Positions 1 through 64,000 of a DNA stretch of 64,000 nucleotides are shown here, one piece after another. Below the pieces are notes generated by a model. That model had not been told where the DNA came from. It searched no databases and saw only the letters and a program-made list of their open reading frames with translations. Position 1 is the stretch's first letter. The number at the start of each line of letters is the position of its first letter. Source of the stretch: Sphingopyxis sp. OAS728 (lineage in GTDB: Bacteria > Pseudomonadota > Alphaproteobacteria > Sphingomonadales > Sphingomonadaceae); NCBI RefSeq assembly GCF_014873485.1, contig NZ_JADBDT010000001.1, positions 3,838,501-3,902,500 on the forward strand, in the 5' to 3' direction. A program made the position numbers and the translations under genes.

Positions 1-131
1 CTTTTGCCAGAAGCGGGCCGCCGACACCAAAGTTCAATAACGGCGTCAGAGACGCCTTCCTATCTCGCCTTGCAGGCTCGGTACGCGCCACCCGTGCACC
101 GACGCCGCCCCCTCCGGCAAAGGATAGAGAC

Positions 132-656
132 ATGGCCAACCCCGAAATCGTCGATTCCAGCTTCACCGCGATCATCAACGCACCGATCGACAAGATCGAC
201 CTGCCCGCCTGGGCCTTTTCGCTCCCCGAACATGAATATCAGGGCTGTTCGCCGGCGCATGTCGCGGCGGGCGCCACCACCGCGCCCGACGGCCGGCGGA
301 TGTCGATCAACGTCGAGATCATCGGCGGAACCTTGATGGTCCAGCATTATGTCGAAACGCTCGCAGAAAAGGATCATCTGGTGCTGGAATCGGTGTCGGA
401 CATCTTCCCGCCCGCGGGCCGCACGACGATCCACGTCAAATGGGAACTCAGCGTCAAGGATCTGGGCGATGGCCGCTGCGAATTCGTCAATCATGTGCAG
501 ACGCACGCGACCGACGAATTCCTGACCTACCTCGATCGGCAGGGCATCCCGTTCGAAGCCTTTGCGGCGCAGCGCAAGCCGATGTCGCTCGCGCACAACG
601 CGGGCGAGACGCCGCTCTTCGCCGAAAGCATCGAACGCTTCGCGCTGCGCGGTTGA
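132..656 (+). CDS. unknown protein, possible SRPBCC-like fold
   Basis: 174 residues, no signal peptide and no membrane segment. I do not recognise a named family. The alternating strands around residues 50-125 and the final long helix-like stretch would fit a small SRPBCC/START-type lipophilic-ligand-binding domain, but that is a guess. An AAGGA ribosome site lies 8-9 bases before the ATG. It stands 12 bases ahead of the isochorismatase-like gene and is probably cotranscribed with it and the following hydrolase. The family therefore probably serves the same catabolic pathway. Confidence is high that it is a gene, low for any function. Confidence 0.8.
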   Translation: MANPEIVDSSFTAIINAPIDKIDLPAWAFSLPEHEYQGCSPAHVAAGATTAPDGRRMSINVEIIGGTLMVQHYVETLAEKDHLVLESVSDIFPPAGRTTIHVKWELSVKDLGDGRCEFVNHVQTHATDEFLTYLDRQGIPFEAFAAQRKPMSLAHNAGETPLFAESIERFALRG

Positions 657-668
657 GGGAGAGCGGCC

Positions 669-1307
669 ATGGCATTGCCGACCTACAAGCGGGCGTCGAC
701 CGCGCTGCTGTTCATCGATCCCTATAATGATTTCCTTTCCGAAGGCGGAAAGGCATGGCCGCGCGTCGGGCCGATCGCCGAGGAGATCGGCCTGCTCGAC
801 AATTTGCGCGCGATCGTCGCGGCCATCCGCAAGGCGGACATCCGGGTCTTCATCGCGCCGCACCGCCGCTGGGAGCCCGGCGACTATGAGGATTGGGATC
901 ATCCGAACCCGACGCAGATCGGGATCATGAGCCGCCACAGCTTCGCTCGCGGCGAATGGGGCGGCGAATGGCATCCCGACTTCGCGCCGCAACCCGGCGA
1001 TATCGTCGCCAAGGAACATTGGGCGCAGAGCGGTTTTGCCAACACCGACCTCGATCACCAGCTCCGCCAGCACGCGATCACGCATGTCATCCTGGTGGGG
1101 CTGCTCGCCAACACCTGTGTCGAATCGACGGGGCGCTATGCGATGGAACTGGGTTATCATGTCACGCTGATCCGCGACGCGACCGCCGCCTATTCGAAAG
1201 AGATGATGCATGCGGCGCACGAGCTCAACGGGCCGACCTATGCGCATGCGATATTGAACACGGCCGAGTTGCTCGACGCGATAACGACGCTGGAGGTGGC
1301 CGGGTGA
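669..1307 (+). CDS. isochorismatase-family cysteine hydrolase
   Basis: 212 residues. The catalytic triad of the family is visible: Asp in FIDPYNDF near residue 17, Lys in VAKEHWAQSGF near residue 117, and Cys in ANTCVEST near residue 144, followed by the usual GRYAMELGY helix. Family members hydrolyse C-N or ether bonds of small amides (nicotinamidase, N-carbamoylsarcosine amidase, isochorismatase), and the substrate cannot be read from sequence. No export signal, so cytoplasmic. Its TGA overlaps the GTG start of the next hydrolase (GTGA), indicating translational coupling and a shared pathway. A second, unrelated isochorismatase-like gene is at 41934-42410. Confidence 0.88.
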   Translation: MALPTYKRASTALLFIDPYNDFLSEGGKAWPRVGPIAEEIGLLDNLRAIVAAIRKADIRVFIAPHRRWEPGDYEDWDHPNPTQIGIMSRHSFARGEWGGEWHPDFAPQPGDIVAKEHWAQSGFANTDLDHQLRQHAITHVILVGLLANTCVESTGRYAMELGYHVTLIRDATAAYSKEMMHAAHELNGPTYAHAILNTAELLDAITTLEVAG

Positions 1308-2221
1308 GTATGGCCACCCTGCTCGCGGCGGCGGCGCTCGCGTCGTCGCCCGTCACCTACCAGCGCGTCGACGTCGACGGGGTCGGTATATTCTACCGCG
1401 AGGCCGGCCCGAAGGATGCGCCGGTCGTCGTGCTCCTGCACGGCTATCCCTCGTCGTCGCGAATGTATGAGCCTTTGCTGCATCGGCTGTCGGGGCGCTA
1501 TCGGCTGATTGCGCCTGACTATCCGGGTTTCGGGCACAGCGATGCGCCGCCGCCGGGGCAATATATCTATACGTTCGACCGTCTGGCCGCGACGACCGAT
1601 GCCTTTCTGAAACAGCTGAAGATCGACCGCTACACGCTCTTCCTGCAGGATTATGGTGGCCCCGTCGGCTTTCGCATCGCGATGAAGAACCCCGACAAGG
1701 TGCAGGCGATCATCGTCCAGAATGCCAATGCCTATAGCGAGGGGCTTGGCGCCAAATGGACTGCGATTGCCGATTATTGGGCCGACCGCGCCCTGCATGG
1801 CGATCAGGTCGACAAATTCGTCTCGCTCGAAGGGGCCCGGCAGCGCCACATCGGGCTCAGCCCCAACCCCGAGCGATACGATCCCGACAGCTGGACCGAC
1901 GAATATGCGTTTCTGTCGCGCCCGGGGCAGCGTCAGATCCAGGCCGATCTGCTTTACGATTATCGCACCAATGTCGCCGCCTATCCCGCCTGGCAGGCGT
2001 GGCTGCGCGAACATCGCCCGCCGCTGCTCGTGATGTGGGGACGTTATGATCCCTCGTTCATCGTCCCGGGCGCCGAAGCCTATGCGCGCGATGTTCCGGG
2101 TGCCGAAATCCACCTGCTCGATGCGGGGCATTTTGCGCTCGACGAAAAGGCCGACGAAGTGGCCAGCCTGACCCTCGATTTCCTCGATCGCCGCTCAGGG
2201 AAATCCAACCCCGCTCCCTGA
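1304..2221 (+). CDS. alpha/beta hydrolase, epoxide hydrolase / haloalkane dehalogenase-like
   Basis: 305 residues if started at the GTG overlapping the previous stop; an ATG two codons later (1310) is an alternative. After a short hydrophobic N-terminus (LLAAAALASS, possibly an export signal) come the oxyanion loop HGYPSSS, the nucleophile elbow LQDYGGPVG with Asp as nucleophile, an acidic residue in GRYDPSF and the catalytic His in DAGHFALDEK. An Asp nucleophile is the mark of epoxide hydrolases and haloalkane dehalogenases rather than esterases. It is the last gene of a three-gene run and ends at a strong hairpin. Which substrate class it acts on is not decided by these motifs. Confidence 0.88.
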   Translation: MSMATLLAAAALASSPVTYQRVDVDGVGIFYREAGPKDAPVVVLLHGYPSSSRMYEPLLHRLSGRYRLIAPDYPGFGHSDAPPPGQYIYTFDRLAATTDAFLKQLKIDRYTLFLQDYGGPVGFRIAMKNPDKVQAIIVQNANAYSEGLGAKWTAIADYWADRALHGDQVDKFVSLEGARQRHIGLSPNPERYDPDSWTDEYAFLSRPGQRQIQADLLYDYRTNVAAYPAWQAWLREHRPPLLVMWGRYDPSFIVPGAEAYARDVPGAEIHLLDAGHFALDEKADEVASLTLDFLDRRSGKSNPAP

Positions 2222-2232
2222 GGCTGGCGATG

Positions 2233-2259
2233 GGAGGGGCCGGCCCGTCCGGCCCCTCC
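2233..2259. terminator. hairpin between convergent hydrolase genes
   Basis: A perfect 11-bp inverted repeat (GGAGGGGCCGG / CCGGCCCCTCC) with a 5-base loop lies between two convergent genes ending at 2221 and 2266. It lacks a long T tract (TTATCGTC follows), but its position suggests a bidirectional terminator. Confidence 0.6.
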
Positions 2260-2265
2260 TTATCG

Positions 2266-3579
2266 TCAGCGCAGCGACTTGAAGGTCGCACGCAGTTCCG
2301 ACGTGAACGCCGCAGGCTGTTCCCAAGCCGCGAAATGTCCGCCCTTGGGCAAGCGGTTGTAGTGGACCAGCTTCGGATAGGCTTTCTCCGCCCAGCTCTG
2401 TGGCGCGGTGTAAATCTCGTCGGGGAAGGCGCTAACCCCCATCGGTATCTTGACGCCCTTCGGTGCGAAGAAGGGCAGCTTGCTCTCCCAATAGAGACGC
2501 GCCGACGACACCGCGGTGCCGGTCAGCCAATAGAGGGTGACATTGTCGAGGATGTCGTCGCGCGACAGCCCCTCGGTGGCGCCGTCGAAGATGCGCGCGA
2601 TCAGGTCCTGGCTGCGCGCATCATGATCGAGCATCCAGGCGGCAAGCCCGATCGGTGAATCTTCGAGTGCGTAGAGCGTCTGCGGCCGCCCCGCCATCTC
2701 CTGCGCATAGCCGAGGCCGTGCTTGTAGAAGAAGTCGAGCTGGTCATAGGCATATTTCTCGTCGGCGTTCAGCCCTGCCGGGGCCGCACCGCCCGCCGCC
2801 AACGCCTTGGCGATATTGTCGGGCACCGTCGCGGGCATGTTGGTGTGCACACCGACCAGTTCGGGCGGTGCGATCAGCGCCATCTGTTCGGTCACCGCAT
2901 TGCCCCAGTCGCCGCCCTGCGCGACATAGCGATTGTAGCCGAGCCGTTTCATCAGCACGATCCATGCCTTGGCGATGCGGATCGGATCCCAGCCGAGTTC
3001 GGTGGGCTTGCCCGAAAAGCCGTGCCCCGGAAGCGAGGGAATGACGACATCGAAGGCGTCGGCCGCGGTGCCCCCGAAGGCGGTGGGGTTGGTCAGCGGT
3101 TCGATGACCTTCGTCTGTTCGATGATCGATCCCGGCCAGCCATGGGTGATGATGACGGGCAGGGCGTTCGCATGTTTCGAACGGACGTGGATGAAATGGA
3201 TGTCGACGCCGTCGATATTGGTGATGAATTGGGGATGCGCATTCAGCTTCGCCTCGCCTTTGCGCCAGTCGTGCTCCTTCTCCCAATAGGTTGCCAGTTT
3301 GCGCATTGTCGCGAGCTTCACACCTTGCGATGCATCGGGGACGAGTTCCTGGCTCGGCCATTTGGATGCGGCGATGCGGCGTTTGAGGTCGGCGAGCGCG
3401 GCATCGGTCGCGCGGAATTTGAACGGGCGGATACCGGCACCACCCGATCCCGATGCGCCCGACAGCGTCTCGTCCACCGCGTCGCTTGCCTGCGCCCAGA
3501 CGGGCATGATCAGGCTCGATCCGACCGCCGCCGAGGCAAGGAAATTTCGCCTCCCGAGCAAATTATGGAAAATCGACAT
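2266..3579 (-). CDS. exported epoxide hydrolase with EHN domain (Tat signal)
   Basis: 437 residues; ATG at 3579 chosen because AAGGAGA lies just upstream, although the frame stays open beyond it. The N-terminus carries a twin-arginine signal (GRRNFLAS followed by a hydrophobic stretch and AQA), so the enzyme is probably exported folded. Residues about 50-155 are the EHN domain (FKFRATDAALADLKRRI, W..EHDW). The hydrolase core follows: THGWPGSI, the nucleophile Asp in QGGDWGNAV, tyrosines in the cap, and the C-terminal catalytic His in PKGGHFAAWEQP. It hydrates epoxides to diols (juvenile-hormone/microsomal epoxide hydrolase family). It lies 23 bases behind the porin gene, probably in one operon. 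Confidence 0.92.
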   Translation of the reverse strand: MSIFHNLLGRRNFLASAAVGSSLIMPVWAQASDAVDETLSGASGSGGAGIRPFKFRATDAALADLKRRIAASKWPSQELVPDASQGVKLATMRKLATYWEKEHDWRKGEAKLNAHPQFITNIDGVDIHFIHVRSKHANALPVIITHGWPGSIIEQTKVIEPLTNPTAFGGTAADAFDVVIPSLPGHGFSGKPTELGWDPIRIAKAWIVLMKRLGYNRYVAQGGDWGNAVTEQMALIAPPELVGVHTNMPATVPDNIAKALAAGGAAPAGLNADEKYAYDQLDFFYKHGLGYAQEMAGRPQTLYALEDSPIGLAAWMLDHDARSQDLIARIFDGATEGLSRDDILDNVTLYWLTGTAVSSARLYWESKLPFFAPKGVKIPMGVSAFPDEIYTAPQSWAEKAYPKLVHYNRLPKGGHFAAWEQPAAFTSELRATFKSLR

Positions 3580-3602
3580 GCTATTTCTCCTTCGTTGAAA
3601 AA

Positions 3603-4889
3603 TCAGAGGCGCAGCACCGCCTTGAGCCCCGCGACGCCGACCGCGCGCGCATCGCGGCGGCCGCCGGGATGGTGGATCCACTGGACATTGGGGCGGAGGT
3701 CGAGCCAGCCGACCGGTTTGAAGCCGTAGAAAAGCTCGAATGCATATTCGGCGCCGCGTGGCGGCTGTCCGGCGAGCAGTTCGGCCCGCTCGAGCCGGTT
3801 GTTGACATGCGTTCGGGCGACCCCGAAACCAACCATGTCGCCCGCAACGCCCGGCAGCGGGTCGCGCACGAACAGCCCCGCGACGATCTGGTTGTCGATG
3901 CGCGATGTGCGGCGATCGGCGGCGAGGGCGTTGAAAAAGACGCTGACTCCCGAGATGCTGGCGCCGCGCGCCGAACGCCCGCTGACTTGCTGCTCGACCG
4001 CCAGCCAGACACCATGCGCCGATCCGCGTTGCAGCGGCGCGCGGCCGGTCAATATTGCGGGTTCGCGGTCGACGTCGAGGAACAGGTCGGGCGCATCGGC
4101 GGTGCTCACCCACCCCCCGATCTTGTAGCTGCCTACCGGGCCGCCATCGCCGCCGCGCGTCAGCCCGAGCTCGATCGGGATCAGTGCACCGGTTGCGCCC
4201 TTGAAACGCCCGATGGTGAAGCTCTTGTCGAGGTTGCGGGGGTTTTCCTCATAGACCCCGATTTGCGCGTAGACACCGCGATGCGCCGCCCGAAGCCGCA
4301 GTCCCCATTGGCTGACCGGCCAGTTGTACCAATAGTCGGTGACGATATTGCCCGGCTGCGAGCCGCAGAAGCTGAGGTTCTGGAAGGTGCAGGAAAAGGC
4401 GGAGAAGTCTTCGCTCGGCGCCGTTCGGCCCGCCTTCACTGCGATGGCGCCATTCGCGAAGCGTTGCTCGTACCAGAATTGCGTCAGGCGCCAGGTTCGG
4501 CCGCGGCCATAGATCTCCTGCACTTCCTGAAGCGTGCCGAGCCCCGCCTTCGTATCGAGCTGCGGACCGTGGCGGTAGGTCATCGTCGCCTGAAAGCTGC
4601 CGTCCGTACCCGCGATCCGCTGCATGTCGAATTGCAGGCCGATGCCGAACTCGCCGGTCTCGGTCACATCCTGTCGTTGGCCGCCGCTAAAATTCCAGGC
4701 GGTTTCCGCGACATAATGGCCGGTGAGCTCGATCCCGGCATCAGCGAGGCGAGGGCGAAGGCCCAGCACGTCGCCTGCCATCGTGGGTGCGGGCGTCGCT
4801 TCGTCGGCACTTTCCTGCGCCTGCGCGGCTGCAGTGACCGACGATGCCATCAACAGCGGCGCAACGATCTGTCTGCCGGAAAATGTCAC
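3603..4889 (-). CDS. OprB-family carbohydrate-type outer-membrane porin
   Basis: 428 residues with a Sec signal ending near AAAQAQ. The body alternates amphipathic strands and has the family pattern: GLRPRLADAGIELTGHYVAE near the N-terminus, an FNALAADRRTSRIDNQIVAGLFVRDPLPG segment, and a last strand ending in a hydrophobic leucine after YGFKPVGWLDLRPNVQWIHHPGG. OprB-type porins admit sugars and other small hydrophilic or aromatic compounds. Here it is coupled to the exported epoxide hydrolase downstream and divergent from the crotonase gene, so it probably serves uptake for this pathway. The specificity is unknown. Confidence 0.88.
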   Translation of the reverse strand: MTFSGRQIVAPLLMASSVTAAAQAQESADEATPAPTMAGDVLGLRPRLADAGIELTGHYVAETAWNFSGGQRQDVTETGEFGIGLQFDMQRIAGTDGSFQATMTYRHGPQLDTKAGLGTLQEVQEIYGRGRTWRLTQFWYEQRFANGAIAVKAGRTAPSEDFSAFSCTFQNLSFCGSQPGNIVTDYWYNWPVSQWGLRLRAAHRGVYAQIGVYEENPRNLDKSFTIGRFKGATGALIPIELGLTRGGDGGPVGSYKIGGWVSTADAPDLFLDVDREPAILTGRAPLQRGSAHGVWLAVEQQVSGRSARGASISGVSVFFNALAADRRTSRIDNQIVAGLFVRDPLPGVAGDMVGFGVARTHVNNRLERAELLAGQPPRGAEYAFELFYGFKPVGWLDLRPNVQWIHHPGGRRDARAVGVAGLKAVLRL

Positions 4890-5094
4890 GAACGCGCCCT
4901 TTGTCCACCGATCGGTTCTCCGATCGGCTTCGATGTGGCGCGGGCGCCGTGGGCGGCCATTGTCCGATGGTATTTATAGACTTTGGTATCGGATCGGCGT
5001 GCCGCGCCGGTCTTTGATACCAAGGTGCAATAGGGGGCGTCCGGCGACGGCCCATTTGCCGACCTGAACCCATCAGTTTCGGGAAGGACGGATT
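4890..5094. promoter_or_regulatory. divergent promoter region with paired operators
   Basis: 205 bases between the porin (minus) and crotonase (plus) genes. Two identical palindromes CCGATCGG stand at 4908-4915 and 4920-4927. An inverted pair CTTTGGTATC (4981-4990) and GATACCAAGG (5016-5025) surrounds a 25-base core, with a further GGTAT half-site at 4969-4973. The layout suggests a dedicated repressor or activator controlling both directions. No regulator gene is present in the window next to it. Confidence 0.5.
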
Positions 5095-6042
5095 ATGATG
5101 ATTGCAAGGAAAGTCTCTGCGGCTCTGGCGCTGGCTTCGCTGATGGTCGCGGGCACCGCCGAGGCGAAACCCAAAGCCGCCGCGGGGGTACAGGCAGCCG
5201 AGAGCGAGCAGTTTCGGATCACGAAGGTGACGCCGGCTTATTGGCGGGTCACGATCGACAAGCCGCCGTTCAATATCTACGGCCCGGATTCGATGGCGCC
5301 GCTGAACCGCGTCATCACCGCGATCGAAAATGATCCCGCGCTGAAAGTCGTCGTATTCGACAGCGCGATCCCGGGCTTCTTCCTGACGCATTATGATTTC
5401 TCGGTGCCGCTCGACCAGACGACGAGCATGCCCCCCGGACCGACCGGGCTGCCCCAGCTCCCCGACATGCTCGTCCGGCTCAGCAAGGCGCCCGTCGTGT
5501 CGATCGTGTCGATCCGTGGCCGCGCGACCGGCGTCGGCAGCGAATTGTCGCTTGCGAGCGACATGCGGTTCGCGAGCCGCGAAAGGGCGATCCTTTCGCA
5601 GTTCGAGATCGGCGCGGGCTTCGTGCCGGGCGGCGGCCCGATGGCGCGGCTTCCGCGTCTGGTCGGCCGCGGCCGCGCGCTCGAAATCCTGCTCAGCGGC
5701 AACGACATCGGTGGCGAACTCGCCGAACGCTACGGCTATGTGAACCGCGCGCTTCCCGACGCCGAGCTCGATGGCTTTGTCGACGCGCTGGCGCGCCGCA
5801 TCGCCTCGTTCGACAAGCAGTCGATCGACCAGATCAAGGCGCTGGTGAACCAGGCGAGCCTGCCGCCCGACGATGCGATCGGCGCCGAATGGGCCGCTTT
5901 CCTCGAATCGGTCCAGCGACCGGCGGCGCAGGAACTGATCGGCCGGTTGATGCAGGGGGGGCTTCAGAAGAATGCCGATGTCGAAACAAATCTCGCCAAA
6001 TATACCGGCGAGGCGAATGTTCAGCGGAATGCGGAGAAATGA
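5095..6042 (+). CDS. crotonase-fold (enoyl-CoA hydratase/isomerase-like) protein with export signal
   Basis: 315 residues. Residues 1-24 form a clear Sec signal (MMIARK, then a hydrophobic stretch, then TAEA before KPK). The crotonase fold follows: ITKVTPAYWRVTIDKPPFNIY, LKVVVFDSAIPGFFLTHYD, the oxyanion-hole region SIRGRATGVGSELSLASDMRFASRERAILSQ and GAGFVPGGGPMARLPRLVG. Ordinary enoyl-CoA hydratases are cytoplasmic because their substrates are CoA thioesters, so an exported member is unexpected. It may act on non-CoA substrates in the periplasm, or the signal may be an anchor. The next gene overlaps by four bases (ATGA). Confidence 0.85.
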   Translation: MMIARKVSAALALASLMVAGTAEAKPKAAAGVQAAESEQFRITKVTPAYWRVTIDKPPFNIYGPDSMAPLNRVITAIENDPALKVVVFDSAIPGFFLTHYDFSVPLDQTTSMPPGPTGLPQLPDMLVRLSKAPVVSIVSIRGRATGVGSELSLASDMRFASRERAILSQFEIGAGFVPGGGPMARLPRLVGRGRALEILLSGNDIGGELAERYGYVNRALPDAELDGFVDALARRIASFDKQSIDQIKALVNQASLPPDDAIGAEWAAFLESVQRPAAQELIGRLMQGGLQKNADVETNLAKYTGEANVQRNAEK

Positions 6043-6764
6043 CCGTGCATCCGATGCTTGCCGAAGCACTCGACGCACACGGCGGTCTCGATCGCTGGCG
6101 GCATTTCGGCTTCCTGTCGGCGACGATCGTTACCGGCGGCGAATTCTGGGCGATGAAGGATGTCGTCCAGGATTCCGACCCGCGCCGTAGTACCGTTGAT
6201 CTCCGCCGCGAATGGGCCACGCTTAATCGTTATGGCAATCCCGACTGGACCTCCGTCTTCACCCCCGATCGCATTGCGATCGAGGGGGCGGACGGCACCG
6301 TCATCGCCGAGCGCTTCGATCCGCGCGCGGCGTTCGCGGGGCATGGCATGACGACGCCATGGGACCCGCTGCACCGCGCCTACTTCAACGGCTATGCGCT
6401 GTGGACCTATTTCAACGCGCCCTTCCTGCTCGCCGAACCCGATTTTGTCATCGACGAAATTGCTGCGGTGGAGGTCGACGGCGAAACATGGCGCGGGCTA
6501 GGCGCCGTCTTTCCGGATCGCATTGCGACGCACAGCAAAGTGCAGGATTTCTATTTCGGCCCCGACGGCCTGCTCCGGCGCCACGACTATCATGTCGATG
6601 TCGCTGGCGGCTTTGCCGCCGTGCATCTCGTCTCAGACTATGTCGAAGTCGAAGGCATTCATCTGCCAACCCGTCGACGCGCCTATCAGAGAGGCGACGA
6701 TATGGAGCCCAAATGGAACCCGCTGATGGTCTCCATCGATCTTACGGGATTTCAATTCGGTTAG
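6039..6764 (+). CDS. unknown protein coupled to crotonase gene
   Basis: 241 residues; the start was chosen at the ATG that overlaps the preceding stop (ATGA). No signal or membrane segment, and I do not recognise the family. Conserved-looking elements are HPMLAEALDAHGGLDRW at the start, a central WDPLHRAYFNGYALWTYFNAPF and a C-terminal LLRRHDYHVDVAGGFAAVHLVSDY. The pattern recalls single-domain proteins that bind lipid-like ligands. Translational coupling to the crotonase-like gene implies a joint role. A gene for certain; function open. Confidence 0.8.
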   Translation: MTVHPMLAEALDAHGGLDRWRHFGFLSATIVTGGEFWAMKDVVQDSDPRRSTVDLRREWATLNRYGNPDWTSVFTPDRIAIEGADGTVIAERFDPRAAFAGHGMTTPWDPLHRAYFNGYALWTYFNAPFLLAEPDFVIDEIAAVEVDGETWRGLGAVFPDRIATHSKVQDFYFGPDGLLRRHDYHVDVAGGFAAVHLVSDYVEVEGIHLPTRRRAYQRGDDMEPKWNPLMVSIDLTGFQFG

Positions 6765-7053
6765 GTTGCACCGCGACGGTTCAGTTCCCGATCAGCTTTT
6801 CTAAAGCGCGAATCTCACACCCGATGAGTCCGCTAGGCGTGTTTCGCCGCCCTAATATAGACCCTCGGCAACCGGCCAGTAGCAGCCGACTGCCACGTAA
6901 TCCGCAATTCTTCCCGAGCAGAAAAATCCAAAGATTTAAATGGCCTAGGTGAAGAGGCGACGTTTATCCGTCCGCCTACTCCCGAAAAAAGGTGGGCCGC
7001 CAAAGCGGGATATTTCTCTAAATACCTAATTTTACGCCATAAACTGGCTATGA
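6765..7053. other. non-coding stretch of lower GC next to tRNA
   Basis: About 290 bases without a convincing gene. It is visibly richer in A+T than its surroundings, with runs such as AAAAATCCAAAGATTTAAAT and a TTTCTCTAAATACCTAATTTTA tract close to the tRNA 3' end. No second copy of the tRNA 3' end, integrase or obvious repeat was found. It may hold the tRNA terminator or an eroded insertion. Confidence 0.4.
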
Positions 7054-7140
7054 TGGTGCGGTCGAGAAGACTCGAACTTCCACGGCCTTTCGGCCACAAC
7101 GACCTCAACGTTGCGCGTCTACCAGTTCCGCCACGACCGC
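7054..7140 (-). tRNA. tRNA-Leu (anticodon GAG)
   Basis: 87 bases including an encoded CCA. The acceptor arms GCGGTCG and CGACCGC pair perfectly. The D arm, the anticodon stem CAACG/CGTTG with loop TTGAGGT (anticodon GAG, reading CUC/CUU leucine codons), a long class II variable arm (GGCC GAAA GGCC) and the T arm GTTCGAGTC are all present. Transcribed leftward from a promoter in the spacer upstream of 7140. Confidence 0.95.
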
Positions 7141-7307
7141 ACATCATGATGGTCCGGACGGGTCCGGTACCAGGTAGGAGCGGGCGCCTAGCAAAGCTTT
7201 TCGGGTGATGCAAGCGAGCTTCGCGGGTTTTATTTTTTTGCGGATGCGAAGACGGCGCTGTCCCACATCGGTCCGATATCGGCGCGTGTCACCAAATCGA
7301 CTCCAAA

Positions 7308-7360
7308 GCGTCATCCAACTGTCATCGCTCTACCGTCAGACCGTCATCGAATCACCCTAG
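7308..7360 (+). promoter_or_regulatory. tandem Pho-box-like array before the lipoprotein gene
   Basis: Four heptamers at exact 11-base intervals: GCGTCAT (7308), CTGTCAT (7319), CTACCGT (7330), CCGTCAT (7341). PhoB boxes are 7-base direct repeats (CTGTCAT type) separated by 4 bases, so both motif and period fit. CCCTAG at 7355-7360, 14 bases after the start of the last heptamer, is a candidate -10 element; the same CCCTAG sits at the same offset in the array before gspC. The region 7141-7307 upstream holds no gene. Confidence 0.7.
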
Positions 7361-7460
7361 TGGCGGCGGCACCGGGGGTGAGGCAGCTATTCCTCTTTCG
7401 CTCGCCGGTGAGTTTTTTCAGCAGCGCCCTCGGGCGTGCACACCGGGAACGGAGAATTTC

Positions 7461-9092
7461 ATGGCGGCTTTCGCACGCGTTCGTTTGATCATGCTCACCA
7501 GCGTGGCTTGCTCCACTCTTGCCGCCTGCGGCGCCGAAGATATCGCCTCGCCCGGCACCGGCGGTCCGGTCATCATCAATCCCACTCCGACGCCGACCCC
7601 CACACCGACCCCGACCCCCACGCCGACCCCGCCGTCGGTGACCCCCGCAGCGGGCTGCCCGACGATCGGCGGCGGTGCGCTGGTCGACAGCGGCACGATC
7701 ACCAACGCCGCGGTCGGCAGCTTCCGCGTCTGCACGCTTCCGGCGCGTTTCACCGCCAACTCGACGCTGCCGAAGATCGCCGGCCTCGTCTATCGCATCA
7801 ACGGCCGCGTCGATGTCGGCACCGACCAGGGGCCGACCGAGGAAACGACCGATCCGACCGACGTCGTCCTGACGATCGAACCCGGCGTCATTCTCTACGG
7901 CGAATCGGGTCCGTCTTGGATCAACGTCAACCGCGGCAACCGTATCTCGGCGGTCGGCACCCCGACCCGGCCGATCATCTTCACCAGCCGCGACAACGTG
8001 CAGGGCCTCAACACCGAAAATTCGTCGGGCCAGTGGGGTGGCGTCGTGCTGAGCGGCCGTGCGCGGATCACCGACTGTGCCGCGACCGCGGCGGCGCCGG
8101 GCACCAACGCGTGCGAACGCCAGACCGAAGGCGCGGTTGATCCGGCGCTCTACGGCGGCGAGCTCAACAACGACAACAGCGGGCAGATCAGCTACGCCCA
8201 GATCCGTTTCTCGGGCTATATCCTCTCGGGCAACAGCGAGCTCCAGTCGCTGACGCTGCAGGGCGTCGGGTCGGCGACGCAGATCGACCACATCCAGTCG
8301 TACAACAGCTCGGACGACGCGATCGAAATCTTCGGCGGCAACACCCATGTGAAGCATTTCATCTCGGTCGGCGCCGAAGACGACAATCTCGACACCGACG
8401 TCGGTACGAAGGCCAATTTCCAGTACGGCATCCTCGTCCAGCGTCCGAACGTCGGCGACTCGATGATCGAAGCCGATACCGACAATGACCGCGACGCCAA
8501 CACGCCGCGCCAGAACACCCGCGTGTCGAACTTCGTGTTTGTCCAGAATTCGGCGAACAGCTCGTCGAACCAGGCGACCTTCCTGATGCGCGGCGGCACG
8601 GACTATGCGCTGTACAACTCGGTCGTCGTCAGCCCGAACAACGCGTGTCTCCGCCTCAGCCGCGCCCAGACCGCGTCGGGAACGCAGGATGCGGCAACCG
8701 ACGAGTTCGGCGCGCCGATCTTCCGCTCGGTGCTGATGCAGTGCGCCGCGACCAAATATGTCGCCGGCACCAACGTGACGGCCGCCGAAATCCAGGCGAT
8801 CTTCGGCACGGGTACGAACGGAAACAACGACGCCTACACCCCGACGCTGACGAACGTCTATGTCAACGGGGCGACCGAAACCGCGGCGACGCCGTTCAAC
8901 GTGACGGCGCTCAACGGTCAGGCGTTCAACGGCTTCACGCTGACGCGCGCCGGCTTCTACGACCAGACGGCCTATATCGGTGCGGTTCGTGACGCGAGCG
9001 ACACCTGGTACCAGGGTTGGACCTGCAACAGCGGCACGGCCAACTTCGGCACCGGCAACTCGGGCCTCTGCACCGCCATCCCGACCACCTGA
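7461..9092 (+). CDS. large lipoprotein with proline-threonine linker, beta-helix-like
   Basis: 543 residues. The N-terminus has a lipoprotein signal with lipobox LAAC (Cys23), then a spacer of eight Pro-Thr repeats (residues 41-56) and a long beta-rich domain with right-handed beta-helix character (QWGGVVLSGRARI, IDHIQSYNSSDDAIEIFGGNTHVKHF, GAEDDNLDTDVG). I know of no assigned enzymatic activity for this domain. It precedes a TonB receptor and a T2SS operon, with a Pho-box-like array upstream. In Caulobacter crescentus an extracellular lipoprotein (ElpS) is made under phosphate starvation and secreted by a T2SS. By context this could be its functional counterpart; sequence homology was not tested. 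Confidence 0.82.
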   Translation: MAAFARVRLIMLTSVACSTLAACGAEDIASPGTGGPVIINPTPTPTPTPTPTPTPTPPSVTPAAGCPTIGGGALVDSGTITNAAVGSFRVCTLPARFTANSTLPKIAGLVYRINGRVDVGTDQGPTEETTDPTDVVLTIEPGVILYGESGPSWINVNRGNRISAVGTPTRPIIFTSRDNVQGLNTENSSGQWGGVVLSGRARITDCAATAAAPGTNACERQTEGAVDPALYGGELNNDNSGQISYAQIRFSGYILSGNSELQSLTLQGVGSATQIDHIQSYNSSDDAIEIFGGNTHVKHFISVGAEDDNLDTDVGTKANFQYGILVQRPNVGDSMIEADTDNDRDANTPRQNTRVSNFVFVQNSANSSSNQATFLMRGGTDYALYNSVVVSPNNACLRLSRAQTASGTQDAATDEFGAPIFRSVLMQCAATKYVAGTNVTAAEIQAIFGTGTNGNNDAYTPTLTNVYVNGATETAATPFNVTALNGQAFNGFTLTRAGFYDQTAYIGAVRDASDTWYQGWTCNSGTANFGTGNSGLCTAIPTT

Positions 9093-9105
9093 TTTCTGCA
9101 TTCGA

Positions 9106-9142
9106 CGGGAGGGGGCGGTGCATGCCGCTCCCTCCCGCATAT
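9106..9142 (+). terminator. hairpin between lipoprotein and TonB receptor genes
   Basis: A 13-bp stem (CGGGAGGGGGCGG with CCGCTCCCTCCCG, one G-U pair) closes a TGCATG loop and is followed by CATATTTT. It can act as a partial terminator or as a 3' stabiliser, giving more lipoprotein than receptor from one promoter. Confidence 0.6.
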
Positions 9143-9168
9143 TTTCCCGGATCCTAAGGGGGACCGTC

Positions 9169-11934
9169 ATGACTAAGCCGCTCCGGCTCGCCAGTCTGTT
9201 GTTGATTTCCACGGCGCTTGTCGCGCCCGCCGCTGCGATGGCGCAGTCCGACCCCGCCGCCGAGACGCCGGCGCCGCCGGTTGCCGATCCGGCGGCCGAC
9301 CCCGCCACCGCCCCGGCGGAGGACGAGACCGATATTTCGATCCCCGGCGCCGACCTGTCGGCGCCCGAGGGTGAAATCGTCGTCACCGGGCGCCGCAACG
9401 CGAATATCGAACGCACCGCGCCGCAGGTCGTCTCGGTTCTTGGCGCCGCCGACATCGCGCGCACGGGCGAAGGCAATATCGCGGGCGCGCTCGGCCGTGT
9501 CACCGGCCTCAGCGTCGTCGGCAACGGTTTCGTCTATGTCCGCGGTCTCGGCGACCGCTACTCGCTGGCGCTGCTCAACGGTTCGCCGCTGCCGAGCCCC
9601 GAACCGCTGAAGCGCGTCGTCCCGCTCGACATCTTCCCGAGCGGCATCATCGCCTCGTCGCTCGTCCAGAAAAGCTATTCGGCGAACTTCCCCGGCGAAT
9701 TCGGCGGCGGCGTGATCAACCTGACGACCAAGGCGGTTCCCCGCGATCCCTTCCTGCAGTTCGGTGCGAGCATCGGCGGCAATTCCGAAACCACGGGCCA
9801 GCTCGGCTACACCTATTACGGATCGAGCACCGACTGGACCGGCTTCGGCGACGGCGAACGCAAGCTGCCGTCGGCCTACAAGGCCTGGCGCGCGTCGGGC
9901 CTGCGCATCAACGACCCCGGCGTGAACCAGCAGGCGATCGCCGGCCAGTTCGTCACCGGGCGTAACGGGCTCGTCCAGCGCAACGACGATATGCCGGTGA
10001 ACTGGGGCGCCAACATCACGGGCGGAAAGGCCTGGACGCTTGGCGGTACCGAGATCGGCCTGATCGCGACCGCGGGCTACACCAGCCGCTGGCGCACGCG
10101 CGACGTGACGCAGCAGACCGCGAACGCGCTCGACCTGTCGTCGCTGAACACCGACGTCAACCGCGTGATCACCGACAACCGCGTCGTCGTGAACGGCCTG
10201 ATCGGCCTCAGCGCCGAGTTCGGCGAAAACAAGGTTCGTTGGACCAACCTCTATATCCGCGACACCATCAAGCAGGCGCGCCTCGGCGCCGAGGACCGTC
10301 CGCTGACCGCGGACTCGAACCCTGGCGTCAGCTTCATGTACCAAGACACCGCCTGGTACGCGCGCCAGCTGTTCAACACGCAGTTCGTGGGCGAATTCCA
10401 GCCCTTCGACGATCTGAATATCGACGTTCGCGCCGGCTATGCGAATTCGAAGCGCGAGGCGCCGTTCGAATTGAGCTTCCTCTATAGCCGTTCGAACAGC
10501 CCGACCGATCCGTACGGCCAATATTTCACCAACACGCTCAGCACCGGTCAACGTCCGGGCAGCGCGTCGATCGCCTTCTCGGACCTCAACGAGGACCTTT
10601 ATTCGGCGGGCATCGACTTCACCTATGAAATCACGCCGACGGTGAAGGCGGTCTATGGCTATGCCTATAGCGACACCGACCGCGTCACCGAACGCCGCGA
10701 CTTCCTGTTCCAGGGCAATAACAATATCCCGCTGGCGGTCTCGATCCTGCGGCCCGACCAGCTGCTGTCGCAGGGCGTGATCTGCTTCCCGCCGCTCAAT
10801 CCGCCGACCAATCCCAATTGTCCGGCCAACCCGAGCCCGACCGGCATCTCGCTCGTCGACAGCACGGGTTCGAACCCGACGTTCGAGGCGATCCTGCGCA
10901 ACCATGCGGCCTATATCCAGCTACAGGCCGACCTGATCGACGGCTTGAACCTCAACGCCGGCGTCCGCTACGAGACCGCAGTCCAGCGCGTCAGCGCGGT
11001 TCAGGTCTATGACGTCAGCCCGACGCTGCCGCCGTCGACCGGGCTCACGCGCGATTATTTCCTGCCTGCCGCGACGCTGACCTATGAGCTCCAGCCGCAG
11101 ATGCAGGTCCGTCTCAGCGCGTCGAAGACGATCGCGCGGCCGCAGTTCCGCGAACTGGTGTTCCAGACCTATTATGATCCGGACACCAACCGCACCTTCC
11201 AGGGCAATCCGCAGCTGGTCGACAGCCAGCTCTATAACGCCGAGGGCCGCTTCGAATGGTATTTCGCGCCCGAACAGCGCGTCTCGGTCGGCGGCTTCTG
11301 GAAAAAGATCAAGAATCCGATCGAAACCTACGCCAGTTCGGACGGCAACGCCGTGACGACGCGTTTCGCCAACGCACCCGAAGCGACGCTTTACGGCGCC
11401 GAAGTCGAGGTCCAGAAACATTTCGACCTCAGCGGCTGGGGTGACGGTTTCTTTGCCACGCGCCGCGCCGTCGTCATCGGCAACTACACCTATTCGAAGT
11501 CGAAACTGAAAGTCGGTGCGGACGATCCGGTGCAGGCGTTCCCCTTCACCGGCGCGACGCTCGCGAGCCAGTTCTTCCGCGACGGCGCACCGCTGACCGG
11601 CCAGTCGGACCATCTGGTGAACGTCGAACTTGGGCTCGAGGATACGGAAAAGCTGTCGCAGCAGACGATCCTGATCGCTTACGCCTCGGATCGCGTCACC
11701 CGGCGCGGGCCGTCGGGGCAGCCCGATATCTTCGAACGCCCGGGCATTCAGGTCGACTTCGTCGCACGTCAGGGCGTGCCACTGTTCGGCAAGGAGCTCG
11801 AGCTCAAGTTCGAAGCTCGCAACATTTTCGTTACGAAGTACAAGGAAATGCAGCAGAATGGCGACAACATCATCTATTATAACCTCTACAAAACCGGCAC
11901 GACCTTCTCGCTCGGCGGAACGCTGAAGTTCTAA
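9169..11934 (+). CDS. TonB-dependent outer-membrane receptor
   Basis: 921 residues. ATG 9169 follows an AAGGGGGA ribosome site; the frame is open further upstream but that part overlaps the lipoprotein gene. A Sec signal ends at AMAQ. A Pro/Ala-rich linker (about 25-65) leads to the TonB box-like EIVVTGRR and the plug domain (VVSVLGAADIARTGEGNIAGAL, YVRGLGDRYS, VPLDIFPSGII, FGGGVINLTTK). The long beta-barrel ends in TFSLGGTLKF with the terminal Phe typical of outer-membrane proteins. No N-terminal STN signalling domain is visible. It imports a large ligand across the outer membrane using TonB energy. The link to a Pho-box-controlled lipoprotein suggests a phosphate-containing or lipoprotein-delivered ligand. 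Confidence 0.93.
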   Translation: MTKPLRLASLLLISTALVAPAAAMAQSDPAAETPAPPVADPAADPATAPAEDETDISIPGADLSAPEGEIVVTGRRNANIERTAPQVVSVLGAADIARTGEGNIAGALGRVTGLSVVGNGFVYVRGLGDRYSLALLNGSPLPSPEPLKRVVPLDIFPSGIIASSLVQKSYSANFPGEFGGGVINLTTKAVPRDPFLQFGASIGGNSETTGQLGYTYYGSSTDWTGFGDGERKLPSAYKAWRASGLRINDPGVNQQAIAGQFVTGRNGLVQRNDDMPVNWGANITGGKAWTLGGTEIGLIATAGYTSRWRTRDVTQQTANALDLSSLNTDVNRVITDNRVVVNGLIGLSAEFGENKVRWTNLYIRDTIKQARLGAEDRPLTADSNPGVSFMYQDTAWYARQLFNTQFVGEFQPFDDLNIDVRAGYANSKREAPFELSFLYSRSNSPTDPYGQYFTNTLSTGQRPGSASIAFSDLNEDLYSAGIDFTYEITPTVKAVYGYAYSDTDRVTERRDFLFQGNNNIPLAVSILRPDQLLSQGVICFPPLNPPTNPNCPANPSPTGISLVDSTGSNPTFEAILRNHAAYIQLQADLIDGLNLNAGVRYETAVQRVSAVQVYDVSPTLPPSTGLTRDYFLPAATLTYELQPQMQVRLSASKTIARPQFRELVFQTYYDPDTNRTFQGNPQLVDSQLYNAEGRFEWYFAPEQRVSVGGFWKKIKNPIETYASSDGNAVTTRFANAPEATLYGAEVEVQKHFDLSGWGDGFFATRRAVVIGNYTYSKSKLKVGADDPVQAFPFTGATLASQFFRDGAPLTGQSDHLVNVELGLEDTEKLSQQTILIAYASDRVTRRGPSGQPDIFERPGIQVDFVARQGVPLFGKELELKFEARNIFVTKYKEMQQNGDNIIYYNLYKTGTTFSLGGTLKF

Positions 11935-11946
11935 AGCCTGCCTCTT

Positions 11947-11974
11947 CGCCGTCCCGGATTCGACCGGGACGGCG
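11947..11974 (+). terminator. hairpin after TonB receptor gene
   Basis: Perfect 11-bp inverted repeat CGCCGTCCCGG / CCGGGACGGCG with a 6-base loop, starting 13 bases after the receptor stop codon. No T tract follows, so termination strength is uncertain. It separates the receptor from the gsp promoter. Confidence 0.6.
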
Positions 11975-12008
11975 ACTTCCGCGCCAAGTCCAGCCCGGAC
12001 TCGCTCGG

Positions 12009-12061
12009 CCGTCAAAAAACTGTAATCTTCCCGTCAACTGATTGTCACCAATCGCCCCTAG
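12009..12061 (+). promoter_or_regulatory. tandem Pho-box-like array before gspC
   Basis: Four heptamers at 11-base intervals: CCGTCAA (12009), CTGTAAT (12020), CCGTCAA (12031), TTGTCAC (12042). CCCTAG lies at 12056-12061, 14 bases after the start of the last repeat, exactly as in the array at 7308-7360. This places the gspC-O operon under a probable PhoB-dependent promoter. The leader to the gspC ATG is under 50 bases. Confidence 0.7.
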
Positions 12062-12108
12062 GCGATTCGCGACGGCAACTTCAGCCTTGGGGGGACAGGG
12101 ACAATTTC

Positions 12109-12987
12109 ATGGTGACGCTGATGTCCGGATCGGCCGTTCGGTTGTCACGCGGATTGCCCGCCTGGCTGCGGAATGGCCGGCGCTCGCCGCGCGAGATCTG
12201 GCCGATGCTGCTCGCGGGCCTGCTTGGCGCGTTGTTGGTGTGGCAATGCGTCCGCTTGCTGTGGGCATTGATCACTCCTCTGTCGCCGCTCGGCGCGTGG
12301 CAGCCGCAGGCCGCGGTTATCGCCTCACCCGCCGAACGCCGCGCGCTCTTCACCAGCCTCGATCCTTTCTTTCGCGGCAACGCGCAGGGACCGGCTGCGG
12401 CGACCGTCACCTCGGCGGGGCTCACGCTTTTCGGTATCAACCTCAACGAGGCGACGGGCGGCGGCTCGGCGATTATTGCGGGTGAGGATGGCATTCAGAC
12501 CAGCTATGCCGTCGGCGACGAGATTGCGCCCGGTTTGAAGCTCGCCGGCGTCGCCTTCGACCATGTGCTGCTTGATCGCGGCGGCGCACGCGAAAGCCTG
12601 TTCCTCGACCAGAGCGGCGAGGCGCCGGTTGCGAACGCCGCGACCCCGCTGCCCGCGCCGACGCCCGAAATCGGCTCGGTTCCCGCCGCGTCGGCGAGCG
12701 GCGAAATGACCCCCGCGGCGATCAAGGCCGGCGTCGCCTTTGCCCCGCGCACCGAAGAGGGCCGTGTCACCGGCATCGTCGTCCAGCCGCAAGGCGACGG
12801 CGCGGCGTTTCGCGCCGCGGGCCTGCGTCCGGGCGACGTCATCCGGTCGGTCGGCGGCCGCCCGATCGGCTCGGCCGCCGACGCCGCGGCACTCGCCAAT
12901 CAACTTACGCCGGGTGCGCGTATCTCGCTCGAGGTCGAGCGCGGTGCCAGCGTCGTTCCCGTCGCCATTTTCCTCTCGAAACAATAG
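12109..12987 (+). CDS. gspC: type II secretion inner-membrane protein GspC
   Basis: 292 residues. A short cytoplasmic N-terminus and one membrane segment (about 30-52) are followed by the periplasmic HR domain (ASPAERRALFTSLDPF, LTLFGINL, SYAVGDEIAPGLKLAGV). After a proline-rich linker comes a C-terminal PDZ domain (GIVVQPQGDGAAFRAAGLRPGDVI, LEVERGASVVPV). GspC bridges the inner-membrane platform to the secretin and helps pick substrates. First gene of an unbroken thirteen-gene operon, directly behind the Pho-box-like array. ATG 12121 is an alternative start. Confidence 0.93.
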   Translation: MVTLMSGSAVRLSRGLPAWLRNGRRSPREIWPMLLAGLLGALLVWQCVRLLWALITPLSPLGAWQPQAAVIASPAERRALFTSLDPFFRGNAQGPAAATVTSAGLTLFGINLNEATGGGSAIIAGEDGIQTSYAVGDEIAPGLKLAGVAFDHVLLDRGGARESLFLDQSGEAPVANAATPLPAPTPEIGSVPAASASGEMTPAAIKAGVAFAPRTEEGRVTGIVVQPQGDGAAFRAAGLRPGDVIRSVGGRPIGSAADAAALANQLTPGARISLEVERGASVVPVAIFLSKQ

Positions 12988-12993
12988 AGACCC

Positions 12994-15204
12994 ATGCGCC
13001 TCAAACTTTCCCTGATGCTCGCCGCCGCACTGGTTTCCGCCACGCCGACCGTGGTGTACGCGCAATATACGCTCAACGTTCGCGATGCCGACATCCGCGC
13101 CTTCATTCAGGACGCGGCGCGGATCACCGGGCGCACCTTCGTCATCGACGGGCGCGTTAACGGCAAGGTCTCGGTCGTCACCGACCGGCCGCTGTCGCGC
13201 AGCGAATATTTCGAGATTTTCCTCGCGACCTTGCGTTCGAACGGGCTCGTCGCGGTTCCGGGTCCCAACGGCAGCTACCGCGTCCAGCCGATCGACGGCG
13301 CCGCGGCGCAGCCCGGCCGCATCGGCAGCGGCGGCGCGGCGCAGAACCAGTTCGTCACCGAGATCATCCGCTTGCGGTACATCGATGCGGTGTCGGCGGT
13401 CGAAACGTTGCGCCCGCTCGTCAGCGCGCAGGGGTCGCTCACGGCGAACCGCAACGCCAACAGCCTGGTTGTCGCCGATTTCGCCGACAATATCCGCCGT
13501 ATCCGGGCGCTCGCCTCGAGCATCGATCGCGACAGCTCGACCAGCCAGATCGTCACGCTCAAAAATGCCGGCGCGCGCGAGATTGCCGCGGCGTTGCAGG
13601 CGCTGGTGCCGGCCGCGGGCGAGGGCGCACAGAAGCCCGTCGCGATCGTGCCGATCGACAGCAGCAATGCGATTGCGCTGAGGGGTGATCAGGCGATGGT
13701 CGCGCGCTTCGTGTCGATGGCGAACGACCTCGACGCAAAGGCGGCGGGCGGCACCGAACTGCGCGTCTATTGGCTGGAACACGCCAATGCCGAAACCCTG
13801 CTGCCGACGCTGCAGCAGCTGATCGGCGGCGGCAGTGATCCGGTGCAAAAGGCGGGCCTGCCGCCCGCTTCCTCCTCTTCGTCCTCGAACGGCAGCGGAA
13901 GCTCGGCGCCGGTGGCGGCCGCCACGAACGCGCCAACGTCTACGGGCGGCGGCGGCACCGGCAGCATCTCGACCCGCGGCCCCGCGATCATCACGCGCTA
14001 CGAAGGCGCCAACGCGATCATCGTCGCGGCGAATAGCGAAGTGCAGCGTATGCTCGGCGAATTGATCCGCCAGCTCGACAGCCGCCGCCAACAGGTCCTC
14101 GTCGAGGCGATCGTCGTCGAGATCGGCGACGATGCGGCGAAGCGGCTCGGCGTCCAGTTCCTGCTCGGCGGCAAGAATATCCCGTTCGTCGCGACGAGCT
14201 ACAGCAATGCGCAGCCTAACATCCTGACGCTCGGCGGCGCCTATGCCGCGAACCGGCTGTCGCAGGAGACCACGACGGTCAATGGCAACACCACGGTCAC
14301 ACAGACGAACAGCTCGCTCGGCAACAGCCTGCAGGAAGCCGCGGCGGCGTCGCTGCTCACGGCGACCGGCGGCTTTGCGGGTTTCGCAGGCGATATCGGC
14401 AAGAACACGATCTTTGGCGCGATCATCAACGCGGTGAAGTCGGACACCACGTCGAACCTGCTCGCGACGCCGCACATCGTGACGCTCGACAATCAGGCGG
14501 CGAAATTCCTCGTCGGCCAAGATGTGCCGATCACCACGGGCGAACAGCTGGGCGACAATTTCGAAAACGCCTTCCGCACCGTCCAGCGCGAAGAGGTCGG
14601 GATCAAGCTGGAGGTGACCCCGCAGGTCAATGGCGCGGGCGAAGTGAAGATGTTCCTGCGCCAGGAAGTGTCGAGCGTCGCTGGCCCCGTCTCGTCGCGC
14701 AACAGCGACCTCATCCTCAACAAGCGCGCGTTCGAGACGGTGCTGACCGTAGACGATGGCGAAATCCTCGCGATCGGCGGTTTGCTCAACGACGACGAGC
14801 GCAAGACGATCGAGCGCATCCCGCTTCTCAGCGACATTCCACTGCTCGGCGAATTGTTCAAGTCGCGCAGCCGCACGCGCTCGAAAACGAACCTCATGGT
14901 CTTCATCCGCCCGACGATCCTGCGCAATCGCGAGGATAATGCCGCGCTCACCGCGCGCCGCTACGGCTATATCCGCGACTTCCAGCTTCAGCGGAACCCC
15001 AACGAGGAACCTGCGATCGATACGTTGGTGCGCGACTATCTGGGCGCGGTGCCGCCGGCGCCGACCGCGCCAACGCCCGCCGATATTACCGTCGGCCCGG
15101 TCAATCTGCCCGAACTGCGTGGACCCGATGGCAGCGTGACAACCACCGACGTTCCGCCCTCGATTTCGCAGGCCCCCGCTCCCCCTGCCGGAGACTATCC
15201 GTGA
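12994..15204 (+). CDS. gspD: type II secretion outer-membrane secretin GspD
   Basis: 736 residues with a Sec signal ending in VYAQ. The N0 domain (YTLNVRDADIRAFIQDAARI) and N1-N3 repeats (IIRLRYIDAVSAVETLRPLV, IVTLKNAGAREIAAALQAL, VYWLEHANAETLLPTL) precede a Ser/Gly-rich loop near 290-325 and the secretin core. The core includes LVEAIVVEIGDD, LLATPHIVTLDNQAAKFLVGQDVPI, VGIKLEVTPQVN and LMVFIRPTIL. It forms the multimeric outer-membrane channel through which folded proteins leave. The Pro-rich C-terminal tail may carry the pilotin-binding segment; no gspS is in the operon. Overlaps gspE by four bases. Confidence 0.97.
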   Translation: MRLKLSLMLAAALVSATPTVVYAQYTLNVRDADIRAFIQDAARITGRTFVIDGRVNGKVSVVTDRPLSRSEYFEIFLATLRSNGLVAVPGPNGSYRVQPIDGAAAQPGRIGSGGAAQNQFVTEIIRLRYIDAVSAVETLRPLVSAQGSLTANRNANSLVVADFADNIRRIRALASSIDRDSSTSQIVTLKNAGAREIAAALQALVPAAGEGAQKPVAIVPIDSSNAIALRGDQAMVARFVSMANDLDAKAAGGTELRVYWLEHANAETLLPTLQQLIGGGSDPVQKAGLPPASSSSSSNGSGSSAPVAAATNAPTSTGGGGTGSISTRGPAIITRYEGANAIIVAANSEVQRMLGELIRQLDSRRQQVLVEAIVVEIGDDAAKRLGVQFLLGGKNIPFVATSYSNAQPNILTLGGAYAANRLSQETTTVNGNTTVTQTNSSLGNSLQEAAAASLLTATGGFAGFAGDIGKNTIFGAIINAVKSDTTSNLLATPHIVTLDNQAAKFLVGQDVPITTGEQLGDNFENAFRTVQREEVGIKLEVTPQVNGAGEVKMFLRQEVSSVAGPVSSRNSDLILNKRAFETVLTVDDGEILAIGGLLNDDERKTIERIPLLSDIPLLGELFKSRSRTRSKTNLMVFIRPTILRNREDNAALTARRYGYIRDFQLQRNPNEEPAIDTLVRDYLGAVPPAPTAPTPADITVGPVNLPELRGPDGSVTTTDVPPSISQAPAPPAGDYP

Positions 15205-16694
15205 CCGACATCGAACCGGCGGCGCCTCCCCCGGCGCCGGTTGATATCCCGTATGGCTTCGCCCGCGCGCATGGCGTCGTGATCGCGCAGGCCGAAGGCG
15301 GAGCGTGGCTCGCGACGTTGCGCGAGGACGCCGATCCTGCGGTGCTGATCGAAGTGAAGCGCTATCTGGCACAGCCGCTGCGCGTCGCGACCGCGGGCGT
15401 CGCCGATTTCGACCGGCTGCTGTCGGACCATTATGCGGTCGACAGCTCGGCCGCCGCTATGGCCGGCTCGCTCGATGGCAGCGACCTCGATCTCGGCATC
15501 CCGAGCGCGGAGGATCTGCTCGACAGCGCCGATGACGCGCCTGCGATCCGCCTCATCAACGCGATCATCGCCGAAGCAGTACGGCAGGGCGTCAGCGATA
15601 TTCATATCGAACCCTATGAGAGCGGGCTTGTCGTGCGGATGCGCGCCGATGGCGTTCTGCGCGAGCATCTGCGCATGCCGCCGCATGTCGCGCCCGTTGT
15701 CGTCAGCCGCATCAAGGTGATGGCGCGGCTCGACATCGCCGAACGCCGCGTGCCGCAGGACGGCCGTATCGGGCTGACGCTGGCGGGCAAGGCTGTCGAC
15801 GTGCGCGTGTCGACGCTGCCGAGCCGCGCGGGCGAACGCGTCGTGATGCGTATCCTCGACAAGGATGCGGCGGGGATCGACTTCGACGTCCTCGGCCTGT
15901 CGGGTGCCGCCGACCAGATTTTGCGCGAGGCGCTCGCTGAACCCAATGGCATCATCCTCGTCACCGGCCCAACGGGCTCGGGCAAGACGACGACGCTATA
16001 CGCGGCGCTCAAACAATTGAACGACGGGCAACGCAATATCCTGACCGTCGAGGATCCGGTCGAATATGCCGTCGACGGCGTCGGCCAGACGCAGGTGAAC
16101 AGCAAGGTCGGGCTCGATTTCGCCGCGGGCCTCCGCGCTATCCTGCGCCAGGATCCCGACGTCGTGATGGTAGGCGAAATCCGCGACCGCGAGACCGCCG
16201 ACATCGCGGTGCAGGCGTCGCTGACGGGACACCTCGTGCTCTCGACCGTCCACACCAATGATGCGGTCGGCGCGATCACGCGCCTCAAGGACCTCAAGGT
16301 CGAGCCCTTCTTGCTCGCCTCGACGCTGCGCGCGGTCCTGGCGCAGCGGCTGGTCCGCAAGCTGTGCGACCATTGCCGCGAGCCGGTGCAGGCCGACAAC
16401 AGCGTCGCTGCGATCCTCGGGCTCGACATCGGCACCGTCATCTGGCGCCCGAAGGGCTGCGAACAGTGCGGCGGCATCGGCTACAAGGGCCGAATCGGGG
16501 TGTTCGAGGCGATCAAGGTCGATGAAACGGTACGTCGCTACATCTATAACGGCGGCGACGAGGCGATGATCGCGCGTCATGCGTTCCTGAAATCGCCGAC
16601 GTTGGCTTCGGCGGCGCGGACGATGGTCGCGAAGGGGCTGACGACCGCCGAAGAGGCGATCCGTATCGCGCGGCGCGAGGAAATCGATGCCTGA
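15201..16694 (+). CDS. gspE: type II secretion ATPase GspE
   Basis: 497 residues. The N1E/N2E domains come first, then the Walker A motif GPTGSGKTTT near residue 258, the Asp box LTVEDPVEY, Walker B region QDPDVVMVGEIRD, the His box TGHLVLSTVHTN and the zinc-binding pair CDHC ... CEQC with GIGYKGRIGVFE. It powers pseudopilus assembly from the cytoplasmic side of GspL/GspF. Translationally coupled to both neighbours: overlaps gspD by four bases and gspF by eight. Confidence 0.97.
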   Translation: MTDIEPAAPPPAPVDIPYGFARAHGVVIAQAEGGAWLATLREDADPAVLIEVKRYLAQPLRVATAGVADFDRLLSDHYAVDSSAAAMAGSLDGSDLDLGIPSAEDLLDSADDAPAIRLINAIIAEAVRQGVSDIHIEPYESGLVVRMRADGVLREHLRMPPHVAPVVVSRIKVMARLDIAERRVPQDGRIGLTLAGKAVDVRVSTLPSRAGERVVMRILDKDAAGIDFDVLGLSGAADQILREALAEPNGIILVTGPTGSGKTTTLYAALKQLNDGQRNILTVEDPVEYAVDGVGQTQVNSKVGLDFAAGLRAILRQDPDVVMVGEIRDRETADIAVQASLTGHLVLSTVHTNDAVGAITRLKDLKVEPFLLASTLRAVLAQRLVRKLCDHCREPVQADNSVAAILGLDIGTVIWRPKGCEQCGGIGYKGRIGVFEAIKVDETVRRYIYNGGDEAMIARHAFLKSPTLASAARTMVAKGLTTAEEAIRIARREEIDA

Positions 16695-17901
16695 TTATCG
16701 CTATGTGGCGATCGATCCCCAGGGCCGCGAGCGCAAAGGGCGGCTGACCGCCGCCAACGACGACGCGGCGCGCGCGGATCTGGTTCGCCGCAAATTTCAT
16801 ATCGTCGCGGTCGAAGCTGCGGGGGCCAAACCAGCCGGCCGTTCGCTGCTTGCGTTCCGCCGGAATAGATTGAGCAGCAAGGATCTGGCGCTGTTCACGC
16901 GCCAGCTCGCGACGCTCGCTGAAGTCGCGCCGCTCGAAGAGGCGCTACGCACGCTGACGCGGCAGAGCGAGGCCGAAAGCGCGCGCGCCGTCATCGGCGA
17001 TGTCCACGCCGGCCTGCTCGAAGGCCGCCGCCTAGCCGATGCTATGGGACGCCAGCCGGGCAGCTTCCCGCCGCTCTACCGCGCGATGGTCGCCGCGGGC
17101 GAAACCACGGGCAGCCTGACCACCATTCTTGCCCGTCTTGCCGACCTGCTCGAACGCCAGGCCGAGGTGCGCGGCAAGCTGATCGCCGCGCTCGCTTACC
17201 CCATCGTCCTCGCGATCGTCGCGATCGGCGTCGTCGCGGCGCTGATGATCTTCGTTGTCCCGCGTGTCGTCGAACAATTCACCGACGTCGGCCAGCAACT
17301 GCCGTTTCTGACCCGCGCGGTGATTGCGATTTCCAGCTTTGCCGCGAACTGGTGGTGGTTGATCGCGTTGCTGATCGCCGGGGCGAGCTTCGGCTGGGTC
17401 ACCGCGATGCGGCGCCCGGCGTTCAAGGCGCGCGTCGATGGCCGGCTGCTCCGCCTGCCGCTTTTCGGGCGCTTGCTCCGCGACCTTTATGCCGCGCGCT
17501 TTGCGCGGACGCTGTCGACGATGGTGTCGAGCCGCCTGCCGCTCGTCGAAGGGTTGAAGCTGACCGTGCCGACGATCCGCAACGCCGCGCTCGCGGGAGC
17601 GACCGCCAATATCGTCGATCAGGTGCGCGCTGGCGGCAGCTTGTCCGCCGCGCTCCGCGATGCCGGGGTCTTCCCTCCGCTGCTCGTCTATATGACTGCG
17701 AGCGGCGAAAGTGCCGGGCGGCTCGAGCAGATGCTGGAGCGCGCCGCCGACTATCTCGAACGCGAATTCGACCGCTTTACGGCGGCGTCGATGGCGCTTC
17801 TCGAACCTGTCATAATTGTCGTTATGGGGTCTTGCGTGGCCCTTATCATCCTCGCCATTCTGCTTCCGATCCTTCAGTTGCAGAACCTTGCAGGTCTATA
17901 A
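16687..17901 (+). CDS. gspF: type II secretion platform protein GspF
   Basis: 404 residues. Two tandem T2SS-F domains, with LALFTRQLATLAEVAPLEEAL opening the first and RFARTLSTMVSSRLPLVEGL the second. Three membrane segments lie near 170-195, 220-240 and 375-400 (the last VIIVVMGSCVALIILAILLPIL). GspF is the polytopic core of the inner-membrane assembly platform that works with GspE. Begins inside the last codons of gspE. Confidence 0.96.
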   Translation: MPDYRYVAIDPQGRERKGRLTAANDDAARADLVRRKFHIVAVEAAGAKPAGRSLLAFRRNRLSSKDLALFTRQLATLAEVAPLEEALRTLTRQSEAESARAVIGDVHAGLLEGRRLADAMGRQPGSFPPLYRAMVAAGETTGSLTTILARLADLLERQAEVRGKLIAALAYPIVLAIVAIGVVAALMIFVVPRVVEQFTDVGQQLPFLTRAVIAISSFAANWWWLIALLIAGASFGWVTAMRRPAFKARVDGRLLRLPLFGRLLRDLYAARFARTLSTMVSSRLPLVEGLKLTVPTIRNAALAGATANIVDQVRAGGSLSAALRDAGVFPPLLVYMTASGESAGRLEQMLERAADYLEREFDRFTAASMALLEPVIIVVMGSCVALIILAILLPILQLQNLAGL

Positions 17902-17904
17902 TAA

Positions 17905-18384
17905 ATGTCTCTGATGCAGCTTTTCATCCGCCTGATGCTCGACCCCGCCCGTCCGCCGCGCAAGAAGGACGAGCGCGGCTTCACACTGACCGAACTGATG
18001 GTCGTGATCTTCATCATCGGGCTGCTCGCCACCGTGGTGATGATCAACGTCCTGCCGAGCCAGGACCGCGCGATGGTGACCAAGGCCAAGGCCGATATTG
18101 CGACGCTCGAAAATGCGCTCGAGCAGTACCGGCTCGACAATCTGACCTATCCGGCCTCGACCGATGGGCTGAACGCGCTGACCATCGCACCGCCCGCGCT
18201 CGCGCAGCCCGAACGCTATCGCCGCGGCGGTTATATCAAGAAGCTGCCCGCCGATCCGTGGGGCCGCCCTTATAATTATCAGGCGCCGGGGCCGAACGGA
18301 AAGGCGTTCGACGTCTGGTCGCTCGGTGCCGACGGCGCCCCCGGCGGGACCGACGATAATGCGGATATTCGCGCCGATAGCTGA
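17905..18384 (+). CDS. gspG: major pseudopilin GspG
   Basis: 159 residues with a 25-residue leader, longer than the common 6-8, then the prepilin peptidase site ERG/FTLTELMVV with Glu at +5 and a hydrophobic helix. The C-terminal globular part has the GspG pattern: KADIATLENALEQYRLDNLTYP, KKLPADPWGRPYNYQAPG, FDVWSLGADGAPGGTDDNADI. The last segment carries the calcium-site acidic residues of major pseudopilins. It forms the pseudopilus shaft; processed by GspO at the end of the operon. Confidence 0.97.
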   Translation: MSLMQLFIRLMLDPARPPRKKDERGFTLTELMVVIFIIGLLATVVMINVLPSQDRAMVTKAKADIATLENALEQYRLDNLTYPASTDGLNALTIAPPALAQPERYRRGGYIKKLPADPWGRPYNYQAPGPNGKAFDVWSLGADGAPGGTDDNADIRADS

Positions 18385-18841
18385 GACGCGCGCGCGTCCC
18401 CACGCCAACGGCTTTACGCTCGTCGAACTGATGGTCGTGCTCGCGATCATGGCGCTCGCCGCGACCGCCGTCGTGCTCACCATTCCGGGTGAAGAACGCA
18501 CGGTACGCAGCGAGGCTGACCGGCTCGCCGCGCGTCTCGCCGCCGCGCGGGATGTCGCGGTGATCGAGGGGCGCAGCGTCGCGGTCAATTTCGCGCCGTC
18601 GGGCTATGGTTTCGAACGGCGGATTTCGGGCGAATGGCAGCCGCTGCCCGGCCGCGCCTTCGAACAGCGCAACTGGCCCGGCGATGTGCGCTTTGCAGCT
18701 GGCAACGGGCAGGGCGCGTCGCGCGTGCTGTTCGATCGCGTGGGAATCAGTCCGACGCCGCAGGCGATAGTGCTCACAGGGGGTGATGCGCGCGAAATCG
18801 TGCGCGTTTCGGCAACCGGGGAGGTCAGCCGTGGGCAATGA
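18359..18841 (+). CDS. gspH: minor pseudopilin GspH
   Basis: 160 residues; ATG 18359 lies inside the 3' end of gspG (26-base overlap). Leader of 18 residues, then NG/FTLVELMVVLAIMALAATAVVL with Glu at +5. The globular part (LAARLAAARDVAVIEGRSVAVNFAPSGYGF, FDRVGISPTPQAIVL) matches GspH. Part of the pseudopilus, near the tip complex. Confidence 0.92.
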   Translation: MRIFAPIAETRARPHANGFTLVELMVVLAIMALAATAVVLTIPGEERTVRSEADRLAARLAAARDVAVIEGRSVAVNFAPSGYGFERRISGEWQPLPGRAFEQRNWPGDVRFAAGNGQGASRVLFDRVGISPTPQAIVLTGGDAREIVRVSATGEVSRGQ

Positions 18842-19217
18842 TGTCGTCCGTCGTTCGCCGTCCGGCGAAGGGGGGTTCACGCTGCTCGAAATGCTCGTGG
18901 CTTTGAGCGTCATCAGCATTGCCGCGCTCGCGCTTGTCCGCCTCGACGCCTATGCGGTGCGCACCGCGGGCGATCTCGACGAAAGCACAATGGCGGGCGT
19001 CGTCGCCCAAAACCGAGCGGTCGAATTGTGGACCGATCCGGCGCCGCCCACGATCGGCAATAGCGCCATCGGCGTCGCGAACGCCGGGCGCAACTGGCGC
19101 GTCGAACAGCGGGTCTCGAAAACCGCCGACGATAGTTTGCTGCGCATCGACCTGCGCGTGCGTCCCGAGAGTGGGCGCGGGCAGGCGGTGCTGACGATCA
19201 TCCGGCCGTCGCGATGA
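18831..19217 (+). CDS. gspI: minor pseudopilin GspI
   Basis: 128 residues. GTG 18831 was preferred over the upstream in-frame ATGs because GGGGAGG stands 6 bases before it and the overlap with gspH is then only 11 bases. Leader of 15 residues, then GG/FTLLEMLVALSVISIAALAL with Glu at +5, then QNRAVELWTDP, the usual GspI Q-N-x-A-x-E pattern. Forms the pseudopilus tip with GspJ and GspK. Confidence 0.9.
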   Translation: MGNDVVRRSPSGEGGFTLLEMLVALSVISIAALALVRLDAYAVRTAGDLDESTMAGVVAQNRAVELWTDPAPPTIGNSAIGVANAGRNWRVEQRVSKTADDSLLRIDLRVRPESGRGQAVLTIIRPSR

Positions 19218-19825
19218 GGGACGAACGCGGCTTCACTCTCGTCGAAATGCTCGTCGCGCTGTCGATCTTCGCGGCCATCGCGGCGATGGGCGTCGGCCTG
19301 CTGCGCAGTAGCGTCGATACGCAGGATGCGGTGCAGGAACGGCTGAAGGCGATGGGCGGGATCAATCGCCTGCGCGCCGTCATGGCGAACGATCTGGCGC
19401 AGGCTGTTCAGCGTTCGACGCGCGGGCCGGCGGGGGAAGCCGTTCCCGCCTTCGTAGGATCGTCAACGGGCTTTGCCTTTGTCCACGGAGGAGCGGGTTC
19501 GCAGGATGGTGGCTCTCGTCCCGCCATCGAGCGTGTCGCCTATGCAAAGGTCGGCAACGAGTGGCGGCGCGCGACGCAGCCGATGCTCGATGGCACGGCG
19601 CTCGGCGAGGGCGACCGGTTGATCGCCGACGTCGCCAGCGTCGCGGTGCGGTACCGCGATGAGCGGGGCAATTGGGGCGAGGTCTGGAATTCGGAGCCGG
19701 GCGACCGCCTGCCGCGTGCGGTAGAGGTGCGGTTGGCTCGCACCGGGCGCGAGGCGTTGACGATGCTGTTCCTGACCGCGCCCACGCTGCCGCCGCCGCC
19801 GGTCCAAGGGGTGCCGACACCATGA
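19214..19825 (+). CDS. gspJ: minor pseudopilin GspJ
   Basis: 203 residues. Very short leader MRDERG, then FTLVEMLVALSIFAAIAAMGVGLL with Glu at +5. The body shows the GspJ pattern LRAVMANDLAQAVQRSTR and IERVAYAKVGNEWRRATQP. A tip component of the pseudopilus. Starts four bases before the gspI stop and overlaps gspK by ATGA. Confidence 0.93.
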   Translation: MRDERGFTLVEMLVALSIFAAIAAMGVGLLRSSVDTQDAVQERLKAMGGINRLRAVMANDLAQAVQRSTRGPAGEAVPAFVGSSTGFAFVHGGAGSQDGGSRPAIERVAYAKVGNEWRRATQPMLDGTALGEGDRLIADVASVAVRYRDERGNWGEVWNSEPGDRLPRAVEVRLARTGREALTMLFLTAPTLPPPPVQGVPTP

Positions 19826-20829
19826 GACGCCGCAGGAAAGACGAGCGCGGCGCGGCGCTGCTGACCGTATTGCTGCTCGTCGCTGTGATGGCGGTGATCG
19901 CCGCGACCGCGCTCGACCGGTTGACGCTCGCGACGCGCATCGCGGGCAGCGCGGCGACGGTCGATCAGGGCCGCGCATACGCCTTTGCTGCCGAGCAGAT
20001 CGCGCTTCGCCGTGTCGCCGACCTCGTCGGACGCGACCCCGCCAAGCTGACGCTGGCCGGAAACTGGCTCGGGCGCGATTTCACGCTGCCGTTGCCCGGC
20101 GGTCAGGGTCGCGCGAAGCTGACCGACGCGAACAATTGCTTCAATCTCAACAGCCTTGTCGCCGAGACGGTGCCGGGGCGATTCAGCCAGCGGTCGGGTT
20201 CGATGCGCCAGTTCGGCGAATTGATGAGCTTGCTCGGGATCGATGCGGGGCAGGCGCAGGCGATCGCGGGCGCGGCGGCGGACTGGATCGACAGCGACAG
20301 CAACGAGGGCCCGCTCGGCGCCGAGGATAACGCCTATCGCGGGATGCAGGGCGCCTATCTGCCCGCGAACCGCAAGATGGCTGATGTTAGCGAACTCCGC
20401 GCGGTGCGCGGCGTGACGCCGAAAATTTACGCGCGCCTTAAGCCCTGGATTTGCGTCCTGCCGGTGACCGACCCGGTGAAGCTTAACGTCAATACGCTCG
20501 CGCCCGAACAGGCGCCGCTGGTCGCGATGTTGGTGCCCGGCGAGATCGGCGTGGCGAAAGCGCGGGCGGTGCTGGCGGCGCGCCCCGCTGGCGGCTATGG
20601 CAGCAGCGTACGATTCTGGGAGGCGGGGCCGTTCGAAGGACGGAAACCGCCGACCGATGTTGCCGAACAGGCGGGCGTGAACAGCCGCTGGTTGGCGCTG
20701 ACGACGAATGTGACGATGGGGGACGGTTTCTTGACCGCAGTTTCGCTGATCGATGCCAATGGCGGGGCGCCGTCCGCGGGCATAACGCCGCCGGTAATCG
20801 TGCGCCGCGATTGGGGCGAGAGCGACTGA
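19822..20829 (+). CDS. gspK: minor pseudopilin GspK
   Basis: 335 residues; ATG 19822 overlaps the gspJ stop. Leader MRRRRKDERG, then AALLTVLLLVAVMAVIAATAL. As in other GspK proteins the +5 glutamate is absent (Thr here). The large globular domain has DANNCFNLNSLV, AADWIDSDSNEGPLGAEDNAY, the saposin-like helix region and LNVNTLAPEQAPLVAML. Caps the pseudopilus. Two bases separate it from gspL. Confidence 0.95.
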   Translation: MRRRRKDERGAALLTVLLLVAVMAVIAATALDRLTLATRIAGSAATVDQGRAYAFAAEQIALRRVADLVGRDPAKLTLAGNWLGRDFTLPLPGGQGRAKLTDANNCFNLNSLVAETVPGRFSQRSGSMRQFGELMSLLGIDAGQAQAIAGAAADWIDSDSNEGPLGAEDNAYRGMQGAYLPANRKMADVSELRAVRGVTPKIYARLKPWICVLPVTDPVKLNVNTLAPEQAPLVAMLVPGEIGVAKARAVLAARPAGGYGSSVRFWEAGPFEGRKPPTDVAEQAGVNSRWLALTTNVTMGDGFLTAVSLIDANGGAPSAGITPPVIVRRDWGESD

Positions 20830-20830
20830 T

Positions 20831-21976
20831 ATGACGCGCACGCTGGTTCTCTGGCTGCCCCCGGTGGCTGCGCTTGGCGAAGGCGATGCGCCCCGGCCCG
20901 CGTGGCTGCGGATCGACGATGGCATTGTCGTCGATTCAGGACAGGATGACGGCTGGGTCGATGCGTGGGAAAAACCGCGCGACGATAGCCCCGACGACCG
21001 GCTGATCGCCTTGGCGCCGGCCGCCGACGTCCCGCTGCGCTGGCTCCATTATCCGGGCGCTGCACCCGCGCAGGCTGCTGCTGCGGCGCGGATCGACGCG
21101 CTGAAGAACAGTCTGGGCGATGCCGCGGCGCTGCATGTCGTCGCCGGGCAGCCCGCGGGCGAGGGGCAGGCGGTCCCGGTCGCGGTGACGACCCACGCCG
21201 CGATGACTGCGTGGACCGACTGGCTGAAGGCGCGCGATCTGAGCGCGGCCGCGATCATCCCGTCGGCGGCAGCGGTGCCGCCGCCCGAACCCGATACGCT
21301 GTGGATGGCCGACGTTGGCGGCGAACAGATCATCCGCACCGCCGAGCGCGCTTATATGTCCGATCCCGAACTCGATCCGCTGATCGCGGGCGGCCACGCC
21401 GCGCTGCCGCTCGATGCCGACCGGATGCGCGAGTCGCTGTTGCTGACACTCGCCGCGCCGCCGCTCGACCTGCTCAGCGGCGGGTGGAAGCCCAAGCGCA
21501 GTTGGTCGGTCGACCCCGCGATGCTCCGGCTGGCGAAGCGCCTTGCCATCGCACTTGTCGTCGTGAGCCTGCTCATCCCGATCATCTATGCGGTGCGCCT
21601 CTCATCCGACACCGGCCGCGCCGACGATGCGGTCGTCGCGATGGCGAAGAAGGCCGGGGTGACCGCGACCGATGCGACGGCGGCCGAGGCCGAACTCGAC
21701 CGCCGCCTGGCCGCCGCCGGCGGCGGGCCGCTCGCTTTCTCGGTTCCGGCATCGGCGCTGTACGACGCGATGGGCGATGCGCCCGGCGTCTCGCTCAAGA
21801 CGCTGTCGCACCGCACCGACGGGACGCTGACGACGACGCTCGCGGCGCCGCGTGTCGAGGATATCAATCAGGTGCTGCTGGCGCTGCAGGCGCGCGGTTA
21901 CCGCGTCACCGCGCAGCCGATGGCGGGCAGCGACGGTCAGCAAATGGCCAATATCACGATCCGGGCGGTACCATGA
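20831..21976 (+). CDS. gspL: type II secretion protein GspL
   Basis: 381 residues. The cytoplasmic actin-like domain (LVLWLPP, DRLIALAPAADVPLRWLHYP, AARIDALKNSLGD) is followed by a membrane segment near 240-258 (LAIALVVVSLLIPIIYAV) and a periplasmic ferredoxin-like domain (SLKTLSHRTDGTLTTTLAAPRVEDINQVLLALQARGYRV). GspL couples the GspE ATPase to the platform and partners GspM. The stop overlaps gspM (ATGA). Confidence 0.92.
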   Translation: MTRTLVLWLPPVAALGEGDAPRPAWLRIDDGIVVDSGQDDGWVDAWEKPRDDSPDDRLIALAPAADVPLRWLHYPGAAPAQAAAAARIDALKNSLGDAAALHVVAGQPAGEGQAVPVAVTTHAAMTAWTDWLKARDLSAAAIIPSAAAVPPPEPDTLWMADVGGEQIIRTAERAYMSDPELDPLIAGGHAALPLDADRMRESLLLTLAAPPLDLLSGGWKPKRSWSVDPAMLRLAKRLAIALVVVSLLIPIIYAVRLSSDTGRADDAVVAMAKKAGVTATDATAAEAELDRRLAAAGGGPLAFSVPASALYDAMGDAPGVSLKTLSHRTDGTLTTTLAAPRVEDINQVLLALQARGYRVTAQPMAGSDGQQMANITIRAVP

Positions 21977-22455
21977 CCGAGAGACTGCAAAATTGGTGGA
22001 TCGCGCTGTCGACGCGCGAGCGCTGGCTCGTCGGCGTCGCGGGCGTGCTGGCGCTGGGCGTGATCCTGTGGGGTCTCGGGCGACCGGCGGTCGCGGCCTT
22101 CATTGATCTGGAGAGCCAGCACCGCGCCGCGATCGAGCGCGAGGGCCGCGTGTCCTCGAAGGTGCAATTGCTCGCGCAGCGCCCCTCCAAATCGGTCGCC
22201 GCGGCGGTCGATGCCGTCGCGCTCGACCAATATCTTGCACAATCGGCGGGCGAAATCGGACTGACGCTCGACCGCAACGAAGCGCGCGGCGCGGGGCAGG
22301 CGACGATCGCGATCGCCACCGCGCGCGCGACCGTACTGACCGACTGGCTCGCCTCGCTCGAGGGGCAGGGCTTTGTCATCGACCAGCTCACGATCACCCC
22401 CGCCGCCGACGGTACCGTCGGCCTCACCGCCGAGTTGCGGAAGGGCGGTCAATGA
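21973..22455 (+). CDS. gspM: type II secretion protein GspM
   Basis: 160 residues; ATG 21973 overlaps the gspL stop. Short N-terminus with WWIALSTRERWLV, one membrane segment (about 18-38), then a periplasmic ferredoxin-like domain ending DWLASLEGQGFVIDQLTITPAADGTVGLTAEL. The STRERW motif just before the membrane helix is typical of GspM. Dimerises with GspL in the platform. Confidence 0.93.
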   Translation: MTERLQNWWIALSTRERWLVGVAGVLALGVILWGLGRPAVAAFIDLESQHRAAIEREGRVSSKVQLLAQRPSKSVAAAVDAVALDQYLAQSAGEIGLTLDRNEARGAGQATIAIATARATVLTDWLASLEGQGFVIDQLTITPAADGTVGLTAELRKGGQ

Positions 22456-23168
22456 GCGCGCGGCGACGCTGGGCGATTGCGGCGCTGCTGCTTGCGCTGA
22501 TCCTGATCATTGCAACCTTCCCGATGCGGCTCGCGCTCGCTTGGTCGGGTGCGACCGATGCGGGCATCACCGCGCGCGCCGTTCGCGGGTCGGTCTGGTC
22601 GGGCGAACTCGTCGAGGCGCGGCTCGGCGCCTTGCCGCTCGGCACGGTGCGCGCCAGCCTGTCGCCGCTCGCACTGCTCGGCGGGGGTGTCGACCTCGCT
22701 TTTTCGCGCGCCGACGACCGGCTCGGCGCGCTCGCCGGACGGCTGCATGGCAGCAACCCGCGCGGTATTTCGGATGTCAGCGGCACGACCTCGATGTCGG
22801 GCGGGCTCGGCATGATCCCCGTCGATACGATCCGCTTCGAAGGCGCGACCGTGCGGTTCGACGGCGCGGGCAAATGCGCCAGCGCCGCGGGTCGCATCCA
22901 GCTCGCGGTTACCGCCCCGATTGCCGGGCTCGACCTGTCGCGCGGGCTTTCGGGGCCGCTGACATGTGCGAACGGACGCGCACAGGCTGCGCTCGGCAGC
23001 CAGTCGGGCATGGAGCGATTGACGCTCTCCTTCGACGGCGGCGGCGCCTATCGCGCGCAGTTCGCGATCAACGTCGACCGCGACCCGGCGATGGCTGGCG
23101 CGCTTGCCGCGCTGGGCTTCAAGGCCGGGCCCGGCGGATTCGTGCTGGCGACTTCGGGTCGCTTCTGA
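22452..23168 (+). CDS. gspN: type II secretion protein GspN
   Basis: 238 residues. One N-terminal membrane anchor (WAIAALLLALILIIATFPMRLAL) and a beta-rich periplasmic domain with TDAGITARAVRGSVWSGELVEARLG and GTVRASLSPLALLGGGVDL, the usual GspN opening. GspN is an accessory T2SS component whose exact job is not settled. Overlaps gspM by four bases. Confidence 0.88.
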   Translation: MSARRRWAIAALLLALILIIATFPMRLALAWSGATDAGITARAVRGSVWSGELVEARLGALPLGTVRASLSPLALLGGGVDLAFSRADDRLGALAGRLHGSNPRGISDVSGTTSMSGGLGMIPVDTIRFEGATVRFDGAGKCASAAGRIQLAVTAPIAGLDLSRGLSGPLTCANGRAQAALGSQSGMERLTLSFDGGGAYRAQFAINVDRDPAMAGALAALGFKAGPGGFVLATSGRF

Positions 23169-23169
23169 C

Positions 23170-23937
23170 GTGACCATCCTCGATGCCTTGCCCTTCGGCA
23201 TGGGCGTCGCCTTCGCTGCGCTGATCGGGCTGGTATTTGGCAGCTTCATCGCGACGCTGGTACTGCGCTGGCCCGCCGGGCGCTCGGTGCTTGGGCGATC
23301 GCAATGCGATGGTTGCGGCCGGCCGCTTGGCGCTCTGGATCTCTTTCCTTTGTTGTCGCCCCTCGCGTCGCGCGGTCGTTGCCGGACGTGCAATGCTGCG
23401 ATCGATCCTTTTCACTGGCGCGTCGAACTGGGCTCAGCACTGATCGGCATTGTCGCCCTCGCATTTTCACCGGGAACTGCGGGTTGGATCTGGGCCCTGT
23501 TCGGCTGGATGCTGCTTCCGCTTGCGCTGCTCGATGCGCGCCATTTCTGGCTTCCCGACCGCCTCAACCTGCTGCTCGGCATCGTCGGCCTGCTGATAGC
23601 CGGTCCGATGCTGGATACGTCGCTGATCGACCGCTGGGTCGGTGCGGTCGTCTGCGGCCTGACGCTCGCCACCATTGCCGAATTCTATCGGCGCGTGCGG
23701 CTGAAAGACGCAATGGGCGGCGGCGATCCCAAGCTCGTTGCGGCGATCGGCGCGTGGCTTGGCTGGCAGGCGCTGCCGCTGATGCTGCTCCTGGCCAGCC
23801 TCGGCGGGATCATCTGGGCACTCTTCGTCCAACGAAAAGGGGACCAGCCGCTCGGCGAGCGACGGGTCCCCTTCGGTGTCTTTGCCTGCACCGCCGCTTT
23901 CGCCGCGGTGCCGCTGTGGCCGCTTATTGCCCGATGA
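23170..23937 (+). CDS. gspO: prepilin peptidase GspO
   Basis: 255 residues; GTG 23170 begins one base after the gspN stop. The zinc-binding pairs CDGC and CRTC are present near residues 44-80. Catalytic aspartates of type IV prepilin peptidases lie in LLDARHFWLPDRL and in MGGGDPKL. About seven membrane segments. It cleaves and N-methylates the five pseudopilins encoded upstream. Its 3' end overlaps the convergent pal gene by 14 bases, an unusually tight junction. Confidence 0.95.
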   Translation: MTILDALPFGMGVAFAALIGLVFGSFIATLVLRWPAGRSVLGRSQCDGCGRPLGALDLFPLLSPLASRGRCRTCNAAIDPFHWRVELGSALIGIVALAFSPGTAGWIWALFGWMLLPLALLDARHFWLPDRLNLLLGIVGLLIAGPMLDTSLIDRWVGAVVCGLTLATIAEFYRRVRLKDAMGGGDPKLVAAIGAWLGWQALPLMLLLASLGGIIWALFVQRKGDQPLGERRVPFGVFACTAAFAAVPLWPLIAR

Positions 23938-24439
23938 CGACGGTCACGGCGCGACGGTTCTTGGCATAGGCTTCCTCGGTCGAACCGAGTTCGGCCGGAC
24001 GTTCCTTGCCATAGCTGATGACGTTGATGCGCGACGGGTCGATGCCGAGCGACGCGAGATAGTTTTTCGCGGCGTTCGCGCGGCGTTCGCCGAGCGCGAT
24101 GTTATAATCACGGGTGCCGCGTTCGTCGGCATGACCTTCTAGCGTGACGCGGACCGCGGGATTGCGCTGCAGCCACTGCGACTGGGTCTGCAGCGTCGCC
24201 TGATCCTGCGCGTCGACATTATACTGGTCATAATCGAAGAAGACGCGGTCGCCCATGGCGCCGACGCTGGCGAGGAAATCTTCCTGCGATCCGGGGACAA
24301 CGCCGGTGCCGGTGTTGTTGCCGGTGTCGCTGGTGCCTTCGGGGGCGGGGGGGAGCGTGTCAGGGGCCTTTTTTGCGCAGGCGCCAACAGCAAGCATGGT
24401 GATCGCCGCAATCATTGCGGTGCTTTTGCGTATCGTCAT
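23924..24439 (-). CDS. pal: peptidoglycan-associated lipoprotein Pal
   Basis: 171 residues. Lipoprotein signal with lipobox VGAC (Cys21), a Thr/Gly/Asn-rich linker and the OmpA C-like domain: RVFFDYDQYNVD, VTLEGHADERGTRDYNIALGERRANAAKNYL, SYGKERPAELG, AKNRRAVTVV. Outer-membrane anchor of the Tol-Pal envelope-constriction system that binds peptidoglycan and TolB. Last gene of the tol run, 100 bases after tolB. Confidence 0.97.
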   Translation of the reverse strand: MTIRKSTAMIAAITMLAVGACAKKAPDTLPPAPEGTSDTGNNTGTGVVPGSQEDFLASVGAMGDRVFFDYDQYNVDAQDQATLQTQSQWLQRNPAVRVTLEGHADERGTRDYNIALGERRANAAKNYLASLGIDPSRINVISYGKERPAELGSTEEAYAKNRRAVTVVIGQ

Positions 24440-24539
24440 GTCTCTGTCCTCTTGTTGTTGAAAATCATTCGTGCGGCCGATTTGGCCCGTTCAGGACGCG
24501 ATAGTTGAACCCGATCGCGCCCCTTTGGTTCCGGTTTCC

Positions 24540-25907
24540 TCAGGGGAGTACCGGGCCCCAGCTGGGGTCCGACCCGTCTTGCGGGGTCGGCAGGCGGCGC
24601 ATGTTCACGCCGGTCAGGTCGACCTGCCACAGGCCCGATTTGCCTTCGCGGCCGGGCGTGGTGCGGAAAAACTGGATGACGCGGCCGTTCGGCGACCAGG
24701 TCGGCGCCTCGTCCTGCCAGCTATTGGTCAGCATCCGCACGCCGCCGCCCGACGGGGTCATCACGCCGATCCGGAATTCGCCGCCGCCCATGCGGGTAAA
24801 GGCGATCAGGTCGCCGCGCGGCGACCATTCGGGGGTCGCGGCGCGGCCGCCGCCAAAGCTGATCCGCTGCTGGTTCGACCCGTCGATGTTCATCGTATAG
24901 ATTTGCTGACCGCCCGAGCGGTCGCTTTCGAACACGATCTTCTTGCCATCGGGCGAGAAGCTGCCCCCGACGTCGATGCCCGGCGTGCTCGTCAGCCTTA
25001 CCGGTGTGCCGCCATTGGCCGAGATGCGATAGATGTCGGTGTTGCCGTTCACGGCCATCGAATAGAGAATCTGCGTCCCGTCGGGCGACCAGCGCGGCGC
25101 GAAAGTCGCGTTCGCGCTTTCGGTCACCAATTTCTGCGACCCCGCCGCAACGTCGTAAATGAACACGCGGACGCGGTTGTTCAGATAGGAAACGTAGACG
25201 ATCTTCTTGTAATCGGGTGAGAAGCGCGGGCTGATTGCCAGCGCCTGACCATTGGTGATGAAGCGGTGGTTGCCGCCGTCGCTGTCCATGATCGCGAGGC
25301 GCTTGATGCGGTTCCCCTTGGGGCCGCTCTCGGCGATATAGGCGACACGGCTATCGAAGAAGGGCGCTTCGCCCGAGAGGCGCGAATAGATGGCATCGGC
25401 GCATTTGTGCGCGGCGCGGCGCCAGTCGCCGGGCTGGATCTCGAAACCCTTGCGGACGAGCTCGCTGCCGAGTGCGGTGTCATAGAGATAGCAGCCGACG
25501 ACGAGGCCGCCGGTGCCGTTCGCGTCGACGAAGCCGTGGACGACGTTCTCGGCGTTGCGGCCCTGCCATTCGGCAAAGCGCGGCGCCTGCACCTCGGCGC
25601 GGCTGATCGCGGGAATCCCGGCGGGCCCCATCGGATCATAGAGGCCGCTGCGTTCAAGGTCGGCGGCGATGACTTCGGCGATCTGGCGGCCAAGGCTGTC
25701 GGTGCGGAGTCCCGCGACATTCTGTGCCGACGCGGTTGCCAGTGCTGGGATCGCGATGATGGTGCGGTCCTGCGACAGCGTGCCGGTCACGGTTTCTTCC
25801 GGTCCCGCGCGCGGAGGCGAAGATGCATCTGGCGTTTGCTGCGCAAGAACGGGGGTGCTGCAAAGAAGGAAGGAAAGAGAAAAGGCGAAGAGCCGGCTAG
25901 CAGACAT
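24540..25907 (-). CDS. tolB: Tol-Pal periplasmic protein TolB
   Basis: 455 residues from ATG 25907, chosen for its GAGGA site 8 bases upstream; an ATG at 25922 overlapping the tolA stop is possible. Sec signal ending VLAQ. The N-terminal TolB domain (VIAADLERSGLYDPMGPAGIP, YRLSGEAPFFDSRVAYIAESGPKGNRIKRLAIMDSDGG) precedes a six-bladed WD40-like propeller with repeats such as FSPDGKKIVFESDRSGGQQIY and WSPRGDLIAFTR. Couples Pal to TolA. Confidence 0.96.
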   Translation of the reverse strand: MSASRLFAFSLSFLLCSTPVLAQQTPDASSPPRAGPEETVTGTLSQDRTIIAIPALATASAQNVAGLRTDSLGRQIAEVIAADLERSGLYDPMGPAGIPAISRAEVQAPRFAEWQGRNAENVVHGFVDANGTGGLVVGCYLYDTALGSELVRKGFEIQPGDWRRAAHKCADAIYSRLSGEAPFFDSRVAYIAESGPKGNRIKRLAIMDSDGGNHRFITNGQALAISPRFSPDYKKIVYVSYLNNRVRVFIYDVAAGSQKLVTESANATFAPRWSPDGTQILYSMAVNGNTDIYRISANGGTPVRLTSTPGIDVGGSFSPDGKKIVFESDRSGGQQIYTMNIDGSNQQRISFGGGRAATPEWSPRGDLIAFTRMGGGEFRIGVMTPSGGGVRMLTNSWQDEAPTWSPNGRVIQFFRTTPGREGKSGLWQVDLTGVNMRRLPTPQDGSDPSWGPVLP

Positions 25908-25918
25908 GATATTGTTCC

Positions 25919-26743
25919 TCATTTCTTTTCCAGATGAAGAGTATACTCTTTCCAGTAATCATAGTTCTCGGGATCGAGATCGAACGGACTGGCGAGCTGG
26001 ATCGCCTTTTTCGCGCACTCCTGATGGATGGCTACTTGTGGTTTGTTGCTATCGTTTACGCCCGACGTCGTAACGCTGCTGAACGATGATAATGCGCCCG
26101 ATTGAGAAAGTCGGAATTTTACGGTCGTCACAAGCTGGTCAACGTCCAGCCCCGATACTCTACACCGATTCCACGGAGGCCCGACCTTTGCCTTGATGCT
26201 AACGTCGATCGACCGCTTCACCTGTGCCGCCGTCGTTGCGGCGGGCGCGCCCTTGTTCGGCGGCGCCTTGGTTTGCTCGCGGCCGAGCCCGTCGGTGATC
26301 CCATCGAGCCGGCCCGTCGGGCGCGTCTGTGCTTTTTTTGTCGGCGCCGATTTCGGCGCGGCCTTGGGCGGCGCCTTCGTCACAGCGGGCGGCTGCTTCT
26401 TGGGCGGGGTCGGAACCGGGCGCGCCACCTGTTTGGGCGTCGGCGCAGGGGTCGGGCGGACGACAGGTTCGGGGATCGGCGGCGCAGGTGTCGGTTCGGG
26501 TGCGGCGATATCGACCGCATCTTCCTCGCCTAGCCGCGCCGAGGGCGGCGCCTTGGTAATGATCGGCGCGCTCGATTCCGCTGCGGTCTCGGCGACGAGG
26601 TCGACTTCCATCGGCGGATTGTCGAACCGCCGGTCGCCTGCGGTCCACTGGACCGAGAGCAGGCCGATAATGACGACATGCGCCGCCACCGCGATGGCAA
26701 AGCCGCGTCCCTCATTCCCCCCATCTGCCCGTGTTTCGGCCAT
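25919..26743 (-). CDS. tolA: Tol-Pal inner-membrane protein TolA
   Basis: 274 residues. One N-terminal membrane segment (FAIAVAAHVVIIGLLSVQW), then a Pro/Ala/Lys-rich periplasm-spanning region (about 75-175, proline-rich rather than the helical Ala/Lys repeats of enterobacterial TolA), then a C-terminal TolA domain (SIDVSIKAKVGPPWNRC ... LSQSGALSSFSS ... CAKKAIQLASPFDL). Transmits proton-motive force from TolQR to TolB/Pal. Position between tolR and tolB fixes the assignment against TonB. Confidence 0.9.
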   Translation of the reverse strand: MAETRADGGNEGRGFAIAVAAHVVIIGLLSVQWTAGDRRFDNPPMEVDLVAETAAESSAPIITKAPPSARLGEEDAVDIAAPEPTPAPPIPEPVVRPTPAPTPKQVARPVPTPPKKQPPAVTKAPPKAAPKSAPTKKAQTRPTGRLDGITDGLGREQTKAPPNKGAPAATTAAQVKRSIDVSIKAKVGPPWNRCRVSGLDVDQLVTTVKFRLSQSGALSSFSSVTTSGVNDSNKPQVAIHQECAKKAIQLASPFDLDPENYDYWKEYTLHLEKK

Positions 26744-26752
26744 CGTCTTAAC

Positions 26753-27262
26753 CTAGGGTCGGGTTTCTGAACCGTCGGTGACCGCAGCCGGCGCGCTGTC
26801 GGTTGCGCCTTCCGATCCGGTTGTTACCAACGAAATGCGCGTCAGGCCGGCGCGGTTGAGTTCGCCCATCACGCGCATCACGCGGCCATAGTCGAGCCCC
26901 TTGTCGGCGCGCAGCATGATCTGGCGCGGCTTGTCCTGCCCTTCGTTCGCGCGCGCGATCGCATCGAGCCGCGCAGGAAGTTCGGCCTCGGGCACCACTT
27001 CTTCGCCGATATAGAGCGTGTCGTCGGCGCCCACCGACAGCTGCACCGGTTCCTGTTCTTCGGTCTCGACCGGCTTCGCCCGGCTTTCGGGCAGGTCGAT
27101 GGGGACGGCAGAGGCGAGCAGCGGCGCGGTGATCATGAAGATGATCAAGAGCACGAGCATCACGTCGACGAGCGGCGTGACGTTGATCTCCGCCATCGGT
27201 GCGCGGCGGGCGCCGCGGCCGCGCCGGCCGCCGATACCGCCCGAGGGACCGGACATCGCCAT
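26753..27262 (-). CDS. tolR: Tol-Pal proton-channel protein TolR
   Basis: 169 residues of the ExbD/TolR family. Gly/Arg-rich N-terminus, then the membrane helix with the conserved proton-carrying Asp (INVTPLVDVMLVLLIIFMIT) and a periplasmic domain ending in VMRVMGELNRAGLTRISLVT. Works with TolQ. Its ATG shares a base with the tolQ stop. Nine bases separate it from tolA. Confidence 0.96.
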   Translation of the reverse strand: MAMSGPSGGIGGRRGRGARRAPMAEINVTPLVDVMLVLLIIFMITAPLLASAVPIDLPESRAKPVETEEQEPVQLSVGADDTLYIGEEVVPEAELPARLDAIARANEGQDKPRQIMLRADKGLDYGRVMRVMGELNRAGLTRISLVTTGSEGATDSAPAAVTDGSETRP

Positions 27263-27960
27263 CAGGCTTCGACCTCGAGTTCGCGGCTGAAGGTCGCGTG
27301 CAGCCCGTCGGCGAACCGGCCGAGGCGCGATTCAAGGCGGTTCAGCCGCTGCGAAAAGGCGTTGTAGGCAATGACCGCGGGGATGGCGGCAAACAGACCG
27401 ATCGCGGTCGCGAACAGCGCCTCGGCGATGCCAGGCGCGACGACGGCCAGGCTGCTGTTATTTTCTGCCGCGATTGCGGTGAAGCTGCGCATGATGCCCC
27501 AGACGGTACCGAACAGGCCGACGAAGGGCGCGACCGAGCCGATGGTCGCGAGCGTCCCGATCTTTTCCGCCAGCCGGTCGACTTCGCCCGCGACCGCACT
27601 GTTCATCGCGATGCCGAGCCGCTCGCGCGTGCCGTCGCGGTCGACATTTTTGCCCTTGGTCGAACGGCGCCATTCGGTGATCCCCGCGCCCAGCACCTTC
27701 GCGCTCGGCAGGTCTTCGCCGCTGTTCTTGTCGTAAAATTTGTCGATATCCTCGGCGCGCCAGAAATCGCGCTCGAACCGTTCCGACGCACTCATAAGCT
27801 TGCTGACCCCGCGCCCGTGCGTGAAGATCACCATCCAGACATAGATCGACGCAAGCAAGAGCCCGATCATCACGCCTTTCACGATCCAGTCGGCCTGCAG
27901 GAACAGCGCGATGGGGGACAGGGTCGCCGCGTCGGCGGCCAGCGAGATATTGTCTAGCAA
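27262..27960 (-). CDS. tolQ: Tol-Pal proton-channel protein TolQ
   Basis: 232 residues from a TTG at 27960, chosen because GGAGAG precedes it by 8 bases and it overlaps the ybgC stop by only seven bases; an ATG at 28005 would overlap ybgC by 52 bases. Membrane segments near residues 14-35, 140-160 and 175-195. MotA/TolQ/ExbB signature LATIGSVAPFVGLFGTVWGIMRSF and AIPAVIAYN. Inner-membrane proton channel that energises TolA. Confidence 0.95.
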   Translation of the reverse strand: MLDNISLAADAATLSPIALFLQADWIVKGVMIGLLLASIYVWMVIFTHGRGVSKLMSASERFERDFWRAEDIDKFYDKNSGEDLPSAKVLGAGITEWRRSTKGKNVDRDGTRERLGIAMNSAVAGEVDRLAEKIGTLATIGSVAPFVGLFGTVWGIMRSFTAIAAENNSSLAVVAPGIAEALFATAIGLFAAIPAVIAYNAFSQRLNRLESRLGRFADGLHATFSRELEVEA

Positions 27961-28433
27961 GGGAAAGTCTCTCCATTCATGATGGCGGTAAATCGGTCGG
28001 CCCACCCCGCAGGCTGGCGGCGCGGCCGGCCTTCGGGCGACAGGAAGGCGGCGGTGACTTGCCCGTCGGTCAATGTCTCGCCGCTTAACGTGTCAGTCCC
28101 GCGAAGGATGCGCTGCGAAATTATCACACTCGCACCGCGCACCGCCTCGACGGTGCTGACGACAAGCAGATCGTCGTCGAGCTTCGCCGGACGGCGGTAT
28201 TTGATCGCAAGGTCGGTGACCGCCCAGCTGCCTTCGCCGCCCTCCATCGCCGAACGCTGGTCAATGCCCGCGATGCGCAGCATGTCCGACCGCGCGCGTT
28301 CCATATAGCGCAGGTAATTGGCGTGATAGACGATGCCGGACAGGTCGGTGTCTTCGAAATAGACGCGCGCCCGGAAATGATGTTCGGCCCCGACGAAGGC
28401 GCCGGGGATGAAGGGGGGCGGGACGTTTACCAT
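27954..28433 (-). CDS. ybgC: acyl-CoA thioesterase YbgC (tol-pal associated)
   Basis: 159 residues; ATG 28433 chosen since the frame upstream runs into ruvB and homologues begin near the HFRARVYFEDTD motif. Hotdog fold with the active-site region YFEDTDLSGIVYHANYLRYMERARSD and YRRPAKLDDDLLV. YbgC proteins hydrolyse acyl-CoA thioesters and head the tol-pal operon in many proteobacteria, as here. The stop overlaps tolQ. Confidence 0.94.
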   Translation of the reverse strand: MVNVPPPFIPGAFVGAEHHFRARVYFEDTDLSGIVYHANYLRYMERARSDMLRIAGIDQRSAMEGGEGSWAVTDLAIKYRRPAKLDDDLLVVSTVEAVRGASVIISQRILRGTDTLSGETLTDGQVTAAFLSPEGRPRRQPAGWADRFTAIMNGETFPC

Positions 28434-28534
28434 TATCCCGACCGATAGCGGGCCTTCGACTCGTCGCAAACCCCTAACCAACGGTTCGTCGCAGATCGGG
28501 GCCGGTTTGTGGAATGAAAGCCGCGGAAAACCGC

Positions 28535-29563
28535 CTATTTTGCCTGATCGAAAAGTCCGTCTTGCGAACCCGCGGGCGGATTGAGTCCCAGATGCTTCCA
28601 CGCGCTGGCGTTGAGCATGCGTCCGCGCGCGGTGCGGGCGATGAGGCCGGCCTGGAGCAGATAGGGCTCGATCACATCCTCGATCGTGTCGCGCGGTTCG
28701 CTGAGCCCCGCCGCTAGCGTCTCGACGCCCACGGGGCCGCCCCGATAGATATCGGCGATCATGGTAAGGTAACGGCGGTCCATCGCGTCGAGCCCGAGCG
28801 CATCGACTTCGAGCCGGTTGAGCGCGGCATCGGCGGCCTTGGCGTCGACAACCGTGTGGCCCGCGACGGTCGCGAAATCGCGGACACGGCGGAGCAGGCG
28901 GCCCGCGATGCGGGGTGTGCCGCGCGAGCGCTTGGCGATTTCGAGTGCCCCGTCCGACGCGATCGGCAAGGCCAGCAACCGCGCGGCGCGCGAGATCACC
29001 TGTTCCAGCTCGGCATGCGTGTAGAAATTGAGCCGCACCGGAATGCCGAAACGGTCTCGCAGCGGCGTGGTGAGCAGGCCCTGCCGTGTCGTTGCGCCGA
29101 CCAGCGTGAACTTGGGCAAATCGATCCGCACCGAGCGCGCCGATGGCCCTTCGCCGATCATGATGTCGAGCGCGCGGTCCTCCATCGCGGGATAGAGGAT
29201 TTCCTCGACCGCGGGCGATAGCCGGTGAATCTCGTCGATGAAGAGGACGTCGCCATCCTCGAGGTTGGTGAGCAGCGCGGCAAGGTCGCCCGCCTTCGCG
29301 ATCACCGGGCCGCTGGTCGACCGAAAGCCGACGCCGAGCTCCTTGGCAACGATCTGCGCCAGCGTCGTTTTGCCGAGCCCGGGCGGCCCATAGAAGAGCA
29401 CATGGTCGAGCGCGTCCGACCGCGTCTTTGCCGCTTCGATGAAGATGCGCAGATTCTCGCGTGCCGCGGCTTGCCCGACGAATTCGGCGAGCGATTTGGG
29501 CCGCAGCGCGGCGTCGGCATCCTCAGGGGTGCGCAGGGGGGTAGTGAGGGCGGGCTCAGTCAT
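28535..29563 (-). CDS. ruvB: Holliday junction helicase RuvB
   Basis: 342 residues from ATG 29563, which overlaps the preceding GFA-family stop (ATGA). AAA+ ATPase: [11 protein letters not shown], Walker [13 protein letters not shown], Walker [12 protein letters not shown], sensor 1 [19 protein letters not shown], and C-terminal winged helix with [17 protein letters not shown]. Drives branch migration with RuvA. Confidence 0.98.
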
Positions 29564-29961
29564 AAACGCTCTATTGCCTCGCCGAGGATACAAACCCAAG
29601 GTAACTGACGATCCTCATAGACTGAAAATTGCGGCTCGAAGTCATGGCCGGGTTCGAAATTGCCGATCGGCACGGCATAGCTGTCGAGCTCCGGGTGATT
29701 GAGGAACCAGAGCGTGGAGCCGCAGTTTTCGCAGAAATAGAAGTCCGCGAGAGCGCCGCTTCCGCCGGGATGCTGGTACAATTTCCCTTCGCCTTCGGTG
29801 CGAACCTGATCGGCGGGGAAGCGTGCCTGTGCGGCAAAGGCGCTGCCGCTCCGCGCCTTGCAATTGCGACAGTGGCAGACCGACACGCGGATCGGTTCGC
29901 CCGAGCAGGCGATGCGGAGCTGGCCGCAGCGGCAGGAGGCGTTGCGGACGCGGTCGGTCAC
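29560..29961 (-). CDS. GFA-family zinc protein inside ruv operon
   Basis: 133 residues. Cysteine pairs of the GFA (glutathione-dependent formaldehyde-activating enzyme-like) family: [21 protein letters not shown] and [11 protein letters not shown], seven cysteines that can hold two zinc ions. Most GFA proteins are not true glutathione:formaldehyde enzymes and their roles are unclear. It overlaps ruvA by four bases at its start and ruvB by four at its end, so it is translated as part of the ruvC-A-B set. Confidence 0.92.
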
Positions 29962-30557
29962 TTGGCCGCCTTCTTGAGCGCTGCGCGCACCAGCGCGTCG
30001 AGGCTCGCGCCCGCACCCAGTTCCTCGCTCGCTGCCGCGACCGCCGCGCTCGCCTCGCCGGGCTTGAAGCCGAGGCCGGTGAGGGCGGCGACAGCGTCGC
30101 TGAGTGGGCCGGCGGTTGCGGCAAGGGACGGACCGGTGCCTGCAATTCCGCCGAGTGCCCCCGCCTTGTCTTTGAGTTCATGCGCAATCCGCTGCGCCAG
30201 TTTCGGCCCGACGCCGTTCGCGCGCGCGATCATCGCGCTGTCGCCGCTGGCGAGGGCGCGTTGCAGGTCGCCGATCTCGAGCGCCGAGAGGATTGCGAGC
30301 GCGACCTTCGCGCCGACGCCCTGGACGCTGGTGAGCAGGCGGAACCAGTCGCGCTCTTCGGCCTTGGCAAAGCCGAGCAAGCGCAGAAAATCCTCGCCGA
30401 CGAGCATTTCGGTGTGGATGGTGACATCGCCGCCGACCGGACCCAAAGCGTCGAGCGTGCGCGCCGATGCCTCGACGAGGTAACCGACGCCGCCGACATC
30501 GATCACCGCATGGCCTGCGCCGCTGCTGTCCAGCCGTCCGGTAAGTTTGGCGATCAT
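29958..30557 (-). CDS. ruvA: Holliday junction protein RuvA
   Basis: 199 residues. N-terminal OB domain ([30 protein letters not shown] region), helix-hairpin-helix domain II ([36 protein letters not shown]) and a C-terminal domain III ([19 protein letters not shown]) that contacts RuvB. Tetrameric junction binder. Confidence 0.97.
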
Positions 30558-30571
30558 CTGGTTTCTAACAT

Positions 30572-30661
30572 CCGTTCGGGCTGAGCTTGTCGAAGCCCTG
30601 TCCTTCCCCTTTTGTTCTCCTTAAGAGAAGAACGGCCCTTCGACAAGCTCAGGGCGAACGG
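30572..30661. repeat. intergenic inverted repeat (GAGCTTGTCGAAG family)
   Basis: Imperfect inverted repeat with about 35-base arms in the ruvC-ruvA gap. The core GAGCTTGTCGAAG (left) and CTTCGACAAGCTC (right) pairs perfectly and both ends are CCGTTCG/CGAACGG. It resembles REP-type palindromes that recur between genes in sphingomonads and could fold in the ruv transcript. Confidence 0.8.
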
Positions 30662-30670
30662 CGTGAGGAT

Positions 30671-31144
30671 TTAAACCTTGGGCCGGTGGTTCGCGTGGCA
30701 GATCGCGACCGCCAGCGCATCGGCCGCGTCGGCGCCCGCGACCTTCGCGCCCGGCAGCAGGACACGCAGCATCGCCTGCACCTGTTCTTTCGCTGCGGCG
30801 CCGGTGCCGACGATCGCTTTCTTGACCAGCCGCGGCGCATATTCGCCGACCGGCAATCCGGCGCGCGCGCAGCCGAGCAGCACGACCCCGCGCGCATGCG
30901 CGAGCTTCAGCGTCGATTGCGGATTGTCGTTGACGAACACTTCCTCGACCGCCGCGCACGCGGGTGCATGATCGGCGATCACCGCCGCGAGCACGGTGTC
31001 GAGATGCGCGAGCCGGTCGGGCAGGGACGCTTTCGCGTCGGTCTTCACCTGCCCGTTGGCGATGTGGCTGATCCGGCTGCCCTCTACGCGAATGACGCCC
31101 CAGCCGGTGCAGCTGAGCGAGGGATCGAGACCGAGGATGATCAT
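30671..31144 (-). CDS. ruvC: Holliday junction endonuclease RuvC
   Basis: 157 residues. RNase H-like fold with catalytic acids in [16 protein letters not shown] (Asp7), AAVEEVFVN and the C-terminal [26 protein letters not shown] matches the family. Cuts Holliday junctions behind RuvAB. Unusually for an operon, a 113-base gap with a palindrome separates it from ruvA. Confidence 0.97.
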
Positions 31145-31150
31145 CGGAAA

Positions 31151-31230
31151 CCGTTCGTGTCGAGCGAAGTCGAGACACGCCGAAGGAGCGCGCGCCCGAT
31201 GGGCATCTCGACTTCGCTCGATGCGAACGG
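31151..31230. repeat. intergenic inverted repeat (TCGAGCGAAGTCGAGA family)
   Basis: Inverted repeat with about 30-base arms between yebC and ruvC; the perfect core is TCGAGCGAAGTCGAGA with its complement, flanked by CCGTTCG/CGAACGG. Different in sequence from the repeat at 30572 but sharing its ends. Confidence 0.8.
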
Positions 31231-31240
31231 ATTTTGGCGT

Positions 31241-31987
31241 TTAGCCAAGCTTTTCCATAACCGCGTCGGGGATTTCGTAATTGCCCCATACGGTCTGGAC
31301 GTCGTCGTCGTCGTCGAGCGTGTCGATCAGCTTGAACAAAGTCTGCGCGAGCGCTTCGTCGGCGACTTCGCTCTTGAGCGTCGGGCGCCAGGCGAGCTTT
31401 ACGCCTTCGGCTTCGCCGAGCTTGGCTTCGAGCGCCTTCGCGACTTCGTGCAGGCTGTCGACGCTGGTCCAGATGTCGTGGCCGTCCTCGGACGATTCGA
31501 CGTCATCGGCGCCTGCGTCGAGCGCGGCTTCGAACACCGTGTCGGCATCGCCGGCGCTCGCGCCATAGCTGATCATACCGAGCCGGTCGAAGCCGTGGCT
31601 GACGCTGCCCGAGGTGCCGAGGTTGCCGCCATTCTTGCTGAACGCGGTGCGGACGTTGGTCGCGGTGCGGTTGCGGTTGTCGGTCAGTGCCTCGACGATC
31701 AACGAAACGCCGCCTGGACCATAGCCCTCGTAGCGGATTTCCTCGTAATTATCGCCGTCATTGCCCGCGGCCTTGTCGATCGCGCGCTGGATATTGTCCT
31801 TCGGCATCGACTGCGCCTTGGCCGCGTTGACCGCGGCGCGCAGGCGCGCGTTCGCGTCGGGATCGGGCAGGCCCATCTTCGCCGCAACGGTGATTTCGCG
31901 GCTGAGCTTCGAAAAGAGGCTGCTGCGCTTTTTGTCCTGCGCACCCTTGCGGTGCATGATGTTCTTGAATTTACTATGGCCGGCCAC
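31241..31987 (-). CDS. yebC: YebC/PmpR-family regulator
   Basis: 248 residues from a GTG at 31987 with GGAGGTAGG upstream. Signature N-terminus [20 protein letters not shown], middle [21 protein letters not shown] and C-terminal [12 protein letters not shown]. Members act as transcription regulators, and some rescue ribosomes stalled at difficult sequences. Adjacent to ruvC as in many bacteria. Confidence 0.96.
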
Positions 31988-32030
31988 GGCCTACCTCCAT
32001 CGAAACGGGAATTGTGCCGTCGCCCCTAGC

Positions 32031-32079
32031 GCGGAGCGCGGTTCCAGACAACTACGTGCGGAGCGCGGTTTCAGACAAC
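32031..32079. repeat. 22-base tandem direct repeat
   Basis: Two copies (32031-32052 and 32058-32079) of a sequence starting GCGGAGCGCGGTT, differing at one base and 27 bases apart. The second copy covers the stop codon and last codons of ybjQ on the other strand. Confidence 0.75.
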
Positions 32080-32388
32080 CACGGCGGTTCCGCTCGCCGA
32101 AACCATCAGCATCGAACCATTCTGCCCGAGAACTTCATAGTCGAGGTCGACGCCGATCACCGCATTGCCGCCGAGGCGCGCGGCCTCGGCTTCCATTTCG
32201 GCGATCGCTTCCTTGCGCGCGCGGGCAAGGACATCCTCATATTTGCCCGAGCGGCCGCCGACGATGTCGGTGATGCTGGCGAACAGGTCGCGGAACAGGT
32301 TGGCGCCGACGATCACTTCGCCGGTGACGATGCCCAGATATTCGCGGACCGGGCGGCCCTCGACATTGTTGGTGGTGGTGCTGAACAT
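32071..32388 (-). CDS. YbjQ-family (DUF74) protein
   Basis: 105 residues from ATG 32388, which has GGGAGAG 8 bases upstream; a GTG two codons earlier is less likely. Family pattern: [59 protein letters not shown] and SGTAVVV. Forms pentameric rings in known structures; cellular role unknown. Confidence 0.93.
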
Positions 32389-32409
32389 CGTCACTCTCCC
32401 TTGTGGTGT

Positions 32410-32652
32410 TTAGTCGATTCCGAGCGCCGACTTGTAGACGTCGAGAATCGCTTCCATTTCCTTGCGATCGTGGACCGGCAGTTTGCGCAGGCGCACGATC
32501 TGACGCATGATCTTCGGATCGTAGCCGTTGCTTTTGGCTTCGTTATAGGTGTCGCGGATGTCGTCGGCGATGCCCTTTTTCTCTTCTTCCAGACGCTCGA
32601 TGCGCTCGATGAAAAGGCGCAGTTGTTCGTCGGATACGGTGGCTTCGCTCAT
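32410..32652 (-). CDS. gapR: GapR-type nucleoid protein (DUF2312)
   Basis: 80 residues; ATG 32652 chosen because the frame upstream lies over the next gene. Coiled-coil N-half ([35 protein letters not shown]) and C-half [31 protein letters not shown], the DUF2312 hallmark. In Caulobacter, GapR binds overtwisted AT-rich DNA and supports replication. Alphaproteobacterial marker. Confidence 0.95.
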
Positions 32653-32707
32653 TTTGGGCTCCGGTAGTTGGGAATGGTCCAGCGCAAGAATCGCGCTTGG
32701 CGCGTCC

Positions 32708-33037
32708 CTAATGGCCCCGAGGATTTTTGGCCATGCTTTCTTCCATCCGCGCGAGCTGTTCGGGCGTCGCGGCGGTGTGGTGGCGCGCTTTCCACTCGGC
32801 GGTCGGCATGCCGTGGACGATCGCGCGGCCGGTTTCCCTGTCCATATCGCCCGCCTCGGCGATCCAGTCACCAAGGCAGTTGCGGCAAAAACCGGCAAGG
32901 CTCATCAGGTCGATGTTCGCGGCGTCGCTCCGGTGCTGGAGCAGGCGGGCCAGCCGGCGAAACGCCGCGGCGGCGACGGCATCGTCGAGACTGTCGAGCG
33001 CATCATTGCCGGTCGTCTGATCGTCGCTGCAGGACAT
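32708..33037 (-). CDS. DUF1244 family protein
   Basis: 109 residues with a GGAGGAA site directly upstream of ATG 33037. Family core [35 protein letters not shown], with the CRNC pair, and [15 protein letters not shown]. Function unknown. Divergent from pyruvate kinase across 95 bases, and 55 bases ahead of gapR on the same strand, so possibly cotranscribed. Confidence 0.92.
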
Positions 33038-33132
33038 GGTTCCTCCGTTCGGTGATTGAATAGCTATACGGTTGTTGCCTAGACAGCATCAAGACGGCAT
33101 TGCCCTAACGTCCCCCAGTCATCGGAGCATTT

Positions 33133-34587
33133 GTGGTTCAGAGCTTTACCCCCCGCCAGCGCAAGGTCCGTATCCTGGCGACCCTTGGCCCCGCTAGCGC
33201 CAATGCGGAGATGATCGCAGAACTGCATCGCGCCGGTGCCGACGCCTTTCGCGTCAATATGAGCCATGGCGACCATGCCGGCCATGCAAAAGTGATCGCG
33301 GCGATCCGCGCGCTCGAAAGGGACACGGGCCGCCCGACGACGATCCTTGTCGACCTGCAAGGCCCGAAACTGCGCGTTGGCACGTTCAAGGACGGCCCGG
33401 TCGAGCTGATCAAGGGGCAGCCGTTCGTGCTCGATACCGACAAGGCGCCGGGCGATGCGACGCGCGTCCATTTGCCGCACCCAGAATTGTTTGCCGCCGC
33501 CGAACCCGATACGCGCCTGCTCGTCGATGACGGCAAGCTGGTGCTCCGCGTCAAGACCGTGTCGCCGAGCCGGCTCGAAACGGTGGTCGAGGTTGGCGGC
33601 AAGATTTCGGATCGCAAGGGCGTCAACGTTCCCGATGTCGTCGTGCCGCTCGCGGCGCTCACCGAAAAGGACCGCAAGGACCTGACCTTCGCGCTCGAAC
33701 AGCATGTCGACTGGATCGCGCTGTCGTTCGTCCAGCGCCCTGAGGATGTCGCCGAGGCACGCCGCCTGATCGGTGGGAAGGCGGCGTTGCTCGTCAAGTT
33801 TGAAAAGCCGTCGGGCGTCCAGCGGATCGAGGAAATCCTCGAGCTCGCAGACGCGGCGATGGTCGCGCGCGGCGACCTGGGCGTCGAACTGCCGCCCGAG
33901 GCGGTGCCGCCGCTCCAGAAGAAGATCGTCGCGACCGCGCGCCGCATGGGCAAGCCGGTCGTCGTGGCGACGCAGATGCTCGAATCGATGATCGTCTCGC
34001 CGTCGCCGACGCGCGCGGAAGTTAGCGATGTTGCCACGGCGGTGTACGACGGGGCGGATGCGATCATGCTGTCGGCCGAGACTGCGGCGGGCGCATGGCC
34101 GGTGGAAGCTGTCACCATGATGGATTCGATCGCGCGTTCGGTCGAAAGCGACCCCGACTATTATCGCCGTCTGCATTTTACCGAGACTGCGCCTGACGCG
34201 ACGACCGCCGATGCGCTGGCCGAGGCGGCGGGCAGCATCATCACGACGATCGCCGCCGACGCGATCATCTGCTTTACCGCGTCGGGTTCGACCGCACGCC
34301 GCGTCGCGCGCGAGCGGCCGGGGGCGCCGCTGCTGGTGCTGACCCCGAAGCGCGAGGCGGCGCGGCGCATGGGGCTGCTCTGGGGCGCGCATGCCGTGCC
34401 GACCAAGGACATCGGCAGCTTCGAGGAGATGATCGCCAAGGGCAAGCGCATGGCGCTGCGCCACGGCATCTGCAAGGCGGGCGCGAAGCTCGTCATGATG
34501 GCGGGCGTTCCCTTTGGCACCCCGGGGTCGACCAACGTGCTGCACGTCGCGACGCTGACCGGCGACGAGCTGCGCGGATATAGCTGA
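33133..34587 (+). CDS. pyk: pyruvate kinase
   Basis: 484 residues from GTG. Converts phosphoenolpyruvate and ADP to pyruvate and ATP. Visible motifs: KVRILATLGPAS, FRVNMSHGDHAGH, DLQGPKLRVG, the active-site KFEKPSGVQRIEEIL, ARGDLGVELPPE, VATQMLESMI, and the C-terminal regulatory domain with CFTASGSTARRVARERP. Glycolysis end point in sphingomonads that use Entner-Doudoroff. The long antisense frame opposite is a GC artefact. Confidence 0.98.
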   Translation: MVQSFTPRQRKVRILATLGPASANAEMIAELHRAGADAFRVNMSHGDHAGHAKVIAAIRALERDTGRPTTILVDLQGPKLRVGTFKDGPVELIKGQPFVLDTDKAPGDATRVHLPHPELFAAAEPDTRLLVDDGKLVLRVKTVSPSRLETVVEVGGKISDRKGVNVPDVVVPLAALTEKDRKDLTFALEQHVDWIALSFVQRPEDVAEARRLIGGKAALLVKFEKPSGVQRIEEILELADAAMVARGDLGVELPPEAVPPLQKKIVATARRMGKPVVVATQMLESMIVSPSPTRAEVSDVATAVYDGADAIMLSAETAAGAWPVEAVTMMDSIARSVESDPDYYRRLHFTETAPDATTADALAEAAGSIITTIAADAIICFTASGSTARRVARERPGAPLLVLTPKREAARRMGLLWGAHAVPTKDIGSFEEMIAKGKRMALRHGICKAGAKLVMMAGVPFGTPGSTNVLHVATLTGDELRGYS

Positions 34588-34772
34588 TCCGATTCAAATC
34601 GGCACAAAAGTTACCGGCTGATTCATAAAATTTTCGGCTTGATTCAGATCGGGACGTTTAAAAATGGTAAACGGGCTTTGCACCATTGACGCTGCGCGGC
34701 ATAGTTGGTGCAAGTAGCGCGTCGGACCCGCGTTGGGGGGCTCCGCATCGCCAGTCCGGAGGTCTTTTCCGC
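34588..34772 (+). promoter_or_regulatory. pyk-bpt spacer with paired inverted repeats
   Basis: 185 bases. CCGATT-CA-AATCGG at 34588-34601 follows the pyk stop closely. TTGCACCA (34678-34685) and TGGTGCAA (34706-34713) form a perfect 8-bp inverted repeat around a TTGACG -35-like hexamer at 34686-34691, which fits a repressor site over the bpt promoter. GTTTA/TAAAC repeats flank AAAATGG at 34656-34672. Confidence 0.4.
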
Positions 34773-35546
34773 GTGTCCGCACCGTTCCGTTTTCCGCGCT
34801 TTTTCGTCACGAGCCCGGCGCCTTGCCCGTATCTGGCGGGGAAGACCGAGCGCAAGGTGTTCACCGAACTCAGCGGCAACAGCGCGAACGAGCTGAACGA
34901 CGCGCTGGGTCGCATCGGGTTCCGCCGCAGCCAGTCGGTCGCCTATCGCCCAAGCTGTGCCGATTGTTCGGCGTGCGTGTCGGTCCGGGTCTGCGCCGAC
35001 GAATTCACGCCAAGCAGCTCGCAGAAACGGAACCTCCGCCGCAACGGCGATCTGGTCGCGACCGCGTGCAAGCCGTGGGCGACCGAAGAGCAATATGCGT
35101 TGCTCCGCTCCTATCTCGGTTCGCGCCATCCCAATGGCGGCATGGCCGATATGGACGAGCAGGATTTCGCCGACATGGTCGAGCAGACCCCGGTCGATAG
35201 CTATATGGTCGAATATCGCGAGCCGACGACCGATGGCCGCAAGGGGCGCTTGGTCGGGTGCTGCCTGACCGACCGTCAGGGCGATGGCCTGTCGATGATC
35301 TACAGCTTCTTCGACGCGGCGCATCCGATGCGCGAGGGGCTCGGCACCTATATCATCGCCGATCATGTCCAGCGCGCCGCGCGGGCCGGGCTGCCCTACG
35401 TCTATCTCGGCTACTGGATCGAAGGATCGGCGCGCATGGCGTACAAGGCGCGTTTCCGCCCGCTCGAAAAGCTGGGCCCCGACGGCTGGTCGCGTTTCGA
35501 GCCCTCGCAGCCCGAGCGCATCGCGGCGATGTTCGAGCTCGCCTGA
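34773..35546 (+). CDS. bpt: aspartate/glutamate leucyltransferase Bpt
   Basis: 257 residues from GTG 34773, ten bases behind GGAGG; the longer frame starting upstream lacks a ribosome site. Family motifs [47 protein letters not shown] and [42 protein letters not shown]. Transfers Leu to N-terminal Asp/Glu of proteins, marking them for ClpS/ClpAP degradation (N-degron pathway). Confidence 0.95.
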
Positions 35547-35606
35547 TCCATCGTACCCGCCGTTGTTGAGAATGGCTCGCAACGGCCAAATTCTCGCCGC
35601 TTCCGG

Positions 35607-35635
35607 TTGACCTTTCCTCGCTTTCAAGGGCATAG
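35607..35635 (+). promoter_or_regulatory. candidate sigma70-type promoter for redox operon
   Basis: TTGACC at 35607-35612 and GCATAG at 35630-35635 with 17 bases between them, about 75 bases upstream of the 25-codon leader ORF. A TTGTTGAGAAT...TCGCAA element at 35563-35582 lies upstream. Confidence 0.4.
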
Positions 35636-35709
35636 CTTTGCGTCCAGGACAGATAGTCCGGGTCGCATCCGTTATGAGTTCGCCGGGGGGCTGGCGAGAG
35701 GGGGAAAGG

Positions 35710-35787
35710 ATGCCCGTGCGCGCGTTCGTCAGCATCACGGCCAGCGACAAAGTTAACGGCCTTTGCCGTCCGGTGGCGCGCGCATGA
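35710..35787 (+). CDS. 25-codon leader ORF coupled to redox flavoprotein
   Basis: ATG 35710 directly behind a purine-rich AGAGGGGGAAAGG ribosome site; 25 residues (starts MPVRAFVSITASDK, ends RPVARA). Its TGA overlaps the ATG of the large flavoprotein gene (ATGA), while that gene has no good ribosome site of its own. This predicts translational coupling: ribosomes finishing the leader start the flavoprotein. No hydrophobic or amino-acid-rich stretch suggests classical attenuation. Confidence 0.5.
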   Translation: MPVRAFVSITASDKVNGLCRPVARA

Positions 35788-38219
35788 GCGAGCCGGTCAA
35801 GGTCGCGATCATCGGATCGGGGCCCGCTGGGCTCAGCGCGGCATCGCGCGCCGCGCAGCTCGGGCTTAGCCACATCTTACTCGAAAAGACCGACCACCTG
35901 TCGGACACGATCTTCAAATATCAAAAGGGCAAGCGCGTGCTCGCGACGCCCGAGCGGCTCGACCTGCGCTCCGACTGCCGTTTCGCCGAGGGGGCCCGCG
36001 AATATATCCTTGGTAATTGGGATGAGGACGCCGCGAACAACAAGGTGAATGTGGCGTATCATGCGGAGGTCGCCGAAGTGACCGGCGCGAAGGGCGCGTT
36101 CGCGATCAAGACGACCAAGGGCGACGTCTACACGGCCGAGAATATCGTGCTCGCGATCGGGACGCAGGGCAACCCGAACCGGATGCGCTGTGAGGGCGCT
36201 GACCTGCCGCACATCATCTATCAGGTCGACGATCCCGAGGATTTCAAGGACAAGCATATCACCGTCGTCGGGTCGGGCGACGCGGGGATCGAAAATGCGC
36301 TCGGCGTCGCCGAGGAGGCGCTCGAAAACACGGTCACGATCCTCAACCGTTCGAAGGATTTCGCGCGCGCCAAGGCGAAGAATGTCTCCGACATGACCGA
36401 GGCGGGCGAGAATGGCTTCATGTCGATCCGCACCGAGACGCAGCCGAAAAAGGTCGAGCCGGGTTGGCTGACGCTCGAAACCCCGACGGGGGAGGAGCGG
36501 ATCGAATGCGACGTCATCGTCGCGCGCCTCGGATCGGTCGCGCCGCGTGGCTTCGTCGAATCGATGGGTATCGAGTTCACCGGCCCCGACCGCGAAGCCT
36601 TTCCGAAACTGTCGCCGACCTTCGAGACGACGGTGCCCGGCATCTATGTCATCGGCGCGCTCGCGGGTTATCCGCTGATCAAGCATTGCATGAACCAGGG
36701 CTATGACGTCGTCGAGTTCCTGAACGGCAACAAGGCGCTGACTCCCGCCGACGAAAAGGATCTGGCGGCGATCTTTGCGGGCCTGCCGCAGAAGAAATCG
36801 GTCAGCGAGTGGCTGGAATATCTGCGCACGCGGATCCGCATCTTCGCCGATGTGTCGCCGCTCCAGATGCGCGAATTCATGCTCGATTCGAAAGTCGCCT
36901 ATTATTCCAAGGGCGATGTCGTGTTCGAGAAGGGCGAACCGGGTTCGTCGCTGTTCGCGATTGCCGACGGCCATGCGGTCGTCGAGGTCGGGCCCAATCT
37001 CGAGGTGCCGATCGAGCAGGGATCGATCTTCGGCGAGGTGGGGTTGATCTCGGGCCGCAAGCGCGGCGCGACGATCCGCGCCGGCGAGGACAGCATCTTC
37101 GTCGAAGTGTCGCGCACGGCGGCGCTCAAGCTGATGGCGGCGGTGCCGGGCGCGAAGCGCGTGATCAACCGCATCTCGCTCGAACGGCAGCTGCTGCAGA
37201 TTTTCAAGGGGGGGCTGACGGTCGAGGATCTGCAGCCGATCGCCGAGGACCCCGCGATCGAGCGCGTGCCCGCGGGCAAGGTCGTGATGGCGGAGGGCGA
37301 CGAAGGCGATGACGTCTATGTCATCCGTTCAGGGTCGATGGTCGTCGAGAAGGACATCGGCGGCAAGCCGATCTTCCTCCGCTATTTGCCCGCGGGCAGC
37401 TATTTCGGCGAAATGGCGGTGCTCAGCGGGGAAAAGCGCAACGCGACGGTCAAGGCGGCGGTCGCGAGCGAAGTGATCCGGCTGAAGGGCGACGAATTCA
37501 AGGCGATGCTCGCGAAACGGCCGCAGGTGCGCGAGGCGACCGAGGCCGCGGTAGCCGAGCGTGCGGCGATGAACAGCTTCATCGAATCGCGGAAAGCGAC
37601 CTATTCGAGCGCGGTCGATCTTTATTCGGATACCGCAAGCTTCATCATGAAGGAGGGACTGGGCGAGGCGACCGACGCCCTACTGATCGACGAGAATCTC
37701 TGCGTCGGCTGCGACAATTGCGAAAAGGCGTGCGCCGACAGCCACGAGGGCCTGTCGCGGCTCGACCGCGAAGCGGGCAAGAGCTTCGCGCATCTGCATG
37801 TGCCGACGAGTTGCCGCCACTGCGAGCATCCGCATTGCATGGCCGACTGCCCGCCGAACGTGATCCACCGCGGCCCCGACGGCGAGGTGTTCATGGAGCC
37901 CGGCTGCATCGGCTGCGGCAATTGCATGCGCAACTGCCCTTATGGCGTGATCCGCATGGAGGCTGCGCCGCCCGAGAAGCCGAGCCTGCTGCGCTGGCTG
38001 CTCACGGGCTTTGGTCCCGGGCCGGGCGAACCCTCGCCCAAATGGACAAAGAAGCAATTGGGCGAAGAGAAGCCCAAGAAGATCGCGGTTAAATGCGACA
38101 TGTGCAAAGGTATTTCGGGCGGCCCGGCGTGCGTGCGCGCCTGTCCAACGGGCGCTGCGATCCGCGTTTCGCCCGAAGAATTCCTGTCGATCGCGCGGCT
38201 CGACGAGGACACCGACTGA
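35784..38219 (+). CDS. flavoprotein with two cyclic-nucleotide-binding domains and four [4Fe-4S] sites
   Basis: 811 residues from ATG 35784. Residues 1-330 are a thioredoxin-reductase-like FAD/NAD(P) module with two Rossmann motifs (AIIGSGPAGLSAA at 9-21, VVGSGDAGIENA near 162) and PGIYVIGALAGYPLIKH; the CxxC pair of true thioredoxin reductases is absent. Residues about 360-475 and 485-600 are two cNMP-binding domains (FGEVGLISGRKRGATI and FGEMAVLSGEKRNATV). Residues about 635-795 hold sixteen cysteines in a NrfC/DmsB-type ferredoxin domain (CVGCDNCEKAC, CRHCEHPHCMADC, CIGCGNCMRNC, CDMCKG...CVRAC). Predicted soluble cytoplasmic NAD(P)H-linked electron carrier gated by cyclic nucleotide. The start of the membrane partner overlaps its stop (TGATG). 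Confidence 0.93.
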   Translation: MSEPVKVAIIGSGPAGLSAASRAAQLGLSHILLEKTDHLSDTIFKYQKGKRVLATPERLDLRSDCRFAEGAREYILGNWDEDAANNKVNVAYHAEVAEVTGAKGAFAIKTTKGDVYTAENIVLAIGTQGNPNRMRCEGADLPHIIYQVDDPEDFKDKHITVVGSGDAGIENALGVAEEALENTVTILNRSKDFARAKAKNVSDMTEAGENGFMSIRTETQPKKVEPGWLTLETPTGEERIECDVIVARLGSVAPRGFVESMGIEFTGPDREAFPKLSPTFETTVPGIYVIGALAGYPLIKHCMNQGYDVVEFLNGNKALTPADEKDLAAIFAGLPQKKSVSEWLEYLRTRIRIFADVSPLQMREFMLDSKVAYYSKGDVVFEKGEPGSSLFAIADGHAVVEVGPNLEVPIEQGSIFGEVGLISGRKRGATIRAGEDSIFVEVSRTAALKLMAAVPGAKRVINRISLERQLLQIFKGGLTVEDLQPIAEDPAIERVPAGKVVMAEGDEGDDVYVIRSGSMVVEKDIGGKPIFLRYLPAGSYFGEMAVLSGEKRNATVKAAVASEVIRLKGDEFKAMLAKRPQVREATEAAVAERAAMNSFIESRKATYSSAVDLYSDTASFIMKEGLGEATDALLIDENLCVGCDNCEKACADSHEGLSRLDREAGKSFAHLHVPTSCRHCEHPHCMADCPPNVIHRGPDGEVFMEPGCIGCGNCMRNCPYGVIRMEAAPPEKPSLLRWLLTGFGPGPGEPSPKWTKKQLGEEKPKKIAVKCDMCKGISGGPACVRACPTGAAIRVSPEEFLSIARLDEDTD

Positions 38220-39100
38220 TGGCGAGCCTGTTTCAGCGGCGCCGGTCGAAGGCTACGCAGGTCGAGCGTGTCCGCGAGCGACGGCATGAGGGGTTCCTGC
38301 GCTATGCGGGGTTTCGCTGGGCGAAGATTTCGGGCGGGCTCTGCCTGCTCATCATCGTGAGTTACGCGCTGGTCGACGTGACGCCGCGGCACAATGGCGG
38401 CAGCTGGTACGGCTATACGCTGGGGACGATCGGCGCGGGGCTGATCCTGTGGCTGACCGCGCTCGGCTATCGCAAACGCAAGATGACGAGCGATCACTGG
38501 TCGCTGAAGGCGTGGACCTCGGCGCATGTCTATCTGGGGCTCAGCCTGATCGTCGTCGGCACTTGGCACACGGGGTTCCAGCTTGGCTGGAATGTCCACA
38601 CGCTGGCATGGGCGTTGATGATGCTCGTGATCCTGTCGGGCCTCTATGGCGTGATAGTCTATGCGACGCTGCCGCAGGCGCTGTCTAACAATCGCGAGCA
38701 GATGACGCAGATGCAGATGCTCGAGGCGATCCGGGCCTTCGACCGGCAATTGCACAGCGCCGCGCAGCCGCTGACCCCGGAGGATACGGCGCCGGTGCTC
38801 GCGGCGCTCGACGAAGATCCGTTCGCGGGCGGAGTCGTTGCGCGCCTGTCAGGGCGCTATTCGAATTGCGCAACGTCGGCGGCGCTGCGTGCGCTCACTC
38901 TGTCGCGGAGCAGCGATGCCGGTGCGCGCGAGAAGGTCGTCGGACTGCTCAAGCAGAAGGAAGCGGCGCTCGCGCGGCTGCGCCAGCATCTCCGGATTCG
39001 CGGGATGCTCGAAATCTGGCTTTACGTGCATGTGCCGCTGACTTTTGCGCTGATCGCGGCGCTGTCGGCGCACATCATCAGCGTCTTCTTCTACTGGTGA
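38219..39100 (+). CDS. membrane diheme b-type cytochrome subunit
   Basis: 293 residues. About five membrane segments (38-54, 64-84, 99-119, 127-149, 266-291). Two helices each carry a pair of histidines at HX13H spacing: His103/His117 and His271/His285. That spacing is the mark of two stacked b hemes held between two helices, as in cytochrome b and ferric-reductase-type proteins. A cytoplasmic loop (about 150-255) is charged and partly helical. It is wedged by overlaps between the Fe-S flavoprotein and the decaheme cytochrome, so it should pass electrons across the membrane between them. I know no named family for it. Confidence 0.88.
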   Translation: MASLFQRRRSKATQVERVRERRHEGFLRYAGFRWAKISGGLCLLIIVSYALVDVTPRHNGGSWYGYTLGTIGAGLILWLTALGYRKRKMTSDHWSLKAWTSAHVYLGLSLIVVGTWHTGFQLGWNVHTLAWALMMLVILSGLYGVIVYATLPQALSNNREQMTQMQMLEAIRAFDRQLHSAAQPLTPEDTAPVLAALDEDPFAGGVVARLSGRYSNCATSAALRALTLSRSSDAGAREKVVGLLKQKEAALARLRQHLRIRGMLEIWLYVHVPLTFALIAALSAHIISVFFYW

Positions 39101-39110
39101 GGCGCGGACG

Positions 39111-41045
39111 ATGAGCTTCATCCTGCGTCGCATCTCGACGACCAAAACGGGCAAGCAGATCATCCGCGATGCGGCGCTGCCGGGCGACACGATCACGCTG
39201 GGCCGCGAGGGCAGCAACACCATCCACGTCGCCGATTTGGCGGTGAACCCGCATCATGCGACGATCAGCAGCGCCGACGGGCGTACCGTGCGTGTCGCAG
39301 CGAGCGAGGGGCTGGGTTTCGATCTTAACGGGCGGACCGAAACCGTTGCCGATATCGACAGCGGCGCGGGCGGCGAACTGCGTTTCGGCGGGCACCGCCT
39401 GACGATCGCGCGCGAGGACGAGAATATCATCCTCCTCGTCGAGCGCATCGACGAATTGTCGCAATCGTCGAAGGATGTCGACGAGGCCAAGGCCTTTTCG
39501 CTGCAGGGCGTGATGCTCGGCAAGCGCATGGGGGCATGGGTGTTCGCGGCGGTAATGCTGCTTGCTTTCCTGATCGGGCCGATCTGGGCGTGGTACAGCT
39601 ACAAGAATGTCAACGAGCGCCCCGACGGTTATCATGCCGACAGCGCCTGGCTTTCGGGGCCGCTGTCGAGCGCGCACGCGAGCCTGAAGAATGATTGCCA
39701 GTCGTGCCACGTCGAGCCTTTCGTGGCGGTGACCGACAAGGCGTGCGTCAATTGCCACACCGGCGAGCATAAGGCGATGAGCATGGCGCACGCCAATGCG
39801 CCGACCGCGATGCTGCTCGCTGCGCGCCATCCGCCCGGGGTCGGCGAACGCATCCTCGACGGCTTTGCCAAGACCTTCAACAAGCCGCAGGGGCGCTGTG
39901 TCGAGTGCCATACCGAGCATGAAGGGTCGGGGCCGATGCCGGCGACGCCGCAGAAATTCTGCGCCGATTGTCATGACGGCATGTCGGTGCGGCTGAAGAC
40001 CGCGGGCCATCCGACGACGCTCGCCGATGCCGCCGATTTCGGAACGAGCCATCCCGAATTCCGCCCGCTCGTGCGGCCGGGACCGGGCGGCAAGCTGGTG
40101 CGCACGACACTGGCCAAGGGTTTGGTCGACTATAATGGCCTCAAATTCCCGCACGACATGCATTTGCAGGCGACGGGCGGGGTCGCACGCATGGCTGCGA
40201 GTTTCCGCGGCCGCTATGATTTCGGGAAGAAGCTCGAATGCCAGAATTGCCACCGCCTCGAGGCCGACGGGGTGCGCGTGAAGCCGGTCGAGATGGAGCG
40301 TGACTGCGCCATGTGCCACAGCCTCGCGTTCGAGACGGTCGGCGGTGTGACGCGGACCTTGCGCCATGGCGAGCCCGATCAGGTCGTTGCCGACCTCACC
40401 GCTTATTATCGTTCGGCGCCGCCCGCGCGGCCCTTGCAACTCGGCGGGATGCAGCGGCGGCGCCCGGGCGCTTATGCCGAGGGGCAGGTCTACAACATCT
40501 ATTTCAACGAGGTGGCGACGCGCCCGAGCCGCGCGCAGGATGCCGTCCGCGCGGTCTTCTCAAAGGGCGGCGCCTGCTACGACTGCCACACGATCTTTGC
40601 GCCGCAAGCGGGCAGCGGCTGGCGGGTGGCAGCGGTCGACCAGACGCCGCGCTATCTGCAAAAGGGCTGGTTCGATCATGATGCGCACCGCGAGACCGAG
40701 TGCGCCGACTGCCACACCGCCGCGCCGGCGTCGAAGGCGTCGACGGACCTGCTCGTGCCGGGGCTTCGCCAGTGTCGCGACTGCCATGTCGGCGAGGGCG
40801 GCGCGCGCGTCGTGAAGGTCGAAACCGCGACCGAATCGCCCTGCGCGATGTGCCACGAATATCATTCGGACGGCGGAAAACCGTGGATGCCGCCGCGCCA
40901 GCGCAAGAAAAACACCGCCGCAATCACAAATAAACGTCTTGGTGGTAGCCAGGGTGTGAGCATGATCACAGGAACCGGGGGGCGGGGCCTTTACGAAGTG
41001 ACATGGCGCACACCTTCCTTGCGCGCGGCAGGGCAGGGCGGATAG
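39111..41045 (+). CDS. FHA-domain membrane-anchored decaheme cytochrome c
   Basis: 644 residues. Residues about 1-110 form an FHA domain (DTITLGREGSNTIHVADLAVNPHHATIS) with the GR arginine kept, but with the usual S-R-x-H altered to N-P-H-H. One membrane helix at about 142-163 (AWVFAAVMLLAFLIGPIWAWY) follows, then a periplasmic domain with ten CXXCH heme sites between residues about 195 and 581 (CQSCH, CVNCH, CVECH, CADCH, CQNCH, CAMCH, CYDCH, CADCH, CRDCH, CAMCH). FHA inside, hemes outside. The last ~45 residues after RQRKKN lack cytochrome character and run across a CRP-type box, so the true end could be earlier or a frameshift may be present near the A run at 40909. Confidence 0.9.
   Translation: MSFILRRISTTKTGKQIIRDAALPGDTITLGREGSNTIHVADLAVNPHHATISSADGRTVRVAASEGLGFDLNGRTETVADIDSGAGGELRFGGHRLTIAREDENIILLVERIDELSQSSKDVDEAKAFSLQGVMLGKRMGAWVFAAVMLLAFLIGPIWAWYSYKNVNERPDGYHADSAWLSGPLSSAHASLKNDCQSCHVEPFVAVTDKACVNCHTGEHKAMSMAHANAPTAMLLAARHPPGVGERILDGFAKTFNKPQGRCVECHTEHEGSGPMPATPQKFCADCHDGMSVRLKTAGHPTTLADAADFGTSHPEFRPLVRPGPGGKLVRTTLAKGLVDYNGLKFPHDMHLQATGGVARMAASFRGRYDFGKKLECQNCHRLEADGVRVKPVEMERDCAMCHSLAFETVGGVTRTLRHGEPDQVVADLTAYYRSAPPARPLQLGGMQRRRPGAYAEGQVYNIYFNEVATRPSRAQDAVRAVFSKGGACYDCHTIFAPQAGSGWRVAAVDQTPRYLQKGWFDHDAHRETECADCHTAAPASKASTDLLVPGLRQCRDCHVGEGGARVVKVETATESPCAMCHEYHSDGGKPWMPPRQRKKNTAAITNKRLGGSQGVSMITGTGGRGLYEVTWRTPSLRAAGQGG
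40955..40970 (+). promoter_or_regulatory. perfect CRP-type palindrome upstream of phosphodiesterase
   Basis: TGTGA-GCATGA-TCACA, identical in both half-sites to the CRP consensus TGTGA-N6-TCACA. It lies inside the 3' tail of the cytochrome gene, about 120 bases before the phosphodiesterase start, a workable activator or repressor position. Confidence 0.65.
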
Positions 41046-41088
41046 GTTTTGGGTCGCCGGACCAGATCGGCGAAAGCAGGGGACGGAT

Positions 41089-41937
41089 ATGCTGATCGCG
41101 CAGATCACAGATATCCATATCGGGTTCGATCCGGACAATCCGGCCGAATATAACCGCAAGCGCCTCGACGAGGTGCTCGACGTGCTGATCGAGGGGCCGA
41201 ACCGGCCCGACCTGTTGCTCGCCACCGGCGACCTCACCGATCGCGGTGACGACGACAGCTATCGCCGCCTCGCCACCGCCTTTTCGCGTTGCCCGTTTCC
41301 GGTTTGGCCGAGCGTCGGCAATCACGACCTGCGCGACAGTTTCCATGCGCGCTTTCCGGGGTTCGACGACGGCAATGGCTTCGTCCAATATACGGTCGAG
41401 CTGCCCGACCTGCGGCTGGTGACCGTCGATACGCTGGAGGAGGGGCGTCATGGCGGCGCTTTTTGTGAGCAACGCGCGGCGTGGCTCGATGCCGAACTGG
41501 CGAAGGACCGGGCCAAGCCGACCTATATCGTCATGCACCACCCGCCGGTCGAAAGCGGGATCGAGTGGATGAATACCGATCCCGACGAGCCGTGGGTCGG
41601 GGCGTTCACCGATGTTGTCCAGCGACACCCGCAAGTGCGCGGATTGATCTGCGGACACCTCCACCGCAGCGTTACCGTCGCATGGGAAGGCCGCACGGTC
41701 GCGATCTGCTCGTCGACCGCGCCGCAGGTCTCGCTCGACCTCCGGCCCATCGACGAGAACAAGCCCGACGACCGCCCGATGATCGTCGCCGAAGATCCCG
41801 CCTATGCGCTCCACCGCTGGAACGGGCGCGAGCTCGTCAGCTTTTACGACCATGCCGGCGCACACACGATGCTGGCCAAATATGACGAACGGTTGCAGCC
41901 GCTTGTGCGCGAGTTGAAGGCCGAGCGGCCGCGCTAA
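41089..41937 (+). CDS. class III cyclic-nucleotide phosphodiesterase-like metallophosphoesterase (CpdA type)
   Basis: 282 residues with an AGGGGACGG ribosome site. The calcineurin-type dimetal motifs are all there: ITDIHIG, LLATGDLTDRG, SVGNHD, MHHPPVESG and GLICGHLHRS. The overall length and spacing match CpdA-type 3',5'-cAMP phosphodiesterases; a different phosphodiester substrate cannot be excluded. It starts 43 bases after the decaheme cytochrome gene of an operon whose first protein has two cNMP-binding domains, and a perfect CRP box precedes it. Both point to cAMP as its substrate. Its 3' end overlaps the convergent hydrolase by four bases. Confidence 0.88.
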   Translation: MLIAQITDIHIGFDPDNPAEYNRKRLDEVLDVLIEGPNRPDLLLATGDLTDRGDDDSYRRLATAFSRCPFPVWPSVGNHDLRDSFHARFPGFDDGNGFVQYTVELPDLRLVTVDTLEEGRHGGAFCEQRAAWLDAELAKDRAKPTYIVMHHPPVESGIEWMNTDPDEPWVGAFTDVVQRHPQVRGLICGHLHRSVTVAWEGRTVAICSSTAPQVSLDLRPIDENKPDDRPMIVAEDPAYALHRWNGRELVSFYDHAGAHTMLAKYDERLQPLVRELKAERPR

Positions 41938-42410
41938 TCCAGATCGAGTTCGGCGGCGCTTGCCAGGACCGGTCCGAAATGGTGACGCCAAAGCCTCGCG
42001 CCGAGCGCGCCGGACGGGTCGAGCGATGACCCGACGCTCAACCATTCGAGGAGCGTCGGCTGCAAGCCCGCATCGAACAGCATGAATCCCGCAGCGAGGC
42101 AGCAGGTCTCGGACTGAATACCGCATACGAGCACACGGTCGATGTCGAGCGATTTCAGATGCTCGATCATCGCCACGGGCGGCAGATAGCCATGCTTGAT
42201 GAAGATGCGGTCGGCGGCGATCAGGCTTTCGTCATTGGCGCCCGGCTTCCATCCCAATTGGCGATCGAACGGCGTGACCGTCTCGTCGTGCCGTTCGACC
42301 GTCGCGACGCTGGGAATCTGCCGGGCGAGCGCCTTTATCGCGTCGACGATATGCGCGGGTACGTCGAAACTCGGCTGGACATCGACGACCAGCAGCGCCT
42401 GTCGCGGCAT
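41934..42410 (-). CDS. isochorismatase-family hydrolase
   Basis: 158 residues. Triad positions: Asp in LLVVDVQPSF, Lys in RIFIKHGYLPP, Cys in GIQSETCCLAAGFML. Short member of the family, missing the longer C-terminal part of nicotinamidases. Last gene of a run starting with cysS, five bases after the hydroxyacid dehydrogenase. Substrate unknown. Confidence 0.86.
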   Translation of the reverse strand: MPRQALLVVDVQPSFDVPAHIVDAIKALARQIPSVATVERHDETVTPFDRQLGWKPGANDESLIAADRIFIKHGYLPPVAMIEHLKSLDIDRVLVCGIQSETCCLAAGFMLFDAGLQPTLLEWLSVGSSLDPSGALGARLWRHHFGPVLASAAELDLD

Positions 42411-42414
42411 GGCC

Positions 42415-43359
42415 TTAGTAACCGAGCGTCAGGTCGACCCGCGGTTCGACGGCTTCGCCATTTTTCCAACGACCCAGATTTTCGAGGAAACGCTGCGCCG
42501 AGCGGATGAACATCTTGTCCTGCGCGCGGCCCGACAGGTGCATCGTGATATGCGCGTTGTCGAGGCTCCAGAGCGGATCGTCCGAGGGTAGCGGTTCGGG
42601 GGTCGTGACGTCGAGGAAGGCCGACGCGATCTGCTGTTCGTTCAGCGCCGTGACGAGCGCGTCCTGATCGACGACGCTGCCGCGTGCGATGTTGATGAGC
42701 GTCGCGCTCGGCTTCATCGCAGCGAACTCGGCGGCGCCGATCATGCCGTCGGTTTCGGGGGTCGCGGGGACCGCGAGGATGACCCAGTCGAAATCGGCCA
42801 GCCGGGCGCGCCACTGGTCGGGGGTCAGCGTATTCGGACCGGGCGAGCGGCGGACGACGGTGACGTCGACCGCAAACGCCTTCAGCCGTTCCTCGATCAG
42901 CTTGCCGATCGCGCCATAGCCGAGCAGCAGCGCCTTCGACCCGAAGAGTTCGACCTTGCCGGGGGAGTCCATCAGCCATTCGCGGCGCTCCTGCGCGCGG
43001 ACGACGTCGCGGTAGCCCTTCGCGACCGTCAGCATCCCCATCACGACATATTCGGCGATGGTGATCGCGTTGATGCCGGCGCCGTTGGTGACGATTGTTC
43101 CGCGCTGGTGGAGCAGGTCGAGCGGCATGCCGTCGACGCCGGCATAGATCGAGTTCAGCCATTTGAGGTTCGTCGCGGCGGCGATGATCGCCGCCATGTC
43201 GCGCTTGTCGTACATGTCGAACCAGCCGATCTCGGCGTGCGGCGCGAGTTCGAGCGCCTCCTCCTTCGACGCGAAGAAACGCGGCTCGATCCAGTCGGGC
43301 AGGCCGTTTTCGAGGAGCGGGCGGATGAGGCCCGAAAGGACGGTGACGGTCTTGGTCAT
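42415..43359 (-). CDS. D-2-hydroxyacid dehydrogenase family oxidoreductase
   Basis: 314 residues. NAD-binding Rossmann motif LLGYGAIGKLIEERL, catalytic Arg in INIARGSVVDQDALV, Glu in VTTPEPLPSDDPLW and His in HITMHLSGRAQDKMF. The family reduces 2-keto acids such as glyoxylate, hydroxypyruvate or pyruvate. The identity of the substrate is not visible. Confidence 0.92.
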   Translation of the reverse strand: MTKTVTVLSGLIRPLLENGLPDWIEPRFFASKEEALELAPHAEIGWFDMYDKRDMAAIIAAATNLKWLNSIYAGVDGMPLDLLHQRGTIVTNGAGINAITIAEYVVMGMLTVAKGYRDVVRAQERREWLMDSPGKVELFGSKALLLGYGAIGKLIEERLKAFAVDVTVVRRSPGPNTLTPDQWRARLADFDWVILAVPATPETDGMIGAAEFAAMKPSATLINIARGSVVDQDALVTALNEQQIASAFLDVTTPEPLPSDDPLWSLDNAHITMHLSGRAQDKMFIRSAQRFLENLGRWKNGEAVEPRVDLTLGY

Positions 43360-43366
43360 GATATTC

Positions 43367-43723
43367 CTACTGCTGAAATGCGTGCCAGCCGGCCCAGGCG
43401 AGCGGGATCAGGCCGATCAGGTCGACGAGGGCGATGGTGGAGAGCTGCGCGGGGCGACCGTATGACTGATAGAGAAAGAGGAAGCTGAGCATCGAGATTG
43501 CGGCGAGCAAGGTCGCGATCTTGCGCCCGCCGGGATCGAAGGCCGCCCACACGCACGCGACGAGCACCGCGAAGAACAGCGCGGCGCGGTGGTGCATCAA
43601 CAGGAAGAGCGGGCTGTCGGGCGTGACGCCATAGAGCCGCGTGATCAGCGCCGGCCGGAACAAGGCCAGCGCCGGGATCAGGTGGACAAGACCGACAAGC
43701 AGCCAGCAGATCAGTTGCGACAT
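43367..43723 (-). CDS. small four-helix membrane protein
   Basis: 118 residues with four hydrophobic helices (about 5-24, 40-60, 68-86, 96-113). Motif LYGVTPDSPLFLLMHHRAALFF between helices one and two. Unknown function. Eight bases ahead of the dehydrogenase gene and 38 after cysS. Confidence 0.82.
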   Translation of the reverse strand: MSQLICWLLVGLVHLIPALALFRPALITRLYGVTPDSPLFLLMHHRAALFFAVLVACVWAAFDPGGRKIATLLAAISMLSFLFLYQSYGRPAQLSTIALVDLIGLIPLAWAGWHAFQQ

Positions 43724-43761
43724 GCAACGAGGCTAGCATCCTGCAAGGCCGCGACAAGCCC

Positions 43762-45207
43762 CTAGTTGGCCTCGAGCCGCCAGTCCCAGCCGAGCGGGTC
43801 GCCGTCCATCACCTCGACGCCCGCAGCGATGAGTTCGTCGCGGAGTGCGTCGGACGCAGCGAAATCCTTGGCGGCGCGGGCTTCCTTGCGGCGGGTGAGG
43901 GTGGCTTCGATTTCTGCCTCCGAAATCATGGCTGACTTGGGCCGGACGCGCAGGTCGGCGCGTTTGATCGTCAGCAGATCGAGGCCGAGCACCGCATCCA
44001 TTGCAGTGAGTGCGCCGCGCTTCTGGCCAGCATCGATCTTTTTCATTGCCGCTGCTTCTTCGAGCAGCGTCAGTGCGACGGCGGTGTTGAGATCTTCCGA
44101 AACAGCGGCATCGAACTTCGCCAGCAGATCGGTCAGGCGGCGATCGGCAGGCTCCGACGCTTCGGCTTCGCGCACCGAGGCGGCAGCCATCACCAGCCGC
44201 TTCAATCGCGTCAGTGCTGCGCCCAGACCGTCCCAGCTGAACTCCAGCTCGCTGCGATAATGCGCCTGCAGGCACATCAGCCGATAGGCGAGCGGGTGGT
44301 AACCCTTGTCGATCAACAGCTGCACGCGAAGGAATTCGCCGCTCGACTTCGACATCTTGCCCGAGCGTTCGACGAGGAAATTATTGTGCATCCAGATGCG
44401 CGCACCGCTGGCGTCGCTGCAGCTATGCGCCTGGTTCTGCGCGATCTCGTTCGGGTGGTGGATCTCGCGATGGTCGATGCCGCCGGTGTGGATGTCGAAG
44501 GGGAAACCGAGCAGGGCTTCGGACATAACCGAGCATTCAAGGTGCCAGCCGGGCGCGCCGCGGCCCCATGGCGAATCCCATTCCATCTGCCGCGTCTCGC
44601 CCGCCGGCGTCTTGCGCCAGATTGCGAAGTCGGCGGGGTGGCGCTTGCCGTCGACGGGGTCGATGCGACTTTCGCCCTCGTCGGTACCGTGCCGAGCGAG
44701 GCGGCCGTAGTCGGCAACCGTAGTCGTGTCGAAATAGAGGCCGCTTTCGAGTTCGTAGCAATGCCTGTCGGCGATTGTCTTCGCGAACTCGATCATCTGC
44801 GGGACGTAATCGGTGGCGATCGACCAGTGCGCGGGCTGGCGGATGTTGAGCGCCTTTACATCGGCCCAATAGGCCTCGGTATAGTGGCGCGCGATATCCC
44901 AGATCGATTGGGCGCGTTCGGCCGCGGCCTTTTCCAGCTTGTCCTCACCCGCATCGGCGTCGTCGGTCAGATGGCCGACGTCGGTGATGTTGATGACATG
45001 CGTGAGCTTATAGCCCTTGTACGACAGCGTGCGGCCCAGCGTGTCGGCGAAGACATAGGCACGCATGTTGCCGATGTGCGGATAATTATAGACCGTCGGC
45101 CCGCAGCTATAGACGCGCGCCTCGCCGGGGTGGACGGGCTCGAACGTTTCGAGACTGCGCGTCAGGCTGTTGAACAGCTTGAGCGGGGTGGCTGAGGCGT
45201 CGGTCAT
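43762..45207 (-). CDS. cysS: cysteinyl-tRNA synthetase
   Basis: 481 residues from ATG 45207 (MTDAS); ATG 45219 is possible. Class I synthetase motifs: PHIGNMRAYVFADTLGR (HIGH-like), zinc site residues in YSCGPTVYNY, LECSVMSEALLG and HHPNEIAQNQA, and KMSKS in SGKMSKSSGEFL. Charges tRNA-Cys. Confidence 0.97.
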   Translation of the reverse strand: MTDASATPLKLFNSLTRSLETFEPVHPGEARVYSCGPTVYNYPHIGNMRAYVFADTLGRTLSYKGYKLTHVINITDVGHLTDDADAGEDKLEKAAAERAQSIWDIARHYTEAYWADVKALNIRQPAHWSIATDYVPQMIEFAKTIADRHCYELESGLYFDTTTVADYGRLARHGTDEGESRIDPVDGKRHPADFAIWRKTPAGETRQMEWDSPWGRGAPGWHLECSVMSEALLGFPFDIHTGGIDHREIHHPNEIAQNQAHSCSDASGARIWMHNNFLVERSGKMSKSSGEFLRVQLLIDKGYHPLAYRLMCLQAHYRSELEFSWDGLGAALTRLKRLVMAAASVREAEASEPADRRLTDLLAKFDAAVSEDLNTAVALTLLEEAAAMKKIDAGQKRGALTAMDAVLGLDLLTIKRADLRVRPKSAMISEAEIEATLTRRKEARAAKDFAASDALRDELIAAGVEVMDGDPLGWDWRLEAN

Positions 45208-45256
45208 GCCGCCGCCCATGCCCCGCGCCAAGCCTGTCCGTCAACCGAAACGCGGC

Positions 45257-48200
45257 TTACTGCGCCGGTGGCGTCCACAGATCGTCGTTGCCCGCACCTG
45301 TCACCGGATCGTCAAGCAGTGGCTCGCCGGTCAGCGGATCGAGATCGCGCATCGTGATCAGCGCCTGCGGGAATGTATTGCCTTCGCCGACGCCGTCATC
45401 GTCTTCGACCTCTTCGTCGATGACGTCCTGGACGGGGAAGTTGTTCTCGAAATCGATGGCGACCGTGGTGCAGGCCGTCGGCGCGGCGATGAAGCATCCG
45501 TTGACGGTCGAGCGCCGATCATAGGTGCCGACAACCGGCGCCGAACCACGCACCGTAAGAAGCTGGAGCGCTTCGAGGCCGGTGACCTGGCCGTTGGGGC
45601 CGAGTTGCACACCGTTGACGACGATGCGCGACTGGCCCTGCGTCTGCACGTCGAGGCCGCCGGCGCCGAAGGTCAGCCCCCGCCGCTGTGCGAGGTCCGT
45701 TCCCGCGCCGCTGTTCTGGACATAGAAGCCGCCCACCACATTGGCGCGGATTCCGCGGGCGAAGAGCGCGCCTTCGTCCAGTACGACACCGTCATTTTCT
45801 CCGAGCCGCGCATTGATGGCGTCCATGCTTCCTGCAGCGCCCACCGCGGTGATCGCGGCCTGCGTCGCGACAATGACGTCATCGGACTCAAGGTTGAGCT
45901 GACCCCCGGGCGCATTGTTTGCGCCGGTGAGGCGGACGGTGCCCTGACCAAGGATGACCTCGAGCGCGTCATTCGCGATCAGGTTCAATGCATTGGTGTC
46001 GGAGAGGCCCGTGAGCTGGACATTGCCGATCACGCGCATCTTGCCCGGCGTACGGATCGTCAGCGCGCCGTTGGCGCCGAGGTTCGATCCCGCCGCGCCG
46101 CCGGTCATGGTGAAGCTGTCGACGATGACGTCGGGCGGCGCGGCCGATCCGACCGAACCGCCGCTCGCAGCCTGTACCTCGGGCGCAAAGATTTCGATCT
46201 GGGTGCCGTAGAGGCGCGTCAGTTCGTCGGCATCGATATGATAGCCGTTGGGCCCGTTGGGGCCGGCAGTGCCGCCGACGAAGGTCTGGTTGTCGGGATT
46301 GTTGTTGGCGACCGATAGCTGCTGGGTCACGCCCGCGGTGCCGACACGGCCGGTGGCGGCGATGTTGATTCCCGCCGAAGCGAGCGAGATCGCCTGGCCG
46401 GTGACAACGCCGTTGATGCCGAGCGACGCAAGAGCCGAGGCATTGAGGTTGCCCGCGACGGTGACCGTGTCGAGATTCAGGAAACCGCCGGTATTGGCGA
46501 TGTTCGCATTGGCGGCAGTGAGGTTGCCGATGGTCATCGCCTCGCCCTGGGTAGCGAGATCCGCGGTGCCGGCGACATTGCCCTCGGCGACCGAAAAATC
46601 GCCGCCACCGCGGACATAGGCGTCGCCGACATCGGTGGTCAGCGTGGCAAAATGCATATCGCCGCCGCTTTCGATGCGGATGGCGTTGGCGCTGGCATTG
46701 ATCAAATTCGACGCGAGGAGGCTTCCGATCTGGATATTGCCGTCGCTGCTGTCGAGACTGGTGGTGCCGAGCACATAGGCCGCATCGACGGCGATGCCGG
46801 CAGCGGCGGCGAGCGTGACATCCTGTCCCTCGATCGAGGCGATGTCGATCGTATTCGCCGCGGTCAGCGTCGCGTTGCCGAGCGCGCGGACGCCGCCGCC
46901 CGTGATATCGGCCGAAGAGTTGACGATGACGTCGCCGTCGGCGCTCAGCGTCGGGGTCGCGGCGCCGCCTACGCCCGGGAGCGCCGCAAGCGTGACATCC
47001 TGCGCGTTGATCGTCGCGTTGCGCCCCGCCGCGACCGGGCCCGAAAGATTGGCAATTCCCGCGGCCTCGACCGTCACGTCGCTGAACGCGTCGAGCCCGG
47101 CAAGCGTCGTTGCGCCGCCCTGTGTGCGGATGCTGCTGTCGCCGCCGGTCGTGCCGAGGCCCAGCGTGGTCGCGCCGTTGACCGCGATGCTGTTCGCGGC
47201 GTTGAGCAAGATATCGTCGCCTGCCGACAGGGTGGCCGCGTCGATCGCCCCGGCAGTCGATGCCATCACGATGTCGGCGCCGTCGATGCCTTGCGCCCCT
47301 TCGCCCGTGCCTATCGTGAAGGTCGGGCTGCCCGACGCCGTCGAAAAATCGAGGATATGCGTGTCGGCCCCGGCGCCGGTCGTGCGGACATTGAGCGCAT
47401 CGATGTTGCCCGCCGCGCGGACGGTGATGTCGTCGCCGCCCGTGACGTCGGTCAGGCTTGCGATCGTTCCCGCGATGACCAGGACGTCCTCGCCCGCCGT
47501 CCCGCCATCGATCGACGCCGCGCCGTCGGCATTGACGCCGAACATGCGCGCGGCCGAACTGTCGGCGAGCGTCGCATTGCCGGCAGCGACGACGAACAGA
47601 TTGCCCTCTGCCCCGATCCCGTTGCGGTCGACATAACCGCCATTCGCCTGGGCTGACGCATTGATATTCGCGTTCGAATTCAGGAAGATATTGCCGCCGG
47701 ATACGTAGGTGCCGGTCAGGTCGTCCGCGGCGAAGATCGAAATGTTGCCGTCGACGTCGGCGTTGTTCACCGACACCGCGCCGCCCGTGCCGAAGGCAAA
47801 GAAGGACGCCGCGCCCGTGACATTGCCGCTAAGCGCGATGCTGTTGGCGAAGAGGTTGATATCCTCGCCCGCGCTCAGCGAGCCGCCGCTGATGCCCTCG
47901 GCTCCGGGCGCCGTTCCTTCGGCCGAGAGGCCGATCGACAGTCCCGCGGCGATATTGTTGAAGGTGATCGACTGCCCCGAAACCTGCACGAGGCCGCCTG
48001 CGGTCGAATTGCCGAGATCGACCGCGCCCGGCGACGTGACGATGATATTGCCGCCGGTGATGAGCGAGTTAAGCCCGGTGCGGAAGCTGCCGACATTCGC
48101 AATGAAGTCGCCCACCGCTTCGGCATGTTCGACGCTCGCAGCGCCGGCGCTGCTGAGGATGATATTATTACCCGCGAGGCGGTCGACGCCGATCGTTCCG

Positions 48201-51200
48201 GTGGGACCAGACGCGCTCAGCGAGAGCAGGTTGCCGGCACCCAGCAGGCTACCCGGCGCGGCGCTGATGCTGGTCGCTGCCGATGCGATCAGGCTGTCGC
48301 TGGCGCGCAGCGTTGCGGCGGTCCCTTCGCGAAGGTCGTGCCGGATGTCGATCTGGTCGCCCGCCGTCATCGTGAGGGCGCCGTCGACATCGAACATACT
48401 GTCCGACTGGGCATAGACGCCGACCGAGCCGTCGGTCGTCAGTGTGACATCGCCCTGGCTGGATATCGTCCCGCCGGTCGGCGCGATGAAGATGCCTGCG
48501 AGCGCCTCGTCGGTGTCGTTGTTCGTCGGTGCGGCAACGCCCAACGCCTCTGCCTCGAGCACTGCGAACGCGATGTCGCCACCCGCGCGGATTTCGATGC
48601 GACCGGCGATGTCGCCGTTCGCGGTAATGCTTGTCGAACCGAGGTCGATCTGGCCGGGGCCGGACGCGCCAGCTGACGCTTCGATTACGACACGGCCGCC
48701 CGTCGTCCCGCTGAGGCCGCCATTCGCTCCATTGACGCCGGTACCGGTGCCTGTGCCGCCGACGCCCGCCTCACCCGATATGCCGCTGACGGTGATGTCG
48801 ACGGCCTCGCCGTTCGAGGCGATCGTCCCGCCGTTAGCGAGAAGAACGACGGTGCCGCCGGTTGCCCCACCGCCATTGCCGCCGTCGCCCCCGCTCGAAT
48901 TGCCGAAGAATCCGCCATCGGATCCTGCGCCGCCGATGCCGCCGCGGCCAGTGCTGCTCAGGACGACGCTGTCCCCGGTCAGGAAGCCGAGGGTGACGGA
49001 GCCGCCCTCGCTGGCGATGATTTCGACCGTGCCGCCCTGTCCATTGCCGCCAGTGCCGCCGGAAGGCGCGACCGCCGGGGTCGCCGCAAAGGCAAGGCCG
49101 CCCGCGCCGCCATTGCCGCCCGTGCCGCCGGAAATGAAATTGCTTTCGAGGGCTGTCAGGCTTGCACCTGTGCCATCGGCCAAAATTCGCGACGTTCCGC
49201 CCGCGCCATTGCCGCCATTGCCCCCGGCGCCATCGTTCCCATTGGCGCCGGCGCCGCCGGTCCCGGTCGAATTCAGCGTGACGGCCAACTCACCTGCCTC
49301 GAAACCCGCGACGATTGCCTGCGCGATACCCCCGAAGCCGTCACCGCCGTTGCCGCCGACATTGTGGGTGCCGCCTGTGCCCCCGGTGCCGAGCGCGATG
49401 CTGTTTGCGATGCCGATGCCGCTGATCGGCGTTGCGAGCGCGAGCGTGGCGATGCCCCCGCGTCCGGCGCCCCCCGTACCCCCGGCGCCGACGCCGGTCG
49501 CGGCGCCGCTGCTGCTCGAGAAGAAGCTGGCGCCGCCGGTACCGCCGATGCCCGACGCGTTGGCGATCATGCTGCTGGCGGTGGTCGTGCCGCCACGGAC
49601 GTTCACCGTCGCGTCGCCGCCGATGCCGTCACCGCCGGCGCCTGGCGTGCCCGGCACGCCGCCGAAGCTTGAGAAATTGAAGAACTCGCCGCCTTCGCCG
49701 CCGTTACCGACGGCGCTCGCCTGGATCAGGCTGGCGTCGACGATCGCGGCCCCTTCGATATTGATCGTCGCGCTGCCGCCGCGACCCAGGCCGCCGATGC
49801 CGCCCGGGATGATGTTCGCCGGATCCTCGTCGGTGCCGGTCGAGCCAATGCCGCCCAACCCGTCGGCGGTCGCGACGATGTCGGCGGTGTTGATCGAGCC
49901 GCCGAGCAGATTGATTGTCGCCGTGCCGCCGAGGCCGAAGCCCGACTGGCCCTGCACGACGCCGCCGAAGCCATCGGCGCTGACCACCAGGTCGTTGACG
50001 TCCGCTGCGCCGCCCGTCTGGGTAAAGGTCGCGGTGCCGCCGACGCCAAGACTGTTATCGCTCGCGCCATTGCCGCCATAGCCGTTCGCCGAGACGCTGA
50101 CCGACGATCCGTTGAGCGTTCCGCCCTGGATATCGAAATCGACGTTGCCGCCGCGCCCGGTACCCGAGGTTTCGCGAGGCGCCGTCGGCGTGGTTTCGAA
50201 ATCGACCTGCGTGCGACCCTCGGCCGATGCCGCGAAGTCGCCGAGGCTGATTGCGCTGCTGTTGAGCGGATCGGCGACGACCCGGACCAATATCGAACCG
50301 CCGGTGCCCTCCGCAATCGCCGCGCCCGGCGCGGTTGCCCCGCCCGAAACGCCGCCAGCCGTCAGCGTGCCGCCGAGGCCGAGGTTGATCGAGCCGGCAT
50401 TGGCGATCAGCTGGATCGCGCCGCCGGTCGCATTCGTTCCCGCCGCGCTGGCGCCCGTCCGGGCGCTGGCGTTGAGGATGTTGGGAGAATCGAGCGTCGA
50501 GACGATTTGCCCGGCATTTTGCGCGACCAGGTCGATCGTCCCACCCCGCGCGGTGCCGCCGGTGCCGGTGACGTTCACCGTGTTGCTGCTGGCGTTCACA
50601 TTATAGACTTCGGCACGGATGGTCCCGCCATCCGCGAGGAAATCGACGTTGCCGCCGAACCCGTCCCCGGCGCTTTGCCCGATCGCGTTCGACGTGCTGC
50701 CGCCCATCGCCTGAACGGTCAGCAGGTTGCCCGTGGTGATCGTGCCGCCGGCGGTCGCATTGATCGCGACATTGCCGCCGGTGCCGGTCCCGTAATTCTC
50801 GCCCGCAATTCCCATGCCGACGGCGAAGAGGTTGACCGCGCCGCTGCTGTCGATCGTCGAGCCGTTCGCTGCGGCCAGGGTCACATTGTTCGCTTGCGCA
50901 TCGCCCGACCGGCCGCTGGTGCCGCTCGGGGTGACGGCGCTGCCGGCCTGCGCCGACGCGTTCAGGGTGATCGCGGTAAATTGGGCGGTGACGCCGCCGT
51001 CGACCGTCAGCCTCGCCGTACCGCCCGTGGCATTGCCGCCCACTGCATTCTCGTTGCCGGTGGCAATGCTGCCGGCGTTGCCGCCCCGGCCCAGCGCGCT
51101 CGCGCCGAGTGCACCCAGCGACACCGTCGACGCCGCGTCGGCATTGACCAGCACCTCTGCCGTGCCGCCCGTGCCGTCGCCGCCATTTTGCGTGATCCCG

Positions 51201-53083
51201 AAGCCCGCGATATTTCCGCCGCCGTCGCCGCCCGCCTGCACGAAACTTTGCCCCGTCGACAGGAACGATCCCGGCCCCGATACCTGGATGCGTGCCGTGC
51301 CGCCGGTGCCGTCGCCCGACTGCGTCAGGCCGATCCCGCCGATCCCGCGCGCGTCGATCGAGAGCAGTGCGGCCGGCCCGACGGCACCGCCGTTCGATAC
51401 CGTCAGGCTGGCCGTGCCGCCGACGCCGTCGCCATTGGCGGCGGGCGGCCCGCTGACGAAAACATTGTCGCCACGTCCGATCGCGTTGATGAAGATGTTG
51501 CCGGCGGTTAGCGAACTGCCGGTGCCGCTGACCGTAATGCTCGCGCTGCCGCCGCGGCCATTGCCGGTAAGACCACTCGATCCTTCGTCGGCGGTGCCGT
51601 TCGCTTCGACCGTGACGCCCGATGTGGTCACGCTGCCGCCGGTGATCGTCAGGCTGGCGATGCCGCCCTGGCTGTCGCCGGTCACTGCGTCGGGGATTCC
51701 CGACGCCCGGATCGTTAAGGCGCCGGGCGCCGACAATGTGCCGCCCGAAACATTGATCGCGGCGCTGCCCGGCGCACCGCCTCGTCCGCTCGACTGGACG
51801 GTGAACGTCCCCGTCGCGCCGCCCTGCTGACCCGCGCCAATGTTGATTGTCGCGCTGGCATCGCCGGTAAAGCTGCCGTTGCCCTCGACCGAGAAACGTC
51901 CTGCCGATGACAGCGGCGGCGGCGCACCCGGCACCGTCTGGGTTGGCGTGGCGGCGAACGTCCCGCTTGCTCGCGCGATGGTATTGCTGCGGAATAGCGT
52001 GTCGCCTGCCGAGATATTGGCCGCAGTGGCGTTGACAGGGGACGCGGCGAGGTCGCCCCCGACGATGTTGTAACCCGCCGACAGGCGCACCGCGCCGTCG
52101 GGGTCGACCTGTGCCGACAGCGCGTCGTCATAACCGATCGCGCCCGACACCAGCATCGTCACCGCGTCATTCTTGGGAATGGCGACCATATAGATGCGGC
52201 TCTGGTCGATGTCGCCCTGCTGGTGCGCGGGGCCGGTCGTTGTGCCGGTGTGCGTGATGACATTGCCGCCCTCGACGCCGCGCGTGACATTGATGTCGAA
52301 CAGGCCGTTGTTGATGCGGATATCGACCGCTTCGGCGGCGACATAGGCGGCCGAGCCATCGACACGGACGGCCCCGGCCTGAACCACGCGCGGGGCGACG
52401 AGTGCGACATAGGCGCTGCCCGCATTCAGCGCGTTGTTGGCGTTGATCGCGCCATTGACGGTGATCGCCGATGTGCTGCCCGCCGTGCCGTCGAAGCGGA
52501 TCGTTCCGCCCGGACCGAACAGGCCGCCAGTGGTGATGATATCGTTCGAAGTCAGAACGAGGCTGCCGACGTTGATCACGCCGGTCGCGCCGATCAGGAT
52601 ACCGCCGGCGTTGTAGAACCAGATATTGCCGCCGCGTGCGCCGGAAGCCAGGGTATCGACGCTGTTGACCGTGCCGTTGAGTGCGATCTGGCGGCTGAGC
52701 GCCCCGCCGCCGCCGTTCACGAACCGGTTGAGGACGGTATAATCGCCCGAGCCGCTGAAATTCCATGTCGAATCACTGGGCAGCAGATTGATGTCGCCGC
52801 CGGTGGGGGCGGTATCGGTCGGTACCCAGTTGATGATGCTCTGTGCCTGGGTGACGGTGACAGATGTCGTATGCGTCGCTCCGTTGGAGCTGACCGATGT
52901 GCCCGGGCCGACGCTGACATAGACGGGGTTCGCAGCGACCTGTGCCAGCGCAGGGCCGCCATAGGCCAGCGCCGCCATGCCCGCGGCGATTGCGCAGCTC
53001 GTGAGTAGCTGGCGTTTGCCCCGGTGGGCGGGCGACGGGGTGACGATGGCACGCATGGCGTTTGTCCTCGATGCAATAGTCAT
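45257..53083 (-). CDS. giant two-partner-secretion exoprotein (TpsA, filamentous haemagglutinin-like)
   Basis: 2608 residues, 12 % of the window. An extended signal (about 1-45) ends at PALAQ. The TPS domain follows, with SIINWVPTDTAPTGGDINLL, TVLNRFVNGGGG, IWFYNAGGILIGATGVINVGSLVLTSNDI (a variant of the NPNGI motif). The body is a long right-handed beta-helix built of irregular repeats; residues about 380-1550 are very rich in Gly-Gly/Thr/Ala/Asn (GGTGGNGGAG type), then a region of short repeats such as DVTLAAAAGIAV. No toxin, protease or adhesion domain is visible at the C-terminus, which ends in an acidic stretch and GNDDLWTPPAQ. Secreted through the TpsB encoded one base upstream. Confidence 0.93.
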   Translation of the reverse strand: MTIASRTNAMRAIVTPSPAHRGKRQLLTSCAIAAGMAALAYGGPALAQVAANPVYVSVGPGTSVSSNGATHTTSVTVTQAQSIINWVPTDTAPTGGDINLLPSDSTWNFSGSGDYTVLNRFVNGGGGALSRQIALNGTVNSVDTLASGARGGNIWFYNAGGILIGATGVINVGSLVLTSNDIITTGGLFGPGGTIRFDGTAGSTSAITVNGAINANNALNAGSAYVALVAPRVVQAGAVRVDGSAAYVAAEAVDIRINNGLFDINVTRGVEGGNVITHTGTTTGPAHQQGDIDQSRIYMVAIPKNDAVTMLVSGAIGYDDALSAQVDPDGAVRLSAGYNIVGGDLAASPVNATAANISAGDTLFRSNTIARASGTFAATPTQTVPGAPPPLSSAGRFSVEGNGSFTGDASATINIGAGQQGGATGTFTVQSSGRGGAPGSAAINVSGGTLSAPGALTIRASGIPDAVTGDSQGGIASLTITGGSVTTSGVTVEANGTADEGSSGLTGNGRGGSASITVSGTGSSLTAGNIFINAIGRGDNVFVSGPPAANGDGVGGTASLTVSNGGAVGPAALLSIDARGIGGIGLTQSGDGTGGTARIQVSGPGSFLSTGQSFVQAGGDGGGNIAGFGITQNGGDGTGGTAEVLVNADAASTVSLGALGASALGRGGNAGSIATGNENAVGGNATGGTARLTVDGGVTAQFTAITLNASAQAGSAVTPSGTSGRSGDAQANNVTLAAANGSTIDSSGAVNLFAVGMGIAGENYGTGTGGNVAINATAGGTITTGNLLTVQAMGGSTSNAIGQSAGDGFGGNVDFLADGGTIRAEVYNVNASSNTVNVTGTGGTARGGTIDLVAQNAGQIVSTLDSPNILNASARTGASAAGTNATGGAIQLIANAGSINLGLGGTLTAGGVSGGATAPGAAIAEGTGGSILVRVVADPLNSSAISLGDFAASAEGRTQVDFETTPTAPRETSGTGRGGNVDFDIQGGTLNGSSVSVSANGYGGNGASDNSLGVGGTATFTQTGGAADVNDLVVSADGFGGVVQGQSGFGLGGTATINLLGGSINTADIVATADGLGGIGSTGTDEDPANIIPGGIGGLGRGGSATINIEGAAIVDASLIQASAVGNGGEGGEFFNFSSFGGVPGTPGAGGDGIGGDATVNVRGGTTTASSMIANASGIGGTGGASFFSSSSGAATGVGAGGTGGAGRGGIATLALATPISGIGIANSIALGTGGTGGTHNVGGNGGDGFGGIAQAIVAGFEAGELAVTLNSTGTGGAGANGNDGAGGNGGNGAGGTSRILADGTGASLTALESNFISGGTGGNGGAGGLAFAATPAVAPSGGTGGNGQGGTVEIIASEGGSVTLGFLTGDSVVLSSTGRGGIGGAGSDGGFFGNSSGGDGGNGGGATGGTVVLLANGGTIASNGEAVDITVSGISGEAGVGGTGTGTGVNGANGGLSGTTGGRVVIEASAGASGPGQIDLGSTSITANGDIAGRIEIRAGGDIAFAVLEAEALGVAAPTNNDTDEALAGIFIAPTGGTISSQGDVTLTTDGSVGVYAQSDSMFDVDGALTMTAGDQIDIRHDLREGTAATLRASDSLIASAATSISAAPGSLLGAGNLLSLSASGPTGTIGVDRLAGNNIILSSAGAASVEHAEAVGDFIANVGSFRTGLNSLITGGNIIVTSPGAVDLGNSTAGGLVQVSGQSITFNNIAAGLSIGLSAEGTAPGAEGISGGSLSAGEDINLFANSIALSGNVTGAASFFAFGTGGAVSVNNADVDGNISIFAADDLTGTYVSGGNIFLNSNANINASAQANGGYVDRNGIGAEGNLFVVAAGNATLADSSAARMFGVNADGAASIDGGTAGEDVLVIAGTIASLTDVTGGDDITVRAAGNIDALNVRTTGAGADTHILDFSTASGSPTFTIGTGEGAQGIDGADIVMASTAGAIDAATLSAGDDILLNAANSIAVNGATTLGLGTTGGDSSIRTQGGATTLAGLDAFSDVTVEAAGIANLSGPVAAGRNATINAQDVTLAALPGVGGAATPTLSADGDVIVNSSADITGGGVRALGNATLTAANTIDIASIEGQDVTLAAAAGIAVDAAYVLGTTSLDSSDGNIQIGSLLASNLINASANAIRIESGGDMHFATLTTDVGDAYVRGGGDFSVAEGNVAGTADLATQGEAMTIGNLTAANANIANTGGFLNLDTVTVAGNLNASALASLGINGVVTGQAISLASAGINIAATGRVGTAGVTQQLSVANNNPDNQTFVGGTAGPNGPNGYHIDADELTRLYGTQIEIFAPEVQAASGGSVGSAAPPDVIVDSFTMTGGAAGSNLGANGALTIRTPGKMRVIGNVQLTGLSDTNALNLIANDALEVILGQGTVRLTGANNAPGGQLNLESDDVIVATQAAITAVGAAGSMDAINARLGENDGVVLDEGALFARGIRANVVGGFYVQNSGAGTDLAQRRGLTFGAGGLDVQTQGQSRIVVNGVQLGPNGQVTGLEALQLLTVRGSAPVVGTYDRRSTVNGCFIAAPTACTTVAIDFENNFPVQDVIDEEVEDDDGVGEGNTFPQALITMRDLDPLTGEPLLDDPVTGAGNDDLWTPPAQ

Positions 53084-53084
53084 G

Positions 53085-54905
53085 TCAGCGTGCCCTCACG
53101 CCGAATTGGGTGGTCAGCGACACCAGCAGGCGCGGATCGGGCTTTTCGGCCAAGAACCCCCCGCGATTGAGAGGGACCGCCAGCGTCATGTCGAGCCGTG
53201 CCAGATCGCCGTAAGCGACACGCACGCCGCCCCCGGCCGAATAGAGTTTCTGGGGATCGAGCCCATCGAAGGCGGTGTCCTTGTTCCACACCCACGCGGC
53301 GTCGAAGAAGACAAAGGGCTGGAAGGCAAAGCTTTCGGTGTTGGCTGGGACAAACGAGCCGTAGCGCGCTTCCAGCGCCAGCGCGACGCCGCTGTCACCG
53401 ATGATCGTGCCGGGGTCGAACCCGCGTCCGACGGTGAAATTGCCGCCCGAAAATTCTTCATAGGCGAGCAAGGGATCGTTCGCCCATTGCGCGCGCGGCG
53501 CCGCCGAGAGCGTGAACAGCTTTGCCGGGCGCCATTCGGCGAGGGCGTTGGCGCGAACGAGGAAGGCGTCGGGTTGTCCTTCGACGCGGGTCAGCGGTAC
53601 CGCGCCGGGCAGGAAGCACGCCGCGCCGCCGGGGCCGCAATCGTCGCTGGCGCCAAGGAAGGAGGCGCCCTTGCGTGCTTCGAGCGAGGTGGCGAGCGAC
53701 CAGCGCGGTTCGCTGGGGCTGAAACCGTCGCGCCCGGCGATCGAGGCGGGGTCGACCCAGCTTGCGTCGGCACGGAGGTTGAAGACGCGGAGGCGATCTT
53801 CGTTGATCGGGATGCCGGTCAGGCTGATGTCCTGATCGATGATATCGAGCCCGCCGCCGACCGTGATGCGCCGCGCCTGCGTCAGCACGAGCGGATAGGC
53901 GCCAAACAGGCTGACAATCTGGGTGTTCGACTTGACCGGAAAGCCGGTGATGTCGGGGCGCGTCCACGCATAGGTGTAATTGGCACCGAAGCGCAGCCCC
54001 TCGCCGCCGACGCGGAACTCGTGGCCGACCTGGACGACTTTCTGCTCGTCGAAATCGGGGGTCGAATAGAAGCTGACCGTCGTGAGGTCGCCCATGCCCG
54101 TGAGACCTGCGTAGCGCGCGCGCGCGATGCCGCCCCAGCGGCCGACGTCGCGCGACCCGAAATTCTGCGCGTTGAAGTCGAAAGTGAAGGGCATGCGCGT
54201 CACGGTGACCTCGCCGACGACCTCGCCGGCCACGGTGCCGGGGCGCAATGTCAGGCGCGCATCCATGCCCGGGATATCGCGCGCGAGCAGCAGATAGCGC
54301 TCGGCGTCCACGATGTTGAACACCGGCTGGTCGTCGAGCCGCGAGAGATAGCGCTGAAGCAGCTTTTCATTGGCGCCGGCATCGCCGCGCACCTCGATCC
54401 GCGACATGCGTGCGGTCAGAATGTCGAGCCGGACGACGCCGTCGCCGATCGTCTGCGGCGGGACGCGGACCGCCGCGAGATAGCCCTGCGAACGCAGCAT
54501 CGTCGCGGCGCGGTCGCGAATGTCGCATACCGCCGAAATCGGCAACTCCTGCCCGACGCGATCGGACCAGCTTGGCGCGAGCGTCGCGGCGTCGATGCCC
54601 TCGACGCTCGAAAATTCGACGCGGCTCAGTGTGAAGCGGACGTTGGCGAATTCGGGGTTGGCGAGCGGGCAGGGCGCGCGCTCGATACCGTCGTCGACCG
54701 CGACAACCTGTTCGTTGGGACGGACGGCGGGAGCGGTCGTCGGGCGCTGGATTTCCTCGCGCGTCGGGATTTGCGGGGTCGCCTGCGCCCACGCCGCGGC
54801 AGGCAGGGCTGCGGCGATCAATCCGGCCGAACCGGCCAACATGCTGCGGATCGCGGCCCCCCTCGGCCGTGCGATCGCAATTGCAAAATCCCCCGAAACG
54901 CTCAT
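53085..54905 (-). CDS. two-partner-secretion transporter TpsB (ShlB/FhaC family)
   Basis: 606 residues from ATG 54905, after AAGGGGTGG. Signal near 20-50 (LAGSAGLIAAALPAAAWAQ), POTRA domains (FTLSRVEFSSVEGIDAATL ... ISAVCDIRDRAATMLRSQGYLAAVRVPPQTI ... VRLDILTARMSRIEVRGD) and a 16-strand barrel ending in FGVRAR after LVSLTTQ. The barrel loop motif VGRGFDPGTIIGDSG is the conserved VRGY/D-type L6 loop. Exports the TpsA just downstream; the two are translationally coupled. Confidence 0.95.
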   Translation of the reverse strand: MSVSGDFAIAIARPRGAAIRSMLAGSAGLIAAALPAAAWAQATPQIPTREEIQRPTTAPAVRPNEQVVAVDDGIERAPCPLANPEFANVRFTLSRVEFSSVEGIDAATLAPSWSDRVGQELPISAVCDIRDRAATMLRSQGYLAAVRVPPQTIGDGVVRLDILTARMSRIEVRGDAGANEKLLQRYLSRLDDQPVFNIVDAERYLLLARDIPGMDARLTLRPGTVAGEVVGEVTVTRMPFTFDFNAQNFGSRDVGRWGGIARARYAGLTGMGDLTTVSFYSTPDFDEQKVVQVGHEFRVGGEGLRFGANYTYAWTRPDITGFPVKSNTQIVSLFGAYPLVLTQARRITVGGGLDIIDQDISLTGIPINEDRLRVFNLRADASWVDPASIAGRDGFSPSEPRWSLATSLEARKGASFLGASDDCGPGGAACFLPGAVPLTRVEGQPDAFLVRANALAEWRPAKLFTLSAAPRAQWANDPLLAYEEFSGGNFTVGRGFDPGTIIGDSGVALALEARYGSFVPANTESFAFQPFVFFDAAWVWNKDTAFDGLDPQKLYSAGGGVRVAYGDLARLDMTLAVPLNRGGFLAEKPDPRLLVSLTTQFGVRAR

Positions 54906-55088
54906 CACCACCCCTTGCGCGCAGGCGCCGCCGCGACGATCGCGGTGCGCCAATTTCACTGGCTCCACCGGAAACCGGCAGGGCGAATTGCGACCCAAGG
55001 AAAGGCTCCGCCGATTGGATGGCGGAATTTCCTCAGGAGATTATCAGACGGATAGGGCAGCGACAATGGCTGCCCCCATCCATTCACC

Positions 55089-55847
55089 TCATCCCGCCTC
55101 GGCTTCCGACATCGTATCGACGAGGCGGTTGAGCTGCGGCGAGCAGCCCTTGGCCATCAGCATGTCGACCGATCCCTCGACCGTGTCGGGCGCATTCTCC
55201 ACCGCCGAGAAACGCACCGTCACCGGTTTGGTGAGGCCGCCGCCCGACAGGCGATAGTCGGTGCCATATTGCACCGGCAGAACATCGGTCGGCCATTTAC
55301 GGAAATTCGCGCCGTCGACGATCGCGACGGTCGTCTTCTTGCCCGCGCTCTCGATCTCGAGTGCGGTGTCGCCCTCCATGTTTGGGCGCCACAGCATCAG
55401 TACGGCCGGATCTAGCACGCAGAAGGTACCGCCCTCGCGATAGTCGAGCAGCCACAGGTTCGGCGCTCGGACATTCGCCGGCGTTTCGTCGCCCGTACCC
55501 CGCGAAAACCCGCCGCGCGATCGCATCGTCGGGCCCTTGGCGAGCATCCGCGTCACATTGCCGCCGAGCGATTGGCTGGCCTGCACCGTGCCGGTGGCGC
55601 CAAAGGTGCCGGGCCCCGACAGCGTGCGCGTCTTGCCCGCCTGCATCAACACCACCTTGTCGCCCGCGACGAGGGTGAGCTTGTCGGCGGATTTCAGCTT
55701 GGCGCCGGTGGGATATTTACTCGCCGACGGACCCGTTGAACGCACAACCATCGATTGCGCGGCAGCGGTGCCGGCAAAGGCGACGGCCGCGATCGCGGCT
55801 ACGGCGGAGAGGCCGAGGCGGCGCATCCGGAAATCAGGAAAGGACAT
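55089..55847 (-). CDS. exported unknown protein of CHAT/TPS operon
   Basis: 252 residues with a Sec signal (LGLSAVAAIAAVAFAGTAAAQS). Middle part LTLVAGDKVVLMQAGKTRTLSGPGTFGATGTV resembles the FecR-like beta fold used by periplasmic scaffold proteins, and a cysteine pair lies at GTFCVLD and KGCSPQL. AGGGAGAAA precedes its ATG, which overlaps the cyclase stop by 14 bases. It is in the same transcription unit as the cyclase and CHAT peptidase, 183 bases ahead of tpsB. Function unknown. Confidence 0.85.
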   Translation of the reverse strand: MSFPDFRMRRLGLSAVAAIAAVAFAGTAAAQSMVVRSTGPSASKYPTGAKLKSADKLTLVAGDKVVLMQAGKTRTLSGPGTFGATGTVQASQSLGGNVTRMLAKGPTMRSRGGFSRGTGDETPANVRAPNLWLLDYREGGTFCVLDPAVLMLWRPNMEGDTALEIESAGKKTTVAIVDGANFRKWPTDVLPVQYGTDYRLSGGGLTKPVTVRFSAVENAPDTVEGSVDMLMAKGCSPQLNRLVDTMSEAEAG

Positions 55848-57924
55848 AGCTTTCTCCCTCTTTTGTCTCGTTCAGGCGTTCTATCAGAAACATGATGGAT
55901 GGATCCTGACCGAAATCCGCCTGTATTGCTGTGGCACAGGTCACATAGGCCTTTTTGTCACCGGCGCTGTGCGCCGCGACCAGCGCGGCGATGCGCGCGC
56001 GCCGATCGGGGGCGAGGTCGGGGCGCGGGGTGAAGACATCGACGGGCTGTGCCCGGCCGCGCAGCGTGACGCGGCCCATCGGCACCAGATCGTCGCGACC
56101 CGATCGCGCCGCCGCCTCGGCTGAAATCAGTACGCCGGTCTTGAGCCCCTTGTTCGCGGCCTCGAGCCGCGACGCGGTGTTCATGCTGTCGCCGAGCGCG
56201 GTGTACTGGATACGCCCTTCGCCGCCGAAATTGCCGACAATCGCATCGCCGACGTGCAAGCCAACGCGCGTCATGCCGATCGGCGGGACGTCTTCGGCGG
56301 CGAGGTCGACACGATATTTCTCGCCTGCCTGATACATGGCGAGCGCGGCGGCGGCGGCCTGTTCGCCATCGTCGGGGCGGCTGAGCGGCGCGCCCCAGAA
56401 GGCGACGACGGCGTCGCCGACGAATTTATCGATCGTCCCGCCATGTTCGAGCACGATGTCCGACAGGCGGTCGAGATATTCGTTGAGCAGCCGGGCGACG
56501 GTTTCCGGCGTCACGGCATGGCTCAGCTTCGTAAAGCCTTCGAGGTCGGTGAAGACGCAGAAGATATTGCGCCGCTCGCCGTGGAGCGAGAGCTGGTCGG
56601 GGTCGCGCATGATCTGCGCCGCGACGTCGGCGGGCAGATATTTGCCGAGCGCCGACTGGGCAAAGGCGCGCTGGCGCGATCCGACGGTGCGCGCCGCGGT
56701 GCCGACCGCGGCGTAACCGAACAGCCAGCCGATCGCCCAGCCAAAGGTCGGGAGCGTCGTCGTGTCGACGCCGCGACTTTGCAGCCAGAAGGGGAAGGCG
56801 ACGAAAAAGGCCATCTGGCCGAGGAAGGCCAGCGCGACCCAGCGCGCGCGCAAGTCGATCAGGCTGGTGAGCCCGCCCGCGAAGACGACGAGGATCGCGA
56901 GGACCCAAAGGGCGGGCGCCGCAATCGGCCGCGTCCATGCGCCGTCGAGCTGCTGCGCGAGCATATGCGCATGGACTTCGAGCCCGATCATCGTTTCATG
57001 CTGCCCGGTGATCGCGTCGGGAAAACGGCTGAGTGGCGTGTTAAACTGGTCGTTGTCGATGATGTCGCCGCCGATCAGCACGTAACGGCCCTTGACCAAC
57101 TCCGAAAAGCCGGCGCGCATTTCGGCATCCATCGGCATCGCGAAAGTGTCGATCGGGATATTGGCGAAGACCGGCTCTTCCTGTCCCGCGGCGGCGCGGG
57201 CGGGAACGAGGAAGCGGATATTGCCCTGGAAATTCGCATGCGCTGCGTCGACCGGCGCCAGCGCGTTCGACATCAAAGGCGGCAAATTCTCCGGCCGGTC
57301 GGGCCAGTTGCGGATCACGCTGTCGTCGTCGGTGCGGAACAATACGCTCGTCGGCTTCGTCTTCGCGGTCGTCACGTCGGCGATATAGGCTTCGAGATAT
57401 TTCTGCTGTTCGTAAAAGATCGTGTTCGGATTGCTCGCCTGTTCGGCATAGGCGAGCCAGGTCGGGGTCTTCATCGCGCGCAATTGCGCCTTCAGCACAT
57501 CGTCGTCGGGGCGCGGCGAGTCGAACGCGATATCGATGCCGATCGCTTTCGCACCCATCTGGTCGAGATTGCCGAGCGCGTTCGCCAGCAAGGTGCGGTC
57601 GAGCGGCGAGCGGATGCCGGTGTTGAACAGCGTTTCGTCATTATAGGTGACGAGGGTGATGCGTTTGTCCTGCTCGACATGCGGCGCCATCAGCGTCGCG
57701 CGTGCGTCGTAGAGGGCGCGTTCGGCGGCATCGATCAGCGGCATCTGCCAGCTGAAGCGCGCGATCAGGATCGCGATCAGCAGGAAGGCGATCGTCGCCG
57801 CCATCCGCGACGGCCCAAGCTGCATGACAAGCCGGCGCACCCGCTTGCGCAGCGGAACCGCGGCCTGTTGGCCGTCCTGCGCGGGCGTGTCCGCCGCGGG
57901 CGTAAGGACTTCGGGTGCGTTCAT
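55834..57924 (-). CDS. CHASE2-domain class III adenylate cyclase
   Basis: 696 residues from ATG 57924, five bases after the CHAT stop. Transmembrane anchor near 42-60, a periplasmic CHASE2 sensor (IDAAERALYDARATLMAP, ITLVTYNDETL, AKAIGIDIAFDSPRPDDD, YVLIGGDIIDNDQFNTPLSRF), three more helices (about 355-440) and a catalytic domain: metal Asp residues in VFTDLEGFTKLS and FVGDAVVAFWGAP, adenine-type Lys in TIDKFVGD, and Asn/Arg in ALGDSMNTASRLE. All catalytic positions of an active cyclase are kept, so it should make cAMP in response to a periplasmic cue. Confidence 0.95.
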   Translation of the reverse strand: MNAPEVLTPAADTPAQDGQQAAVPLRKRVRRLVMQLGPSRMAATIAFLLIAILIARFSWQMPLIDAAERALYDARATLMAPHVEQDKRITLVTYNDETLFNTGIRSPLDRTLLANALGNLDQMGAKAIGIDIAFDSPRPDDDVLKAQLRAMKTPTWLAYAEQASNPNTIFYEQQKYLEAYIADVTTAKTKPTSVLFRTDDDSVIRNWPDRPENLPPLMSNALAPVDAAHANFQGNIRFLVPARAAAGQEEPVFANIPIDTFAMPMDAEMRAGFSELVKGRYVLIGGDIIDNDQFNTPLSRFPDAITGQHETMIGLEVHAHMLAQQLDGAWTRPIAAPALWVLAILVVFAGGLTSLIDLRARWVALAFLGQMAFFVAFPFWLQSRGVDTTTLPTFGWAIGWLFGYAAVGTAARTVGSRQRAFAQSALGKYLPADVAAQIMRDPDQLSLHGERRNIFCVFTDLEGFTKLSHAVTPETVARLLNEYLDRLSDIVLEHGGTIDKFVGDAVVAFWGAPLSRPDDGEQAAAAALAMYQAGEKYRVDLAAEDVPPIGMTRVGLHVGDAIVGNFGGEGRIQYTALGDSMNTASRLEAANKGLKTGVLISAEAAARSGRDDLVPMGRVTLRGRAQPVDVFTPRPDLAPDRRARIAALVAAHSAGDKKAYVTCATAIQADFGQDPSIMFLIERLNETKEGESYVLS

Positions 57925-57928
57925 CGGA

Positions 57929-60900
57929 TCAGCGGGCAGCGCGGCCGGCGGCCTCTCCATTCCGGGCGGTTGCCGTGTCGGTGTGGAGCAACGCCTGACC
58001 GCCATCGCCGATGATCGCAAAGCCGGCCCAATAATAGGGGTGCGATGTTTGCTTGTCGTCCATCAGGTGCAGCTGGGTCCCCCACAGGGCGTCGGCGACG
58101 CTCGTGCCCTGATTGGCCGCAAATAGCCCGCCGATCAGTCTCTTGGTCGCGTCGAAATCGTCGGGTGCGGGCCAATGGCTTGCGATTACCGACCGGCCGC
58201 CGGCGCCGATGAAGCTGCGCACCAGCCCGTCGAGCGCGTTGCCGCCGCCTGAAAGCCCGGCCTCGCGCGTCGCCGCGACGCTCGCCGCGCCGGCGGTGTC
58301 GCAGGCCGAGAGGATGACGAGGTCGGCGTCGATCTTGAGGTCGAAGATTTCCTGGAAGGTCAGCAGGCCGTCGGAATCCGCGCCGCCGAACGAGGTGATC
58401 AGTGCCGGGCGCGCGGGGCACGCGGGTCGTGGCGCGGTGACAAGGCCGTGCGTCGCGAAATGGATGATGCGATAGTCGCCAAGGTCGGCGCGGCTTTTCA
58501 CCGCCGTGTCGGTGAAGGCGCCGCCGGTGAGCAATGTACCTGCATCGCGGCCCATCGCGTTGCGCGCCGTGACGAGTTCGTCGGCCGAGATCGGGCGCGC
58601 CCATTGCGCGACATCCCACAGGCAATCGCCATCGACGGCGCCCGCTGCGCCGCCGCGGGTCCCGAGCGAGGGCAGGCGTGCACCGACCGGCAGATTCTCG
58701 CCGAGCCCGAAATATTGGTTGGCCGCTTTCGATGGCGCCGCCTGCCGCGCGTTACGGAAGCCGAGGGTCGAAACCGCCGTGCTCGGGCGCGATGTCCGGC
58801 CCAGCCACGCGATCTGGCGCATGTCGAACGGATCGGCGTCGGGATCGAGCAGGCGCTGCTCATAGGCGGCGAGCCCGGTGTCGGCGGTGACGAGGAGATT
58901 GATCGGCAGCCGCAGCATCGCGCCGTCGGGTTCGAAGATCAGATGCTGGATGGTGGGCAGCCGCGCTGCAACGGGTGCGAACAGCTGGCCATAGAGTTTG
59001 TAAGAGGTTGCGGCGTCGAACGGATAGGTGACGCGGCGACCATTTTCGACGATCGAGATGGTCGAACGGATCGTGTCGACCGCGGTGTCGAGCGCCGATG
59101 CGCTAATGTCCGATTTCCAGAGCTGCGCGCCGCCCGGCTCGATCAGCATCGCGTAAACGCCGTCGCCGACGACGAGCATCTTCAGATAGGCTTCGTCGGG
59201 ACGCAGCACCTGCTGCAATTCGGCGAGATCGAGCTTGCCCGACGCGACGACGCGATATTGCGGGAAAGCCGACAGCGCGACGACGGTTTCGGCTTGCTGG
59301 AACGACAGATTGTCGAGCTGCGCCTTGATGTCGGCGCGCAAGGCGTTGACTTCGGGCGATTCGGGGAGCTGGGCGAGGCGCGCATCCTCGATGCGAGCGC
59401 GTTCGAGATCGCGCCCCAGCGTCGTCGCCTGACGGAACAGCCGGGCGCCGTCGCTGCTGCCGCCCGAAAGTTCGCGCGCGAGCACGGCTTGCGTATCGGC
59501 GACGCCCGGGCGGATCTGGAGCTGGCTGGCGACGAAGAAATCCTCGATCGCCTTGGGGTCGGTGGCCGACCGTGCGGCGAGCAGCCGATAATAGGGCGCC
59601 ATCATGTTCGCCATGCCCGCGGTCGAGCGCTGCGTATTGGCGAGCGCGGTCACGACTTCGCGATAGATGCCCATCGCCTTGTCGTCCTGCCCCTCGCGGG
59701 TGAGGAAGGCGGCGTAGCGTGCGCGCGCCGAGGCAAGCGCGTTCGTTTCGGGATATTCGACGGCGAGCAGGTTCACCGATTCGAGGAAACGCGCGTCGGC
59801 TGCTGCCTTGTCGCCACTCGCTTCTTCGGCCAGCGCGAGTTCGCCGAGCATCTGCGAACGCAGGCGGATGATCGAGGTGACGCGGCCTTCGCGTACGGCA
59901 ATGGCGTCGGTCAGCCCCTTGAGCTGCGCGGTTTTCGCCGCCTCGGCATTGCCGCGCAGCCGTTCGACCGTGCCCAGCAGGTGGATCGCCTGCGCATCGA
60001 TGATCTGCGCGCGCTCCAGCGGCGACAGGCGCTCGCGATCGTTGCTCTGGCGGATCACGCGGGCGTTGTCGCCGCTGTTGACCCCGGCGACGATTTGCGG
60101 CGTCAGCGTCACCGCGCCGCCCGACACCGTGACGCCCGTCGTGAGCGGCGGGAGGGGCGTTTGCAGCCGTGCTGCGGCACCGTCGTAATCGCGCTGGTTG
60201 AGCGCGTTGATCGCCCGGAAATTGCGGCGAAGGCGCAGCTGCACCGGGTCGCCCGTCGGGATCGCCTCGACCTCGGCGAACAGGCGTTCGGCTTCGGCGA
60301 ATTCGCCGAGATTCGAGCGTTGCAGCGCGCGGTTCAGCGTGACTTCGGTCGGGTCGATGTCGGCCGCCGATTGTTCCTCGGCGGCGCGGCGCGACAGCGC
60401 CTCAAAAAATTCGGCCGCCTCGGCATAATCGCCGCTGTGGTTGCGCCGGTATCCCTCGGCCAGCGCCTTGTCGACGTCGATCGTCCCCGCGATCGTCCGG
60501 GCGAAGCCGTCGTTGCCGCCGACCGATGTCGTGGCGACCTTGATCACGCCCGGCATAACCCTGTGCTGGCGCACCGATTCGAGCGCGAGGTTGAGCGCGT
60601 CGGAATAAGCCGCAAAGCCTTCGACGCTATAGGTGACATGGCCCTTGGTTTCGATGCGCGTCTGCCACGCGATATTGCTGCCTTTGAGCGTGCAGGCGCC
60701 CTCGGCGGCGCAGACGACCGTACCGGCGCGGGCCTGTTCGATCCGCGCGAGCGCCTCGGCCGAGGTGGCGCGCAGCTCGCGAACCGTACCAACTGGCTGG
60801 CTCGCATCGCGGCAGACGATCGTCCAGGCGCGATCGAACATGCCCTTGACGACGCCGTCGCGGACGGTGGCCTGCACTTCGCAGAGCGAGCCGCCCTGTT

Positions 60901-61018
60901 CGCCGATCGAGAAACTGTCGCGCAGCGTCGGGTCGGTGCCCTGCGCCAGTGCGGTTTCGGGCGCGGCAAAAGCCAGCAGCGCCAGAATCGGCACAAGTTG
61001 CGGACGTCGAGCGGTCAT
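57929..61018 (-). CDS. exported TPR-CHAT caspase-like peptidase
   Basis: 1029 residues; ATG 61018 follows GGGGGAT. A Sec signal (LVPILALLAFAAPETALAQ) implies a periplasmic or outer-surface location, unlike most CHAT peptidases. Middle part carries TPR-like helices (about 185-560: AEAAEFFEALSRRAAEEQ, LNRALQRSNLGEFAEAERLFAEV). C-terminal CHAT domain with the catalytic dyad His857 in IIHFATHGLV and Cys906 in VILSACDTAGA. First gene of a five-gene operon with a cyclase, an exported protein and a TPS pair. Substrate unknown; the TpsA exoprotein is the obvious candidate. Confidence 0.93.
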   Translation of the reverse strand: MTARRPQLVPILALLAFAAPETALAQGTDPTLRDSFSIGEQGGSLCEVQATVRDGVVKGMFDRAWTIVCRDASQPVGTVRELRATSAEALARIEQARAGTVVCAAEGACTLKGSNIAWQTRIETKGHVTYSVEGFAAYSDALNLALESVRQHRVMPGVIKVATTSVGGNDGFARTIAGTIDVDKALAEGYRRNHSGDYAEAAEFFEALSRRAAEEQSAADIDPTEVTLNRALQRSNLGEFAEAERLFAEVEAIPTGDPVQLRLRRNFRAINALNQRDYDGAAARLQTPLPPLTTGVTVSGGAVTLTPQIVAGVNSGDNARVIRQSNDRERLSPLERAQIIDAQAIHLLGTVERLRGNAEAAKTAQLKGLTDAIAVREGRVTSIIRLRSQMLGELALAEEASGDKAAADARFLESVNLLAVEYPETNALASARARYAAFLTREGQDDKAMGIYREVVTALANTQRSTAGMANMMAPYYRLLAARSATDPKAIEDFFVASQLQIRPGVADTQAVLARELSGGSSDGARLFRQATTLGRDLERARIEDARLAQLPESPEVNALRADIKAQLDNLSFQQAETVVALSAFPQYRVVASGKLDLAELQQVLRPDEAYLKMLVVGDGVYAMLIEPGGAQLWKSDISASALDTAVDTIRSTISIVENGRRVTYPFDAATSYKLYGQLFAPVAARLPTIQHLIFEPDGAMLRLPINLLVTADTGLAAYEQRLLDPDADPFDMRQIAWLGRTSRPSTAVSTLGFRNARQAAPSKAANQYFGLGENLPVGARLPSLGTRGGAAGAVDGDCLWDVAQWARPISADELVTARNAMGRDAGTLLTGGAFTDTAVKSRADLGDYRIIHFATHGLVTAPRPACPARPALITSFGGADSDGLLTFQEIFDLKIDADLVILSACDTAGAASVAATREAGLSGGGNALDGLVRSFIGAGGRSVIASHWPAPDDFDATKRLIGGLFAANQGTSVADALWGTQLHLMDDKQTSHPYYWAGFAIIGDGGQALLHTDTATARNGEAAGRAAR

Positions 61019-61145
61019 CACAAATCCCCCAAACACAGACGTAGCGACGCCATGCCGACGCGCGCCGGCAAGGCGGAAACTATTAAGCTGCGGTGCGACC
61101 CATTCCCTTGGGCCGAAACCCTAAACCCTTCGTAAGCGAAAGGGA

Positions 61146-61161
61146 AGTGATCTGCCGCACA
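61146..61161. promoter_or_regulatory. imperfect CRP-like palindrome before CHAT operon
   Basis: AGTGA-TCTGCC-GCACA matches eight of ten CRP consensus positions. It lies in the 209-base divergent spacer between the CHAT operon and the DUF1476 gene, about 130 bases from the CHAT start. Chance occurrence is possible. Confidence 0.3.
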
Positions 61162-61227
61162 GGCGGCTTGCGCCGCGCGGACGCCCGACCTATCTGCAAG
61201 GGGACATTCCCTTCTTACGAGGAAAAA

Positions 61228-61554
61228 ATGAGCGGATTCGACGATCGTGAACGCGCCTTCGAGGCAGAATTTGCACGCGACCAGGAGGTGCAGTTCCGCA
61301 TTACCGCGCGGCGTAACCGGCTCGTCGGCGAATGGGCGGCCGAACGCATGGGGCTGACCCCCGAGGAAACCGACGCCTATGCGAAGGCGGTCGTACAGGC
61401 CGATTTCGAGGAAGCGGGCGACGAGGACGTCATCCGCAAGCTGGCGGGCGACCTGACCGCGGCGCAGGTCGAGATCAGCGACGCTGAAATCCGCGCCGCG
61501 CTGAACGAGAAAGCGGTCGAGGCGCGGCGCCAGTTCATGGACAAGCAGGGCTGA
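61228..61554 (+). CDS. DUF1476 protein, F1-ATPase inhibitor zeta-type
   Basis: 108 residues; ATG 61228 with AGGAAAAA ahead. SGFDDRERAFEAEFARDQEVQFRITARRNRLVGEWAA is the N-terminal inhibitory helix of the alphaproteobacterial zeta subunit described in Paracoccus, which blocks ATP hydrolysis by F1Fo-ATPase. C-terminal helices follow. Four bases separate it from the bolA-like gene. Confidence 0.93.
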   Translation: MSGFDDRERAFEAEFARDQEVQFRITARRNRLVGEWAAERMGLTPEETDAYAKAVVQADFEEAGDEDVIRKLAGDLTAAQVEISDAEIRAALNEKAVEARRQFMDKQG

Positions 61555-61558
61555 ACCC

Positions 61559-61792
61559 ATGGGCATGCGCGAGGATGATTTGCGGGCGATGATCGTCGCG
61601 GCGTTTCCCGATGCCGAGGTCGCGATTACCGATCTTGCCGGCGACAACGACCATTATGCCGCGCATGTCGTCAGCGAATCCTTTCGCGGCATGACCCGCG
61701 TCGCGCAGCACAAGGCGGTCTATGCGGCGCTCGGCGGACGCATGGGCGGCGAACTTCATGCCTTGCAATTGACGACCGCCATCCCCTCATAA
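61559..61792 (+). CDS. bolA: BolA-family protein
   Basis: 77 residues. MREDDLRAMIVAAFPDAEVAITDLAGDNDHYAAHVVSESFRGMTRVAQHKAVYAAL includes the BolA core and conserved His in QHK. BolA proteins pair with monothiol glutaredoxins in Fe-S trafficking; the glutaredoxin gene is 47 bases downstream, a classical pairing. Confidence 0.93.
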   Translation: MGMREDDLRAMIVAAFPDAEVAITDLAGDNDHYAAHVVSESFRGMTRVAQHKAVYAALGGRMGGELHALQLTTAIPS

Positions 61793-61839
61793 GGGGCTGA
61801 CACGAAATTTGCGGCGCCTGGCGCCACCGGAGACTGACT

Positions 61840-62172
61840 ATGACCGACCCCACGACCCACGACCGCATCGCCAAGCTGGTCGCCGACAATCAGGTGCTGC
61901 TGTTCATGAAGGGCACGCCGCTCTTCCCGCAGTGCGGCTTTTCCTCGCGCGCGATCGCGATGCTCGACCGCCTCGGCATCGAATATGAAACGGTTGACGT
62001 GCTGCAGGACATGGAAGTCCGGCAGGGCATCAAGGAATTTTCGGACTGGCCGACGATCCCACAGCTTTATGTAAAGGGCGAATTCATCGGCGGCAGCGAC
62101 ATCATGATGGAAATGTGGGAAGCGGGCGAGCTTCACACGCTGATGACCGGGATTCCCGCGCGCGCCGAATAA
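61840..62172 (+). CDS. grxD: monothiol glutaredoxin (GrxD/Grx4 type)
   Basis: 110 residues. Family motif [23 protein letters not shown] with the single active-site Cys (CGFS), [35 protein letters not shown]. Binds a shared [2Fe-2S] with glutathione and BolA. Confidence 0.97.
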
Positions 62173-62194
62173 GCCCGCGTATCTGGCAGATAGC

Positions 62195-62236
62195 AAAAGC
62201 CCGCCGGCGCTCAGGCTCCGGCGGGCTTTTTGTTTT
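62195..62236 (+). terminator. Rho-independent terminator after grxD
   Basis: Perfect 13-bp stem AAAAGCCCGCCGG / CCGGCGGGCTTTT, ten-base loop, then TTGTTTTT. The best terminator in the window; ends the DUF1476-bolA-grxD unit. Confidence 0.92.
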
Positions 62237-62272
62237 TCTGCTTTGGGGTGGAGAGCTGCCATCCCCATTTTC

Positions 62273-62343
62273 GTCATCCCGGACTTGATCCGGGATCCAC
62301 GACGACGGCGCAGAAATGGATCCCGGATCAAGTCCGGGATGAC
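62273..62343. repeat. intergenic palindrome (TCCCGGACTTGATCCGGGA family)
   Basis: Perfect 27-bp inverted repeat with a 17-base loop (arms 62273-62299 and 62317-62343; core TCCCGGACTTGATCCGGGA). A third REP-type family in the window, between convergent grxD and globin units. Confidence 0.88.
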
Positions 62344-62383
62344 AATGAAAATAAGGGCAGCTTCCGGTCGAAAGCGGCGGTTA

Positions 62384-62833
62384 TTACGCCGCCTCGGCAT
62401 CCTCATACGCCTGCGCTTCGGCGGCGATCAGGATGTCGGCGAGCATCCAATAGGCCTCGCCCCACGCCGCGAGCACCTCGTCGGTCGCGACCTCTTCGCC
62501 GAGCACATCGCGGATTGCGGGCAGCAGGGCATTGGCGACATAGGGATAATGCTCGGCCTTTACCCCGGTATCGATATGGCGGGCGACCATGCGCGATACC
62601 GCGGTGCCGAGGTTCTGCAGCTTGTCGATATTCTTCGCATAAGCGAGGATTGCGGCGGCGAGGCGCTTCGGCTGTTCGCCGCTCGTCTGCGCGGCGCGGT
62701 CGAACATCGCCTCGATGTCCTTATTCTCGAACAACCGAGCGTACATTGCCGTGGTGATCGCAAGGCCGTGCTTTTCGAGCGCGGGGGCGGTGGCCTTGAC
62801 GATCATCATCGCGTGGGCGGAAGCAGTGCGCAT
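62384..62833 (-). CDS. single-domain bacterial globin
   Basis: 149 residues. Opening helix ASAHAMMIVKATAPALEKHGLAITTAMYARLFE is that of flavohaemoglobin-type globins; the F helix carries VARHIDTGVKAEHYPYVANALLPAI with the proximal His. No reductase domain follows. Probably binds O2/NO. Third gene of the trHb-AOX-globin operon, 28 bases after aox. Confidence 0.9.
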   Translation of the reverse strand: MRTASAHAMMIVKATAPALEKHGLAITTAMYARLFENKDIEAMFDRAAQTSGEQPKRLAAAILAYAKNIDKLQNLGTAVSRMVARHIDTGVKAEHYPYVANALLPAIRDVLGEEVATDEVLAAWGEAYWMLADILIAAEAQAYEDAEAA

Positions 62834-62861
62834 TCTTCTATCCTGTCCTTGAGGGTGTGGT

Positions 62862-63548
62862 TCAGGCCGCGACGCGAAGTTCGTCGGCATGTTCGGGGTA
62901 GGGCGCGACATGCGCCGCAGGTTCGATCCCGGCGAGTTCGCTGGCGAAGCCATGATTGACGTCGCGGTGGTGCGCCTCGTCGGCGCGAACCACGAGGACG
63001 ACGTCGCGCAGCGTCGCGTCGTCGGCGAGCTTCCAATAATGTCTGGCGATCGCGGGCGCCGGCAAATTGGGGCTGCGGCCTTCGTCGATTTCATTGAGGT
63101 AGAGCGTGTAGCTGATCACCGCTTCCTCCTCGAAATAGCCGACGACGCGGTGGGCGGTCTTGGCGCTGATCAGGTAGAGCGCGAAGAAGGCGAGGTAGAA
63201 GACCCACTGGACGCCGAGGATGACGAGGCGTTCGAACAAGGTCGGCTTTGCAACCTCGATGAAGGTCATCAGGTGCATCCGCTCATTCTCGGCCTCTTCC
63301 ATCAGCGTGCGGATCCAGCCCTTGTCGTCTTCCATGCGGCGCAGGCTTTTTAGGTGCACCAGCGTCGCGCCGACCATGCCGGGGACCGCCGCGACCGTTT
63401 CGAGCACGATTGCCCGGTGGCCGTAACGCTTGGCGAAGAAGGTGTCGGCGGCGAGGCGCAGCATCTTGGTGAAACCGAACGCGATGCGGTCGGACAGATC
63501 GACCGGGCGGTGATGGACGCTGAGATCGACGAGGGGAATGTTGGACAT
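62862..63548 (-). CDS. aox: alternative oxidase
   Basis: 228 residues. Diiron-site motifs are all present: [23 protein letters not shown] (in [13 protein letters not shown]), [12 protein letters not shown] and [11 protein letters not shown]; the membrane-binding hydrophobic stretch is at [26 protein letters not shown] non-proton-pumping quinol oxidase resistant to cyanide and NO. Lying between two globin genes it likely keeps respiration going when NO blocks heme-copper oxidases. Confidence 0.97.
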
Positions 63549-63568
63549 GGTCTTCTCCTTTCCAAAAA

Positions 63569-63964
63569 TCAGGCAGCTGCCCGGCGGGGATCATCGAGGC
63601 GGAAAAACAGTGCGAGCTGGAGGCTTTCGGCGATGCGCGCGGCTTTGGCTTGCAAGGCGGATGCCGCCGCGGGTGCCAGCAGCTCGTTGGTGGTGTCGGC
63701 CCAAATCTGCAGCCAGCGGTCGAACATCGCGGGCGTGATCGCCTCTCTGTGCTTCAGATGTTCGGCGACCGGGCTGCCCTTGTAGCGCCCGCTCGTCAGC
63801 ATCACCGACGACCAGAAGGCGACGAGCTTTTCGAGATGATCGGCCCAGTCGTCGACCGCGGCGTTGAACAGCGGGCCGATATCGGCATCGGCGCGCACGT
63901 GGTCGTAAAAGGCCGGGATCAGGCGCTCGAGCGCGGCTTCATCGATCTCACCATCCTGTTTCAC
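63569..63964 (-). CDS. group III truncated haemoglobin
   Basis: 131 residues from GTG 63964 with GGAG six bases ahead; the frame opens a few codons earlier at TTG 63976. Family pattern: [66 protein letters not shown]. Group III globins are linked to NO/RNS handling. 20 bases ahead of aox. Confidence 0.92.
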
Positions 63965-63978
63965 GACTCGCTCCAATC

Positions 63979-63995
63979 ATGTATTTGATCTGCAT
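63979..63995 (-). promoter_or_regulatory. NsrR-like operator before globin-AOX operon
   Basis: Plus-strand ATGTATTT-G-ATCTGCAT. The left arm fits the NsrR half-site ATGYATTT perfectly and the right arm six of eight (consensus AAATRCAT). It stands 15 bases upstream of the GTG start of the globin gene. NsrR is an NO-sensing Fe-S repressor; its gene is not in the window. Confidence 0.45.
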
Positions 63996-64000
63996 GTATG

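Follow-up and report, generated by a model that had tools for sequence, protein, structure and literature searches.

Three adjacent genes of Sphingopyxis join a NAD(P)H-type flavoprotein, a membrane cytochrome b and a decaheme cytochrome c, with cNMP-binding domains fused to the first protein and an FHA-like domain to the last. What would such a trio do, in which direction would electrons run through it, and do the fused domains control the flow? The trio lies at 35784-41045 (+) of the window, which denotes the whole stretch of 64,000 nucleotides that was analysed (C1:3838501-3902500 of G000, a genome of 4.92 Mb in a single contig). An earlier note on this DNA had described a transmembrane electron path that is switched by cyclic nucleotides and by a phosphothreonine ligand. 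The path, the two cNMP domains and the synteny stand, with the ligands conserved; the phosphothreonine switch falls, as its contacts are lost. From sequence comparison we propose, with modest confidence, that the trio forms the inner-membrane part of an outward conduit of the PCC4 type, leading from NAD(P)H to the cell surface and possibly gated by cyclic nucleotides.

The trio is collinear within the family and beyond it

The three overlapping or adjacent genes encode P0001 (flavoprotein/cNMP/Fe-S), P0002 (cytochrome b) and P0003 (FHA-TM-decaheme cytochrome c), and their claimed domains were confirmed by Pfam, motif counts and alignments. Genes for pyruvate kinase and arginyl-tRNA-protein transferase lie 5′ of the trio, P0001 starting 237 bases past the latter, and a metallophosphoesterase gene (41089..41937, +) follows directly 3′. 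The closest named relatives of P0001 come from Sphingopyxis, with identities of 86-97%. Conserved synteny of the three proteins, the check proposed in the earlier note, was found: the three genes run collinearly in 76 of the 80 named loci, and in the other four (L065, L077, L081 and L092) the sequence ends inside or just past the part that is present. Another 32 loci, 27 of them outside the family and 5 within it, include 30 with the complete, collinear trio, some of which belong to other classes of Pseudomonadota. The two incomplete ones are L152, cut by a contig end, and L154, which truly lacks P0001. In L181 and L182, both from one genus, the flavoprotein and cytochrome b form a single ORF of 1123 and 1118 aa, respectively. 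Sphingobium records leave the trio genes mostly unnamed, annotating them as "hypothetical" or by domain.

A cytochrome b profile detected 52 carriers among 149 family genomes, 30 among the 289 genomes of a class sample (27 strong, 3 weak) and 15 among the 398 of a phylum sample. These 15 comprise 8 genomes of the family, 2 of the class and 5 of other classes. The 33 of 60 relatives with P0003 are the own genome and 32 of 35 from its genus; none of the 24 drawn from other families in the order has it.

P0001 combines FAD/NAD(P), cNMP-binding and ferredoxin-like domains

P0001 (35784..38219, +; 811 aa) begins with a TrxR/YpdA-like FAD/NAD(P) domain (residues ~1-318; 35784..36737, +). Pfam Pyr_redox_3 matches residues 9-291 with an E value of 1.2e-32, Pyr_redox_2 also matches, and the Bdr/YpdA structure 7a7b of the PDB matches the FAD domain with E 9.9e-21. 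A disulfide reductase of TrxR/YpdA function was rejected, as there is no conserved CxxC; position 15 is Ala in 74 and Cys in 2 of the 88 aligned sequences. A conserved Cys pair is likewise missing from the FAD domain, Cys242 occurring in 80/88 and Cys302 in 66/88.

Two cNMP-binding domains follow, matched by Pfam cNMP_binding in two stretches (E 3.7e-32). The first spans residues ~361-466 (36864..37181, +; motif G-E418...R427), and the second has its best Pfam stretch at residues 493-578 (37260..37517, +; motif G-E543...R552). Both contain the phosphate-binding cassette G-E...R-[STA]-A of CRP/PKA-type domains. The C-terminal part (residues 633-800; 37680..38183, +) is a ferredoxin-like domain for four [4Fe-4S] clusters, with matches to several Fer4 families including PF13247 (E 8e-10). 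P0001 has 20 Cys in all, and the 16 that lie beyond residue 630 are kept in 88/88 sequences. The phosphate-binding residues E418, R427, E543 and R552 are each kept in 87/88; the sole exception is L160, a distant PCC4-like protein with a gap at E418/R427. These alignments of 88 sequences, and those of 87 for P0002, comprise the window protein, L054-L110 and further loci, with 23 redundant close Sphingopyxis-type loci left out. The two cNMP-binding domains and sixteen ferredoxin cysteines that had been claimed for the FAD/NAD(P) protein are hence borne out.

P0002 is a diheme cytochrome b with five TM helices

The Met codon of P0002 (38219..39100, +) stands at 38219, so that the gene overlaps P0001 by the A of TGATG, and the stop codon ends at 39100. 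A longer ORF from 38093 was judged an unlikely start. In our numbering of 294 residues the true Met is residue 2. The protein carries two WX3HX13H motifs, W100-X3-H104-X13-H118 and W268-X3-H272-X13-H286, a combination that arose in 0 of 5000 shuffles of P0002; a third, plain HX13H match begins at H258. W268 and the four heme His are present in 87/87 sequences and W100 in 86/87, in agreement with the two bis-histidine pairs claimed before. One SGXXG motif lies on TM4 (G142 and G145 in 87/87; S141 in 83/87, with Thr in 4). Alignment-averaged hydropathy places the five helices at about 35-53, 67-85, 105-127, 130-148 and 273-291. By the positive-inside rule the N terminus is inside, so that H104 and H272 face the cytoplasm, and H118 and H286 the periplasm. 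This topology agrees with the fusion in L181/L182, in which the cytoplasmic Fe-S domain continues into the cytochrome b at its N-terminal end. The FRD Pfam family gave no match in P0002.

P0003 joins an FHA-like domain to ten c hemes

P0003 (39111..41045, +; 644 aa) consists of an FHA-like domain (residues ~1-110; 39111..39440, +), a single TM helix by hydropathy (residues 140-158; 39528..39584, +) and a decaheme region (residues 189-585; 39675..40865, +). Its ten CXXCH motifs were reached in at most 1 of 5000 shuffles and recur in 74/74 orthologues from L031-L110 with an intact 3′ end. Among 24 further loci the count is 10 in 21 and 9 in two of one genus (L181 and L182), and one locus, read in the wrong frame, was dropped. 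Nineteen diverse sequences all share the ten CXXCH and nine free His, and at least 90% of them also have a tenth, H229. In a wider alignment of 73 sequences the nine exceed 80% and H229 falls below 80%. Ten free His for ten hemes suggest bis-His ligation throughout, as would be expected of a wire rather than a catalyst.

The Pfam FHA model scores 15.5 bits on the window P0003 alone, under its cut-off of 20.7. Of 19 family members, 16 reach E <= 0.01 with PF00498 (3.9e-8 at best) and 17 are matched by Yop-YscD_cpl. The FHA fold is therefore credible, and the decaheme cytochrome c with an FHA domain was described correctly in the earlier note. The domain would lie on the cytoplasmic side, judging from the one TM helix and the basic residues before it. 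G31-R32 is kept in 73/73 sequences and H49 in 65/73. Positions 46 and 68 of P0003, which we equate with the phosphothreonine-binding Ser and the binding-loop Asn of Rad53 FHA1, hold Ser (as in Ser46) in 5/73 and Asn (as in Asn68) in 5/73. Since these contacts are so rarely kept, the proposed phosphothreonine switch is unsupported, and we rejected gating of this kind through the FHA domain.

An outer operon co-occurs with the trio

The trio is part of a larger system, the outer half of which is unlinked in G000 and co-occurs with it. In many Sphingomonadales loci a gene for a 1363-aa multiheme protein with LVIVD repeats is convergent to the trio, a named example being that of Sphingobium herbicidovorans pMSHV. 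Co-occurrence led to its homologue in G000, P0007, at C1:3130796-3135085 (L189:7797-12086), 0.75 Mb from the trio. P0007 (1429 aa, ten CXXCH, a C-terminal LVIVD propeller) is the last product of an apparent operon that runs from P0004, a tetraheme cytochrome of c554 type, through P0005, an HbpS-like protein with a lipobox-like N terminus, and P0006, a barrel-like protein. The "barrel" label derives from position, length and a single Pfam match precisely at the cut-off; P0006 itself has no such match, of the MtrB type or otherwise. Upstream of the operon, a glutamate dehydrogenase gene (L189:1055-2410) overlaps the start of P0004 as called. In 13 related loci a homologue is encoded near the trio, and the enzyme is a possible source of NAD(P)H.

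P0007 has a Sec-type signal, and no lipobox was seen. In 45 sequences chosen for many hemes, 322 of its 1429 columns are invariant and 16 free His are conserved. It is also the best-conserved part outside the family, with pieces mostly at 59-74% identity vs 24-30% for P0003, and it spends 143 aa per heme vs 49 in the periplasmic part of P0003. Over 51 residues it weakly resembles ExtM, a protein of operons for selenite/tellurite reduction, with a score well short of the model's cut-off. P0007 may be an enzyme.

In the family sample of 149 genomes, 52 have the trio, 53 a P0007-type cytochrome and 52 both. The homologue is hence present in 52/52 trio genomes and in 1/97 others (G081, 67% complete), a co-occurrence with a Fisher p of 1e-39, uncorrected for phylogeny. 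At least four genera (g36, g56, g99 and g100) mix carriers and non-carriers, and in each the trio and P0007 travel together. The two lie within 12 kb of each other in 25 of the 52 genomes, on the same contig at 18.6 kb-2.2 Mb in 16 and on different contigs in 11, some of which may be assembly breaks. In the class sample of 289 genomes the barrel and P0007 were each found in 20, the same 20, all among the 27 strong trio carriers and in 0 of the 262 others. The 7 of 27 carriers without barrel and P0007 count against the conduit reading and indicate that the outer module varies. When the study was extended beyond alphaproteobacteria, P0007 was detected in 3 of 7 trio carriers tested, a count that includes 1 of the 5 from other classes (G818).

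In the far loci, HbpS and barrel genes come after the trio in 16 of those mapped, and P0007 homologues adjoin the barrel. Between the decaheme and HbpS genes, several of these loci (L151:5915-6367 and relatives) have an ORF of ~150 aa that Pfam does not match. In L142, L153 and L154, the trio or its part is accompanied by 4-heme and 5-heme genes as well as an ORF of 526-538 aa. Fourteen "MHC" matches in far loci were left out, no such ORF being labelled there in the locus maps. The PCC4-like loci L160, L208 and L209 match P0001 and P0002 weakly but significantly. L160 and L209 encode a cNMP-FeS protein, an IMP with two WX3HX13H motifs and a 10-heme protein, along with an extra heme gene (5-heme in L160, 4-heme in L209), and in L160 a separate NAD_binding_1 plus Fer2 reductase gene lies beside the cNMP-FeS gene. 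Pfam cNMP_binding matches the L160 Fe-S protein in three stretches; therefore, cNMP domains are not special to the branch of the window.

Cyclic-nucleotide genes and promoters around the trio

The metallophosphoesterase next to the trio is putatively a class III cyclic-nucleotide phosphodiesterase (CpdA/SpdA/Rv0805-like; Metallophos E 9.5e-18). It matches SpdA with E 1.6e-40, still under the curated cut-off, as are the matches to cAMP-phosphodiesterase models, and Rv0805 with E 3.5e-19. Its gene adjoins the trio in 72 of 75 family loci with room (21/21 and 47/49 named, 4/5 further). Outside the family it does so in 0 of 22 loci with room, which counts against gating of the conduit.

The only PF00211 match of the genome is a 728-aa CHASE2-class III cyclase (55834..58020, -), 14.8 kb from the trio, a distance with a chance of ~0.6%. 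Its residues presumably make it an adenylate-type enzyme. In L057, L058, L060 and L084 (Sphingomonas-type) a homologue lies 1-2.5 kb upstream of the trio on the same strand. The cyclase was rejected as a firm partner, as a search of related loci gave homologues in no more than 7, of which two lie on the opposite strand. It is a possible source of ligand for the cNMP-binding domains, with weak linkage. The cyclase gene adjoins a two-partner secretion gene: the window holds at 45257-54998 (-) a 2608-aa ORF without a Pfam match beside a ShlB/FhaC-type transporter (53088-54998), and these probably form a two-partner secretion pair.

A promoter scan covered 111 upstream regions of the trio and two of the own outer operon. 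It found no CRP-type site, one FNR-type site (0.25 expected) and, with a loose FNR pattern, two (0.4 expected), none recurring. Control by oxygen or cAMP at the trio promoter was rejected on this basis, and the lack of a recurrent FNR- or CRP-type site also counts against the conduit reading. A loose RegA-like pattern appeared in 17 vs 5.35 expected from mononucleotide shuffles, an excess that GC-rich sequence can cause.

Discussion

The earlier note had known no named complex of this composition. That was wrong, as the trio corresponds to the inner part of PCC4, a putative porin-cytochrome cluster that the main text of He et al. (2017, PMC5566968) defines from genomes without function. PCC4 is found there in genomes of Fe(II) oxidisers and is drawn as an inlet from iron/manganese to the quinone pool. 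Its IMP has ~300 aa, five TM helices, SGXXG on TM4 and WX3HX13H on TM3 and TM5; an Fe-S (PF13247) gene stands upstream of the IMP gene in subgroup II and is absent from subgroup I, and in Oceanospirillum beijerinckii Fe-S protein and IMP are annotated as one gene. P0002 resembles this IMP in size, in its five TM helices and in both motifs, of which WX3HX13H also occurs in IMPs described as PCC3 and alone does not tell the two apart. P0001 contains PF13247 and is encoded upstream of P0002, as in subgroup II; L154, without P0001, resembles subgroup I; the single ORF of L181/L182 recalls that of O. beijerinckii; and L142, L153 and L154 carry the 4-, 5- and 10-heme set with the ORF of ~530 aa.

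The trio differs in that its Fe-S protein is fused to FAD/NAD(P) and cNMP domains, and its decaheme protein to FHA; the terms "cyclic nucleotide" and "FHA" are absent from the main text of He et al. (PMC5566968). In G000, moreover, no 5-heme gene was seen beside the trio or the outer operon, which has the 10-heme P0007 instead; the 10-heme member of the PCC4 set is present, and the 4-heme P0004 is 0.75 Mb away. The trio cluster has no porin, and the barrel-like P0006 belongs to the separate operon. Because the IMP and Fe-S features agree and the composition of the cluster in G000 does not, we would class the trio as a variant of PCC4 rather than a member. In the open-licence literature we found no paper that names the cNMP/FHA-bearing trio. 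Relative to that literature, the novelty consists of conserved cNMP domains, a fusion with NAD(P)/FAD, an FHA-like fold that has lost its phospho-contacts, and the outer operon that co-occurs with the trio.

MtrCAB, MtoAB and PioAB likewise span the envelope with decaheme cytochromes and an outer-membrane barrel, but the trio's source is NAD(P)H/FAD rather than CymA and quinol. Membership in the MtrAB type was rejected: P0003 scores 17.4 bits against a cut-off of 192.2 in a DmsE/MtrA-type model, and P0006 has no MtrB match. NADPH oxidases and ferric reductases (FRD) also pass electrons outward from NAD(P)H through FAD to two HX13H b hemes, whereas in the trio Fe-S clusters lie between FAD and heme b and the acceptor is a ten-heme wire; the resemblance would be one of functional analogy only. 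CbcL and ImcH also join a b-type membrane part to multiheme c; PMC6295460 treats them as quinol oxidases. Unlike the trio, they lack a flavin or Fe-S subunit.

The scheme that we propose builds on cofactor ligands, topology signals, synteny and co-occurrence, all directly observed. NAD(P)H would be oxidised at the cytoplasmic FAD domain of P0001, and electrons would pass from FAD through the four [4Fe-4S] clusters to the N-side heme b (H104/H272), on to the P-side heme b (H118/H286) and then to the ten bis-His c hemes of P0003, which would serve as a periplasmic wire. The wire would hand them to the outer module of tetraheme cytochrome, HbpS-like lipoprotein, barrel-like protein and decaheme/beta-propeller cytochrome. 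The last of these, P0007, is taken as the terminal reductase, perhaps acting on an oxide of a metal or metalloid or on a quinone-like compound, with a presumed place at the surface. Cyclic nucleotide bound to the tandem domains, which stand between the FAD and Fe-S parts, would control the flow allosterically, and in Sphingomonadales its level would be set by the adjacent phosphodiesterase. Direction, surface location, substrate and cNMP control are what we infer from these features. L154, with no flavoprotein, speaks against the conduit reading, and we know of no carrier in which extracellular electron transfer has been shown through the conduit genes.

Given a conduit, outward flow appears reasonably likely. 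With a membrane that is negative inside, the potential favours electrons leaving NAD(P)H and opposes their delivery to NAD(P)+, and this is the reason for preferring the outward direction. The fused NAD(P)/FAD domain and the NAD-type reductase of L160 moreover suggest that NAD(P)H is the partner on the cytoplasmic side, and hence that flow is outward. The carriers of the trio are aerobes, and an extra donor would be useful to them, as in an inward conduit that takes electrons into the cell from Fe(II), Mn(II) or another donor oxidised by the outer module. The Fe(II)-oxidiser genomes with PCC4, modelled as inward to the quinone pool in the main text of PMC5566968, would fit such an inlet. The NAD(P)/FAD-Fe-S fusion of P0001 would then have to deliver electrons to NAD(P)+ against the membrane potential, and a NAD-type reductase neighbours the cNMP-FeS gene of L160 as well; we regard inward flow as unlikely. 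It is decidedly improbable that the path ends in the periplasm, with the trio feeding a soluble or outer-membrane-attached reductase (the propeller cytochrome) rather than the surface. The Sec-type signal of P0007 without a visible lipobox, its enzyme-like conservation and the faint ExtM similarity would suit such an end, but genes for a barrel-like protein and a lipoprotein accompany its own. Surface exposure, given a conduit, is finely balanced.

As to control, degenerate or structural cNMP-binding domains exist and CRP-type folds without ligand are common. The cNMP-binding and FHA domains might accordingly be structural leftovers that only hold a constitutive conduit together, as the lost phosphothreonine contacts and the absence of an adjoining phosphodiesterase outside the family would allow. 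A scaffold would have no need of the Glu and Arg of both domains, which persist across several classes, and we find this explanation rather unlikely. Gating by cyclic nucleotides, if the trio is a conduit, is itself slightly on the doubtful side. The full proposal is of a widespread conduit, in Sphingomonadales and other Pseudomonadota, whose electron flow from NAD(P)H towards a surface reductase is opened or closed by cAMP or another cyclic nucleotide on these domains; it is tentative and more doubtful still.

The outward, NAD(P)H-linked flow proposed for the trio would stand against the quinone-linked inlet drawn for PCC4 in the main text of He et al. (PMC5566968). If it holds, Sphingomonadales and other Pseudomonadota regarded as strict aerobes would possess such a conduit. 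The co-occurring outer operon turns the trio into a defined set of genes that can be deleted and assayed in aerobic sphingomonads. To our knowledge, only transcriptional control of electron conduits is known so far; the conserved cNMP-binding domains offer a testable case of direct control by a second messenger. If gating by cyclic nucleotides is true, these bacteria could switch extracellular reduction within seconds, without transcription.
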